Below, in pieces: positions 1 to 43,304 of a stretch of 43,304 bases of DNA. Under the pieces are notes generated by a model. It had not been told where the DNA came from. It ran no database searches and saw only the letters and a list, made by a program, of their open reading frames with translations. The position numbers and the translations under genes are program-made. The first letter of the stretch is position 1. Each line of letters begins with the position of its first letter. This DNA comes from an uncultured Porphyromonadaceae bacterium (GTDB lineage Bacteria; Bacteroidota; Bacteroidia; Bacteroidales; Muribaculaceae), in contig CANPGB010000028.1 of the NCBI GenBank assembly GCA_947573485.1, positions 1 to 43,304 of the forward strand. Reading direction: 5' to 3'.

Positions 1-83
1 ATTAAGCCACCGACCGACATTCACACCGTTGCTCGCTTCGTTTTTATGCCCGTACGTAAAAAACTACAGTCACACATCACAAT

Positions 84-1940
84 ATGCGCAAACTCTTTTT
101 TACGCTCTGTTTCTGCTCTTTTTTCCAAGGCATTGGCGCCACAGAGGCGCCCGACACGACCTCCAACATGCTCAGCGAGGTAGTGGTCACAGGCTCCAAC
201 GCCGCCGTGGAGGCACGTCTGCTGCCCTACACGGTGTCGGTAGTGAGCGGCAAGGAACTTGCATGCGCGGGTTCATCGCAACTGCTTTCTGTAATCTCAG
301 GCCGTGTGCCGAGCCTCTTTGTCACCGAACGCAGCATCTTCGGCTTCGGAGTGTCGAGTAACGGCGGCTCGGGTCACATAAAGATGCGAGGCGTGGGCGG
401 CGACCGCGCGAGCGCCGTGCTCATGATGCTCGACGGACAACCCCAGTTCGCAGGCATATACTCGCACCATGTGGCCGACTTCTACAGCAAAGACTACGTT
501 GAGCGCGTGGAGGTGCTCCGCGGCCCGGCTTCGGTGCTCTACGGCTCCAACGCCATGGCCGGAACTATCAATGTAATAACCCGCAAAGTGAAAGACAACG
601 GTGTGCACGGCTCTCTCACAACACAGTACGGCTCGTTCAACACCTGGCAGACAACCCTCTCGGGCACAGCCCGCTACGGTGCCTTCGATGCCCTTGCCTC
701 GGTGTCTTACGACCGCACCGACGGCAATATCAAAGGCCTCGACTTCAAGCGGTGGAGCGGCTATGCCAAAGCCGGATACGACTTCGGGAATGGTTGGAAA
801 GCATATGCCGACTACACTTTAATGAATTTCCGTGCCCACGACCCCGTGTACCCTACCCTCGCCGACCCCGCCTCGACCGATGTTTACTACCAGAACATCA
901 CCCGTGGCGAGACCTCGCTCGTTATCAGCGATAACTACCGCACCACCGACGGTGCCGCACGCGTATACTACAGCTACGGCAACCATTACATCGACGACCC
1001 TCGCCACTTCCACAGCTTCGACGACCGCTTCGGCGTGCTACTGTATCAGAACTTAAGGCCATGGAGCGGCGCCGAGGTGACAGCCGGTTTCGACTTCGCT
1101 ACCTACAGGGGCGAGATACCCATGTCGGGCGGAAATCCTGCCGGCGACGGCAACCTCGGAGCCTTCACACCTAAAAGCATCACCGAATACTCGCCCTACA
1201 TTACCTACTCCCAGATTATTCCGGGTAACATACTCGTGCTCAACGGAGGTGTGCGTATGGCCAACTCCGACAAGTTCGGGACCCATTGGGTGCCTCAGGC
1301 CGGTTTCTCCTTGAATTTCCCCGGCAATTACACACTCAAGGCCTCGGCATCATCGGGCTACCGAAACCCCTCGTTCCGCGAGCTATATCTCTACCGCATG
1401 GCAAACCCCGACCTCAAGCCGGAAGAGATGTGGAATTACGAGGTGTCGGTATCGCATGCTTTCGACTTCGGTCTCTCGCTGAACGTCACAGGCTACTTTG
1501 CCCGCGGCACAAACATGATTCAGACTCTCGACATGCTCAACGTTAACACCGGCAGCTTCATAAACAAAGGAATCGAGGCCGCCGCCCGCTGGCAGATAAT
1601 ACCCGTGCTCGGGGTCAACGCAAGTTACAGCTACCTTTATACATCGCTCGACAATCTCACAGGGGCACCGCGCAACCAGTATTTTATCGGCGCCGACTGG
1701 CAGGCCTCCGAGAGCTTCAACCTCGCTGCCGAGCTTAAAGGCGTGGGCGGCCTCTTTGTGAGCGAAGGCATAGCGCGGCAGAACTATGCGCTCGTCAATG
1801 CCAAAGCTACAATCACTCTCTCGCCCGAGGTATCGCTCTTTGTGCGCCTCGATAACATTGCCGGAGCGCGATATATGATAAACCGAGGCTACGACATGCC
1901 CGGGCTCACCGGCTTCGGAGGAATAAAGATAAACCTGTAA
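84..1940 (+). CDS. TonB-dependent outer membrane receptor
   Basis: 618-residue outer membrane receptor of the compact BtuB/FepA-like class. It would import a scarce ligand across the outer membrane using TonB energy. After a signal peptide (about residues 1-19) there is no carboxypeptidase-like extension, so it is not a SusC protein. The TonB box region (SEVVVTG, about 31-37) leads into a plug domain with the typical VERVEVLRGPASVLYGSNAMAG stretch near residues 140-160. A beta-barrel with alternating aromatic strands follows, including the FREL/NPDLKPEE signature near 430-450, and the protein ends in a hydrophobic NL. A His/Asp-rich stretch (HYIDDPRHFHSFDD, near 295-310) suggests a metal or metal-complex ligand, but this is weak. 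The DUF362 lipoprotein gene follows after 14 bp and is probably cotranscribed. I saw no clear cobalamin riboswitch or consensus promoter in the 83 upstream bases. Family certain, ligand unknown. Confidence 0.93.
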   Translation: MRKLFFTLCFCSFFQGIGATEAPDTTSNMLSEVVVTGSNAAVEARLLPYTVSVVSGKELACAGSSQLLSVISGRVPSLFVTERSIFGFGVSSNGGSGHIKMRGVGGDRASAVLMMLDGQPQFAGIYSHHVADFYSKDYVERVEVLRGPASVLYGSNAMAGTINVITRKVKDNGVHGSLTTQYGSFNTWQTTLSGTARYGAFDALASVSYDRTDGNIKGLDFKRWSGYAKAGYDFGNGWKAYADYTLMNFRAHDPVYPTLADPASTDVYYQNITRGETSLVISDNYRTTDGAARVYYSYGNHYIDDPRHFHSFDDRFGVLLYQNLRPWSGAEVTAGFDFATYRGEIPMSGGNPAGDGNLGAFTPKSITEYSPYITYSQIIPGNILVLNGGVRMANSDKFGTHWVPQAGFSLNFPGNYTLKASASSGYRNPSFRELYLYRMANPDLKPEEMWNYEVSVSHAFDFGLSLNVTGYFARGTNMIQTLDMLNVNTGSFINKGIEAAARWQIIPVLGVNASYSYLYTSLDNLTGAPRNQYFIGADWQASESFNLAAELKGVGGLFVSEGIARQNYALVNAKATITLSPEVSLFVRLDNIAGARYMINRGYDMPGLTGFGGIKINL

Positions 1941-1954
1941 AACTATATATAACA

Positions 1955-2938
1955 ATGAAAAAAGTATTTTTGCCCCTCGCTGCCGCCACTCTCCTATTTA
2001 GCTCCTGCGGCTCTTCAACCAAGGCCGAAAGCGCAGCCGCGCAGCCCGACAGCGCCGATGTAGCCACCGTCTACTACATCCGCGACATCACTCCCGAGAA
2101 CCTCATGCGCATCTACAACGCCCTCGGACTCAAAGCCGAAGGCGAGAACGTGGCCGTGAAACTCTCGACGGGCGAGTCCAACAAATCGAACCACCTCGAC
2201 ACCACGCTCATCCGTCCGCTCGTGCAGGCGCTCGACGCCACTATCATTGAGTGCAACACAGCCTATGCAGGCAACCGCAACACCACCGAGGCTCACCGCA
2301 AAGCCGCAGAGGAACACGGATTTACTGCCATTGCCAAGGTCGACATCATGGATGCCGAAGGCGACACTATCCTGCCCCTCGAAGGCGGAAAGCACCTCAA
2401 ATACGACATCGTTGGCAAATCGTACCCCGACTACGACTTCACCGTGGTGCTCTCGCACTTCAAAGGCCACGCCATGGGCGGCTTCGGCGGTGCCCTCAAA
2501 AACATTTCGATAGGCATAGGCTCGTCGGCCGGCAAGACCTACATCCACACCGCAGGCAAAACAGCATGCGTTGACTCGCTCTGGCAGAACCTCCCCGAGC
2601 AGGACGATTTCCTCGAATCAATGGCCGAAGCTGCCAAGGCCGTGATTGACCACGCCGACGGCAAAATACTCTACATCAACGTTGCCAACAAGCTCTCTGT
2701 CGACTGTGACTGCGACGGCAACCCTGCCGCGCCCAAAATGGCCGACCTCGGAATCCTCGCCTCTCTCGACCCCGTGGCCCTCGACCGCGCATGCGTCGAC
2801 ATGGTATTCAACTCCACAGACCCCGGCAAAGACGACCTCATAGAGCGTATCAACTCGCGCCACGGCACACACATCCTCGAATACGCCGAAGAACTCGGCA
2901 TCGGCTCTCAAAAATACCGAATCGTAGAGCTGGATTGA
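1955..2938 (+). CDS. DUF362 domain lipoprotein
   Basis: 327-residue protein with a lipoprotein signal (lipobox LFSSC, Cys19), so it should be anchored in the periplasm or outer membrane. The body matches the DUF362 family. Recognisable parts are the substrate-like loop with NTAYAGNRNTTEAH (about 99-112), a central SHFKGHAMGGFGGALKN segment (about 168-184), and the family-typical DCDC cluster followed by DLGILASLDPVALDRA (about 250-275). DUF362 proteins are poorly understood; some are fused to ferredoxin domains, but no 4Fe-4S ferredoxin motif is present here beyond the DCDC cysteines. It sits 14 bp behind the TonB receptor, which suggests a shared role in handling the imported ligand. That role is inference. 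Confidence 0.85.
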   Translation: MKKVFLPLAAATLLFSSCGSSTKAESAAAQPDSADVATVYYIRDITPENLMRIYNALGLKAEGENVAVKLSTGESNKSNHLDTTLIRPLVQALDATIIECNTAYAGNRNTTEAHRKAAEEHGFTAIAKVDIMDAEGDTILPLEGGKHLKYDIVGKSYPDYDFTVVLSHFKGHAMGGFGGALKNISIGIGSSAGKTYIHTAGKTACVDSLWQNLPEQDDFLESMAEAAKAVIDHADGKILYINVANKLSVDCDCDGNPAAPKMADLGILASLDPVALDRACVDMVFNSTDPGKDDLIERINSRHGTHILEYAEELGIGSQKYRIVELD

Positions 2939-2970
2939 ACCGCCTGAGAGTTGATTTTTTCGAGAGAATA

Positions 2971-3002
2971 TTTGCTATAACAAACTATAATTCGTAACTT
3001 TG
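2971..3002 (+). promoter_or_regulatory. Bacteroidetes-type promoter for the GNAT pair
   Basis: TTTG at 2971-2974, a 20-bp spacer, then TAACTTTG at 2995-3002, an exact match to the Bacteroidetes sigma-ABfr consensus (TAnnTTTG). It lies 42 bp before the first ATG of the small upstream gene. Confidence 0.75.
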
Positions 3003-3044
3003 CGTTATCATAGTAAACAAAGCACAATATAATCTCGATAAAAG

Positions 3045-3230
3045 ATGATACCTTCTAATCCAAATCCACCCATGACCGCAAAAGAGGTCAAGGAATTCTG
3101 CATGGGGGTAGCACGCCGTCGCAGAGGTGAACTGACCTCGGCCGAACGGAAATACCGCGAGAGCCGCGAAAAAGTTTACCAAACAGTTCTTAGTCAAAAT
3201 GGCGGAAAGAACCCCCTTTTCAATTTCTGA
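3045..3230 (+). CDS. small basic protein upstream of and overlapping a GNAT (possible antitoxin)
   Basis: 61-residue protein I do not recognise. It is rich in Lys and Arg (ARRRRGELTSAERKYRESREK) and predicted mostly helical. A second ATG at 3072 (MTAKEVKEFC) gives a 52-residue form and is an equally plausible start. Its 3' end overlaps the start of the acetyltransferase gene by 32 bp, implying translational coupling. The arrangement (strong promoter, small charged protein, GNAT enzyme) resembles TacA-TacT type toxin-antitoxin modules. However, the known antitoxins there are ribbon-helix-helix (DUF1778) proteins, and no such fold is obvious here. Antitoxin function is inference. Confidence 0.6.
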   Translation: MIPSNPNPPMTAKEVKEFCMGVARRRRGELTSAERKYRESREKVYQTVLSQNGGKNPLFNF

Positions 3231-3756
3231 TATTGACTTTTCACCTCTGACGGAGAGCGACTATCCCTCGCTCTCCGATTTCTTTTGCGGCGTAGAGTGC
3301 CTGGACTCATTCATACATTCAGAATTACCCCTCTGCTCCAAATACAAGTATCTTATTCCTTATAAATGCGTTATAAGGAACCAAGCTGAGATTGCGGGTA
3401 TCTTCACCCTCGCAAACGATGTACTGTCATTGGAATTTGAAGACAAGGTTTCATTTCCCGACCTTTCTGCCGAGTATGCTGATATTTTCATGCGGCAGCC
3501 AACCTATCCGGCGATAAACATAGGGCATCTTGCTGTGCGACACGATTTGCAATCCCTTGGCTTTGGCAAATTTATTGTTGAATTTGTAGCTGCCACTTTT
3601 TCAAAATATAGAGTTGCAGGCTGTCAGTTTGTAACAGTCGATGCACTGAATAATCAACGAACCTTGCAATTTTACTGCGATAAACTCGGCTTTGAGTTTC
3701 AGACGCTTTCAGATTTGGGCAAACCTACTCGTCGCATGTATCTTGATATCATGTAA
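3199..3756 (+). CDS. GNAT family N-acetyltransferase (TacT-like, possible toxin)
   Basis: 185-residue acetyl-CoA-dependent N-acetyltransferase. The GNAT core is clear: beta-4 with INIGHLAVRHDLQSLGFG, in which Gln118-x-x-Gly-x-Gly (118-123) is the acetyl-CoA pyrophosphate loop; then helix 3; then beta-5 (CQFVTVDALNN) and the FYCDKLGF motif (about 158-165), whose Tyr is the usual general acid. The N-terminal half has an aromatic, Cys-rich face (FFCGVECLDSF). The layout matches aminoacyl-tRNA-acetylating GNAT toxins better than ribosomal RimI-type enzymes, but substrate cannot be read from sequence. Codon use is visibly more AT-rich than in the flanking genes, which suggests horizontal acquisition with the overlapping small gene. 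Confidence 0.8.
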   Translation: MAERTPFSISDIDFSPLTESDYPSLSDFFCGVECLDSFIHSELPLCSKYKYLIPYKCVIRNQAEIAGIFTLANDVLSLEFEDKVSFPDLSAEYADIFMRQPTYPAINIGHLAVRHDLQSLGFGKFIVEFVAATFSKYRVAGCQFVTVDALNNQRTLQFYCDKLGFEFQTLSDLGKPTRRMYLDIM

Positions 3757-3885
3757 TGAAAGGTAATATACCTCTTTATAATATTCTCGGCAAGCACTGC
3801 ATATTTTCCGAGCCATTAGTTATGGCGGATTGAAAAAAAATGAGTAATTTCGCGCTCTCAAACCGTAACACACCAGATTTGTACT

Positions 3886-5322
3886 ATGGGAGGTTTTATG
3901 GGAGTGGCATCCCGCAAGAAATGCCGCACCGACCTATACTACGGAGTTGACTACAACTCCCACCTTGGCACGCGCCGCGCAGGCATGGCCACCTACGACC
4001 CCGCTGCAAAACGTTTCTGCAGGGCAATACACAGTCTCGAACAGACCTATTTCCGCACCAAATTTGAAAAAGAGCTCGATAAATTCGAGGGCGAGAACGG
4101 CATAGGCGTAATCAGCGACACCGATCCGCAGCCTATCATCATAAACTCGCACTTAGGCAAGTTCGCAATAGTTACCGTTGCCTACATCACCAACCTCGAC
4201 GAGCTTGAAAAAGAGCTGCTCGACGCCGGAGTACATTTCGGGGAGCTCAGCTCGGGCTGTACAAATCAGACTGAACTCATAGCACTCCTCATAAACCAAG
4301 GCAAGACTTTTGCCGAGGGTATCGAGAACGTATACGACAAAATCAAAGGCTCGGCCTCGATTCTGATTCTCACCCCCGACTCTATAATCGCCGCCCGCGA
4401 CCGCCTCGGGCGCACGCCCATAGCCCTGGGGCATAAAGAGGGCGCATATGCAGTGACCTCAGAGAGCACCGCTTTCGCAAACCTCGGCTACGAGCACGTG
4501 CGCGACCTCGGTCCCGGCGAGATACTCGAGATTACTGCCGACGGCACCAAGGTGCTCCGCGAGCCGGGCTGCGACATGCAGGTATGCTCTTTCCTGTGGG
4601 TATACTACGGTTTCCCCACCTCCACCTACGAGGGGCATAACGTAGAGGAGGCCCGCTTTAAATCGGGCTACGAAATGGGGCGGGCAGACACTACCGATGT
4701 CGACTGCGCCTGCGGTATACCGGACTCCGGCGTAGGCATGGCTCTTGGCTATGCCGCCGGTCACGGAGTGCCCTACCACCGTTGCATTTCGAAGTATACC
4801 CCCACTTGGCCCCGCAGCTTCACCCCCAGCAACCAGGCTCTGCGCAGCCTTGTGGCAAAGATGAAGCTCGTGCCTAACCGCGCTATGCTCACCGGCAAAC
4901 GCGCTCTCTTCTGCGACGACTCTATTGTCCGCGGCACTCAGCTCAACGACAACGTGGCAGAGCTTTATGCCAACGGCGCCAAGGAAGTGCACATGCGCAT
5001 AGCATGCCCGCCCCTTATCTACGGCTGCCGCTACCTGGGCTTCACCTCATCGAAGAGCGATATGGAACTTCTCACACGCCGGATTATAGAGGAAATAGAG
5101 GGCGACCCCGAAAAGAATCTCGAGCTCTATGCCACCACGGGCACGCCTCAGTATGAGCTTCTCGTTGAGAAAATACGCGAGCGCTTCGGTCTTACTTCTC
5201 TGAAGTTCAATCCGCTCGAGACCCTCATTGCTTCTATAGGGCTGCCCAAATGCAAGGTGTGCACGCACTGCTTCGACGGCTCAAGCCGCTTCGGTGCTAA
5301 AGAGGAGGCAACTGCAGAATAG
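3886..5322 (+). CDS. amidophosphoribosyltransferase-like protein lacking the N-terminal catalytic Cys
   Basis: 478-residue protein with the two-domain architecture of PurF, which transfers ammonia from glutamine to PRPP at the start of purine synthesis. The N-terminal class II glutaminase fold is present (SHLGTRRAGMATY about 25-37; NSHLGKFAIVTVAYITN about 87-103). So is the phosphoribosyltransferase PRPP loop FCDDSIVRGT (342-351). The C-terminus has a CKVCTHCFDG cysteine cluster. Canonical PurF begins MCG, with the Cys becoming the N-terminal nucleophile. Here the sequence begins MGGFMGV, so that position is Gly. The next possible start (Met5) does not restore it. Either the enzyme uses free ammonia or it has another role. 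The gene overlaps the convergent nicotinate phosphoribosyltransferase gene, another PRPP user, by 26 bp. A near-consensus box TAATTTCG lies at 3845-3852. Confidence 0.85.
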   Translation: MGGFMGVASRKKCRTDLYYGVDYNSHLGTRRAGMATYDPAAKRFCRAIHSLEQTYFRTKFEKELDKFEGENGIGVISDTDPQPIIINSHLGKFAIVTVAYITNLDELEKELLDAGVHFGELSSGCTNQTELIALLINQGKTFAEGIENVYDKIKGSASILILTPDSIIAARDRLGRTPIALGHKEGAYAVTSESTAFANLGYEHVRDLGPGEILEITADGTKVLREPGCDMQVCSFLWVYYGFPTSTYEGHNVEEARFKSGYEMGRADTTDVDCACGIPDSGVGMALGYAAGHGVPYHRCISKYTPTWPRSFTPSNQALRSLVAKMKLVPNRAMLTGKRALFCDDSIVRGTQLNDNVAELYANGAKEVHMRIACPPLIYGCRYLGFTSSKSDMELLTRRIIEEIEGDPEKNLELYATTGTPQYELLVEKIRERFGLTSLKFNPLETLIASIGLPKCKVCTHCFDGSSRFGAKEEATAE

Positions 5323-6505
5323 TGCGGAAACGATCTACAGTATCGCGTGCGCCGGAATATTTGCCTTCATCCTCGCTCAACTTGCACGTAGGGCAATAAA
5401 AGGGCCACGACTCGGTGATTTTTACCGCCGTGAGTTTTATAACGATATTGCGGGGGCGAATCCCTGCAAAATCGTTGGTGAAATGTGTGCCTATGCCATA
5501 GAACGGGCGGCATTTGCCCTCGGCGTAGGCCTGCAGCTCTATAGCGCGGTCAACATTGAGAGCGTTGCTGAACACTATCTGCTTGGTGAGAGGGTCGATA
5601 TTGAGTGAGCGGTATTTTGCCACAATCCTGTCGAGTTGCTCGCGGTTATCGCCACTGTCGACCCTCAGTCCTCTGAACATATTGGCGAAGTCCTCCGAGA
5701 AGTTAAGACTGAAAATTCGCCAGCCGTAGGTATCGTAGAGGAAAGTTCCGAGCGCCCCGCGGTAGGTGTGCGCCCACTTTGTCATTGCAATATGGTTTGC
5801 CATAAGCGGGCCATACATGCCTGCTATCGCGCAGATAAACTCGTGAGCCATGGTTCCGACAGGTGTAAGGTCGTATTTCATGGCGAAATAAACATTGCTC
5901 GTGCCCTTGAAACGACCCGGCCCGGGGTTTGCCACAGTGCAGTCGCGCATGGCACGCACTGCGGTATCCTGTGCCTCGAACGACGCCCTGCGCCGCGTGC
6001 CCATGTCGCAGAACTCGCAGCCTGCCGCAATCATGCGGGCGGCCTTGGTGTACGACCGCGTATAGTAATCGCCATAATCGAGCATGCGCTCACTGCCCGT
6101 AACCATATAATATAGCTCCGAGATTATAGCCAGCACCTTCACTTCGAGCAGTATGGTCTCGCTCCAGTTTCCCTCGAATACCACACTGAGGTGCCCGGCC
6201 TCGTCCTGGCTCACTGTTACCCAACGGCGGTCGTAACGGAATCCTTTGAGATAGCTGAAAAACCACTGCGGAATATAATTGCAACGTCGGCGCATGAAAG
6301 CAATCTCCTCGTCGGTAATCGTCACATTCTCGAGCATGGCAATCTGCTCGCGCAGCAGGTCAGCAAAGCCGGGCGGGTACTCGGTATTGTCGCGGTCGTT
6401 AAACTCATACTTCACACGGGTGCGCGGATAATTCTCAATCACGGCACAGCACATTGTGAACTTATAGAGGTCGTCGTCGGTAAAGCGGGTTATTATCTGT
6501 CGCAT
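5297..6505 (-). CDS. pncB: nicotinate phosphoribosyltransferase
   Basis: 402-residue enzyme of NAD salvage that joins nicotinate to PRPP, with ATP hydrolysis, to give nicotinate mononucleotide in the cytoplasm. Family landmarks are the N-terminal DDLYKFTMCCAV segment, GTSNVYFAMKYDLTPVGTMAHEF near the middle (with the catalytic-loop His), the DSGD motif, VFSNALNVDRA and the C-terminal GIGTHFTNDFAG. The Met at 6505 was chosen because family members start with a short lead before TDDDLYKF; the longer frame to 6592 adds an unrelated 29 residues. The stop codon lies inside the 3' end of the convergent PurF-like gene. No consensus promoter was found in the 248 bp upstream. Confidence 0.92.
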   Translation of the reverse strand: MRQIITRFTDDDLYKFTMCCAVIENYPRTRVKYEFNDRDNTEYPPGFADLLREQIAMLENVTITDEEIAFMRRRCNYIPQWFFSYLKGFRYDRRWVTVSQDEAGHLSVVFEGNWSETILLEVKVLAIISELYYMVTGSERMLDYGDYYTRSYTKAARMIAAGCEFCDMGTRRRASFEAQDTAVRAMRDCTVANPGPGRFKGTSNVYFAMKYDLTPVGTMAHEFICAIAGMYGPLMANHIAMTKWAHTYRGALGTFLYDTYGWRIFSLNFSEDFANMFRGLRVDSGDNREQLDRIVAKYRSLNIDPLTKQIVFSNALNVDRAIELQAYAEGKCRPFYGIGTHFTNDFAGIRPRNIVIKLTAVKITESWPFYCPTCKLSEDEGKYSGARDTVDRFRTILQLPPL

Positions 6506-6691
6506 ATAATAGGGCCATATATATATTTGAATTAATAACAAAAAAAGTGGCTGATAGTTGCGAAATCTCTTTCTGTTTCCGCTCTCACGCACTATGGCTG
6601 CGACTACTTAAATCGCAGTTATCTCAAATCGTTACAATCTTATTTACAAGGCATTAACATCATATATCATCTACTTTTTATTTACATAGTA

Positions 6692-6722
6692 TTGCCACCG
6701 AGCACTATGTTTCATAATTTTG
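6692..6722 (+). promoter_or_regulatory. Bacteroidetes-type promoter
   Basis: TTG at 6692-6694, a 20-bp spacer and TAATTTTG at 6715-6722, 31 bp before the start codon of the SusF-like gene. Both boxes and the spacing match the consensus. Confidence 0.75.
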
Positions 6723-6753
6723 CTGTCACTAATAACCTAAACCAACAATCTCT

Positions 6754-7638
6754 ATGAAGAAACTTCTACTCAACACAGTTATTGCAGGCGCACTCCTCTG
6801 CAGCGCACCCGCAGCCACAGCAGGATGCCTCTGGATTATGGGCGACGCAACACCTTACGGCTGGTCGCTCGACGATGCCACCGCACTCCTCTCCGAACCA
6901 AGCACTCCCGACATCTACACCGGCACTATCTACCTCAAGGCCGACCAGGATTTCAAGTTCCTCACCACTACCGACTGGGGCAACCTCGAATACGGTGCTA
7001 AAGAAGGAGCCACTCTCACCGACGGTAAAATAGAACTCGCCTCGGGCATCGAAGACAGCGGCTACGCCAAAATCAAAGTATCTGAAAGCGCCAACTACCT
7101 CCTCACCGTCGACCTCGCCGACCTCACGGCAACCATTACCAAATCGGCCTATCAGGACAGCGAAATCAAGCTCTGCTCGCTCTTCATTGTAGGAGATCCC
7201 ACCGAAGGCGGCTGGAGCGTTGACAACGGCACTCCCCTCTACCAGAATCCCGAAGCTCCCTATTGCTATGGCGCAACCAAGCTCGCCCTCAAAGAAGGCA
7301 CTTTCAAAATCGCCACAGTAATCAAAGGCGGCGGCACATGGGACAACAAGTACTGGTATTTCCGCGATGCCGACGATGCCAACAAAATGGTTCTCAACCA
7401 GGACGGCGACATCCAGTGGCGCATTGAGAAAGCCGGCAACTACAACATCGAGACCAATCTCAACACCCTCGCAATATCTATCACCGAGGATACCAGCACA
7501 GGCGTAGACGCCATCGAGGCCGAAACCGCAGAAACTCCCGTTTACTACAACCTCAGCGGCGTACGCGTTGAGAACCCTGCACACGGCTTCTACATCTGCC
7601 GTCAGGGCAAGCGCGCCACAAAGGTATTTATCGACTGA
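6754..7638 (+). CDS. secreted protein with two SusE/SusF-like domains
   Basis: 294-residue exported protein: a signal peptide (about 1-23, cut near ATA|GC), then two tandem repeats of roughly 110 residues. They start LWIMGDATPYGWSLDDA (about 26) and LFIVGDPTEGGWSVDNG (about 147). These are the beta-sandwich units found in SusE/SusF starch-binding lipoproteins, whose aromatic residues (Trp in GWS, WYF) contact glycans. The last 35 residues (YYNLSGVRV, then GFYICRQGKRATKVFI) form the short C-terminal motif common on secreted Bacteroidales proteins and resembling a type IX secretion or sorting signal. No SusC/SusD partner is nearby, so the protein is an orphan. It is expressed as a single gene between a consensus promoter and a strong terminator. 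Glycan binding is inferred from the fold. Confidence 0.8.
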   Translation: MKKLLLNTVIAGALLCSAPAATAGCLWIMGDATPYGWSLDDATALLSEPSTPDIYTGTIYLKADQDFKFLTTTDWGNLEYGAKEGATLTDGKIELASGIEDSGYAKIKVSESANYLLTVDLADLTATITKSAYQDSEIKLCSLFIVGDPTEGGWSVDNGTPLYQNPEAPYCYGATKLALKEGTFKIATVIKGGGTWDNKYWYFRDADDANKMVLNQDGDIQWRIEKAGNYNIETNLNTLAISITEDTSTGVDAIEAETAETPVYYNLSGVRVENPAHGFYICRQGKRATKVFID

Positions 7639-7680
7639 TACCCAAAGCCACGGGCTTCCAATAGTTAGTTATCTATTTAA

Positions 7681-7718
7681 AATACCGCAGCTTACCACAA
7701 GGCTGCGGTATTTTTTCT
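7681..7718 (+). terminator. rho-independent terminator
   Basis: Perfect 11-bp stem AATACCGCAGC (7681-7691) and GCTGCGGTATT (7702-7712) around a 10-base loop, continuing into a run of T. Ends the SusF-like gene. Confidence 0.9.
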
Positions 7719-7760
7719 GCATATATTTTGGCAATGCGTACATCATAAAGGATTATTTGG

Positions 7761-7768
7761 TAATTTTG
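7761..7768 (+). promoter_or_regulatory. putative -7 box for the Bcr/CflA exporter
   Basis: TAATTTTG exactly matches the Bacteroidetes -7 consensus, 17 bp before the ATG. No TTTG lies at the ideal 20-bp distance upstream, so the -33 box is weak. Confidence 0.5.
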
Positions 7769-7785
7769 CAAAAAATTTCACAGTC

Positions 7786-8964
7786 ATGTCAAATTTCAGT
7801 ACAAAATATTACTTCTTCCTTATCATCTTCCTGGGCATGCTATCAGCATTCGGGCCCTTTGTCACCGACATGTACCTGCCCACCCTGCCTTCAATGGCCG
7901 AGATTTTCCACACCACTCCCTCGCTCGTGCAAATGGGTCTGGCCACGAGTATGCTCGGCCTCGCTGTAGGCCAAATATTTTTCGGACCTCTCAGCGACAA
8001 ATACGGGCGTAAACCGGTGCTGATGACCGCGATGATTCTCTTTGCCATATCCACTATCGCCGCCATTTACTCACCTACAATCGAGTTCTTCAACCTCTGC
8101 CGCTTCCTGCAAGGTCTGGGAGGCTCCGGGGGTATAGTTCTCTCGCGCTCCGTGGCCACCGACTGCTATTCAGGGCGCGAGCTCGCCAAGACACTTGCCA
8201 TAATAGGAGCCGTCAACGGCATAGCGCCCGTCACGGCGCCCGTCATCGGCGGTATGGTATCGGCAGCAGTAGGCTGGCAGGGCATTTTCTGGATTCTCTT
8301 CGGGCTCGGTGTCATCATTCTCACCATGTGCATGATATTCAAAGAATCGCACAGCATCGAGAAGCGCTACAAAGGGTCAGTTGCCAAACTGCTGGCAGGC
8401 CTCGCCGACATCTTCAAGCTCAAATACTTCGTTATCTTCACCCTGCTCTATGCCTTTACCTGCGGTGTGCTTTTCTCCTATATCTCATCTGCATCATTCA
8501 TTATACAGGAGCACTTCGGCTACTCAGAGCTTCAGTTCGCCATTGTTTTCGGGGTCAATGCCCTGGGCATCGGCTTCGGTTCGGGTCTGTCGTTACGGTT
8601 CCGCCGCATGCACAGCGCCGCACTCTTCGGCTCGCTCGGCATAGTCACAGCTGTAATTCTTCAGCTCCTGGCGCATCTTCTGGCGCCGTCGTCTTTCTGG
8701 CTCTATGAGATACCGACTTTCATGATGCTCGTATCAATAGGCTTCGTGCTGCCCTCCTCCACAACCCTTGCCATGGACGAAGGTCGCCGCATGGTTGGCT
8801 CTGCTTCGGCTATATTCGGAGCCACGGGATTCCTCTTCGGCGGCATCGTTTCTCCGCTGGTGGGCATGGGCAACATCGTTACCACCACCCTTATTCTTCT
8901 CGGTTTCTGCGGATGCGCCGCCACGGTATTCGCCTATATCTCTTTCAAGCGACCCACCGCTTGA
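7786..8964 (+). CDS. Bcr/CflA family multidrug MFS transporter
   Basis: 392-residue inner-membrane exporter of the DHA1 class with 12 predicted membrane helices. It would expel drugs or metabolites by proton antiport. Signatures: the first helix ends GPFVTDMYLPTLP, with the membrane Asp typical of Bcr/CflA; the loop 2-3 motif A reads GPLSDKYGRKP (about 66-76); and helix 4-5 has RFLQGLGGSGGIVLSRSVATD (about 105-125). Substrate range cannot be predicted. The gene stands alone between two terminators. Confidence 0.92.
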   Translation: MSNFSTKYYFFLIIFLGMLSAFGPFVTDMYLPTLPSMAEIFHTTPSLVQMGLATSMLGLAVGQIFFGPLSDKYGRKPVLMTAMILFAISTIAAIYSPTIEFFNLCRFLQGLGGSGGIVLSRSVATDCYSGRELAKTLAIIGAVNGIAPVTAPVIGGMVSAAVGWQGIFWILFGLGVIILTMCMIFKESHSIEKRYKGSVAKLLAGLADIFKLKYFVIFTLLYAFTCGVLFSYISSASFIIQEHFGYSELQFAIVFGVNALGIGFGSGLSLRFRRMHSAALFGSLGIVTAVILQLLAHLLAPSSFWLYEIPTFMMLVSIGFVLPSSTTLAMDEGRRMVGSASAIFGATGFLFGGIVSPLVGMGNIVTTTLILLGFCGCAATVFAYISFKRPTA

Positions 8965-9000
8965 AAAGCCAACACGCAGTTTTCTTATAATATGACACAA

Positions 9001-9038
9001 AACAACCCGGGGGCGCCCAGTGCCCTCGGGTTGTTTTC
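9001..9038. terminator. bidirectional rho-independent terminator
   Basis: 14-bp stem (9001-9014 with 9022-9035, one G-U pair) with a 7-base loop and TTTT on the + side. On the minus strand the stem is followed by TTTG. It serves both the + strand exporter gene and the minus-strand tannase operon, which converge here. Confidence 0.85.
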
Positions 9039-9063
9039 TATCACTCTTACATCTAACAATCAA

Positions 9064-10605
9064 CTATTTGAGGTTTGCCTTAATCCAGGCAAAGAGGTCG
9101 TCGAGATTATAGTCGCCGCTGTGAGGGCGGTTCCATGGCAAAGCGAAATCTACGTTCTTGCCGTTGTTCATAAGCTTCGTGGCAAGGTTCACGGGCACGA
9201 GGAACGAGGTGTCGCGGTCTTTAGCTCCGTGGCGGATATACCAATTCGTTGCCACAGTGGATTTATCGGTGCCGATGAAATTCATCGGGTTCATTATTTC
9301 CACTCGCTCCACCATGGCCGCATCGAGGGTAGCCGAGGGATTGTCAAGGCGGTGACGAAGGCTGAAATCGGTAAAATTGGCAGCCTCGCCCTCGCTGTTG
9401 CCAAACACTTTGTTCTCGGGTGAGGGCGTATCAATCAGCACACCCATTTGATCGAAGGCAGGCGGCGTCTTGAGGGGAGTCATCGAAGCCACGTAGCTGA
9501 GATACTTATCGAGGTCGAGACCGGTTACAAAATCACTCGTCTTATTAAAGCGGGGAGCATTGCCGGGGCCGAAAGAAGGCGCCTGGCGGCCGTCGCCCAT
9601 CGGAGGACGCATGCCACCGCGCGGGCCGTTGCCGGGGCCGCCCATAGGGCCGCCCATGGGCCCGCCCTTATCTTGGTAGAAGGTGAACCCTATAGTATCG
9701 GGAATCTCACAACCTTCCTGCAAAGCGCGGTGAGCCGACGCCATGATAAAAGTCTTGAGATAATCTTTATAGTTGTCGGCCGTGAGCACATTGCCGTTCT
9801 TATCCTTAAGGCCAAGCGAATTGATGTAGGCGGGGCACTCGGCAGCAAGCTCATTGGAGATAAGTATCTGATCGGCACTGAGATGACGCACTCCGGTATT
9901 GGTGCAACCGTAGAGCCATTCATACTCCATATCGGCGTGGTTAAGGTCGGTGATGGGGCAATAGCATATTGCGGCGTACACATCGTCGCGGGCATCGGCA
10001 GCCCCCATTTTCCTGAGGTATTTATCGTATTCCTTGGCGTTGCCCGTTGCTCCCAACAGAGCCGACATAGCCCCTCCGGCACTTGTGCCGTCGGTAAAAA
10101 TCAGTTCCGAATCACCTGGTATAAGGTCGTCGTTATAACGCAGATAGCGGACGGCGGCTTTGAGGTCGAGCAGACCGTTGGGGGCGGTACCGGTGTACAC
10201 GGTCTTGCCATTGCTCTCAATGGTTGAATTTGAGCCTCGGGAGCCCGGAATACAAACCACATACCCTTCAGCAAGGGCACGGCCGGTGGCGTCGGATGCC
10301 GAGGGCGATTTAGCTGTAGAGGCCATGTAGCCACCCACATAAGTTCGCAACAGAACGGGCACTCGTGGAATCTCTGCAAGATGTTCAGGCACGTATATAT
10401 TGAGGGTCTGGTAAGTGGGGTCCTCTATGTTTGTAACATAGGCTATACCCTCGTAGGCCTTGAAAGCCACTTCCTCACCGTCGGGCATAGTGAGCGTCTG
10501 CCGGGTGTATTTCCCGGGGTCGAACCTCATGGCATCGTTTGCCGAAGCCCCCGCCGCACATCCTCCAAGAGCAAGTAAGGTCATGCTTAATATCTTATAA
10601 TTCAT
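9064..10605 (-). CDS. tannase-like serine esterase (subtype B tannase)
   Basis: 513-residue exported alpha/beta hydrolase predicted to hydrolyse galloyl esters (tannins, gallate esters). The catalytic serine motif is GTSAGG with Ser175. The acid is Asp463 in RHGAKDRDTSF and the histidine is His495 in WNRPHSGDY. The 32-residue distance from Asp to His, and the motif sequences, agree with the well-studied Lactobacillus plantarum tannase triad. An N-terminal signal with a weak lipobox (LGGC, Cys16) suggests a lipoprotein or secreted enzyme. Residues about 313-353 are an unusual Gly/Pro/Met-rich insertion (GGPMGGPMGGPGNGP and so on), probably a disordered loop in the lid. The gene is the last of a five-gene minus-strand operon and overlaps the sirtuin gene by 4 bp (ATGA). 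Feruloyl or other phenolic esters are alternative substrates. Confidence 0.85.
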   Translation of the reverse strand: MNYKILSMTLLALGGCAAGASANDAMRFDPGKYTRQTLTMPDGEEVAFKAYEGIAYVTNIEDPTYQTLNIYVPEHLAEIPRVPVLLRTYVGGYMASTAKSPSASDATGRALAEGYVVCIPGSRGSNSTIESNGKTVYTGTAPNGLLDLKAAVRYLRYNDDLIPGDSELIFTDGTSAGGAMSALLGATGNAKEYDKYLRKMGAADARDDVYAAICYCPITDLNHADMEYEWLYGCTNTGVRHLSADQILISNELAAECPAYINSLGLKDKNGNVLTADNYKDYLKTFIMASAHRALQEGCEIPDTIGFTFYQDKGGPMGGPMGGPGNGPRGGMRPPMGDGRQAPSFGPGNAPRFNKTSDFVTGLDLDKYLSYVASMTPLKTPPAFDQMGVLIDTPSPENKVFGNSEGEAANFTDFSLRHRLDNPSATLDAAMVERVEIMNPMNFIGTDKSTVATNWYIRHGAKDRDTSFLVPVNLATKLMNNGKNVDFALPWNRPHSGDYNLDDLFAWIKANLK

Positions 10606-11447
10606 ATACTTAAATTTTTAATTACATCTTTCATGTTTTCGGTAAAGGTAATTGTTCGCGAGGCATTTTCAGGCGCCCCCTCGGGATACTCGGAATTAAG
10701 GCGTATCAAGGTTGCTTTCGGATTATGATAAGTTACCTGCTCGAAAGGAAAGCGGATGATTGCCGGGGTGTTGTAGCCTATGCCGAGTTCGAGAAGCACT
10801 ACCGGTTCTTTGTCGGCATAGCGGCTCATGAAACTCTCGTAGCGCGAGGCAGCCTTGTGCCAGTCCTCGTCCTGCACGAAGTACCCGTTCTTGCGCACGT
10901 GCACATCCATATTGCCACCGCACACGGGGCACACGGGCACATACTTTGTGTCAACGGTAAGGTCGTGCGAGTGTTTGAGAATATCTTCTACCACGGCTTT
11001 GTCGGAGTATACTTTCGGGTGGCAGCCCACGGCACACTGCATGAGGCCATAGTCGCCCTGCACCTCGAAAATTTTGTCAGGGGAGAAACCGGCCTTTCTG
11101 AACTGCCCGTCGACATTGGTCGTGATTACAAAATAATTCTTATCCTTGACCAGATCCAGCAGTTCTTTGTAAAGCTCAAAAGCCTCGGGGCGGAACCGTG
11201 CATAATCAATATGACGAGCCCAGCGTGCCCAGCGCTCTTCTTCGGTAGGGAAGTCGTAGAAACTCGAAGAGTAAAGGTCAGGGAAGTTATATTTCCTGAT
11301 ATAATCGGCAAACTCTTTCCTGAAGCCCTCACCCGAATAGTCGAGCCCTGCGGCAGCCGAAAAACCGGCACCGGCACCTATGACAACGGCATCGGCGGCA
11401 GCGATTTTCTGTCTGGCTTCTTCTATTCTCCGGCTAAAACTATTCAT
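10602..11447 (-). CDS. class M sirtuin (SirTM-like ADP-ribosyltransferase)
   Basis: 281-residue SIR2-fold protein. The NAD-binding loop is GAGAGFSAAAGLDY (24-37), differing from the GAGxSxxSGIPDFR of deacetylases. The catalytic region reads TTNVD with Asn111, then EVQGDYG with Gln130 where deacetylating sirtuins have His. The Asn-Gln spacing of 19 is the same as in Streptococcus pyogenes SirTM (N118/Q137), which ADP-ribosylates a lipoylated carrier protein rather than deacetylating. Zinc ligands are Cys138, Cys142, Cys173 and Cys176. The start overlaps the macrodomain gene by 8 bp, the classic SirTM-macrodomain pairing, so the modification and its removal are encoded together. No GcvH-L or lipoate ligase gene is in the window, so the target is open. 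Confidence 0.88.
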   Translation of the reverse strand: MNSFSRRIEEARQKIAAADAVVIGAGAGFSAAAGLDYSGEGFRKEFADYIRKYNFPDLYSSSFYDFPTEEERWARWARHIDYARFRPEAFELYKELLDLVKDKNYFVITTNVDGQFRKAGFSPDKIFEVQGDYGLMQCAVGCHPKVYSDKAVVEDILKHSHDLTVDTKYVPVCPVCGGNMDVHVRKNGYFVQDEDWHKAASRYESFMSRYADKEPVVLLELGIGYNTPAIIRFPFEQVTYHNPKATLIRLNSEYPEGAPENASRTITFTENMKDVIKNLSI

Positions 11448-12237
11448 ATCCTAAAAGCTCCTTATATAAATAATAATCAGTGTCTTTGAAAACGTTGAAT
11501 ACCACGGCCTCCACTCCCGAGCCGGGGTGGGCATCGAAATACTCCCTGACCGTAGCCACGGCAATCTCCGCTGCCTTATCCTGCGGGAAGCGGAACTCCC
11601 CGGTGGAGATACAGCAGAAGGCAATGGAACGCAGGCCTTTGTCATCGGCAAGAGCAAGACAGTTGCGATAGCAATCGGCAAGCAATCGGCAATCCTCGTC
11701 GGTAGGATATTCACCATATACAATGGGGCCTACCGTATGGATAACCCATTTTGCCGGCAGATTATAGCCATGGGTAATCTTGGCTTTGCCTGTAGGCTCT
11801 TCGTGCCCCTGGGCTTGCATTATATGGGCGCACTCGCTGCGCAGCTGCATACCGGCAGCCGAGTGTATGGCATTGTCGATACACCGGTGCATGGGCACGA
11901 AGCATCCGAGCATCTGCGAGTTGGCGGCGTTCACAATGGCATCTACCTCAAGGCGCGTTATATCGCCTTGCCACAGACGCAACCTCGGATAGCGAGGCGA
12001 GACAGGTATCGATGAGAGTGGCACGACACCTTTCTCCCGGCGCTGCTCGGCCAGCTCGCTGTCCTGCAGCTCCATGAGCCCGGGGGGCAAAGGAGCGGGC
12101 ATGCGCACGTTCATGAGCGAGCGCAGCAGGTTCCGTTTATCCTCCAGGGCGTCAGGAATCACTATCCTGCTATACTCAGGGCGCTCGCCGAGGAGCGCCC
12201 TGAGCAAGGTGTCGAGTTTTTCTTTCTCAGAAGTCAT
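11440..12237 (-). CDS. zinc-type macrodomain ADP-ribosyl hydrolase
   Basis: 265-residue protein predicted to remove ADP-ribose from the sirtuin's target. An N-terminal helical extension (about 1-85) precedes the macro fold, which starts LRLWQGDITRLEVDAIVNAANSQ (about 87-107). It continues LGCFVPMHRCIDNAIHSAAG, where Cys112, His117 and Cys119 form the Cys-x4-His-x-Cys signature of zinc-dependent macrodomains linked to class M sirtuins. The ADP-ribose loop CCISTGEFRFP is at about 208-218. The Met at 12237 was chosen because the 72 residues upstream in frame are antisense to the next gene and unlike any macro extension. It overlaps the PNPOx-like gene by 11 bp and the sirtuin by 8 bp, so the genes are translationally coupled. 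Confidence 0.9.
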   Translation of the reverse strand: MTSEKEKLDTLLRALLGERPEYSRIVIPDALEDKRNLLRSLMNVRMPAPLPPGLMELQDSELAEQRREKGVVPLSSIPVSPRYPRLRLWQGDITRLEVDAIVNAANSQMLGCFVPMHRCIDNAIHSAAGMQLRSECAHIMQAQGHEEPTGKAKITHGYNLPAKWVIHTVGPIVYGEYPTDEDCRLLADCYRNCLALADDKGLRSIAFCCISTGEFRFPQDKAAEIAVATVREYFDAHPGSGVEAVVFNVFKDTDYYLYKELLGYE

Positions 12238-12634
12238 AGTGAACAAGCGTGGGCGGAGTGGTGCGGAGGTCGAAGTAGTCCGCGGTCTCTGCCGGAAGGC
12301 GGAGGTATACCAGGTCCTTATAGGTCTTGTAGAGATGCGGCAACACGGGGTTGCTCTCGAAAATCTCGCGCTGTACCTCGTCGGGGATATCGAAGTCGAT
12401 AGTACCGTTGATGCGCCCGAACTCCGCGCCTTTGAGGTCGAGTATTGCCACATTGGGGTTAAGTTTCAGCTGGGCATATACGTCTTTCTTGGGCGATGTG
12501 GCGAAGTAGATGGAGTTATTCTCGGCGTCGATCTTCATTATCTGGAAGATGCGGACATGAGGTTTGCCGTCGACGGCAGTGGCAAAAGCCACCTCTTTGT
12601 TCTTTTGGAATATCTCAAGCAGTTTGGCATCCAT
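12227..12634 (-). CDS. pyridoxamine 5'-phosphate oxidase-like flavin-binding protein
   Basis: 135-residue split-barrel protein. The start KEVAFATAVDGKPHVRIFQ (about 13-31), then YFATSPKKDVYAQLKLNPNVAI (about 43-64) is typical of small PNPOx-like proteins that bind FMN or F420-type cofactors. Length is normal for the family, which lacks the full pyridoxamine oxidase signature. Genes of this kind often encode flavin reductases of unknown substrate. It lies 21 bp after the NAD(P)-binding oxidoreductase and overlaps the macrodomain gene, so it belongs to the same transcript. A redox role beside the ADP-ribosylation pair parallels the flavin oxidoreductases found near other SirTM cassettes; that link is inference. 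Confidence 0.85.
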   Translation of the reverse strand: MDAKLLEIFQKNKEVAFATAVDGKPHVRIFQIMKIDAENNSIYFATSPKKDVYAQLKLNPNVAILDLKGAEFGRINGTIDFDIPDEVQREIFESNPVLPHLYKTYKDLVYLRLPAETADYFDLRTTPPTLVHYDF

Positions 12635-12655
12635 AGCTTGTGTTCCTCCTATTAA

Positions 12656-13327
12656 TTAATATCCGATTGTGAAACGTTCTTTGTGATGTGCGGGCTCGGC
12701 GAGCTCGTCAACCATTGCTTTGGCATAGTCTTCGACAGAGATGAAGCTGTTGCCGTCTTTATCGAAAATCATATCGTCTTTACCGAGGCGGTATACACCG
12801 GTGCGTTTGCCGGGGCCTTTGGCACCCATGTCGCCGAGGTTACCTGCAGGCGAGAAGAAAACCCAGTCGATGTCGTTCTCTTTCATAAGAGTATTGAGGT
12901 AGAATTCGCCGAGCGATTTCACGCCGGGAACCCATGCATCGGGCAGAGTGCCGGTATCGATGAGGCGCACGCCGGGTTTTACGAAGAGGGTGCCTGCGCC
13001 ACCCACGATGAGCAGACGTTTCACGCCGGCCTGCTTGGCAGCCTCCAGGATTTTGGGATAGTTGGTGAGGGTATCCTCATAGATGTTGGGGTTGGCCCAC
13101 CCGGGGTTATAGGCGCTGATTACGCTTTCATAACCGCGGAGGTCGGCGGCGAGAGCTTTCTCGTCGGCAACATCTACTTTCTTCACGGTAAGTGCGGGGT
13201 TGTCGATTTTGATTTTTTCGGGGTTGTTAACGAGTGCTTCAACCTGATAACCGCGGTCGAGGAGCTCGCGGAGAATGGCGGAGCCTACGAAACCGCTCGC
13301 GCCGATAAGTGCTACTTTGTTAGTCAT
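12656..13327 (-). CDS. NAD(P)H-binding oxidoreductase, atypical SDR (NmrA/YwnB-like)
   Basis: 223-residue Rossmann protein. The dinucleotide loop GASGFVGSAILRELLDRGYQ (9-28) is followed by ALVNNPEKI and the DVAD/ISAYNPGW segments typical of atypical short-chain dehydrogenases such as YwnB. The canonical YxxxK pair is not evident. The family covers NAD(P)H sensors, quinone oxidoreductases and epimerases. It is the first gene of the sirtuin operon and is transcribed divergently from an HxlR regulator, a common arrangement for redox- or electrophile-responsive oxidoreductases. A possible -7 box on the minus strand (TACTTTTG, 13378-13385) lies 50 bp upstream. Confidence 0.85.
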   Translation of the reverse strand: MTNKVALIGASGFVGSAILRELLDRGYQVEALVNNPEKIKIDNPALTVKKVDVADEKALAADLRGYESVISAYNPGWANPNIYEDTLTNYPKILEAAKQAGVKRLLIVGGAGTLFVKPGVRLIDTGTLPDAWVPGVKSLGEFYLNTLMKENDIDWVFFSPAGNLGDMGAKGPGKRTGVYRLGKDDMIFDKDGNSFISVEDYAKAMVDELAEPAHHKERFTIGY

Positions 13328-13377
13328 ATTGTTAGTCGTATTAGTTTGTTTTTCAAATTACTATACTTTATATACCA

Positions 13378-13385
13378 CAAAAGTA
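13378..13385 (-). promoter_or_regulatory. possible -7 box of the sirtuin operon
   Basis: TACTTTTG read on the minus strand matches TAnnTTTG and sits 50 bp before the SDR start. No good -33 box is at 20 bp, so confidence is low. Confidence 0.35.
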
Positions 13386-13425
13386 GAGAAAAGTTTAATA
13401 CAAAATCCGGCACACAAGCCGTGCC

Positions 13426-13447
13426 ACTAACTTACCTCGATGTTAGT
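13426..13447. promoter_or_regulatory. inverted repeat in the HxlR/SDR divergent region
   Basis: ACTAAC (13426-13431) and GTTAGT (13442-13447) form a 6-bp dyad with a 10-bp spacer, about midway between the two divergent genes. HxlR proteins are dimers that often bind such sites, so this is a candidate operator. Confidence 0.3.
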
Positions 13448-13524
13448 ATTGGTGAGTTTCAGGTCTGTTTATAAAAAGCGGTAATATTTTTCTTAACTTT
13501 TTTTAATAGCCGAAAAAATCTATG

Positions 13525-13555
13525 TTGCGCACAAAAAGAATTTTACTTACTTTTG
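13525..13555 (+). promoter_or_regulatory. promoter of the HxlR regulator
   Basis: TTG at 13525-13527, a 20-bp spacer and TACTTTTG at 13548-13555, 27 bp before the ATG at 13583. The presence of this promoter rules out the upstream TTG start at 13553. Confidence 0.65.
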
Positions 13556-13582
13556 TGCACTATTATTGAACATCAAACTACT

Positions 13583-13951
13583 ATGGAACGCCATTTCAAC
13601 AAGAACGAGCTTTACCCCGACTGCCCCATACGCAATATTCTCAACCGCATAAGCGACAAGTGGACCCTTCTTGTGCTCTACACACTTAACGGGCACGACT
13701 CTCTGCGCTTCAAAGACTTGCAGACCGAGTTACCTGATATATCGCAGAAAATGCTCGTGCTCACACTCCGCACACTCCAGACCGACGGTTTTGTGGAGCG
13801 TCGGGTCTTTGCCGAAGTGCCCCCGCGAGTAGAATACAAACTCACGGCACGCGCACATTCTCTTTTTCCGATAATAAACGAGCTGATACAGTGGGCTAAA
13901 GACCACATGGACGAGATTATTCTCGACCGCACCAAGGCCATGAACTCATAG
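13583..13951 (+). CDS. HxlR family winged-helix regulator
   Basis: 122-residue DNA-binding protein. It has the HxlR signature: a Cys near the N-terminus (YPDCPIRNILNRISDKWTLLVLYTL, about 10-34), the winged helix with RFKDLQTELPDISQKMLVLTLRTLQTDGFVER (about 42-73), and a dimerising C-terminal helix. The N-terminal Cys14 is the position used by redox- and aldehyde-sensing HxlR proteins. The start at 13583 is chosen because the promoter -7 box overlaps the earlier TTG. It is divergent from the NAD(P)-binding oxidoreductase and sirtuin operon and probably controls it. It overlaps the 3' end of the convergent AraC gene by 6 bp. Confidence 0.9.
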   Translation: MERHFNKNELYPDCPIRNILNRISDKWTLLVLYTLNGHDSLRFKDLQTELPDISQKMLVLTLRTLQTDGFVERRVFAEVPPRVEYKLTARAHSLFPIINELIQWAKDHMDEIILDRTKAMNS

Positions 13952-14821
13952 GGAGTGTTGCCTGCGGTAATCGGTAGGTGACATACCCGTGTGCTTTTTG
14001 AAGAACTTGCAGAAAGCGGGCATCTCGGAAAAATGGAGCTCTATGGCAATATCCTGCACAGATTTTTTCGAAAGTTTGAGCATCTCGGTGGCCTGCTGCA
14101 GCACTTCGTCGCGGATCACGGCATAGGGCGTTTTGCCAAGGCGCTCTTTGACAACACGCGACAGGTGCTTGGCCGAGAGATTGAGCTGACGCGCATAGAA
14201 CTCTACATTATGCTCCGATTTATAATAGCGCCATACGAGTTTGAGAAAACTCCTTATTATCATATCCTGGCGAGTCTCCACTCTCAGAGTCTCTTCGGTA
14301 TTCTTTTTCTTGTGCTGCACGAGGTTGCCGCACTCAAGCATAAAACTGCGGAAATAAGTCCGGCATAATTCCGGGCGGTAAAAATTATCCACATCGGCAA
14401 GACTGTGTTCAAGCAGTTCGAGCTGCCGCACAAGTGTGGCTGTCTCCTCTTTGTCAAGCGGCATCATGGGTACTTCGTGGCGGTCTTTGAACGACTCCGA
14501 GTCGGCAGGCTTCATGCCATTGAGCGACTCATTTGTAAACAAGTAGTTAGGCATCAGGCACCAAGCCCTGAGGTTATCGCTGAGCCGCACAAAAGTCACA
14601 GGCTTCCACACAAGCATGTCAACCAGAACGTTCTCGCCCACCTCAATCTCATTGCTGTCGATTTTCAAGGTGGCCGCCCCCTCGGTAATGAGCAGGAACA
14701 CACGGCATTCCTCCACACTGCAACCTGCAAGCTGCCGCATTTGTGCCGGCTTCACGAGAAGCACCCTTTCAGCAATTGAATTTGTGTCGGGGAAGAGCGA
14801 TATAAGTTCCGATTGTGTCAT
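13946..14821 (-). CDS. AraC family transcriptional regulator
   Basis: 291-residue regulator with an N-terminal cupin-like sensing domain (about 20-130, containing ATLKIDSNEIEVGENVLVDML). The C-terminal pair of helix-turn-helix motifs is at about 185-288: FYARQLNLSAKHLSRVVKERLGKTP, then VQDIAIELHFSEMPAFCKFFKKHTGMSPTDYR. The overall form is the AraC subgroup common in Bacteroidales, often placed beside efflux genes. It is divergent from the RND pump operon and likely its activator. Ligand unknown. Confidence 0.92.
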   Translation of the reverse strand: MTQSELISLFPDTNSIAERVLLVKPAQMRQLAGCSVEECRVFLLITEGAATLKIDSNEIEVGENVLVDMLVWKPVTFVRLSDNLRAWCLMPNYLFTNESLNGMKPADSESFKDRHEVPMMPLDKEETATLVRQLELLEHSLADVDNFYRPELCRTYFRSFMLECGNLVQHKKKNTEETLRVETRQDMIIRSFLKLVWRYYKSEHNVEFYARQLNLSAKHLSRVVKERLGKTPYAVIRDEVLQQATEMLKLSKKSVQDIAIELHFSEMPAFCKFFKKHTGMSPTDYRRQHSL

Positions 14822-14842
14822 TAGAGCTTTATTTTTGGTTTA

Positions 14843-14850
14843 CAAAATTA
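14843..14850 (-). promoter_or_regulatory. -7 box of the AraC regulator
   Basis: TAATTTTG on the minus strand, 21 bp before the start codon. Exact consensus; no clear -33 box. Confidence 0.5.
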
Positions 14851-14890
14851 GCGGTAATGCGCTATTTGGAAAAATTAATAAAGCTTAAAA

Positions 14891-14923
14891 TGCCAACTTG
14901 CCCCATATTTGCGCACATTGGCA
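14891..14923. promoter_or_regulatory. candidate operator between AraC and the RND operon
   Basis: TGCCAA (14891-14896) and TTGGCA (14918-14923) form an inverted repeat with a 21-bp spacer, roughly two helical turns, in the divergent region. This fits a dimeric AraC-type regulator but is only suggestive. Confidence 0.3.
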
Positions 14924-14968
14924 AACATCCCGTCACAAATGTATAACAGCAGTCGGGCCGTCAGCCCG

Positions 14969-14976
14969 TAATTTTG
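14969..14976 (+). promoter_or_regulatory. -7 box of the RND operon
   Basis: TAATTTTG, 21 bp before the ATG of the membrane fusion gene. It lacks a clear -33 box, which would fit activator-dependent transcription. Confidence 0.5.
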
Positions 14977-14997
14977 CACAAAATTTTATTATAACTC

Positions 14998-16137
14998 ATG
15001 TCACATTTCAAATTCATTGCAGGTGCTGTGCTCGTGGGGCTTACACTTGCCTCATGTAACAAGGGCGGAGACCGACGCCCTGCCGATGCGCCACAGGAAT
15101 ATCCTTTAATGACAGTCACCCCCGAAGACCGGAATCTGGCTGTGAAATATAGTGCGGTTATCGAAGGTTGCCGCGATGTAGAAGTACGACCCGACGTATC
15201 GGGCAGAATAACACAGGTTTGCATCAACGAAGGAGCCACCGTGCACAAAGGGCAGGTGCTGTTCGTTATCGACCAGGTGCCTTACCAGGCCGCCCTGCAG
15301 AAAGCACAGGCCGCCGTGGCTACGGCCGAAGCGACCCTCGCAAACGCACGCCTTACTCTCGACGGCAAAGAGGAGCTTTTCAAGGAAAAAGTAATATCGG
15401 ACTTTGAACTCCGCACCGCACAAAACTCCTACAAAAGTGCCGAGGCAGCCCTGCTCGAAGCCAAGGCTCAGCTGCGCGACGCCGAGAACAATCTCTCGTA
15501 CACCGAGGTCAAGAGCCCTGTCGACGGTGTTGCAGGCATGACTTCGTTCCGCATAGGTGCACTTGTGAGCCCTTCGATGGCCGAGCCCCTCATCAATGTC
15601 TCCGACAATTCAACCGTCTACACCTACTTCTCCATGAGCGAGAAGCAGGCTCTCGAGCTTGCCGCAAAGTATGGCACCGTGGCCGAAGCTGTGAAAGCTT
15701 ATCCGCCCGTGTCACTCGAACTTAAAGACGGCAGCAACTATGAGCAGGAAGGCCATATCGACGTTATAAGCGGCATCATCGACCGCACTACCGGCACCGT
15801 GTCGCTGCGTGCGAATTTCCCCAACGACAAAGGAAAGCTCCTCAGCGGTGGCTCGGCCAACGTTGTGCTCACCTACGACCGCCCTGCTTCGCTTGTAATA
15901 CCGCAAGGAGCTACATATGAGATTCAGAACAGGATTTTCACCTATAAGGTTGTCGACGGCACTGCCGTTGCAACACCCATAGAGGTATTCAAGATAAACG
16001 ACGGAAAAGAATACATAGTTACTTCGGGACTCGCCGTAGGCGATACTATAGTCGCCGAGGGTGCCGGGCTGCTTAAAGCGGGCACACGCGTGAAAGCGGC
16101 ACCCCGTCAATCACAAAACGAGGAGGCTGAACAATGA
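14998..16137 (+). CDS. RND efflux periplasmic adaptor (membrane fusion lipoprotein)
   Basis: 379-residue AcrA/MexA-type adaptor that links the inner-membrane pump to the outer-membrane channel. A lipoprotein signal (LTLASC, Cys19) anchors it to the membrane. The biotinyl-lipoyl half-domains (VEVRPDVSGRITQVCINEGATVHKGQVLFVID, about 61-92, and YTEVKSPVDGVAG, about 168-180) flank an alpha-helical hairpin rich in Ala and Glu. Beta-barrel and membrane-proximal domains follow (VIPQGATYEIQNR near 300). It overlaps the pump gene by 4 bp, and all three pump genes are chained by ATGA overlaps, indicating one transcript. Confidence 0.94.
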   Translation: MSHFKFIAGAVLVGLTLASCNKGGDRRPADAPQEYPLMTVTPEDRNLAVKYSAVIEGCRDVEVRPDVSGRITQVCINEGATVHKGQVLFVIDQVPYQAALQKAQAAVATAEATLANARLTLDGKEELFKEKVISDFELRTAQNSYKSAEAALLEAKAQLRDAENNLSYTEVKSPVDGVAGMTSFRIGALVSPSMAEPLINVSDNSTVYTYFSMSEKQALELAAKYGTVAEAVKAYPPVSLELKDGSNYEQEGHIDVISGIIDRTTGTVSLRANFPNDKGKLLSGGSANVVLTYDRPASLVIPQGATYEIQNRIFTYKVVDGTAVATPIEVFKINDGKEYIVTSGLAVGDTIVAEGAGLLKAGTRVKAAPRQSQNEEAEQ

Positions 16138-19100
16138 ACATCCAACGGTTTATCGACCGCCCGATACTCTCTATCGTAATTTCGGTAGTTATTGTGGTGG
16201 CCGGCCTTATCGGCCTCTATTCCCTTGCCGTGGAGCAATACCCCGACATCGCCCCACCTACGGTACGCGTTTCGGCAACATACAGCGGCGCCAACGCCGA
16301 GACTGTGCAGAAAAGCGTGATCGTCCCGCTCGAAGAAGCGATAAACGGCGTGGAGAACATGACCTACATGACCTCGACTGCCAGTAACACCGGCAGCGGT
16401 GAGGTAACCATTTTCTTCAAGCAGGGCAGCAATGGCGACATGGCCGCCGTAAACGTGCAGAACAGCGTATCGACGGCAACAGCCCTTCTACCCGCCGAGG
16501 TTACCAAGGTGGGCGTTACAACGCGCAAGCGTCAGAACAGTACGCTCATGGTCTTCGGCCTCTTCAGCCCCAACGGCACCTACGACGAGACCTTCCTCAC
16601 CAACTACATGAACATCAACGTCAAGCCCGGCATACAGCGTATAACCGGCGTAGGTGAGGTGAACGTCATGGGTGGCGCATATGCCATGCGCATATGGCTG
16701 AAACCCGATGTAATGGCTCGCTACGGCCTTGTACCCGCCGATGTTACCGCAGCTCTGTCGAGCCAGAACATCGAGGCTTCAACCGGCGCAATTGGCGAGG
16801 ACTCCGAGAACGTGTTCCAGTACACCCTCAAATACCGCGGCCGTCTTGAAGAGGAAAGCGAATTTGAGGAAATAATAATAAAGGCATTCGACGACGGACG
16901 CATCCTCAGGCTTAAAGACATCGCCGACGTCGAACTCGGAGCACAGAGCTATTCTTACAAAGGCTTTGTAAACGGCCTGCCCGGCGCCACCTGCATGATC
17001 AACCAGATTTCGGGCTCGAACGCCAACGAAATAATAATCAACATCGAGAAATACCTCGAGACCGTTCAGAAATCGCTTCCCGACGATGTTGAGCTCGTGC
17101 AGCTCATGAGCACCAAGACCTTCCTCGACGCATCTATCAACAAGGTAATCGAGACTCTGCTTGAGGCAATTATCCTCGTTGTGCTTGTGGTGTATCTGTT
17201 CCTGCAGAACCCGCGCTCAACCTTGATTCCTACTATCAGTATCTTCGTATCGCTCATCGGCACCTTCGCCGTGCTCTACCTCGCGGGCTTCAGTATAAAC
17301 CTGCTCACACTATTCGCTCTCGTGCTTGCCATAGGCACGATAGTCGACGACGCGATTATTGTGGTGGAGGCGGTGCAGACAAAGTTCGACGAAGGTTATA
17401 AATCGACTTACCGCGCCGCCGTCGACGCCATGGGCGGTGTATCGTCGGCACTGGTGACCTCTACCCTCGTGTTCATGGCCGTGTTCGTTCCGGTGTCTTT
17501 CATGGGTGGCACCTCGGGCGTTTTCTACACCCAGTTCGGTATCACAATGGCAGTTGCCGTAGGTATCTCGGCAATCAACGCCCTCACACTCTCCCCTGCC
17601 CTCTGCGCCCTGCTGCTGCGCCCCAATCAAGAAATCAAGCCCGGCGTGAAGCTCGAGTTCTCAACCCGTTTCAGGCTCGCTTTCGACGCAGTATTCAAAA
17701 AGATAGTGCGCAAATACGTGGGCGGTGTGTTCTTCTTTATCAAGCATAAATGGCTCGGGTGGTCGGTGCTCGCATGCGCATGTGCCCTGCTCGTATGGCT
17801 CATGGGAACCACCAAGACCGGCCTCGTGCCCAATGAGGATACCGGCGCCATGTTCATGAGTTTCGACTCGCCCGCCGGCAGCACTCTTGCCGAAACCGAG
17901 TCTATCATGCAGCAGATTCAGGCAGAGCTCAAGGAGATGCCTCAGATTGCCAACTTCAACATGGTGGCAGGCTTCGGCATGGCTTCGGGCAACGGCTCGT
18001 CGCATGGTATGTTCATCATCAAACTCAAGCCCTGGAGCGAACGCACCGGAAAGAACGACAATATCGATGCCATACGCAGCGAAATCTACCGCCGCACTGC
18101 TCACATCAAGAACGCCCGCCTCTTTATCTTTGCGCCGCCAATGATTCAAGGCTACGGCTCGGGCAACAGCTTCGATGTGTACGTGCAGGACCGCGCCGGC
18201 AAGGGTTACAATGAGCTCAGCAAAGTAACCACCGACTTTATAACTGCCCTCAACAAGCGACCCGAGATTGAAATAGCCCAGACCTCGTTCAGCTCCAATT
18301 TCCCGCAGTACACCATAGATGTCGACGAGGCTCAGTGCCAGCGTGCCGGCACCACCACCTCAGAGGTGCTCAACGTGCTCTCAGGCTACTTCGGCAGCAT
18401 CTACGCCTCCAACTTCAACCGCTTTACCAAAATCTACCGTGTGATAGTGCAGGCACCTTACAATTACCGCGACGGTATGGAGGCTCTCGACAATATCTTC
18501 GTGCGCACATCGGCCGGCATGGCTCCTATTAGCCAGTTTGTGACTCTTACCAAGAGCTATGGCGCCGAGTCGCTGATGCGCTTCAATATGTTCTCCGCAA
18601 TCAACGTGCAAGGCATGCCGGCTCAGGGCTACAGCTCGGGCGATGTTATCAACGCCATAAACGAAGTGTCGGCCGAGACACTCCCCACGGGCTTCGGCTT
18701 CGAGTTCTCGGGTATGACGCGCGAGGAAGAGCAGACGGGCAACAACCATACCACGGTAATCATCTATGGTATATGCGTGCTCTTTATCTACCTTATTCTC
18801 TGTGCTCTCTACGAGAGTCTGTTCATACCCCTTGCGGTAATCCTCTCGGTTCCCTTCGGCCTTATGGGCAGCTTCCTCTTCGCCAAGCTCTGGGGTATAG
18901 AGAATAACATCTACCTCCAGACCGGCCTGATCATGCTCATCGGCCTCCTTGCCAAGACAGCCATTCTGCTTACCGAGTATGGCACCGAGCGCCGCAAGGC
19001 GGGCATGTCGCTCACGCAGGCGGCAATGTCGGCAGCTTCGGTACGTCTGCGTCCTATTCTCATGACGGCACTTACCATGATTTTCGGCCTGCTGCCGCTG

Positions 19101-19292
19101 ATGTTCGCTACGGGCGTAGGCGCCAACGGCAACACCTCGCTCGGTGTAGGCGTAGTAGGAGGCATGGTCATAGGCACCGTGGGCCTGCTGTTCGTAACCC
19201 CGGCATTCTTCATCACCTTCCAATGGATAGAAGAACGTGTCATGGGACGCCGCCGCAAAGAACGTGAAAAAGAAAAAGAGCTCTTAAAATGA
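16134..19292 (+). CDS. RND multidrug efflux permease (HAE1 family)
   Basis: 1052-residue inner-membrane proton antiporter of the AcrB/MexB class. It begins with the classic FIDRPILSIVISVVIVVAG first helix and ends after helix 12. Proton-relay residues are present: Asp405 and Asp406 in GTIVDDAIIVVE (helix 4), and Lys in LLAKTAILLTEYG (helix 10). The porter-domain landmark GANAETVQKSVIVPLEEAINGV follows helix 1. Full family length with no frameshift. Expected to export hydrophobic toxicants, bile acids or antibiotics through the adaptor and channel encoded on either side; the real substrate is unknown. Confidence 0.96.
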   Translation: MNIQRFIDRPILSIVISVVIVVAGLIGLYSLAVEQYPDIAPPTVRVSATYSGANAETVQKSVIVPLEEAINGVENMTYMTSTASNTGSGEVTIFFKQGSNGDMAAVNVQNSVSTATALLPAEVTKVGVTTRKRQNSTLMVFGLFSPNGTYDETFLTNYMNINVKPGIQRITGVGEVNVMGGAYAMRIWLKPDVMARYGLVPADVTAALSSQNIEASTGAIGEDSENVFQYTLKYRGRLEEESEFEEIIIKAFDDGRILRLKDIADVELGAQSYSYKGFVNGLPGATCMINQISGSNANEIIINIEKYLETVQKSLPDDVELVQLMSTKTFLDASINKVIETLLEAIILVVLVVYLFLQNPRSTLIPTISIFVSLIGTFAVLYLAGFSINLLTLFALVLAIGTIVDDAIIVVEAVQTKFDEGYKSTYRAAVDAMGGVSSALVTSTLVFMAVFVPVSFMGGTSGVFYTQFGITMAVAVGISAINALTLSPALCALLLRPNQEIKPGVKLEFSTRFRLAFDAVFKKIVRKYVGGVFFFIKHKWLGWSVLACACALLVWLMGTTKTGLVPNEDTGAMFMSFDSPAGSTLAETESIMQQIQAELKEMPQIANFNMVAGFGMASGNGSSHGMFIIKLKPWSERTGKNDNIDAIRSEIYRRTAHIKNARLFIFAPPMIQGYGSGNSFDVYVQDRAGKGYNELSKVTTDFITALNKRPEIEIAQTSFSSNFPQYTIDVDEAQCQRAGTTTSEVLNVLSGYFGSIYASNFNRFTKIYRVIVQAPYNYRDGMEALDNIFVRTSAGMAPISQFVTLTKSYGAESLMRFNMFSAINVQGMPAQGYSSGDVINAINEVSAETLPTGFGFEFSGMTREEEQTGNNHTTVIIYGICVLFIYLILCALYESLFIPLAVILSVPFGLMGSFLFAKLWGIENNIYLQTGLIMLIGLLAKTAILLTEYGTERRKAGMSLTQAAMSAASVRLRPILMTALTMIFGLLPLMFATGVGANGNTSLGVGVVGGMVIGTVGLLFVTPAFFITFQWIEERVMGRRRKEREKEKELLK

Positions 19293-20659
19293 AACTTCTA
19301 CCTATCTTTATAATAAGCCTCTTCGCGCTCTCCGGCTGTAATATCTACAAGAATTACAGCCGGCCCGAAGGGCTCCCCGTCGATTCGCTGTACACCGAAT
19401 CGACAGTTCAGAAGTCGGACTCGCTGCCTTCGCTCGGCCACATGCCGTGGCGCGAATTGTTCGCCGACCCATGCCTGCAATCTTTAATCGAAGAGGGTCT
19501 CGCCTCCAACACCGACCTGCAGGTTGCCATGCTGCGTATCGACCAGGCGCAGGCCGGCCTCAACGCCGCCAACCTGGCGTTCCTGCCCTCGCTCACCCTC
19601 GGTGCCGACGGCACGATACGGTCGGTCGACGGTGGTAAAGCTGCCAAGACCTACGAGATACCTCTTTCACTGAGCTGGGAAATCGACCTCTTCGGCAAGT
19701 TGCGCAACGCGCGCAAACAACAGCAGTCGGAGCTCCTGGCCCAGACAGCTTATGCCACAGCCGTGCGCTCCGGGCTGATTGCGTCTATCGCCAACAGCTA
19801 CTTCGCCCTGCTCATGCTCGACAGCCAGATTGAAATCAGCGACAGCACCATAGAAGTATGGCGCGAGCAGGTGAGAACAATGGAGCTGCAACTCAGGGTC
19901 GGCGATATACGCGAGAACGCACTCTCGCAGGCCAAGGCAAACCTCGAAGGATTGCTCTCGACTCATAACACCTTGCTGCGCAGCCGCCATGAGGCACAGA
20001 ACGCGCTTTGCACCCTGTTGGGGTCAGTATCCCGCGACATAGAGCGTTCGTCGCTCGACAGTCAGAAAATTCCGGCGACGATTTCAGCAGGTATTCCGCT
20101 TGAGCTCCTTTCATCGCGCCCCGATGTTGTGCAGGCCGAAATGACCTTGGCCGCCGCGTATTACTCCACCAACCAGTCGAGAGCGGCTTTCTACCCTGCC
20201 CTCACTCTCGGCGGCTCTGCGGCGTGGACCAACGCTCTGGGCCAGGCTGTGAGCAACCCCGGCGGCTGGATTCTGTCGGCTCTCGGCTCTATAGCGCAGC
20301 CAATTTTCCAGCGCGGCAAATTGGTGTCGAACCTCCGAATCTCCAAAGATGAGGAGCAGATATCCCTGCTCAACTACAAGCAGGCGCTGCTCGATGCCGG
20401 TCAGGAAGTGAACGATGCACTGTTTGCCATAGAGTCGTTCGGCAACGATTACTCTTTCCACGAAAAACAATGCGAGGCTCTCGAGAAAACGGTAAAATCG
20501 AACGAGCTCCTCTTCCGCACCAACAACGCCACATACCTCGAGTTGCTCTCTGCCCGCCAGAATCTGCTCAATGCGCGTTTGAATCTTATCGCCGATAAAG
20601 TGAGCCAACTACAGGCCGTTGTCACACTTTATAACGCTTTAGGCGGCGGAGCACAATAA
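19289..20659 (+). CDS. outer membrane efflux lipoprotein (OprM/NodT type)
   Basis: 456-residue channel of the TolC superfamily, NodT branch. A lipoprotein signal (LFALSGC, Cys16) is followed by the typical PWRELFADPCLQSLIEEGLASNTDLQVAMLRIDQAQ block (about 54-89). The duplicated coiled-coil and strand units show the internal motif RPDVVQAEMTLAAAYYSTNQSRAAFYPALTLGGS (about 277-310). It overlaps the permease gene by 4 bp and completes the tripartite pump. A strong terminator follows. Confidence 0.94.
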   Translation: MKLLPIFIISLFALSGCNIYKNYSRPEGLPVDSLYTESTVQKSDSLPSLGHMPWRELFADPCLQSLIEEGLASNTDLQVAMLRIDQAQAGLNAANLAFLPSLTLGADGTIRSVDGGKAAKTYEIPLSLSWEIDLFGKLRNARKQQQSELLAQTAYATAVRSGLIASIANSYFALLMLDSQIEISDSTIEVWREQVRTMELQLRVGDIRENALSQAKANLEGLLSTHNTLLRSRHEAQNALCTLLGSVSRDIERSSLDSQKIPATISAGIPLELLSSRPDVVQAEMTLAAAYYSTNQSRAAFYPALTLGGSAAWTNALGQAVSNPGGWILSALGSIAQPIFQRGKLVSNLRISKDEEQISLLNYKQALLDAGQEVNDALFAIESFGNDYSFHEKQCEALEKTVKSNELLFRTNNATYLELLSARQNLLNARLNLIADKVSQLQAVVTLYNALGGGAQ

Positions 20660-20686
20660 TTCGGCTTGGTTATTTGTTATATAGGG

Positions 20687-20721
20687 AACAAGGTTGCGTG
20701 AACTGCGTAGCCTTGTTTTTA
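20687..20721 (+). terminator. rho-independent terminator of the RND operon
   Basis: 12-bp stem 20687-20698 with 20706-20717 (two G-U pairs), a 7-base loop and TTTTT. It ends the pump operon just 12 bp before the next exporter's ATG. Confidence 0.85.
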
Positions 20722-20732
20722 TACGTTCAACT

Positions 20733-22100
20733 ATGTCAGACTCTATCTCACTGAAAAAATACACGGCCATTGCGGCCATACTCATTGTATTGATAATGAC
20801 GGTGCTCGATGTCACCGTTATCAACGTTGCCATTCCGGTCCTCGCCCGCGAATTTGGCATCTCCGATTCGCTTTCGGTGTGGATTGTTACAATCTATGAG
20901 CTCGTCATCACCATGCTCATACTGCCCCTGTCGTCGTTGGGCGACATGTACAGCTACAGGCGCACTTTCCTCACGGGCGTTGTGGTTTTCACACTCTCTT
21001 CGGCATTATGCGCCGCCTCTCAGAACTTTACCATGATACTTGCAGCCCGAGCCTTGCAAGGCATAGGTGCGGCCTGTGTCATGAGCGTGAACATAGCGCT
21101 CACACGCCTCATCTATCCCAAAGAACTCCTTGGCCGCGGCCTGGCGCTCAACGGCATGGTGGTTGCAAGTGCCACGGCCGCCGGACCTACCATTGCCGGT
21201 GCATTGCTTTCGGTGGCGAGCTGGCACTGGCTGTTCCTTATCAACGTGCCATTCGGTATAGCGGCATTCTTCATAGGCCGGAAATACCTTCCGCGGAACC
21301 CAGGCAATAAAGGTGAGCGTAAATTCGACTGGATAAGCGCTGCGGCCAACGCCGCCATGTTCGGGCTCATTTTCCTCGCCTTAGGCGGCTACAAGGCCCG
21401 TGGCGACGAGCTTCGCCTGATAGTAATGCTTGCAATAGCCTTGATAATAGGCTACTGCTACGTGAGGCGCGAAAAAGGCTGCGAGGAGCCCATGCTGCCC
21501 GTCGACCTCTTCCACATACGCATCTTCTCGCTCAGTATAATAACTTCGGTGTGCTCTTTCATAGCTCAGATGCTCGCCATGGTGTCTATTCCTTTCATAC
21601 TCATGAACAGCTACGGCTTCTCTGCCATAAGCACCGGCCTCCTTATGACGCCATGGCCTTTGGCTACCATGATATGCTCGCCTTTCGCCGCACGTTTTGT
21701 AGAGCGGCATAATGCCGGCGCCACAGCAGCGGCGGGCATGGCTGTGTTTGCAGCCGGACTTGTAGCCCTTATACTGACACCCTCTGACAGCGCCACTGAA
21801 CTCGACATAATATGGCGCATGACCCTCTGCGGCATTGGCTACGGCATGTTCCAGACACCAAATAATATAATGATGGTCTCGTCGACTCCCGTGCACCGCT
21901 CAGGGGGCGCAGGCGGCATGCAGAGCACGGCACGCCTTGTTGGTCAGACTCTCGGCGCCACCCTCGTGACCGTTATTTTTGCCATTACCGCGGGCAGTAC
22001 CGCCACTATGGTACACTCGTGCCTGTGGGCGGCTTTCGCCTTCGCCATTGCCGCGGGCACCTTCAGCGTACTGCGCACGCGCAGGAAACCTGCTGCATGA
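20733..22100 (+). CDS. DHA2 family MFS multidrug transporter (EmrB/QacA-like)
   Basis: 455-residue inner-membrane antiporter with 14 predicted helices. Motif D1 is LDVTVINVAIPVLAREF (about 23-39). The helix 2-3 motif A is altered to SLGDMYSYRRTF (about 69-80). Motif C-like GPTIAGALL lies in helix 5. The in-frame GTG at 20694 was rejected because it lies inside the terminator hairpin; Met at 20733 gives the normal family start. No EmrA-type adaptor is adjacent. The 3' end overlaps the convergent DAHP synthase gene by 38 bp. Substrate unknown. Confidence 0.92.
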   Translation: MSDSISLKKYTAIAAILIVLIMTVLDVTVINVAIPVLAREFGISDSLSVWIVTIYELVITMLILPLSSLGDMYSYRRTFLTGVVVFTLSSALCAASQNFTMILAARALQGIGAACVMSVNIALTRLIYPKELLGRGLALNGMVVASATAAGPTIAGALLSVASWHWLFLINVPFGIAAFFIGRKYLPRNPGNKGERKFDWISAAANAAMFGLIFLALGGYKARGDELRLIVMLAIALIIGYCYVRREKGCEEPMLPVDLFHIRIFSLSIITSVCSFIAQMLAMVSIPFILMNSYGFSAISTGLLMTPWPLATMICSPFAARFVERHNAGATAAAGMAVFAAGLVALILTPSDSATELDIIWRMTLCGIGYGMFQTPNNIMMVSSTPVHRSGGAGGMQSTARLVGQTLGATLVTVIFAITAGSTATMVHSCLWAAFAFAIAAGTFSVLRTRRKPAA

Positions 22101-22851
22101 CCGATGCCAACTCGGCCGGTTTTATCTGCTGAAAACTGTCGGTAAGAGCTGCGTCGGGCTCGCAGTGGCACTCCACTATGAGGCCGTCGTAGCCACGGCG
22201 GCAGGCTTCGATAGATAATGGCAGAATTTTGGCACGGGAGCCTCCCATATGGGAGGGGTCGCATATGAGCGGAATTTCGGGGAGAGCATCTCGGAAACGT
22301 GTCACGTCGTCCCAAAGAGGAGCATTGCGGTAGCCAGTCATGCCAGGCACCTTGAAACCACGGTGTATTGCCGCAATATTGTGCAGGCCGCAGGCATGCA
22401 AGCGCTCCATGGCACCAATCCAAAGTTCGATGTCAAGGGCAGCGGGGTTCTTGACAAGCACAGGCCGGTTGCACCCACGGAGCGTTTCGGCAATTTCCTG
22501 CACGGCAAAGGGCGAGGCCGTAGTACGGGCACCAATCCACAGTATATCCACACCTGCCTTCATGGCGAGCTCGGCGTGCGCGGCGCACCCTATCTCGGTG
22601 GCTGTGAGCATGCCGGTTGCTTCTTTAACCATAGTGAGCCAGCGTAGAGCTTCCGCTCCGTAACCCTCGAAGCCTCCGGGACGCGTGCGGGGCTTCCACA
22701 CACCGGCTCTGAAAACTTTCACGCCGCAGGCCTGCAGCCCGCGTGCCGTCGCCAAAAGCTGCGAGGGAGATTCTGCCGAACAGGGGCCTGCAATGACAAG
22801 CGGCAGTTCTATATTCTTTGCCCGGAAATAATCCTTAAAATCTGAGTTCAT
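22063..22851 (-). CDS. stand-alone DAHP synthase (AroA-beta/KDO8PS type), no chorismate mutase domain
   Basis: 262-residue TIM-barrel enzyme predicted to condense phosphoenolpyruvate and erythrose 4-phosphate into DAHP, the first shikimate-pathway step. Landmarks are LVIAGPCSAES (about 17-27), VFRAGVWKPRTRPGGFEGYG (about 46-65), the ILWIGARTTASPF segment and PLICDPSHMGGSR (about 191-203) with metal and substrate ligands. Many Bacteroidales versions carry a C-terminal chorismate mutase; here the chain ends right after the barrel. The start at 22851 overlaps the ccsBA stop by 4 bp (ATGA), so it is the last gene of the heme-protein operon. A KDO8P synthase is a less likely reading. Placement with a chorismatase-like gene suggests dedicated aromatic supply. 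Confidence 0.85.
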   Translation of the reverse strand: MNSDFKDYFRAKNIELPLVIAGPCSAESPSQLLATARGLQACGVKVFRAGVWKPRTRPGGFEGYGAEALRWLTMVKEATGMLTATEIGCAAHAELAMKAGVDILWIGARTTASPFAVQEIAETLRGCNRPVLVKNPAALDIELWIGAMERLHACGLHNIAAIHRGFKVPGMTGYRNAPLWDDVTRFRDALPEIPLICDPSHMGGSRAKILPLSIEACRRGYDGLIVECHCEPDAALTDSFQQIKPAELASVMQQVSCACAVR

Positions 22852-24587
22852 TGGTAAGCGTGCAATGATGACATAAAATTCACGCCATAGTAAGTCATTA
22901 CTATCGACAGGAAAATCAAGAATATATAAATATTGAAAGCCAAGGAACGGCGACGCAGACCTACACTGCGGTGCAAGGGCAGTGCATAGAGCAGGAAGGT
23001 TACGAGCGCCCATGTCTCTTTCGGGTCCCACCCCCAGTAGCGTCCCCATGATACATTGGCCCACATGGCGCCCGTGATTATCCCGAGCCCGAGGAGGTAG
23101 ACGCCGGGGAAAAGCAGGACGTCGACGGTCTTGGCCAAAGAGGCCCTACGCCGGGGCAAGGCTATGGCACACAGCGAGATTGGCATGGTAAGACCGAGTA
23201 TGGCATAGGCTATCATTACAAGTGATACGTGCACCGAGAGCCACGGCGAGGCCAATACCGGCATGACAGGACTCATAACAGGGTCTTTCAATCCTAACCA
23301 TGACACAAGATAGAGAAAAGCAGACGCTGTCAGAGCCAGGCCGGTCAGCAAAGCCGACCGCGTTCGCCACCCCACTATTGCGGCAAGGCTTGCAAGCACC
23401 GTAGCCGTAAACTCCATTATCTCGTAAGTTGCCGAGAGCGGGAAATGCGCCGAGATTGAGCAATGCCACACAAAAGCTGCCCAACCCGCAACGGCAAGCA
23501 ATGCTGCCGCGAGCCACATACGTAAGTTTCTGTGCATGACCGCGGTGAGGAGTGCAAGCATGCCAAGACTCACGGCAATCATAAAAAGCCACTTGACCGG
23601 CACCATGCGGTTATAAGCCACCTCCGCTGCAATAGATGCAGATGAGCGCGCGGCTCCGTCGTCTTTTGGCAAGGGCTCGAAAAGCTCGCCACTCCACAGG
23701 TGCATGAGCAGCTCTATCTTCTCATCGAGCACAACTATATCTTTATCAAGGAAGCCCTCCCCGCCTTTGTACAAAGTGCCCGGCAGATAGTTCTGATTGG
23801 CATCGTAAAGACTTGCCACAGCCACATAGTCACCTTCCACACCGAGGGCTTTGCGCAGTGCCTTGCTCTTCACTTTTAGAAATGGCACATGATACCACTC
23901 CTCCTTATATATAATGAGCGATGCAACGAATGCCTCGGGCGAAAGACTTGCGACACGGGCGCGCCCCGTAAGTTTATAAGTGAGGCGGCTTGCCACGGTA
24001 CTGAACGGCATAACCTCGCCGTTGTAAAGCACTTGGCGGAGCCCGAGCGAGTCGGCATAAGCGGTACCGACAGCAGGCACCGCAAAAGCAGCCGGCGCCA
24101 CAGCGCATAACAGAAATATTGCGGCAAGCCGGCGCAGGCGCTTGGCGAGCACCCAAGCTCCGGCAATCGCAAACAGTGCGAAACCGAGGTACACAACCGC
24201 TATGCCCGCAGGGTCGTGGCTGACGCTGAGAACAGTGCCGCCCTCGTTATCGAAAGAACTTTGGCAGAAGCGGTAACCCCTGACTTTACCTATATGGTTC
24301 ATGGATATTTGCAAGGTATCGCCGCTTGAGGCTATAACTTCCGATTTGAAATCCTTGGGCGTGGGCATACCACGGTGCCGCTCTATGTCGAACTTCAGCA
24401 AGGTAAGGCTGAACGGCAGGCGATGCACGGTGCTGTCGGCGCTTATAAACTCGCAGGCGGCCATACCCGGCTTCAGATGAATCGTGCCGCTTTGCCCGGA
24501 GAAGCAAGTTATCAGTCCTCCTATAATAACAAAGATGAACGACACATGCAGCGCAACGATGCTTTTGGACGCTTTAATAAGCCTCAT
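22848..24587 (-). CDS. cytochrome c heme-attachment protein CcsBA (ResBC)
   Basis: 579-residue polytopic protein of system II cytochrome c maturation, which moves heme to the outer face of the inner membrane and attaches it to CxxCH proteins. The N-terminal ResB/CcsB-like part has a membrane helix and a periplasmic domain (about 1-310). The C-terminal CcsA part has multiple helices, the conserved HFPLSATYEIMEF region and the heme-handling WWD motif WGRYWGWDPKETWAL (514-528), with flanking His residues. It is the only maturation gene here and is co-transcribed with two CxxCH lipoproteins, its likely substrates. It overlaps the Rid-like gene by 14 bp and the DAHP synthase gene by 4 bp. Confidence 0.93.
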   Translation of the reverse strand: MRLIKASKSIVALHVSFIFVIIGGLITCFSGQSGTIHLKPGMAACEFISADSTVHRLPFSLTLLKFDIERHRGMPTPKDFKSEVIASSGDTLQISMNHIGKVRGYRFCQSSFDNEGGTVLSVSHDPAGIAVVYLGFALFAIAGAWVLAKRLRRLAAIFLLCAVAPAAFAVPAVGTAYADSLGLRQVLYNGEVMPFSTVASRLTYKLTGRARVASLSPEAFVASLIIYKEEWYHVPFLKVKSKALRKALGVEGDYVAVASLYDANQNYLPGTLYKGGEGFLDKDIVVLDEKIELLMHLWSGELFEPLPKDDGAARSSASIAAEVAYNRMVPVKWLFMIAVSLGMLALLTAVMHRNLRMWLAAALLAVAGWAAFVWHCSISAHFPLSATYEIMEFTATVLASLAAIVGWRTRSALLTGLALTASAFLYLVSWLGLKDPVMSPVMPVLASPWLSVHVSLVMIAYAILGLTMPISLCAIALPRRRASLAKTVDVLLFPGVYLLGLGIITGAMWANVSWGRYWGWDPKETWALVTFLLYALPLHRSVGLRRRSLAFNIYIFLIFLSIVMTYYGVNFMSSLHAYQ

Positions 24588-25689
24588 ACTCAGGTTTTTC
24601 GATATGCTTTATTGCCATGCACTCGCTCTCTATCAACCACCCCGGGCGGCATACGGGCGCCAAGACTATGGCCATAGGAATATTGGCGAAGCGGGCACCG
24701 AGAATAGCCGACACTGTCGAATAGTCGGCAATATCGCGCAGATATACAATAAGATGTGCGACATCTGTCCACCCGCAAGCGGCCTCGGCAAGAAGCACTT
24801 CAATATTCTCGAGCATACGCTCTGTCTGCGCCCTGATATCTCCCGGCGCAACGATATTTCCCTTGTTGTCGATGCTCGCCGTACCCGATATATACACATT
24901 GCGGCGGTCGCGGTAGTCAACATAAGTGCCGCGCTCAAACGCCACACCATATTCGTAAGTAGGATTAAGATGTGATTTTGCGTATACATGCGACATCTGC
25001 CCGGGTCTGAGCCGGGTGTCGCAGAAAGCATTGAAAGACACAAGCCTGCGGGGATCGGCAGCTTGCCCTGCAATGCCTGTCGAGGCAATGAAATGCGTGT
25101 CGCAAGAGAGTCCTTCTTCGGCGAAAACCTCGTTTCGCCCCCCGACAACCCCGGCGTAGTTGTTGTCGACATCACGCACAAAGAACCATGTGCGCACGCA
25201 ATTATCAAGCAGTGTGGCACCTTGGCTGCCCAATATTTTGGAGAGTACTTCAAGATAATCAACCGTCATAGCCCACGAATCGGCGGCGACGACCTCCGGC
25301 AAATCGCCCACGAACATATGCCCTGCGGCGTCGAGCCACACGCCTTCCGAAATCTCGCGGAAAGTGGCATTTTCCTCATAGATTACGAAAAGCACGCCCT
25401 TGGAGGCGTCGAGCGGCGGCTGCTGAACTACCGAGCGTGCGCAGTTGAGGCTATCGTCAAGAAGAGGCGCCTGATTTGTAGCGTCGCTCAGCAGATAGCG
25501 CCCGAATACCGGCTTCATCTTCAGCTCTGCAGCGAGCGTCAGAGCTGCCTTCGCCAGGCATGAAAGCTGAAAGCCGGCGTCGGCAGTCTTGTCGGCAGGG
25601 CTTAAAATAGCATGCGCCTCGCGGCGGCCACCGTCGAATACCGCCACCCGCGCAAGCACCTTGTCTGATTGCAGTTCTGTATATTTCAT
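24574..25689 (-). CDS. two-domain Rid/YjgF-family protein, chorismatase-like
   Basis: 371-residue cytoplasmic protein with a C-terminal YjgF/Rid domain (about 250-365: VYISGTASID, GDIRAQTERMLENIEVLL, AHLIVYLRDI). A longer N-terminal domain carries CVRTWFFVRDVDNNYAGVVGGRNEVF (about 164-189). This double architecture and length resemble the FkbO/Hyg5/XanB2 chorismatases, which split chorismate into hydroxybenzoates or related aromatics. The Arg that single-domain RidA imine deaminases use (in PARxxVxV) is replaced by hydrophobic residues (PMAIVLAPVCR). A Cys347-Arg348 pair and Glu354 are present near the usual active-site region. With the DAHP synthase two genes away, chorismate chemistry is plausible but unproven; a divergent Rid hydrolase is the alternative. 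Overlaps both neighbours (4 and 14 bp). Confidence 0.65.
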   Translation of the reverse strand: MKYTELQSDKVLARVAVFDGGRREAHAILSPADKTADAGFQLSCLAKAALTLAAELKMKPVFGRYLLSDATNQAPLLDDSLNCARSVVQQPPLDASKGVLFVIYEENATFREISEGVWLDAAGHMFVGDLPEVVAADSWAMTVDYLEVLSKILGSQGATLLDNCVRTWFFVRDVDNNYAGVVGGRNEVFAEEGLSCDTHFIASTGIAGQAADPRRLVSFNAFCDTRLRPGQMSHVYAKSHLNPTYEYGVAFERGTYVDYRDRRNVYISGTASIDNKGNIVAPGDIRAQTERMLENIEVLLAEAACGWTDVAHLIVYLRDIADYSTVSAILGARFANIPMAIVLAPVCRPGWLIESECMAIKHIEKPEYEAY

Positions 25690-26390
25690 TGTTTTGCTCC
25701 TGAGTCTATCCAGTTTTTAATCAAATCGAGTTTTTCTTGCCTGAGCACCTCCACCGAGTGGTCGTAGTTCCACGTAGCCGAGCATTCGCTTTCGAGAATC
25801 ATGTAGAGCACGCTGGCTCCGCTCTCCCCTGCCTCAACGCGCCTGAGAGCGGGCATCTTCACCGATGCAACCCCGACAAGTTGATCGTAACTCAGGCCTT
25901 CGGTAAGGTTAAGCCCTGCTGCAGAGAAATTCGAGCCACCGTGGCACTGTATGCAGGTTGTATTGAAAATTTCGCGTTGTATGGCACCGTACATACTGAG
26001 GTTCACGCTCAGTGGAGTCAGCTGCAGAGTGTCACTACCGGCAATATAATCAACCGCCGCAAAACTTGCCACCTTGCGCCTCAGACGGTCAAGCACGCAA
26101 AGCTCCACAGTACTCACCTCCGGCGGGATACCCGAGAGCACAATATTGACAGTGCAATCCGACACGCCGCCGTCAATATTCTTGCTCACAAGGGCATATT
26201 CATTGCCGTCGGCAAACCCGGCGAGCGCCGCAGTATAACCCTCGGGCCAGCTTTCGAGGCCGGCCACTGTGGTAGTCAGGCGGGCACTACCACCCTCCTG
26301 CTCTGCCACAACAAGGTCGTTGTAAAGCCTGCCCTCGTCGCACGATGCAAGACAAAGGAGGGCCGCGGCCAAGAGTGTAAGATGCTTCAT
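25686..26390 (-). CDS. mono-heme c-type cytochrome lipoprotein
   Basis: 234-residue lipoprotein (lipobox CLASC, Cys17). The N-terminal half is a beta-rich domain of unknown type. The C-terminal half begins IFNTTCIQCHGGSNFSAAGLNL, with one heme-binding motif C146-I-Q-C-H150, followed by a planctomycete-cytochrome-like stretch ending LDLIKNWIDSGAKQ. A further Met in SVKMPALRR may be the distal ligand. It sits 1 bp behind the porin gene and overlaps the Rid-like gene by 4 bp. It probably passes electrons to or from the di-heme oxidoreductase encoded upstream. Confidence 0.85.
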   Translation of the reverse strand: MKHLTLLAAALLCLASCDEGRLYNDLVVAEQEGGSARLTTTVAGLESWPEGYTAALAGFADGNEYALVSKNIDGGVSDCTVNIVLSGIPPEVSTVELCVLDRLRRKVASFAAVDYIAGSDTLQLTPLSVNLSMYGAIQREIFNTTCIQCHGGSNFSAAGLNLTEGLSYDQLVGVASVKMPALRRVEAGESGASVLYMILESECSATWNYDHSVEVLRQEKLDLIKNWIDSGAKQ

Positions 26391-26391
26391 G

Positions 26392-27606
26392 TCAGAAAGT
26401 GTACTGAGCCATTACCACCACTGAGCTTGTTGAGAGTCCGAGATTATCTTCATCGCGGTCCATTTGCCGGGCGTGCCCCGTGCGACCTGTGTATTGGTAC
26501 ATGGCCTGGAGTTTGAGGTTAATGCTGTTGAAGAAATAGTTGGCTCCGACCGCCGGCATATTAAGAAAGCCACCTTTCTTGGTTGAGTTGCGCTCGAAAA
26601 GGTCGTATCGGAGGGCGCCCTGCAGATGAGGTGTGATGAAATATCCCACCTGCGCATACCCGCCGTAATAATTATATGACGTGTCTATTTTCTGACGACG
26701 GGTAAAACCCACGTGCATATAGTAGGCTTCGAGGCCGAAATACCAGCGGTCTTTAATCCACGACCATTCGAAGCCGAGGCGGAAGTCGTTGGTACTCTCG
26801 TTCTCGCTCTCAACGTTCATCGAGGCCGAGAGCCCTACGAGCATCTTGTTGCTGTTCAAGCGCTTGGGGTCGCCCTGCGTTGCAGGCATCACGCCGAAAG
26901 GCTGGTAGGTGAGGCGGGCGGCATAGAGGAGCGAGGGTATGTGCCAGTCGTCGCTCAAGGTTTTACCGGCTACGTTGACGCTCGCGCCTGTGCCGTTGAA
27001 GATACCTGCCTGATAGCCGAAACGCCCTTTTATCATGCCATGTACCTCCACGCCGAGGTCGAAGCCTGTGCCAATGTGAGGGGTGACGGCATTGAGCGAA
27101 TAAGGCAGAATCACCGCTGCCGTGAGCGATGTGGGCATAACAGGGAAAAGAGTTTCACCCAAAGTGGTGAGGTAAGCGTGCGAGAAAGGTGTCTTGAACT
27201 TGCCTATGCGCACACCCACCTCTTCTTTAGGGCGTATGTCGGCCCATGCCTGTTGCAGGAGTGCGCCACCCGAGGCGGCCGCGTTTATCGAGAGGTTGAA
27301 CGTAACAATATTGAAAGCTTTGCCGGTGAAACCAAGCACTGCATAGGGTATTCCAAAACCCGAGTTGGCAACGTTATCCTGGTTGTAGGCCGGGTCAAGC
27401 CCGGCATCATCGTAGTAGTTATAGTTGGCCGTGGTCTGCACCAGCAGGTAGGGCTTGAACAGGAAATCGCCCTTTTTGGTAGTGAAGGTAAAGCCCCGGT
27501 GGTCGGCCAGCGACACGACTCCGTTTTCGGTATCGGCATCGTACTGCGCACGCAGCAGAGGGCTTGTCAGCAATATTGATATAATGATGAATATAACTCT
27601 TTTCAT
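26392..27606 (-). CDS. outer membrane porin (OprO/OprP-like)
   Basis: 404-residue beta-barrel protein with a signal peptide (about 1-20, ending LLRAQ). It has repeated amphipathic strands and the OprO/P-type motifs GFTFTTKKGDFLFKPYLLVQ (about 38-57) and VRIGKFKTPFSHAYLTT (about 131-147), and a C-terminal aromatic residue (AQYTF) for barrel assembly. It overlaps the di-heme oxidoreductase gene by 4 bp and precedes the cytochrome gene. In this operon it may admit an anionic metal complex or electron acceptor; specificity cannot be read. Confidence 0.85.
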   Translation of the reverse strand: MKRVIFIIISILLTSPLLRAQYDADTENGVVSLADHRGFTFTTKKGDFLFKPYLLVQTTANYNYYDDAGLDPAYNQDNVANSGFGIPYAVLGFTGKAFNIVTFNLSINAAASGGALLQQAWADIRPKEEVGVRIGKFKTPFSHAYLTTLGETLFPVMPTSLTAAVILPYSLNAVTPHIGTGFDLGVEVHGMIKGRFGYQAGIFNGTGASVNVAGKTLSDDWHIPSLLYAARLTYQPFGVMPATQGDPKRLNSNKMLVGLSASMNVESENESTNDFRLGFEWSWIKDRWYFGLEAYYMHVGFTRRQKIDTSYNYYGGYAQVGYFITPHLQGALRYDLFERNSTKKGGFLNMPAVGANYFFNSINLKLQAMYQYTGRTGHARQMDRDEDNLGLSTSSVVVMAQYTF

Positions 27607-29039
27607 AGCGATTGAAGAAATTTTATCAGCGCCCGTCGGTCGGCCCGCGTCATGTTTCTGAATTTATTTCTCGAGGCCTCGCCCTCACCGCCGTGCCACA
27701 TTATAGCTTCGGTAAAATTGCGTGCGCGGCCGTCGTGAAGGAAATAAGTGTGGCCGTTGACTTTTTCCTGCAGGCCTATGCCCCATAGCGGAGTGGTGCG
27801 CCACTCGTTGCCTCGCGCCAGGCCTGACACATAATTATCATTGAGCCCCACGCCCATAATCTCCGAGCCCATGTCATGAAGCAGGAAATCGCTGTAAGGG
27901 TGTATTGTCTGGTTGCCGAGCCATGGCAACTGTGTGCCTGCCAGCAATGTTGAGCCTCGCGGGCGCGTGTGCAGCGTAGTCACATGGCAGAGGTGGCACC
28001 CGGCTTCATAAAACATGCTCTCGCCACGTTTCACCTCGGGGTCGTTAACATTGCGTCGCGCCGGCACGCCGAGCGACTGCATGTAGAGGTCAACGTTCTC
28101 CATATCTTCTGTAGAGACATCGAGTTGGTCGTAGCTTAATCCCATCATCGAACCCTGGCTCATCTGAACCTGCCCCTCGCATATCTCCTCGGGGTAGCGG
28201 CTGTTTGTAACACCCATATCGCTTGAGAAACCGAGCTCAACGGTAAGATCGGCGTGCTGCGCCTTGTTGCCCGAAATACCGAGCATCGTCACCCCGCGCT
28301 CGCTCACGTAGTTGCAACGGCCACTGATACCCCACTCCGGGTAGTTGCTCTTGGCGGCAAGCTGCTCTATTTCGTTGGGGTCGAGCGACATCAGTTGCCC
28401 CATGCCAACATGCCTCAGCGGAATACGCACGGTGCAGAAGAGGTCTTCGGGAGCAATCTCTTCGGCGTACCAATCGGTGATTGTGTACACAGGATATGCA
28501 AGTTCGTACGGTTCTCCGTCGGCAAACTCGAACTGCCCGAACTGCCATTCGACTTTCAGTTTACCCTCCGGCTTCACACCGTAGATAGCCTGATCGTGGA
28601 GCACACGGCCGTAGTCGCGAAAGAACGCTCCATTCCTGCGGGTTATATACACCAGCATCGCCGAGAAACCATAGGAGCCGGAGCCGTTATCGCTCCACAC
28701 ACCGGGACGCGTGCGCCCTGCGTTGCGGTGACAACTGCCGCAGGAGTAGCCTGCGTAAACGGGTCCGAGACCGCCACCGTGGCCGTTTGTCGACGTGCGT
28801 ACATCGTCGTAGAGGCGGTCGCCGCGGACGAAGCGCGTGAGGTAGTCGCCCGACACCCATGGCGCCTCACTGTCGTAGGCCACCGACGAGTTCAAGAATA
28901 TAGTAGAAGTCCCCGCCGACAAAGCATAGTCGGCAGGAACCTCAATATCAAGAACATCAAGCCCGTCGCTCTCGCACGACGGCAGCGCAAGACCGAGTAC
29001 TGCCGCAGCGAAAATCCGGAAATGTATCCTTGAAACCAT
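27603..29039 (-). CDS. di-heme oxidoreductase (DHOR family) lipoprotein
   Basis: 478-residue lipoprotein (LALPSC, Cys22) of the family often labelled thiol oxidoreductase or putative di-heme peroxidase. It has two heme c motifs, C100-G-S-C-H104 in the N-terminal part and C348-H-L-C-H352 in the C-terminal part. DHOR landmarks around the second heme are present: GESMFYEAGCHLCH, IHPYSDFLLHDMG and RTTPLWGIG, then HDGRARNFTEAIMWHGGE. In many bacteria this gene accompanies imelysin/EfeO-like metal-binding proteins, as here, where the imelysin gene ends 1 bp upstream. A role in oxidising or reducing a metal or ligand at the cell surface is likely but untested. Confidence 0.92.
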   Translation of the reverse strand: MVSRIHFRIFAAAVLGLALPSCESDGLDVLDIEVPADYALSAGTSTIFLNSSVAYDSEAPWVSGDYLTRFVRGDRLYDDVRTSTNGHGGGLGPVYAGYSCGSCHRNAGRTRPGVWSDNGSGSYGFSAMLVYITRRNGAFFRDYGRVLHDQAIYGVKPEGKLKVEWQFGQFEFADGEPYELAYPVYTITDWYAEEIAPEDLFCTVRIPLRHVGMGQLMSLDPNEIEQLAAKSNYPEWGISGRCNYVSERGVTMLGISGNKAQHADLTVELGFSSDMGVTNSRYPEEICEGQVQMSQGSMMGLSYDQLDVSTEDMENVDLYMQSLGVPARRNVNDPEVKRGESMFYEAGCHLCHVTTLHTRPRGSTLLAGTQLPWLGNQTIHPYSDFLLHDMGSEIMGVGLNDNYVSGLARGNEWRTTPLWGIGLQEKVNGHTYFLHDGRARNFTEAIMWHGGEGEASRNKFRNMTRADRRALIKFLQSL

Positions 29040-29040
29040 A

Positions 29041-30192
29041 TCAATTCTTTATACGTCGGGGCTGACCGTCTTTAAAGAGCAGGAACTCAAGGGTGTGGAA
29101 ACCGCGCACCGACTGCACGGCCTCGATAGTGGCATCGTCGTCGCCGTCGCTCCAGTTGAGATCGTCGTATTTCCCTGAGTTGAGAATCTGCACAATGTTA
29201 TCCTGGTCGAGAGGCCAGCTGTCCATGTTGGGGTCGAGGCCGAGAGCGTCAACCGGGCCGAAGAGGAAGGCTTCGCTCTTCTCCCATGGCTCGCGGGCCT
29301 CAAGCCACGCCGTGCAGGCAGCGGCAAAATTGGCATCGGAGGGTTGGTTCTTGAAGTTGACAACGCTCTTGTAGAGTGCGGCATTTTTCTCTTTGAGGCT
29401 CTTGTATGTGGGCAGCACTACCATATCCACGAAATTATCCACAACATCCTGGAAGCGTGCATCATTACCGAGGGCATTGACAGCCGATTTGAGCTTCACC
29501 GAGAGCATCTCCTCAAGGTCGGCGCAAGCGTTCATAGCCTCGCGGGTCTCGCTGCTGTTAATGTGGTTGCGGAAAGGCTGTGGTATGCCGAGGATAGCGT
29601 TGGTGGCGGTACTGATAGCAGCTTTCATCTCCGCATCGAGGTCGGGATTCACTTTGCCGATGAGTGCTGAGAGCGATTTGCTGCTGACAGTGCCGTCGAG
29701 CGAGCCGTAGTATGAGTTGCGTATTGAAAGGATATTGTTGGAGTAGTCTTCGCGCGAGTGCCAGCTGTACCACGATTCCACGGCGTAGAGGGCTCCTTGG
29801 GTGTCGCCCGACACATACAGCTGATAGGGGTCGCCGATTTTGGCAGTACCTACCTCGTTTGCGATGTCGGCGCAGCCTTCTATTATCTGCTCTATACAGC
29901 TGAGTGCGCTCGAATAATCGCCACCGTTATGAGCCTTGAAGCTTGTGGCAAAAGGTGTACCGCCCTCATACGATGTTGTCCATGCGTCATAGAGGCTGTT
30001 GGCGTCGAGCTGCAGGAGAGCTCCGACCTGCACCATGTAGTTGCCCCAGCTTGCGGCATTCTGTTCGGTGTAGTCGAGGGTGGCGCTGTCGTCGTCATCG
30101 GTTTTGGGCTCGTCCTTGTCGGAGCAGCCGCTCATTGTCATTGCCGCGGCGCACATGAAGGCCGCGAGGGTGAATCTGAATTTTCTTTCCAT
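29041..30192 (-). CDS. imelysin family lipoprotein
   Basis: 383-residue helical lipoprotein (MTMSGC, Cys23) followed by an acidic linker (KDEPKTDDDDS). It belongs to the imelysin/EfeO-M75 family of iron-regulated envelope proteins. The hallmark GxHxxE motif is present near the C-terminus as G364-F-H366-T-L-E369. The second half of the two-bundle fold has EARxPWEKSEAFLFGPVDALGLDPNMDSWPL (about 295-325), the typical W-x-x-S-E and DxxxDSWP region. Members bind iron or heme and are not thought to be true peptidases. It is followed by the di-heme oxidoreductase gene after 1 bp. Confidence 0.93.
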   Translation of the reverse strand: MERKFRFTLAAFMCAAAMTMSGCSDKDEPKTDDDDSATLDYTEQNAASWGNYMVQVGALLQLDANSLYDAWTTSYEGGTPFATSFKAHNGGDYSSALSCIEQIIEGCADIANEVGTAKIGDPYQLYVSGDTQGALYAVESWYSWHSREDYSNNILSIRNSYYGSLDGTVSSKSLSALIGKVNPDLDAEMKAAISTATNAILGIPQPFRNHINSSETREAMNACADLEEMLSVKLKSAVNALGNDARFQDVVDNFVDMVVLPTYKSLKEKNAALYKSVVNFKNQPSDANFAAACTAWLEAREPWEKSEAFLFGPVDALGLDPNMDSWPLDQDNIVQILNSGKYDDLNWSDGDDDATIEAVQSVRGFHTLEFLLFKDGQPRRIKN

Positions 30193-30210
30193 TGCTTGTG
30201 ATTATATTGT

Positions 30211-31542
30211 TTACTTCTTTATAAACCAGCCGATATAAGCCACTCCGATAGAGAACTCATTCTCGGAGTTGTAGCTCCCTTTGCCGAATACTTTGGCCGT
30301 ACCAATCTGCCGGGTAGTGTAGTCGGCCTTCACCACGAGGTTGGGGAGCGCGTACCAGTTAAGACCTGCCTGCCACTGGCTCACCTCAAGTCGCTTGTCC
30401 ATGCTTGTGCGCCCGGCGCCGCGGTACTGCGGGTTATAGTATTCATAGCGTGCGAATGGGTAAATCACGGGCAGACGACCACCTGTAACGGTCTTGAGAT
30501 TGAAGCCAAACTCAGCGCCGTAGCTCAGGGCGTTCTTGGCTATCGGTATCAGGCGGCTGTAGGGCGACTTGTTGGAGAGCGTGCGGTTGGCGTCGCTCAG
30601 TGCCTTGCTGTTGCCCACGTAGCCATAGGTAACATTGGCTCTCGCCGTCACATATTTATTCTTATATTGTGCATCCCAGGTGCCAATGGCCACAGGTATA
30701 CGACCTATGGCCGAGTAGGTGTGCTCTTTGTCGGAGTTGCTGCCGGCATCGCGGCAGTAGTAAACCGACAGGCCTGTGCGCAAGCCTGGAACTCCGGCGT
30801 AGTCGACGCGTGCCACATATCCCGGCGAGGTGAAATTATCGGTTTCGAAAAGGCCCTGCTTACCGCCTATAATCCACTCATCGCGGTTGAAACCGTTGGC
30901 GTTAAGACCTGCAACTACCATAAGCTGATAATCGAAGCGGGCATAGCCACGCCCTGCCGAGCCGAAAAACTGGATGCCTGTCTCATGCCACGTAGAGGGC
31001 AGAAGCGAGGTTTCGGCCTGCGGGCGTACGGTGCCGAAAAAGTTTATAGGCTCATGGTGGGCATTGGTAAGTCCTACAGGCACAATCATATGCCCGACAC
31101 GCACATTGAACTGAGGCACAATGAGGCGCGTGAGGTGGAACTGCTCAAGAGCAACCTCTCCACCCTTTTCCATTTCAGTTTCATACTCACCGTTCTCGCT
31201 GTTCTCAAGCTCCACGGCAGTGCCCGTGCCACCCGACTCAAACTCTATCTCGGCACCAAGAACCCATTTTGAGTTGAATTTATAGTCGAAGGCCACCACA
31301 AAACGTGGTATTGAAATAGTATTGCGGTGTGTGCGGGGGCTACCCGAAGCCGTGCCGCCGAAGCGGTTGATGCCATAATCTTTGAAGGAGGCTACCATTT
31401 CGCCATAACCGCCGAAGCGGAACTTGCCGTAACCGGCGGTATCGGCAGCAGCGGCCTGCTGCTCAGCCACTTCGGGCATGGCAAATACGCCCAGGGCACT
31501 TAAAAGAGCGGCGCATAATGTGATTGTTGGTCTACTGTGCAT
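30211..31542 (-). CDS. outer membrane porin, first gene of the heme/imelysin operon
   Basis: 443-residue barrel protein. Met at 31542 (MHSRPTITLCAALLSALGVFA) gives a normal signal peptide; the frame extends to 31596, but that would include the promoter region. Barrel motifs include FRFGGYGEMVASFKDYG, the strand NSKWVLGAEIEFESGG and the TRLIVPQFNVRVGHMIVPVGLTNAHHEP segment of phosphate-type porins. The C-terminus (IGVAYIGWFIKK) is slightly atypical, lacking a terminal Phe. It is 18 bp ahead of the imelysin gene. The presence of two different porins in one operon is notable. Substrate unknown. Confidence 0.85.
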   Translation of the reverse strand: MHSRPTITLCAALLSALGVFAMPEVAEQQAAAADTAGYGKFRFGGYGEMVASFKDYGINRFGGTASGSPRTHRNTISIPRFVVAFDYKFNSKWVLGAEIEFESGGTGTAVELENSENGEYETEMEKGGEVALEQFHLTRLIVPQFNVRVGHMIVPVGLTNAHHEPINFFGTVRPQAETSLLPSTWHETGIQFFGSAGRGYARFDYQLMVVAGLNANGFNRDEWIIGGKQGLFETDNFTSPGYVARVDYAGVPGLRTGLSVYYCRDAGSNSDKEHTYSAIGRIPVAIGTWDAQYKNKYVTARANVTYGYVGNSKALSDANRTLSNKSPYSRLIPIAKNALSYGAEFGFNLKTVTGGRLPVIYPFARYEYYNPQYRGAGRTSMDKRLEVSQWQAGLNWYALPNLVVKADYTTRQIGTAKVFGKGSYNSENEFSIGVAYIGWFIKK

Positions 31543-31554
31543 TGTCCGGTAATA

Positions 31555-31584
31555 TTTTACGGCTGCAAAATTACGGCCGTAAAA
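31555..31584. promoter_or_regulatory. inverted repeat operator centred on the operon's -7 box
   Basis: TTTTACGGC (31555-31563) and GCCGTAAAA (31576-31584) form perfect 9-bp arms with a 12-bp spacer. The dyad centre (31569.5) coincides with the centre of the -7 box. Inside it, TTACGGCCGTAA (31571-31582) is a perfect 12-bp palindrome. A regulator bound here would block or remodel the promoter. The divergent LuxR-type regulator is the natural candidate. Confidence 0.55.
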
Positions 31585-31596
31585 AAAGCACCGCAA
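31566..31596 (-). promoter_or_regulatory. promoter of the imelysin/cytochrome operon
   Basis: On the minus strand, TTG (31596-31594), a 20-bp spacer and TAATTTTG (31573-31566), ending 23 bp before the porin ATG. Exact consensus boxes and spacing. Confidence 0.75.
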
Positions 31597-31679
31597 TACT
31601 CAAAAATAAGACAAATTGCGACTGCACACCGAAGGCATAAACCCTAATTTTGGGTATAGCGCAAGTGGGCATACATCAC

Positions 31680-31687
31680 TAATTTTG
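31680..31687 (+). promoter_or_regulatory. -7 box of the hemerythrin/LuxR regulator
   Basis: TAATTTTG, 22 bp before the ATG. A second identical box at 31645-31652 lies inside ACCC-N7-GGGT. Neither has a good -33 element. Confidence 0.5.
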
Positions 31688-31709
31688 CGCTCACATTACA
31701 GCTACATTC

Positions 31710-32666
31710 ATGACACCTTCTCTCAGCCCGTTCACCCCCGACCACAAGTTAAGCTCGATGATAGAGGAAAATAACCTCCTGCTCATGGTTATTGCCCGCT
31801 TCGGCATATCTTTCGGGTTCGGCGACAAGAGCGTGCGGCAGGTGTGCGCCGACAACAATGTGCACTGCGACACCTTTATAACCGTATGCAATTTCATAGC
31901 CAACCGCAGCTACAACGCAAGCGCGGTCTCGCTGCCCTCGCTGATGCAATACCTGCGCAGCGCCCACACCTATTTCCTCGATTTTCTCCTGCCTGCCATA
32001 CGCTACAAGCTGCTGCAGTCGGTGAACTGCACGCAGATCGACGATATCGCCGTGCTTCTGCTGCGCTTCTTCGACAGCTACGTGCGCGACGTCCGCCAAC
32101 ACATGGAGCATGAGAACCGCGAGATTTTCACCTATGTCGACCGACTGCTTGCGGGCGAAGTCGCCGACACTTTCCGCATAGCCGATTACTCGGTGGGCCA
32201 CACAAGCATGGCAACCTCGCTCACTGAGCTCAAAGACGTTTTCATACGCCACTACAACCAGCAGACCAACATGATACTCGCCTCCGCCCTCAGCGACATC
32301 ATGGTTTGCCACCAGGACCTTTGCTCGCACTGCGATATTGAAAACACACTTTTCATACCCGCCGTCGAAAGGCTTGAGAAATCGCTCAAACTCGAGGCCC
32401 CCACACAGGCTCCCCAACCTGCCGCGTGCGATAAGGACGAGCTCGCCGAGAGCATGACCGACCGCGAGAAAGAAATAATATGCTGCGTGGCACGCGGCAT
32501 GGCAAACAAAGAGATTGCCGACGCTCTGTGTCTCTCAATCAACACCGTGACCACTTACCGCCGCAACATTTCGGCTAAGCTCCAGATTCACTCGGCGGCA
32601 GGGCTCACAATATTTGCCATTCTGCACAAGCTGATAGACCTCAACGAGATAAACCCTCACATCTGA
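31710..32666 (+). CDS. hemerythrin-like/RIC domain fused to LuxR-type HTH regulator
   Basis: 318-residue regulator. The N-terminal part (about 15-65) recalls the ScdA_N segment of RIC/YtfE iron-repair proteins but without its Cys pair. A helical bundle with hemerythrin-type iron ligands follows: His86 in SAHTYFLDFLLPAI, His134/Glu138 in MEHENREIF, and His207/Glu211 in SHCDIENTLFIP, plus further His at 164 and 181. The LuxR/GerE helix-turn-helix is at about 247-310 (MTDREKEIICCVARGMANKEIADALCLSINTVTTYRRNI). There is no receiver domain, so the di-iron bundle is the likely sensor of iron, oxygen or nitric oxide. It is divergent from the imelysin/cytochrome operon, whose promoter holds a dyad operator. 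Confidence 0.8.
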   Translation: MTPSLSPFTPDHKLSSMIEENNLLLMVIARFGISFGFGDKSVRQVCADNNVHCDTFITVCNFIANRSYNASAVSLPSLMQYLRSAHTYFLDFLLPAIRYKLLQSVNCTQIDDIAVLLLRFFDSYVRDVRQHMEHENREIFTYVDRLLAGEVADTFRIADYSVGHTSMATSLTELKDVFIRHYNQQTNMILASALSDIMVCHQDLCSHCDIENTLFIPAVERLEKSLKLEAPTQAPQPAACDKDELAESMTDREKEIICCVARGMANKEIADALCLSINTVTTYRRNISAKLQIHSAAGLTIFAILHKLIDLNEINPHI

Positions 32667-32673
32667 CACGGCG

Positions 32674-33729
32674 TCAACCTATAAGGTATCGGCCGAATCG
32701 GAAGCGCGACAAAAGGCAAGTGACAAGGTAGCAGATTATAAACGTGCACACACCGGTGGTGAGTATTGTGAGCGGTGTATTCATGCTGTTTTCAAGCACT
32801 TTATACACTGCCGTCAATATAAAAATGTGTATGAGGTATATCCCGTAGCTGTTATTGGAAACGCTTCTGACAAGAGCGTTAGACCCGCGGCTTCTGAAAA
32901 TACCTTCGATTATAAGGAATGCACCCAGGCTTTCAAGAACAACATTTGGAGTACAGAAGCGCCAGCTGAGCTCGAGCTGCTGAAGAGTCTCGGCACAGGC
33001 AATACGCTCGTACCATATAACTCCCGTAATGCAATAGCCGAGTATATAGGCACATATCCCGACGGTAAGTTTCTTATTATTTGCCCACGACAGATATTCA
33101 CGCAGATAAAAAGCAAGCACCACATAGCCGACAAATCCTGAGAAATACCATAGCATATTGTATTCGTTCCAATAGCACTCGCCATAGACGTCGCCGGTAA
33201 AGACCCTGATATATGGGAAAAAAGTGCTCAGAAACCATAGTGCGAGAAAGGCCCGGCAGCCACGCCTTCCGGCCTGCTCAAGCCAGGGCGACAGAACGGG
33301 CATGAACAGATACAGGCCTACCAGCATATACACAAACCACATGTGCCCCGCCGAGGCGTTGAAGTTATATATAAGGTGCAGTAACGACGCGGCCACTTCT
33401 TCGCCTTTCATCTCACCCCATAAAAAGGGAAGGCCGGCATAAAGAACCGACCATATGGCAAACGGAACCACAACCCGCACAAGACGTTTCCTGAAGAATT
33501 GCGATACACTTCCGCGGACCGGAACAAGAAGATAGGCCGAAATCATAACGAAAAGCGGCACCGAACAGCGGAACGCACTGTCGATCACACTTACCCACCA
33601 GCCGTCGTCGATGCTCCTTATGCCTATGCGGTCGCCGTCGATGAAGAAGAACTCACATGAGTGCACCATGATAACCATAAAGCAGGCTATCACGCGCATA
33701 TTATCTAAAAATACAATACGGTTATTCAT
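32674..33729 (-). CDS. acyltransferase 3 family membrane protein
   Basis: 351-residue inner-membrane protein with about ten predicted helices, of the family that O-acylates sugars on exopolysaccharide, LPS or other glycans. The family opening RIVFLDNMRVIACFMVIMVHSCEFF (about 4-28) contains the conserved His of the first helix; RxxR-like FRKRLVRVVVPFAIWSVLY (about 85-103) follows. The start at 33729 is chosen because the frame upstream to 33804 would include the promoter. It is convergent with the hemerythrin regulator (7 bp between stops). The target cannot be inferred; no glycan gene cluster adjoins. Confidence 0.88.
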   Translation of the reverse strand: MNNRIVFLDNMRVIACFMVIMVHSCEFFFIDGDRIGIRSIDDGWWVSVIDSAFRCSVPLFVMISAYLLVPVRGSVSQFFRKRLVRVVVPFAIWSVLYAGLPFLWGEMKGEEVAASLLHLIYNFNASAGHMWFVYMLVGLYLFMPVLSPWLEQAGRRGCRAFLALWFLSTFFPYIRVFTGDVYGECYWNEYNMLWYFSGFVGYVVLAFYLREYLSWANNKKLTVGICAYILGYCITGVIWYERIACAETLQQLELSWRFCTPNVVLESLGAFLIIEGIFRSRGSNALVRSVSNNSYGIYLIHIFILTAVYKVLENSMNTPLTILTTGVCTFIICYLVTCLLSRFRFGRYLIG

Positions 33730-33750
33730 TGTAATTAACTTTTTCCGCCG

Positions 33751-33758
33751 CAAAATTA
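33751..33758 (-). promoter_or_regulatory. -7 box of the acyltransferase gene
   Basis: TAATTTTG on the minus strand, 21 bp before the start codon. Exact consensus; weak -33. Confidence 0.5.
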
Positions 33759-33837
33759 CTTGTAAACGACAGACACCGAAATACTGAAAAATAACCATTT
33801 GCACACACTGCGGCTCCTGATTTCATCTTTTATCGCT

Positions 33838-33845
33838 AACTTTGC
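33838..33845 (+). promoter_or_regulatory. -7 box of the PAS/LuxR regulator
   Basis: TAACTTTG, 7 bp before the ATG at 33853. It decides the start, because the longer frame from 33799 would begin upstream of it. The transcript leader would be very short. Confidence 0.5.
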
Positions 33846-33852
33846 GGGCAGT

Positions 33853-34617
33853 ATGGATATTTTACGAAAGGAACTCAACAGCGTATACGAATCGCAGAAT
33901 CTCTGCACCGAAAATCTCGACAGCGATATTCTCCGCGCTTGCCGCGATACCATGGCGAGCTGCGTGGCTGTCGACGGCAACTGCCGTGTGCTTACCGACG
34001 CCGCCTCCGACTCTTCGTGGATATGCGGAGGCAGCTTCGGTGAGCTTATAGGCATAAGCCCGGCGATGACCGGAATAGATTCGAGTGACGAAGACGAAAT
34101 ATACAATGCCATACACCCCGAGGACCTCGTGGACAAACGTATGCTTGAATACGAGTTTTTCAAATTTGTCGACACTCTGCCGCCGGAGCTGAAGACGAGC
34201 TATAAAGCGAGCTGCCGCATACGCATAAAAAACAAATCGGGCAACTACATCTCAGCCGCAAACAGCACCAAAGTCCTGCAATTGTCGCCGCGCGGTAAAA
34301 TTTGGCTTATACTGTGTTGCTACGACTTCGATGATGCCGACACCGGCGCCCCGGGCATAGCTCCGCGTATCTTCAACAATGCCACAGGGCACTGCCTGCA
34401 GCCCGACTTCGCAGAGCGGCGCTCGCGCATCCTCACCCAACGGGAGAAAGATGTGCTCTCGCTTATCAAAGCGGGCAAGCCCAGCAAAATAATAGCCGAT
34501 ATTCTCGGAATAAGCGTGCATACCGTAAACCGGCACCGCCAAAATATTCTCGAAAAACTCAGCGTGGGCAATTCGCTTGAAGCTGTCATGGCCGCCTCGG
34601 CAATGAAGCTGATGTAG
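33853..34617 (+). CDS. PAS-like domain LuxR family regulator
   Basis: 254-residue regulator with an N-terminal PAS-like sensory region (about 30-165: CVAVDGNCRVLTDA, then IHPEDLVDKRMLEYEFFKF, the PAS_3-like IHPEDR core). A LuxR/GerE helix-turn-helix follows at about 195-254 (LTQREKDVLSLIKAGKPSKIIADILGISVHTVNRHRQNILEKL). There is no phosphoacceptor domain. It is the second receiver-less LuxR regulator within 3 kb. It precedes the amylase-like gene on the same strand and may control that or the divergent acyltransferase. Ligand unknown. Confidence 0.85.
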   Translation: MDILRKELNSVYESQNLCTENLDSDILRACRDTMASCVAVDGNCRVLTDAASDSSWICGGSFGELIGISPAMTGIDSSDEDEIYNAIHPEDLVDKRMLEYEFFKFVDTLPPELKTSYKASCRIRIKNKSGNYISAANSTKVLQLSPRGKIWLILCCYDFDDADTGAPGIAPRIFNNATGHCLQPDFAERRSRILTQREKDVLSLIKAGKPSKIIADILGISVHTVNRHRQNILEKLSVGNSLEAVMAASAMKLM

Positions 34618-34685
34618 AATATGGTTATTTTTCACTATTTCACCGGGTGTGGATTTGGTGTAACTTCGCGCCAAAATTCTTCACC

Positions 34686-36389
34686 ATGAAAATAGTTACA
34701 TTTCTCACACTTCTACTCGCCTGCTCTTTTCAGTTCTGCAGCGCTCAGGCTGCCGACCGCTTCAGCTGGCCCGGCGCCACAGTCTATTTCATTATCACCG
34801 ACCGCTTCTGTAACGGCGACTCGCTCAACGATGTCAACTACGGCCGCATCACCGACTACGGCAGCGAGCGCCTCAATGCCGCCACTTTCCACGGGGGCGA
34901 TTTCAAAGGATTGCTCGCCAAAGCCCGCGAGGGCTATTTCACAAAGCTCGGTGTCGACGTACTCTGGCTTACCGACGTCTACGAGCAGATACACGGCTGG
35001 ATGTCGGGCAGTGGAGCCATAAACGACTTTCCCCACTACGGCTACCATGGCTATTACCCGCTCGACTACACACAAATCGACAAAAACTACGGAACCGTGG
35101 CCGAGTTCCGCGAGCTCGTCGACACTCTTCACGCCCAAGGCATAAGGGTGATGCTGGGTGCAAACCTCAATAATCCGGGCTACCCTACTCTGCTTGATGC
35201 CGTGCAATATAAATTCGCCGACACGGGTCTTTCGGAGGACGATGCCGCCCGACATATCCCCTACTGGAGCTTCGATAATTTCTTCGACACCAGGCTTCAG
35301 TGGCGAGGGTGGTACGACCGTAATTGGATACGTATGCCCGACGAGGCATGGGATGAGAGCAATCCTCTGCAAGCCACTCTATACGGACTCCCCGACTTCA
35401 AAGACGAAAGCAATGAGCCGACCTCATTACCGCAGTTCCTGAAAAATAAATGGAAGAGCGAAGGCAATGCCAACGATGCCTGGGTTAACCCCTCGGCCCG
35501 CCCTCTCCGCACCGACCGCGATTGGAGCCCTTTGCAGTACCTAATAGCCTGGATAGCCTCGTGGGTAGAGGAATTCGGCATCGACGGTTTCCGCTGCGAC
35601 ATTGTTGAGAGCGTGCACATTGACCGCTGGCAAGAACTTAACGACGCCTGCAATGCAGCTCTTGAAAAGTGGAGAGCCAAACACCCCGGAGAAGCAGCAT
35701 CGAAATGGACCGACAGCTTTTTCATGACAGGCGATTTCGAGCCCTCAGGCATAGAATACAAGCCTCAGTATGCCCGCGCCGGATTCTCCAATATGGTAAA
35801 CTGCAACTTCCCCAAGAGCGGCGATCTTGATGCAATAACATATGTATGGCAGGCCTACGCCGACTCGCTTAACGCCCGCAGCGACTGGTTTCCTTTTTCG
35901 TACCTCAACAATTCGTATCACCGTGATGCCGATATGGCAAACATGACTGACTGCGCCACCACTCTCCTGCTCGCCCCCGGAACAGTACAGATTTTTTATG
36001 GCGACGAGACTCGCCGCCCCATCAGCGATGCCCGGCTCAATGTCGACAGCGCCCAGGCTTTCCGCTCCGACATGAACTGGCAAAGCGCCGATACGGCACT
36101 CACGGCCCACTTCAGCATACTTTGCCATATAAGGAAAGCACATCCGGCAATAAGCACCGGCAGGCAGACTACCATAGATTCTCACACCTGCATACGTTAC
36201 ACCGACTCCGACACCGTTCTCATCAAGCTCCGCCCTACCGAAAGCACCTCTATTTATGTTGGGGCGGCTTATGCCGACGGCACCACTCTCACCGACCTCT
36301 ATTCAGGAGGCCAAACCACTGTCACCGACGGCCGAATCACTATCCCCCCGACGGAAGCCAATGTAGCGGTATTCACACGCCTACGCTAA
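34686..36389 (+). CDS. MalS-like GH13 protein with degenerate catalytic residues (likely inactive amylase)
   Basis: 567-residue exported protein (signal peptide about 1-22) that follows periplasmic alpha-amylase MalS along its length. It shows VYFIITDRFCNGDS, GGDFKGLLAK, the domain B region, GFRCD and a C-terminal beta domain. Region II is intact, with the nucleophile Asp305 in GIDGFRCDIVESVH. The other regions are not. Region I, normally DVVxNH, reads G158-A-N-L-N-N163, losing Asp and His. Region III, normally GExW with the acid/base Glu, reads TGD350FEPSG. Region IV, normally SHD, reads SYLNNSYHRD, where the His-Asp pair aligns with Ser-Tyr. Three of four active-site motifs are thus altered while the frame is open, which argues for a retained non-catalytic or changed function. 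The start at 34686 is set by the signal peptide. Confidence 0.85.
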   Translation: MKIVTFLTLLLACSFQFCSAQAADRFSWPGATVYFIITDRFCNGDSLNDVNYGRITDYGSERLNAATFHGGDFKGLLAKAREGYFTKLGVDVLWLTDVYEQIHGWMSGSGAINDFPHYGYHGYYPLDYTQIDKNYGTVAEFRELVDTLHAQGIRVMLGANLNNPGYPTLLDAVQYKFADTGLSEDDAARHIPYWSFDNFFDTRLQWRGWYDRNWIRMPDEAWDESNPLQATLYGLPDFKDESNEPTSLPQFLKNKWKSEGNANDAWVNPSARPLRTDRDWSPLQYLIAWIASWVEEFGIDGFRCDIVESVHIDRWQELNDACNAALEKWRAKHPGEAASKWTDSFFMTGDFEPSGIEYKPQYARAGFSNMVNCNFPKSGDLDAITYVWQAYADSLNARSDWFPFSYLNNSYHRDADMANMTDCATTLLLAPGTVQIFYGDETRRPISDARLNVDSAQAFRSDMNWQSADTALTAHFSILCHIRKAHPAISTGRQTTIDSHTCIRYTDSDTVLIKLRPTESTSIYVGAAYADGTTLTDLYSGGQTTVTDGRITIPPTEANVAVFTRLR

Positions 36390-36424
36390 GCCTCTCTTAA
36401 GAAATCTCCAATTTCCGCAATACT

Positions 36425-36466
36425 AAGAAACCGACCGCATGCCTCCGGGCGCGGCCGGTTTTCTTA
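36425..36466 (+). terminator. rho-independent terminator after the GH13 gene
   Basis: Imperfect hairpin: AAGAAACCGACCGC pairs with GCGGCCGGTTTTCTT around an 11-12 base loop, with one bulge and one mismatch, running into a T-rich tail. Confidence 0.65.
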
Positions 36467-36513
36467 TTATACAACCGATTCCATAATACCGAAAAAACTT
36501 TTTCCCCCGAATA

Positions 36514-36545
36514 TTTGGTTGCTGAAAACATTTGTTATAATTTTG
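36514..36545 (+). promoter_or_regulatory. promoter of the TetR/ABC exporter operon
   Basis: TTTG (36514-36517), a 20-bp spacer and TAATTTTG (36538-36545), 23 bp before the ATG at 36569. Full consensus. Confidence 0.75.
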
Positions 36546-36548
36546 CGC

Positions 36549-36562
36549 TAACAATATTGTTA
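36549..36562. promoter_or_regulatory. perfect 14-bp palindrome, probable TetR operator
   Basis: TAACAATATTGTTA is its own reverse complement. It lies between the -7 box and the start codon, covering the expected transcription start. This is the position and symmetry of a TetR-family autoregulatory operator. Confidence 0.6.
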
Positions 36563-36568
36563 AACGAT

Positions 36569-37192
36569 ATGGATAAACAAGAAAGTAAGCAAGCAAAAGA
36601 TACTGAGCAGCTGATACTTGAGGCTGCAATAAAGGAGTTCAGCACCAAGGGTTTCGATGGTGCACGCACGTCAACTATAGCAGCCGCCGCCGGTGTAACC
36701 CACGCTATGCTGCACTATTATTTCCGAACCAAAGAAAAACTTTTCGAGCGTATTTTCAAAGACAAAATCCGCTATATAATCAATATGGTAATATCTCCAA
36801 TGGTAGAGGCAAGCGGGAGCATAAAAGAACGCATCCGCACCGGAATTGAAAAACACTTCGACTTCCTGCTCGCCAATAAGGAGCTGCCCATATTCTTTAT
36901 CACAACAATAAATTCGCGTCCGGAGGCTTATAAAGAGGTCATCAATGAGTTCTCGACCAATGCGCACAACAGGATATGCGCCCTGCAGAAAGAGCTCGAC
37001 AAGGCCTGTGAGAATGGCGAGATAGGCAGCGTGCGGGCCGATCAGCTCATAGGCGATATCGCATCGCTCAACGTCTTTCCATTTCTCGCATATCCCATGC
37101 TTATGGCAGCAACCGGCCACAGCGACTTCGACACCTACATGGAAATGCGAAAAATAGAAATTGTGGAAATTATTATGAAAAGAATCTCATGA
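36569..37192 (+). CDS. TetR family regulator of the exporter operon
   Basis: 207-residue repressor. The helix-turn-helix is at about 15-60 (ILEAAIKEFSTKGFDGARTSTIAAAAGVTHAMLHYYFRTKEKLFERIF), followed by a helical ligand-binding domain. Met at 36569 is chosen because the earlier start at 36515 lies within the promoter. It is the first gene of a seven-gene chain ending at 43137 and overlaps the TolC-like gene by 4 bp. The arrangement parallels the Escherichia coli ybhH(cecR)-ybhGFSR locus. A perfect palindrome in front of the gene suggests autoregulation; the inducer is unknown. Confidence 0.92.
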   Translation: MDKQESKQAKDTEQLILEAAIKEFSTKGFDGARTSTIAAAAGVTHAMLHYYFRTKEKLFERIFKDKIRYIINMVISPMVEASGSIKERIRTGIEKHFDFLLANKELPIFFITTINSRPEAYKEVINEFSTNAHNRICALQKELDKACENGEIGSVRADQLIGDIASLNVFPFLAYPMLMAATGHSDFDTYMEMRKIEIVEIIMKRIS

Positions 37193-38475
37193 AAAGACTG
37201 TTTTCAGCCGTGGTACTGTCAGCCGTGATTGCACTTAACGGTATTGCCACAGAGCTTACAATCCACGAGTGCGTGCGCCTCGCCCGCGATAATTATCCGG
37301 CAGTTGCGCAATACGGCTTATTGGAAAAAGTCGAACAACTGAATCTTTACAATGTGTCGAAGATGTGGTTGCCGCAGGGCGGCCTCTCAGCTCAAATCTC
37401 ATGGCAAAATGATGTGGCGGCGCTCCCTGAGGTGCTCACTAATATATTGGCGCAGCAGGGCGTCGACTATCCCGGCCTTGATAAAACACAGTACCGCATT
37501 GGCATTGATGTATCGCAACAGATTTGGGACGGAGGGAAGACAAAGGCAAACAAAAATGCCATATCGACAGGGAGCGCCGTTGAAAAAGCCGCAGTCGACC
37601 TTCAGTTATATGACGTGGAAGGCCGCGTTGAGGAAATTTATTTCTCAATGCTTCTGATAAACGAGCGCATAAGCCAGTGCGTGAATACAATACACTTGGT
37701 CGACTCTACGCTGGGGCAAGTGCGCTCAATGTACTCCAACGGGGTGGCAATGAAGAGTGATTGCGACCAAATCGAGGCTAAACTACTAACTCTGTATCAG
37801 CAGAAATCACAATTGACTGCAATGCGTGAAAGCTTAGGCCGCATAATGGAGATTTTCATTGGAGAGCCAATCGGTGAGCGGACTCTGACACTCCCGTCTG
37901 ACGCTATTGCAGAAAACGGTGAAGAGCTGCACCCTCAGCTCAGATTATTCGACAAGCGTCTCGCCAACCTCAGTGCTCAGGAGGCTGGAATTAAAGCTTC
38001 CACTCTGCCTACAGTAAATGCCTTTGCATCGGGCTACTATGGGTATCCGGGCTATAATATGTTCAAGAACATGCAGTCGCGCGATCTGTCGTTCAACTTC
38101 ATGGTAGGCATAAAGGTGGCGTGGAATTTCAGTTCGCTCTATACGCGCGGTAGCTCCTTGAATAAATTGAAGATACTTCGCGAGCAGATAGAGGCAGATA
38201 GAGCCACCTTCAATTTCAACAACAAGCTCGCCATTTCGGAAAGCTCAGGCCGGATTGCCGCTTTGAGAGATGTGATGCGCAATGACCAACGCATTGTAGA
38301 ACTGCGAAACTCCGTGATTACAGCAGCCCGCTCCCAACTCGACAACGGAATTATCGACGCCACTGCCCTGCTCTCCAAAATCACCGACAGTGAACTTGCC
38401 CAAAACGACATGGCACAGCACCACATAGAATTAGTAAAAGCAATTTACAAGCTTAAGCACCTCAGAAACAAATGA
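37189..38475 (+). CDS. TolC family outer membrane efflux protein
   Basis: 428-residue outer-membrane channel with a signal peptide (about 1-21). TolC-type repeats begin LTIHECVRLARDNYPAVAQYGLLEKVEQLNLYNVSKMWLPQ (about 24-64). Long coiled coils follow, and the second repeat ends AIYKLKHLRNK. No lipobox, unlike the RND channel at 19.3-20.7 kb. It is linked by 4-bp overlaps to the TetR gene and the adaptor gene, and so provides the exit duct for the ABC-2 transporter encoded downstream. Confidence 0.9.
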   Translation: MKRLFSAVVLSAVIALNGIATELTIHECVRLARDNYPAVAQYGLLEKVEQLNLYNVSKMWLPQGGLSAQISWQNDVAALPEVLTNILAQQGVDYPGLDKTQYRIGIDVSQQIWDGGKTKANKNAISTGSAVEKAAVDLQLYDVEGRVEEIYFSMLLINERISQCVNTIHLVDSTLGQVRSMYSNGVAMKSDCDQIEAKLLTLYQQKSQLTAMRESLGRIMEIFIGEPIGERTLTLPSDAIAENGEELHPQLRLFDKRLANLSAQEAGIKASTLPTVNAFASGYYGYPGYNMFKNMQSRDLSFNFMVGIKVAWNFSSLYTRGSSLNKLKILREQIEADRATFNFNNKLAISESSGRIAALRDVMRNDQRIVELRNSVITAARSQLDNGIIDATALLSKITDSELAQNDMAQHHIELVKAIYKLKHLRNK

Positions 38476-39365
38476 AAACAAAGACCATAGCCCTTGCCAC
38501 CCTCGCCCTTGCATGCCTGGCATCATGCAACAGTAAAGCCGAATATGACGCTTCAGGCAACTTTGAAGCGACAGAAGTCACTCTCTCAGCCGAATCGGCG
38601 GGAAAAATTCTCATGCTCGGTGTCAATGAGGGCGACACGGTAAGTGCCGGGCAAATCATAGCTCTTATCGACACGGCACAACTTCACTTTCAGAAAGAGC
38701 AGTTGCTTTTCCAACGCTCGGCATCGGAGGTGTCGCGCCCCGATATTTCGGTTCAACTGGCATCGTTGCACCGCGAGCTCGACAAGCAGATGTATGAGCG
38801 GGAGCGCGTCCTTCGACTCCTTGCCGACGGTGCGGCCACGTCGAAGCAGCTCGACGATATAAACTCGGCAATACGAGTGCTTGAAGACCGCATCTCAGCC
38901 CAGCAATCCTCGCTCAACAACAGCACGGCATCAATCAATGAATCTGCTTCGGCTATCGAAAGCCAGATACGGCAGATCGACAATCGCATCGATGATTGCA
39001 CCATAACTTCGCCTATAGCAGGAACTATACTCACAAAGTATTGCGAAGCAGGCGAATATGCCGTGCCCGGCAAAGCATTGGTCAAGGTGGCCGATCTTGG
39101 CAAGATATATCTCAGAGCTTACCTGACCTCCGCGCAGTTAGCCGATATAGAATTGGGGCAGAACGTAACCGTAACAGCAAATTTCGGTGGCGACAAGCTC
39201 TTTGACTATCCCGGTACAATAACCTGGATTTCAGCCGAAAGCGAGTTTACCCCGAAAAATATACAGACTCAGGACTCCCGCTCAAACCTCGTTTACGCTG
39301 TCAAAATCGCCGTGAAAAATGACGGACGGCTGAAAATAGGAGGCTTCGGAAATGTAAAATTATGA
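38472..39365 (+). CDS. HlyD/YbhG-like membrane fusion lipoprotein
   Basis: 297-residue adaptor with a lipoprotein signal (LACLASC, Cys17). The biotinyl-lipoyl halves are at about 26-60 (GNFEATEVTLSAESAGKILMLGVNEGDTVSAGQ) and about 175-190 (CTITSPIAGTILTKYCEAGEY), separated by a coiled-coil hairpin. A beta-barrel domain ends near 290. It connects the ABC-2 permeases to the TolC-like channel. Overlaps both neighbours by 4 bp. Confidence 0.92.
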   Translation: MKTKTIALATLALACLASCNSKAEYDASGNFEATEVTLSAESAGKILMLGVNEGDTVSAGQIIALIDTAQLHFQKEQLLFQRSASEVSRPDISVQLASLHRELDKQMYERERVLRLLADGAATSKQLDDINSAIRVLEDRISAQQSSLNNSTASINESASAIESQIRQIDNRIDDCTITSPIAGTILTKYCEAGEYAVPGKALVKVADLGKIYLRAYLTSAQLADIELGQNVTVTANFGGDKLFDYPGTITWISAESEFTPKNIQTQDSRSNLVYAVKIAVKNDGRLKIGGFGNVKL

Positions 39366-40267
39366 TTGGCTGCGCAATACATATAACAAACGTATCGAAG
39401 GCTTTTGGCACGGTCAAGGCGCTCGACGGCATATCGCTTGAAGTCAACCGCGGTGAGATTTATGGCCTACTTGGCCCCGACGGCGCAGGAAAGACCACAC
39501 TTTTCAGAATCCTGACCACGCTTTTGCTGCCTGACTCAGGGAGCGCCACAGTCTGCGGCTTCGATACAGTGAGGGAGTATACCGACATACGCCGCGCCGC
39601 AGGTTACATGCCGGGGAGATTCTCGTTGTATCCTGACTTGTCGGTTGAAGAGAACCTGGAATTTTTCGCCTCGCTATTCGGCGTGAAAGTCTCCGACAAC
39701 TTCGACATGGTGGCACCCATTTACAATCAGCTGGCACCGTTCAAGACCCGCAAAGCAGGCAAGCTCTCAGGCGGCATGAAGCAGAAACTCGCCCTCTGCT
39801 GCGCCCTTATTCACCGCCCTGAGATACTGTTCCTTGACGAACCCACAACGGGCGTCGACGCCGTGTCGCGCAGTGAATTTTGGGATATTCTCACCCACAT
39901 CAGGCAAAGCGGGATGCCCATATTCGTGTCAACGCCCTACATGGACGAGGCCTCACGCTGCGACCGCATCTCGCTGATAAACTCCGGTCGTATTCTTGAG
40001 ACAGGGACCTTAGATGAAATTCTCCACAGAAATTCAATGCCTCTGTTGGCAGTCAAAGGTGAGAACAATTACCATACATTGTTGGCCTTGCGAAAAGTCG
40101 AAGGCGTGAAAACGGCGTTTCTTTCAGGCGAATACATACATGTGTTTACCGAAGAGGCGTTTGAGCCTGCGACACTTTCGGCTATCGAGGGGGTTCGCGA
40201 GGTCAAGGTCATAGCCCCCGACATCGAAGATGTATTCATTAAAATCATGGGAAATGGCAACAGCTGA
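39362..40267 (+). CDS. ABC transporter ATPase 1 (YbhF-like N half)
   Basis: 301-residue ATPase of the drug/polysaccharide export (ABC-2) type. Walker A is GPDGAGKTTLF (about 39-49; Asp replaces the usual Asn), signature LSGGMKQKLALCCALIH (about 136-152), Walker B EILFLDEPTTGVD (about 154-166), then a C-terminal extension of about 80 residues. It is paired with a second ATPase gene, overlapping it by 14 bp. In YbhF-type exporters the two ATPase units are often fused in one chain; here they are separate genes. Confidence 0.93.
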   Translation: MIGCAIHITNVSKAFGTVKALDGISLEVNRGEIYGLLGPDGAGKTTLFRILTTLLLPDSGSATVCGFDTVREYTDIRRAAGYMPGRFSLYPDLSVEENLEFFASLFGVKVSDNFDMVAPIYNQLAPFKTRKAGKLSGGMKQKLALCCALIHRPEILFLDEPTTGVDAVSRSEFWDILTHIRQSGMPIFVSTPYMDEASRCDRISLINSGRILETGTLDEILHRNSMPLLAVKGENNYHTLLALRKVEGVKTAFLSGEYIHVFTEEAFEPATLSAIEGVREVKVIAPDIEDVFIKIMGNGNS

Positions 40268-40994
40268 TGTTATAGCAGCCAACAGGCTTACGAAGCGCTT
40301 CGGCGATTTCACTGCCGTCGACGCCATTACTTTCAACGTGGCCCGCGGTGAGATATTCGGCTTTCTTGGTGCCAACGGGGCCGGAAAGTCGACAGCCATG
40401 CGCATGCTTTGCGGGCTGAGCACCCCGACCTCCGGCAGCGGCACGGTGGCCGGATACGACATAGCCACTCAAAGCGAACTTGTCAAGCGCCACATAGGTT
40501 ACATGAGTCAGAAATTCTCGCTGTACGGCCAACTCACCGTACGGCAGAACATTGCCCTCTTCGCCGGCATATATGGCCTGAAAAGCAAGGAAATAAAGGA
40601 GCGATGCCAAGCGCTTGCCGAGTCGCTCGATTTTACCAAAGAGATGGATATGCCGGTAGCCATTCTTCCGCTCGGGCAGCAGCAGAAACTATCGTTTTCT
40701 GTGGCTACAATCCATAACCCTGATATTGTATTCCTCGATGAGCCCACCGGCGGTGTCGACCCAATCACCCGACGCCAATTCTGGGAAATGATATACAAGA
40801 AAGCAGAGGAAGGAACTACGGTGTTTGTAACCACACATTATATGGACGAGGCCGAATACTGCGGCCGTGTGTCTATTATGGTAGACGGGCGAATACAGGC
40901 TCTCGGCACACCCTCGGAATTGAAACAGGAATACCATGCCCGGAATATGGACGAAGTATTCCGCCGTCTGGCACGAAAAGCGCAACGACAATGA
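40254..40994 (+). CDS. ABC transporter ATPase 2 (YbhF-like C half)
   Basis: 246-residue ATPase. Walker A GANGAGKSTAMRML (about 39-52) and Walker B DIVFLDEPTGGVD (about 159-171) are intact. The signature is the divergent LPLGQQQKLSFSVA instead of LSGGQ, a trait shared with the second half of YbhF-type proteins. Met at 40254 (MATADVIAANRLTKRFG) fits the family start better than 40230. Probably forms an asymmetric ATPase pair with the preceding gene product. Overlaps the first permease gene by 4 bp. Confidence 0.92.
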   Translation: MATADVIAANRLTKRFGDFTAVDAITFNVARGEIFGFLGANGAGKSTAMRMLCGLSTPTSGSGTVAGYDIATQSELVKRHIGYMSQKFSLYGQLTVRQNIALFAGIYGLKSKEIKERCQALAESLDFTKEMDMPVAILPLGQQQKLSFSVATIHNPDIVFLDEPTGGVDPITRRQFWEMIYKKAEEGTTVFVTTHYMDEAEYCGRVSIMVDGRIQALGTPSELKQEYHARNMDEVFRRLARKAQRQ

Positions 40995-42049
40995 GAAACA
41001 GTTTCACGGCATTTATCCACAAGGAAATTCTGCACATAATCCGCGACCCGCGCACTATGCTTATCGCGCTACTGATTCCAGTGGTGCAAATGGTGCTGTT
41101 CGGCTTTGCCATATCCATGGAAGTGAACGATGTGGAAGTTTTGGCTGCCGCCCCTGAAATCACACCGGCCGTTGAGGCCAAGGTGTCACAGATTGCACAC
41201 AATCCGTATATCACCTTCAAGGGCTATATCGCGACTGAGGATGTCGACCGCGCGATTGCCGCCAACGAAGCCATGGCCGTAGTCGTCTTCAGCCGTGATT
41301 ACGGCAGGAGCGGCGAGGCGCAAGTAGTTGTCGACGCCTCAAATCCGGTCACTGCGCAGACGTCGGCCGGCTATCTCACACAGATTCTGAACGGCACAAG
41401 GTCGGCCTCCGCTCCCGGAATAACCATACTCTATAATCCTCAACTCAAGAGCGCATATAACTTCGTACCCGGCATCATGGGGCTCATCTTCATGCTTATA
41501 TGCGCCATGCTCACATCAGTGTCGATAGTGCGGGAGAAAGAGACCGGAACCATGGAGATATTGCTCGTCTCGCCAATACGCCCTGTAATGATAGTCATTG
41601 CCAAGATGATACCTTATCTTATGCTCTCCTGCATCGACTTGGCTCTTATCCTTTTTATTTCAAAATATGCACTCGCGCTGCCCCTGTCGGGCTCTCTTGC
41701 GGCATTAGTGGTGACATCGCTGGTTTACATTATACTTGCCCTCGCCCTGGGATTGTTCGTATCCACCATAGTCGACACCCAAATGGCGGCCTTGCTCGTG
41801 TCGGGCATGGTATTCATAATACCGGTCATTATGCTGTCGGGCATGATGTTCCCCATAGAGAACATGCCCCTGCCCTTACAATGGATTTCCAATATCGTGC
41901 CCGCCCGTTGGTATATCCCCGCCATGCGCAAAATAATGGTCGAGGGTCTCGGCTTTGGTTACATATACCCCGAACTTATAGTGTTGTCGCTGATGGCAAT
42001 TGCCTTGATAGCTGTATCAGTAAAACGATTTAAGATAAGGCTGCAGTAA
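40991..42049 (+). CDS. ABC-2 type permease 1 (YbhS/YbhR-like)
   Basis: 352-residue inner-membrane subunit. One N-terminal helix (IIRDPRTMLIALLIPVVQMVLFGFAI, about 17-42) is followed by a large periplasmic domain (about 45-165). Five helices come next, with the family motif VREKETGTMEILLVSPIRPVMIVIAKMIPY (about 179-208). The stop overlaps the next gene's start by one base (TAATG). Forms the transport channel with permease 2. Confidence 0.92.
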   Translation: MRNSFTAFIHKEILHIIRDPRTMLIALLIPVVQMVLFGFAISMEVNDVEVLAAAPEITPAVEAKVSQIAHNPYITFKGYIATEDVDRAIAANEAMAVVVFSRDYGRSGEAQVVVDASNPVTAQTSAGYLTQILNGTRSASAPGITILYNPQLKSAYNFVPGIMGLIFMLICAMLTSVSIVREKETGTMEILLVSPIRPVMIVIAKMIPYLMLSCIDLALILFISKYALALPLSGSLAALVVTSLVYIILALALGLFVSTIVDTQMAALLVSGMVFIIPVIMLSGMMFPIENMPLPLQWISNIVPARWYIPAMRKIMVEGLGFGYIYPELIVLSLMAIALIAVSVKRFKIRLQ

Positions 42050-43137
42050 TGAGAACACTATTGATACTCCTGCGCAAGGAATTCCTCCTGTTCAGCAAGA
42101 ACAAGTTCCTGCCGAAGATTGCGTTTATTTTCCCTTGCATGGTAATTCTTATCATCCCCCTGGTGGCCACTATGGACGTCAAACATGTGGGTGTGACAGT
42201 AGTGAGCAAAGATAACAGCACCTTAACCTCCAATATTATCGCCGACCTCGAAGCTTCTCCATTCTTCACGGTGTCTTGGGAGAACGACTACGGGAAGTCG
42301 CTTGAAAACATCGAGAGAGGAACTACAGATGTTATTCTTGAAATACCCGCCGACTTTGAGCGCAGATTGGAAACCGGCGACGCCACAATGCCTCATATCA
42401 GCGCCAACGGTGTAAACGGGACCAAAGGCACATTGGGGGCGAGATATGTTATGGAATCGGTGATGCGCACAATAGCCGCGTATCGGGGCATCGAGATTCC
42501 GGAAACAACACCGGTCGCCTATCTGTATAATCCTACCCTTGAGTACCGCAACTATATGATACCCGCCCTCATGATCATGCTCCTGATTATGATCTGCGGC
42601 TTTCTGCCTGCCCTTAACCTTGTCGGCGAAAAAGAATCAGGCACCATCGAGCAGATGAACGTCACCCCGGTGCGGACACACATCTTCGTTCTCTCGAAAG
42701 TTATTCCCTATTGGATAATCGGAGTAATCGACATCTCGCTTGCCATGCTGATAGCGCTTCTCATTTATGGCCTCGCTCCTGCCGGAGCTCTCTTTGCCAT
42801 TTATCTTGCCGCGCTGCTATTCATATTTGTAATGTCGGGCATAGGAATCATTATAGCCAACTTCTCGTCGAAGATGTCGCAAAGCATGTTCCTGATGCTG
42901 TTTGTAGTACTGCTGTGCGTGCTTATGAGCGGACTTCTGACGCCGATAAGCTCAATGCCCGCGTGGGCACAGTATGCCACCTACGCCCTCCCTCCCCGCT
43001 ACTTCATAGAAATAATGCGCTCGGTATATCTCAAAGCCACTCCCATATCTGCCATGCTGCCCCAATATACAGCTTTAGCAGGTTTTGCAGTTGTCATCAA
43101 TACGCTGGCGGCACTGACTTACCGCAAACAGAAATAA
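42049..43137 (+). CDS. ABC-2 type permease 2 (YbhS/YbhR-like)
   Basis: 362-residue inner-membrane subunit with the same plan as permease 1: first helix (FLPKIAFIFPCMVILIIPLVAT, about 19-40), periplasmic domain, then helices after GEKESGTIEQMNVTPVRTHIFVLSKVIPYWIIG (about 194-226). The last gene of the operon. A hairpin terminator lies about 75 bp downstream. Together the operon encodes a complete tripartite ABC exporter for drugs or metabolites; substrate unknown. Confidence 0.92.
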   Translation: MRTLLILLRKEFLLFSKNKFLPKIAFIFPCMVILIIPLVATMDVKHVGVTVVSKDNSTLTSNIIADLEASPFFTVSWENDYGKSLENIERGTTDVILEIPADFERRLETGDATMPHISANGVNGTKGTLGARYVMESVMRTIAAYRGIEIPETTPVAYLYNPTLEYRNYMIPALMIMLLIMICGFLPALNLVGEKESGTIEQMNVTPVRTHIFVLSKVIPYWIIGVIDISLAMLIALLIYGLAPAGALFAIYLAALLFIFVMSGIGIIIANFSSKMSQSMFLMLFVVLLCVLMSGLLTPISSMPAWAQYATYALPPRYFIEIMRSVYLKATPISAMLPQYTALAGFAVVINTLAALTYRKQK

Positions 43138-43211
43138 GGACGCTCATTTTACTGAAAATTGCACTCCCACAGTTTCAATATTTTGCGCCGATTAGGTAGT
43201 AGGGTAAAAGA

Positions 43212-43250
43212 AAAAGTTCTGAAAATCAATGATTTTCAGAACTTTTCTTC
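43212..43250. terminator. bidirectional terminator between exporter operon and tRNA
   Basis: Perfect 17-bp inverted repeat 43212-43228 and 43230-43246 (AAAAGTTCTGAAAATCA and its complement), with T-rich flanks on both strands (CTTTTTC on the minus side). It would end both the + strand exporter operon and the minus-strand tRNA. Confidence 0.8.
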
Positions 43251-43269
43251 GGTCTGATAGACCTCTTAG

Positions 43270-43304
43270 TGACCCCGGAGAGGCTCGAACTCTCGACCCA
43301 CTGA
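43270..43304 (-). tRNA. tRNA, 3' part only (cut by window edge)
   Basis: Reading the minus strand, the end of the window holds the 3' side of an anticodon stem (TCAGT), a variable loop (GGGTC), a perfect T arm (GAGAG, TTCGAGC, CTCTC) and the 3' acceptor strand CGGGGTC with discriminator A at 43270. No CCA is encoded. The anticodon lies outside the window, so the amino acid is not determined. The TCAGTGGGTC context is reminiscent of tRNA-Lys, a guess only. Confidence 0.85.

Follow-up and report, generated by a model that had tools for sequence, protein, structure and literature searches.

We analyzed a window of 43,304 nucleotides (positions 1 to 43,304 of contig CANPGB010000028.1, assembly GCA_947573485.1) from an uncultured Porphyromonadaceae bacterium that GTDB places in the Muribaculaceae. 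Eight intact ORFs with ATG starts run along its minus strand from 31542 to 22063 (Table 1). The junctions, in gene order from porinA to the DAHP synthase gene (DAHPS), measure +18, +1, -4, +1, -4, -14 and -4 bp. The original prediction described eight one-strand genes with gaps of 1-18 bp or overlaps of 4-14 bp, and we confirmed that this eight-gene cluster is a real operon. A tRNA search of the window found none.

Table 1. Features of the eight-gene operon and the adjoining upstream region
Feature	Position	Strand	Basis
Divergent gene, hemerythrin-like HHE domain and LuxR-type HTH	31710..32666	+	PF01814 9e-6, PF00196 2e-15
Promoter, Bacteroidota-type TTG-N20-TAATTTTG	31566..31596	-	Consensus match
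Palindrome TTACGGCCGTAA, possible operator	31571-31582		Overlaps Bacteroidota-type promoter
porinA, outer-membrane porin, 443 aa	30211..31542	-	Porin_O_P 7e-5, 22.6 bits vs cut-off 20.9
Imelysin lipoprotein, circularly permuted PIBO type	29041..30192	-	PF09375 1.4e-55
DHOR/DUF1111 di-heme lipoprotein	27603..29039	-	PF06537 6.6e-63
porinB, OprP/OprO-like porin	26392..27606	-	Porin_O_P PF07396 1.5e-52
Mono-heme lipoprotein	25686..26390	-	Single CxxCH, CIQCH at 146
RidCH, chorismatase-like, C-terminal Rid domain	24574..25689	-	Rid PF01042 5.7e-19; C347, R348, E354
CcsBA-like cytochrome c synthase, short ResB part	22848..24587	-	PF01578 1.3e-27
Extra DAHP synthase (DAHPS), 262 aa, no chorismate mutase part	22063..22851	-	PF00793 4.5e-36

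A single consensus promoter had been predicted for the operon. The upstream promoter ends 23 bp 5' of the porinA ATG and is the sole match on either strand of 22063-31709 to TTG-N19-21-TAnnTTTG, which we take to be the Bacteroidota promoter consensus; a mean of 0.08 matches per shuffle is expected (300 base shuffles, minus strand). No TAnnTTTG was found on the minus strand within the operon. The looser pattern TTG-N17-23-TAnnTTTG occurs in 35 of 41 porinA-start stretches, each of which takes in up to 60 bp of called ORF. The prediction stands for Bacteroidota-type sites, but E. coli sigma-70-like sites speak against it: they number 15 against 6.0 (sd 2.6) in shuffles over both strands of 21900-31900, and six lie within the operon on the minus strand. 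This excess leaves room for a weaker promoter, which may lie inside the operon. Terminator-like sites number 13 against 9.4 (sd 3.2) in shuffles, with four on the minus strand.

The first five genes encode two porins and three lipoproteins. The halves of the imelysin are swapped, with profile positions 125-285 preceding 1-126, and a GFHTLE motif (GxHxxE) lies near the C-terminus, at residue 364 of 383. The protein matches the PIBO structure 3n8u at 4.1e-147. We refine its annotation by sequence: the operon imelysin is of the circularly permuted PIBO type. DHOR carries two CxxCH motifs (CGSCH at 100 and CHLCH at 348) and gave no PDB match at E 0.01. The mono-heme protein has a weak Cytochrome_CBB3 match (E 0.027) under the cut-off. 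Imelysin, DHOR and the mono-heme protein share an N-terminal motif that we take to be a lipobox, and all three are predicted to sit at the outer-membrane surface.

CcsBA scores 97.3 bits against PF01578 (cut-off 29.9) and 46.7 bits against ResB (cut-off 24.6), the latter over residues 12-116 only. It has WGRYWGWD at residue 514, presumably the WWD motif, and lies under the NCBIfam TIGR03144 cut-off (125.3 bits vs 187.6). It is the only PF01578 match in the window's genome. We set aside a role in serving nitrite reductase, as that genome has no NrfA match.

Pfam calls only a Rid domain in RidCH, and a PDB search with it ranks the chorismatase Hyg5 eighth of 53, below simple Rid proteins. Both results favor a model in which RidCH is no chorismatase; as a Rid-type hydrolase or binding protein it would aid cytochrome c assembly by CcsBA, for instance by removing a reactive metabolite, and DAHPS would be a chance addition. 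We regard this model as unlikely, and the relationships of the rest of the protein speak against it. RidCH profiles match Hyg5 (3.9e-10) and FkbO (9.5e-7). Using hhalign, we aligned RidCH over its full length with four chorismatase-like proteins at 1.8e-32, and its Rid-free part alone matched them at 5.2e-20; the four proteins are themselves under the TIGR04444 cut-off, yet match Hyg5 at 4e-43. Controls against DHOR gave 0.17 and 0.31.

The conserved residues of RidCH also argue against the Rid-type model. Its Cys, Arg and Glu (Table 1) correspond to Hyg5 C327, R328 and E334 and are invariant together in 90/90 RidCH ORFs over 330 aa (our script pattern caught 87, and the remaining three differ only before the Cys). 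G205 and G269 are invariant in 14/14 members, which completes the CH-II-type set of Gly, Gly, Cys and catalytic Glu; Hyg5 positions were counted from the alignment and from residues named in the available part of PMC7170507. Because simple Rid proteins also have the Gly, Arg and Glu, and FkbO has the first Gly, the Cys is the telling residue. TIGR04444 is matched by all 14 members (best 2.2e-13), with the window's RidCH below its cut-off (42.2 bits vs 325). The Pfam chorismatase N-domain PF21168 matched 0/14 members at E up to 1, and a Rid-free RidCH profile found no PDB chain at E 0.01. Since RidCH falls under curated chorismatase cut-offs, we file it as chorismatase-like. By profile and residue comparison, RidCH is related to the FkbO/Hyg5 chorismatases distantly but over its full length; its chorismatase activity, its product and the use of that product are predicted from this relationship.

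We examined how widely the operon is conserved. The two porins, permuted imelysin, di-heme DHOR, mono-heme lipoprotein and RidCH, usually with CcsBA, recur across Bacteroidales, and gene order is kept at 26-90% protein identity. Among 95 loci (the best 80 of at least 587 RidCH relatives plus 15 stretches from sampled genomes), 45 have a porinA tblastn match, 42 have a type-1 DHOR and 25 have an HHE- or LuxR-HTH-domain gene; these loci were picked by RidCH, so the counts show how often RidCH has such neighbors and not the reverse. Flavodoxin or DUF2023 genes occur in five of the 42 operon loci from this set, with one of each confirmed by Pfam. Some loci are cut by contig ends (including L035, L050, L051 and L058), the locus classes misplace others (L035 and L115 bear operon genes yet sit in class D), and the greedy ORF caller missed genes such as the intact DAHPS of L054. 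In L099, a FUR-family gene adjoins CcsBA; like the flavodoxin and DUF2023 genes, it supports a link of the operon to iron. An HHE/HTH gene lies divergent beside porinA in 6 of the 38 loci that have room upstream, and L176 has one divergent upstream of porinA. The divergent gene in the window is a possible regulator of the operon.

RidCH follows cytochrome c assembly genes more broadly than it follows either DHOR type. In 198 genomes of the window's family, a PF01578 gene is present in 39/39 genomes with RidCH and 53/159 without it (p 4e-16 in a Fisher test ignoring phylogeny), where RidCH means a match at E up to 1e-20, including copies with internal stops in G620 and G653, and the 92 PF01578 genomes take in two below the family cut-off, neither with RidCH. 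The two genes are linked in 28 of the 39 genomes and on different contigs in 11, which are draft assemblies with RidCH at a contig end in G624 and G656. The match is perfect within two genera (6/6 vs 0/8 in g2 and 6/6 vs 0/10 in g296), with most of the genes linked. In our sample of the order, PF01578 is present in 14/14 genomes with a RidCH match above 260 bits and in 142/184 others (p 0.03, phylogeny ignored), a count that omits shorter Rid-only matches and G059, a genome with a broken copy and no PF01578. RidCH is patchy: of the 16 genomes sampled from the window's genus, 2 have it. No aryl-polyene or flexirubin genes were noticed by eye beside RidCH among the loci listed, and we set such a role aside.

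All 19 family genomes with a type-1 DHOR also have RidCH, but RidCH is not confined to the imelysin module: 10 of the 39 RidCH genomes have neither DHOR type, and 37 of the 95 loci (best 80 of at least 587 relatives plus 15) belong to a class with neither CcsBA nor DHOR, although this class includes cut or miscalled loci. This breadth beyond either DHOR type, together with several loci that have a RidCH-CcsBA pair without imelysin, is what a Rid-type helper of CcsBA would also produce. The class without CcsBA or DHOR fits a different proposal, that RidCH and DAHPS are co-regulated passengers and that chorismate use under low iron serves another purpose, without contacting the heme proteins directly. 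We consider this proposal quite unlikely, because the assembly gene accompanies RidCH in all 39 family genomes, even in the 11 where it lies on another contig.

The last gene of the operon encodes a DAHPS that scores 124.6 bits against PF00793 (cut-off 25.5) and has GPCS and DPSH, which we take to be metal-binding motifs; it lies under the NCBIfam TIGR01361 cut-off (157 bits vs 267.75). We set aside the reading that it is the housekeeping enzyme: a 360-aa protein on contig C22 has a chorismate mutase tail recognized by eye. A 270-aa protein on C31 was taken for KDO8P synthase. The operon DAHPS was seen in one operon clade (the window, L054, L055, L176 and L177, the last on a contig that begins within CcsBA), which makes it accessory. 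The prediction that the Rid and DAHP genes are both kept beside the cytochromes is borne out for RidCH, present wherever type-1 DHOR was found in the family, and only partly for DAHPS, seen in that one clade.

A second, mutase-free DAHPS occurs in 3/198 family genomes, each time directly behind a CcsBA of the operon type. In the carrier G496 the contig begins within CcsBA, and the assembly yielded no RidCH or DHOR. These three genes form one clade with those of L054 and L055 (support 100/99), in a tree where long branches are flagged (L055, the window and others) and comparison rows are labeled "mutase-bearing" by open-frame length. Members of the clade were seen behind operon-type CcsBA genes only, which argues against the chance addition that a Rid-type helper would imply. 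DAHPS genes near RidCH in L057 and L107 (347 and 363 aa) were rejected as the operon's, being on the opposite strand and outside the operon clade. Operons of close relatives lack DAHPS behind them. On a quick operon tree, DAHPS requires at least four changes; a single gain with three losses could account for them, as could repeated gains. Our literature searches did not find in print the RidCH-FkbO/Hyg5 relationship, the link of RidCH to cytochrome c assembly genes or an extra mutase-free DAHPS behind CcsBA.

The proposal that the operon is a surface metal/electron module gains plausibility from a locus of Bacteroides thetaiotaomicron. BT2473-2482 is reported to rise 63-324-fold on iron depletion and 14-33-fold in colitis, with annotations of CcsA, porin, thiol oxidoreductase, M75 and HTH regulator, whereas BT1414-1418, which includes nrfAH and has a separate ccsA/ccsB, drops 30-36-fold on iron depletion (PMC10434189, available passages). 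We liken BT2473-2482 to the window operon by annotation. Unlike the window, these passages name no chorismatase-like gene, list no DAHPS and list a fimbrillin gene; no mechanism for the induction was seen in them.

The module could instead be, in the main, a peroxide or electron-transfer system at the cell surface, built on a DHOR di-heme peroxidase and induced alongside low iron, in which a phenolic product serves as the peroxidase electron donor and not as an iron ligand. The annotation of DHOR as a putative peroxidase fits this model, as does a CCP_MauG peroxidase gene adjoining RidCH in B. nordii (L123). Imelysin relatives, however, are linked to iron uptake (PMC3143127, in part), and in print it is iron depletion that causes the induction (PMC10434189, in part). 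We judge this model to be distinctly unlikely.

At roughly even confidence, we favor a surface heme module for low iron that has a cytochrome synthase of its own and makes a product from chorismate, probably a hydroxybenzoate. At the cell surface, iron would be handled by both porins and by the three lipoproteins predicted for the outer membrane, with hemes attached by the dedicated CcsBA. RidCH would convert chorismate to a small hydroxybenzoate-type acid, which, in concert with the c-type cytochromes, might act as an iron ligand, a reductant or an electron mediator. In the window's clade, the chorismate-mutase-free DAHPS would feed this pathway. A broader and rather doubtful extension is that gut Bacteroidales, for which we know of no siderophore production, use a chorismatase to make a small aromatic acid as a dedicated partner of their c-type cytochromes. 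Such a low-iron chemistry, for redox or iron capture, would be new to the literature, and RidCH-CcsBA would be a general pair of genes fitted into different cytochrome operons. The chorismatase-like member ties chorismate chemistry to c-type cytochromes and offers an assayable handle, as it predicts substrate (chorismate), co-product (pyruvate) and product class. In the available passages of PMC10434189, the B. thetaiotaomicron locus with matching annotation ranks among those highly induced on iron depletion and in colitis.

We compared the operon to known systems. RidCH shares with the FkbO/Hyg5 chorismatases its full-length relation, the catalytic Glu and the Hyg5-type Gly and Cys positions, but the known enzymes feed polyketide, pigment and ubiquinone pathways (PMC7170507 and PMC3949708, in part), none of which was seen beside RidCH. 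XanB2 of Xanthomonas, like the proposed RidCH, is a Gram-negative chorismate outlet, yielding 3- and 4-hydroxybenzoate; its 4-hydroxybenzoate goes to ubiquinone (PMC3949708 and PMC12423496, in part), whereas the window genome's one UbiA-family gene reads by eye as MenA, and we set a ubiquinone-type use aside. EfeUOB shares an imelysin-domain protein and a heme peroxidase-like partner (PMC3143127, in part), but no EfeU/Ftr1 permease or cupredoxin domain was called among the eight operon genes. Imelysin-DUF1111 operons such as PA4370-4373 are described in available passages of PMC3143127 that mention no two porins, mono-heme protein, CcsBA, chorismatase-like protein or DAHPS. The IrpA/PIBO imelysin family and these operons share with the window a circularly permuted imelysin like PIBO (3n8u) and a di-heme DUF1111 partner (PMC3143127, in part). 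The chorismatase/DAHPS link had been proposed as unlike described systems; the imelysin-DUF1111/DHOR pairing and the iron-regulated BT locus are already published.

The original prediction of a tightly packed, same-strand cluster of eight genes was borne out. All eight operon ORFs are intact and read in one direction, with junctions of +18, +1, -4, +1, -4, -14 and -4 bp. A Bacteroidota-type promoter precedes all eight genes, and no second site of this type was found when 22063-31709 was searched on either strand. E. coli-type promoter sites numbered 15 (6.0 in shuffles), and six of the 15 fall within the operon on its minus strand. Given these six internal sites, transcription of the eight genes as one unit is only likely. 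The palindrome inside the promoter is a possible operator.

Features of the window outside the operon's coding sequence
Feature	Position	Strand	Remark
Bacteroidota-type promoter	31596-31566	minus	ahead of all eight genes
Perfect 12-bp palindrome TTACGGCCGTAA	31571-31582		between the -33 and -7 promoter elements, three bases shared with -7
Divergent gene, HHE hemerythrin-like domain joined to LuxR-type HTH	31710-32666	+	domain search
Further LuxR-type HTH gene	33799-34617	+	separated from the operon by an acyltransferase gene as well as the HHE-LuxR gene
Sir2-family gene (PF02146, 8.9e-7) overlapping Macro-domain gene (PF01661, 5.3e-40)	10602-12453	-	
Esterase-like gene	9064-10605		adjoins the Sir2/Macro pair

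An HHE/LuxR-type gene lies divergently beside porinA in only 6 of the 38 loci with upstream room. PMC10434189 describes a CdhR-like regulator fused to an HHE domain in P. intermedia and reports CdhR as a regulator of hmuYR. By analogy, the window's HHE-LuxR gene may be of the CdhR-like kind and control the operon. At another locus (L037), an HHE-LuxR gene sits between two copies of RidCH, the operon's chorismatase-like protein with a C-terminal Rid domain, downstream of the heme genes. Elsewhere in the window, the Sir2/Macro overlap resembles the arrangement of macrodomain-linked sirtuins.

We compared neighborhoods at 95 loci picked by RidCH (the best 80 of at least 587 relatives plus 15 stretches from sampled genomes). 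Scored by tblastn, matches were found for the di-heme protein DHOR in 49 loci, imelysin in 46, CcsBA in 50, porinA, porinB and the mono-heme protein in 45 each, and the DAHP synthase in 4. The DHOR was of the close type (type-1) in 42/95. Two of the four DAHP synthases are the operon's own (L054, L055) and two are not (L057, L107); the latter, from two horse-gut Bacteroidaceae, are longer genes on the opposite strand near RidCH, with a chorismate mutase tail judged by eye. One contig labeled Lachnospiraceae (L059) carries a seven-gene Bacteroidales set at 36-82% identity and is probably a mis-binned metagenome contig.

RidCH co-occurs with cytochrome c assembly genes. We sampled 198 genomes from the window's family, which is Muribaculaceae to judge by named loci; 39 of them have RidCH, 92 the cytochrome c assembly family PF01578, and 19 type-1 DHOR. 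PF01578 was present in 39/39 RidCH genomes versus 53/159 others, and RidCH in 19/19 type-1 DHOR genomes. The neighborhood comparison that had been proposed upheld the conservation of RidCH beside the cytochromes and found the operon DAHP synthase in few genomes. The 20 RidCH genomes without type-1 DHOR split evenly between those with the distant type-2 DHOR (10) and those with neither (10), and RidCH showed no association with type-2 DHOR in the family sample (10/39 versus 38/159, p 0.48). RidCH and PF01578 lie within 6 kb of each other in 28/39 genomes and on separate contigs in 11/39, nine of which have type-2 DHOR. A sample of the order gave a weak effect in the same direction (14/14 versus 142/184, p 0.03). 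The window's genome has a single PF01578 match, which is the CcsBA of the operon, and no match to NrfA.

Some RidCH-CcsBA pairs adjoin other CxxCH proteins (L120 and L179, with DUF6057-PD40 sets, and L184); five others (L178, L180-L183) have no CxxCH protein among the neighbors shown. At L120, L179, L041 and L064, RidCH lies near genes for DUF6057-type membrane proteins paired with CxxCH-bearing PD40-type proteins (Pfam assignment for the L120 pair), a cytochrome-like set of unfamiliar kind. The genome with a broken RidCH copy at L046 has no match to PF01578, which is consistent with both having been lost.

Single-sequence searches with RidCH returned the C-terminal Rid domain and a chorismatase match below threshold. 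A 14-member profile matched the known chorismatases Hyg5 (3.9e-10, profile 126-368) and FkbO (9.5e-7) in the PDB, with simple Rid proteins ranking above; its Rid-free part matched no PDB chain. For comparison we used four chorismatase-like proteins of the phylum, which fall below the TIGR04444 cut-off and match Hyg5 at 4e-43. In hhalign, RidCH aligned to them at 1.8e-32 in full and 5.2e-20 without the Rid part, versus 0.17 and 0.31 for the respective DHOR controls. No RidCH member reached the curated chorismatase cut-off, and the Pfam chorismatase N-domain was found in 0/14.

RidCH C347, R348 and E354 correspond to Hyg5 Cys327, Arg328 and the catalytic Glu334, and are kept in 90/90 RidCH ORFs above 330 aa; Gly occupies the SGTAS and TGI positions in 14/14 members. 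Because simple Rid proteins also have the Gly, Arg and Glu of this region, the Cys, which FkbO lacks, is the most informative of these residues. According to published work, 3-HBA-forming CH-II chorismatases have the catalytic Glu with a Gly/Gly/Cys set (PMC7170507), and chorismatase products are not accurately predictable from sequence (PMC3949708). We infer that RidCH may turn over chorismate; the identity and use of its product are likewise predictions, in which it would act as iron ligand, reductant or electron mediator.

The main independent argument for RidCH using chorismate is the recruitment of a DAHP synthase beside it. The operon enzyme (262 aa) lacks a chorismate mutase part, and the window's genome has another DAHP synthase, judged by eye to be a chorismate mutase fusion. 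A second copy occurs in 3/198 family genomes. In G000 and G665 it lies directly behind a full operon, as in L054 and L055; in G496 it follows a CcsBA at the contig start that shares 54% identity with the CcsBA of the window, and searches of the G496 assembly returned no RidCH or DHOR. All five form one clade (support 100/99, in a tree with a long-branch warning). On the operon tree, the gene requires at least four changes, which could mean either a single gain with three losses or gain on more than one occasion.

Our literature search, which covered few subscription papers, found none naming the chorismatase-like gene in the operon or its link to cytochrome c assembly. The heme-imelysin part has been described before, and a locus with matching annotations already has a published iron response: PMC10434189 reports BT2473-2482 of B. 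thetaiotaomicron as iron-starvation-induced, and the annotations of this locus agree in order with the window operon. B. thetaiotaomicron itself is not among the 95 loci. In B. finegoldii (L063) and B. faecalis (L099), the mono-heme gene is followed by RidCH and then CcsBA, positions by which RidCH may be placed among the BT genes. In L099, the gene behind CcsBA is of the FUR family. Clustering placed flavodoxin or DUF2023 genes, which PMC10434189 likewise counts among the iron-starvation genes, in 5/42 operon loci, and Pfam confirmed one of each. Other papers report BT_2479 in coculture supernatant, with EspB still cleaved by a BT_2479 mutant (PMC6282197), and use of its signal peptide for secretion (PMC13192842, preprint).

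DHOR has two CxxCH motifs and the mono-heme protein one. Both, like the imelysin, have lipobox-like N-terminal signals; these lipoproteins are predicted to lie at the surface. Its swapped profile halves place the imelysin in the circularly permuted PIBO type, and among solved structures it is closest to 3n8u from B. ovatus (E 4e-147). PMC3143127 reports permuted imelysins solely from Bacteroidales, connects imelysins with the uptake of iron and links them to partners of the DUF1111 (DHOR) family. The window operon shares this imelysin-DUF1111 pairing, and its imelysin is also permuted.
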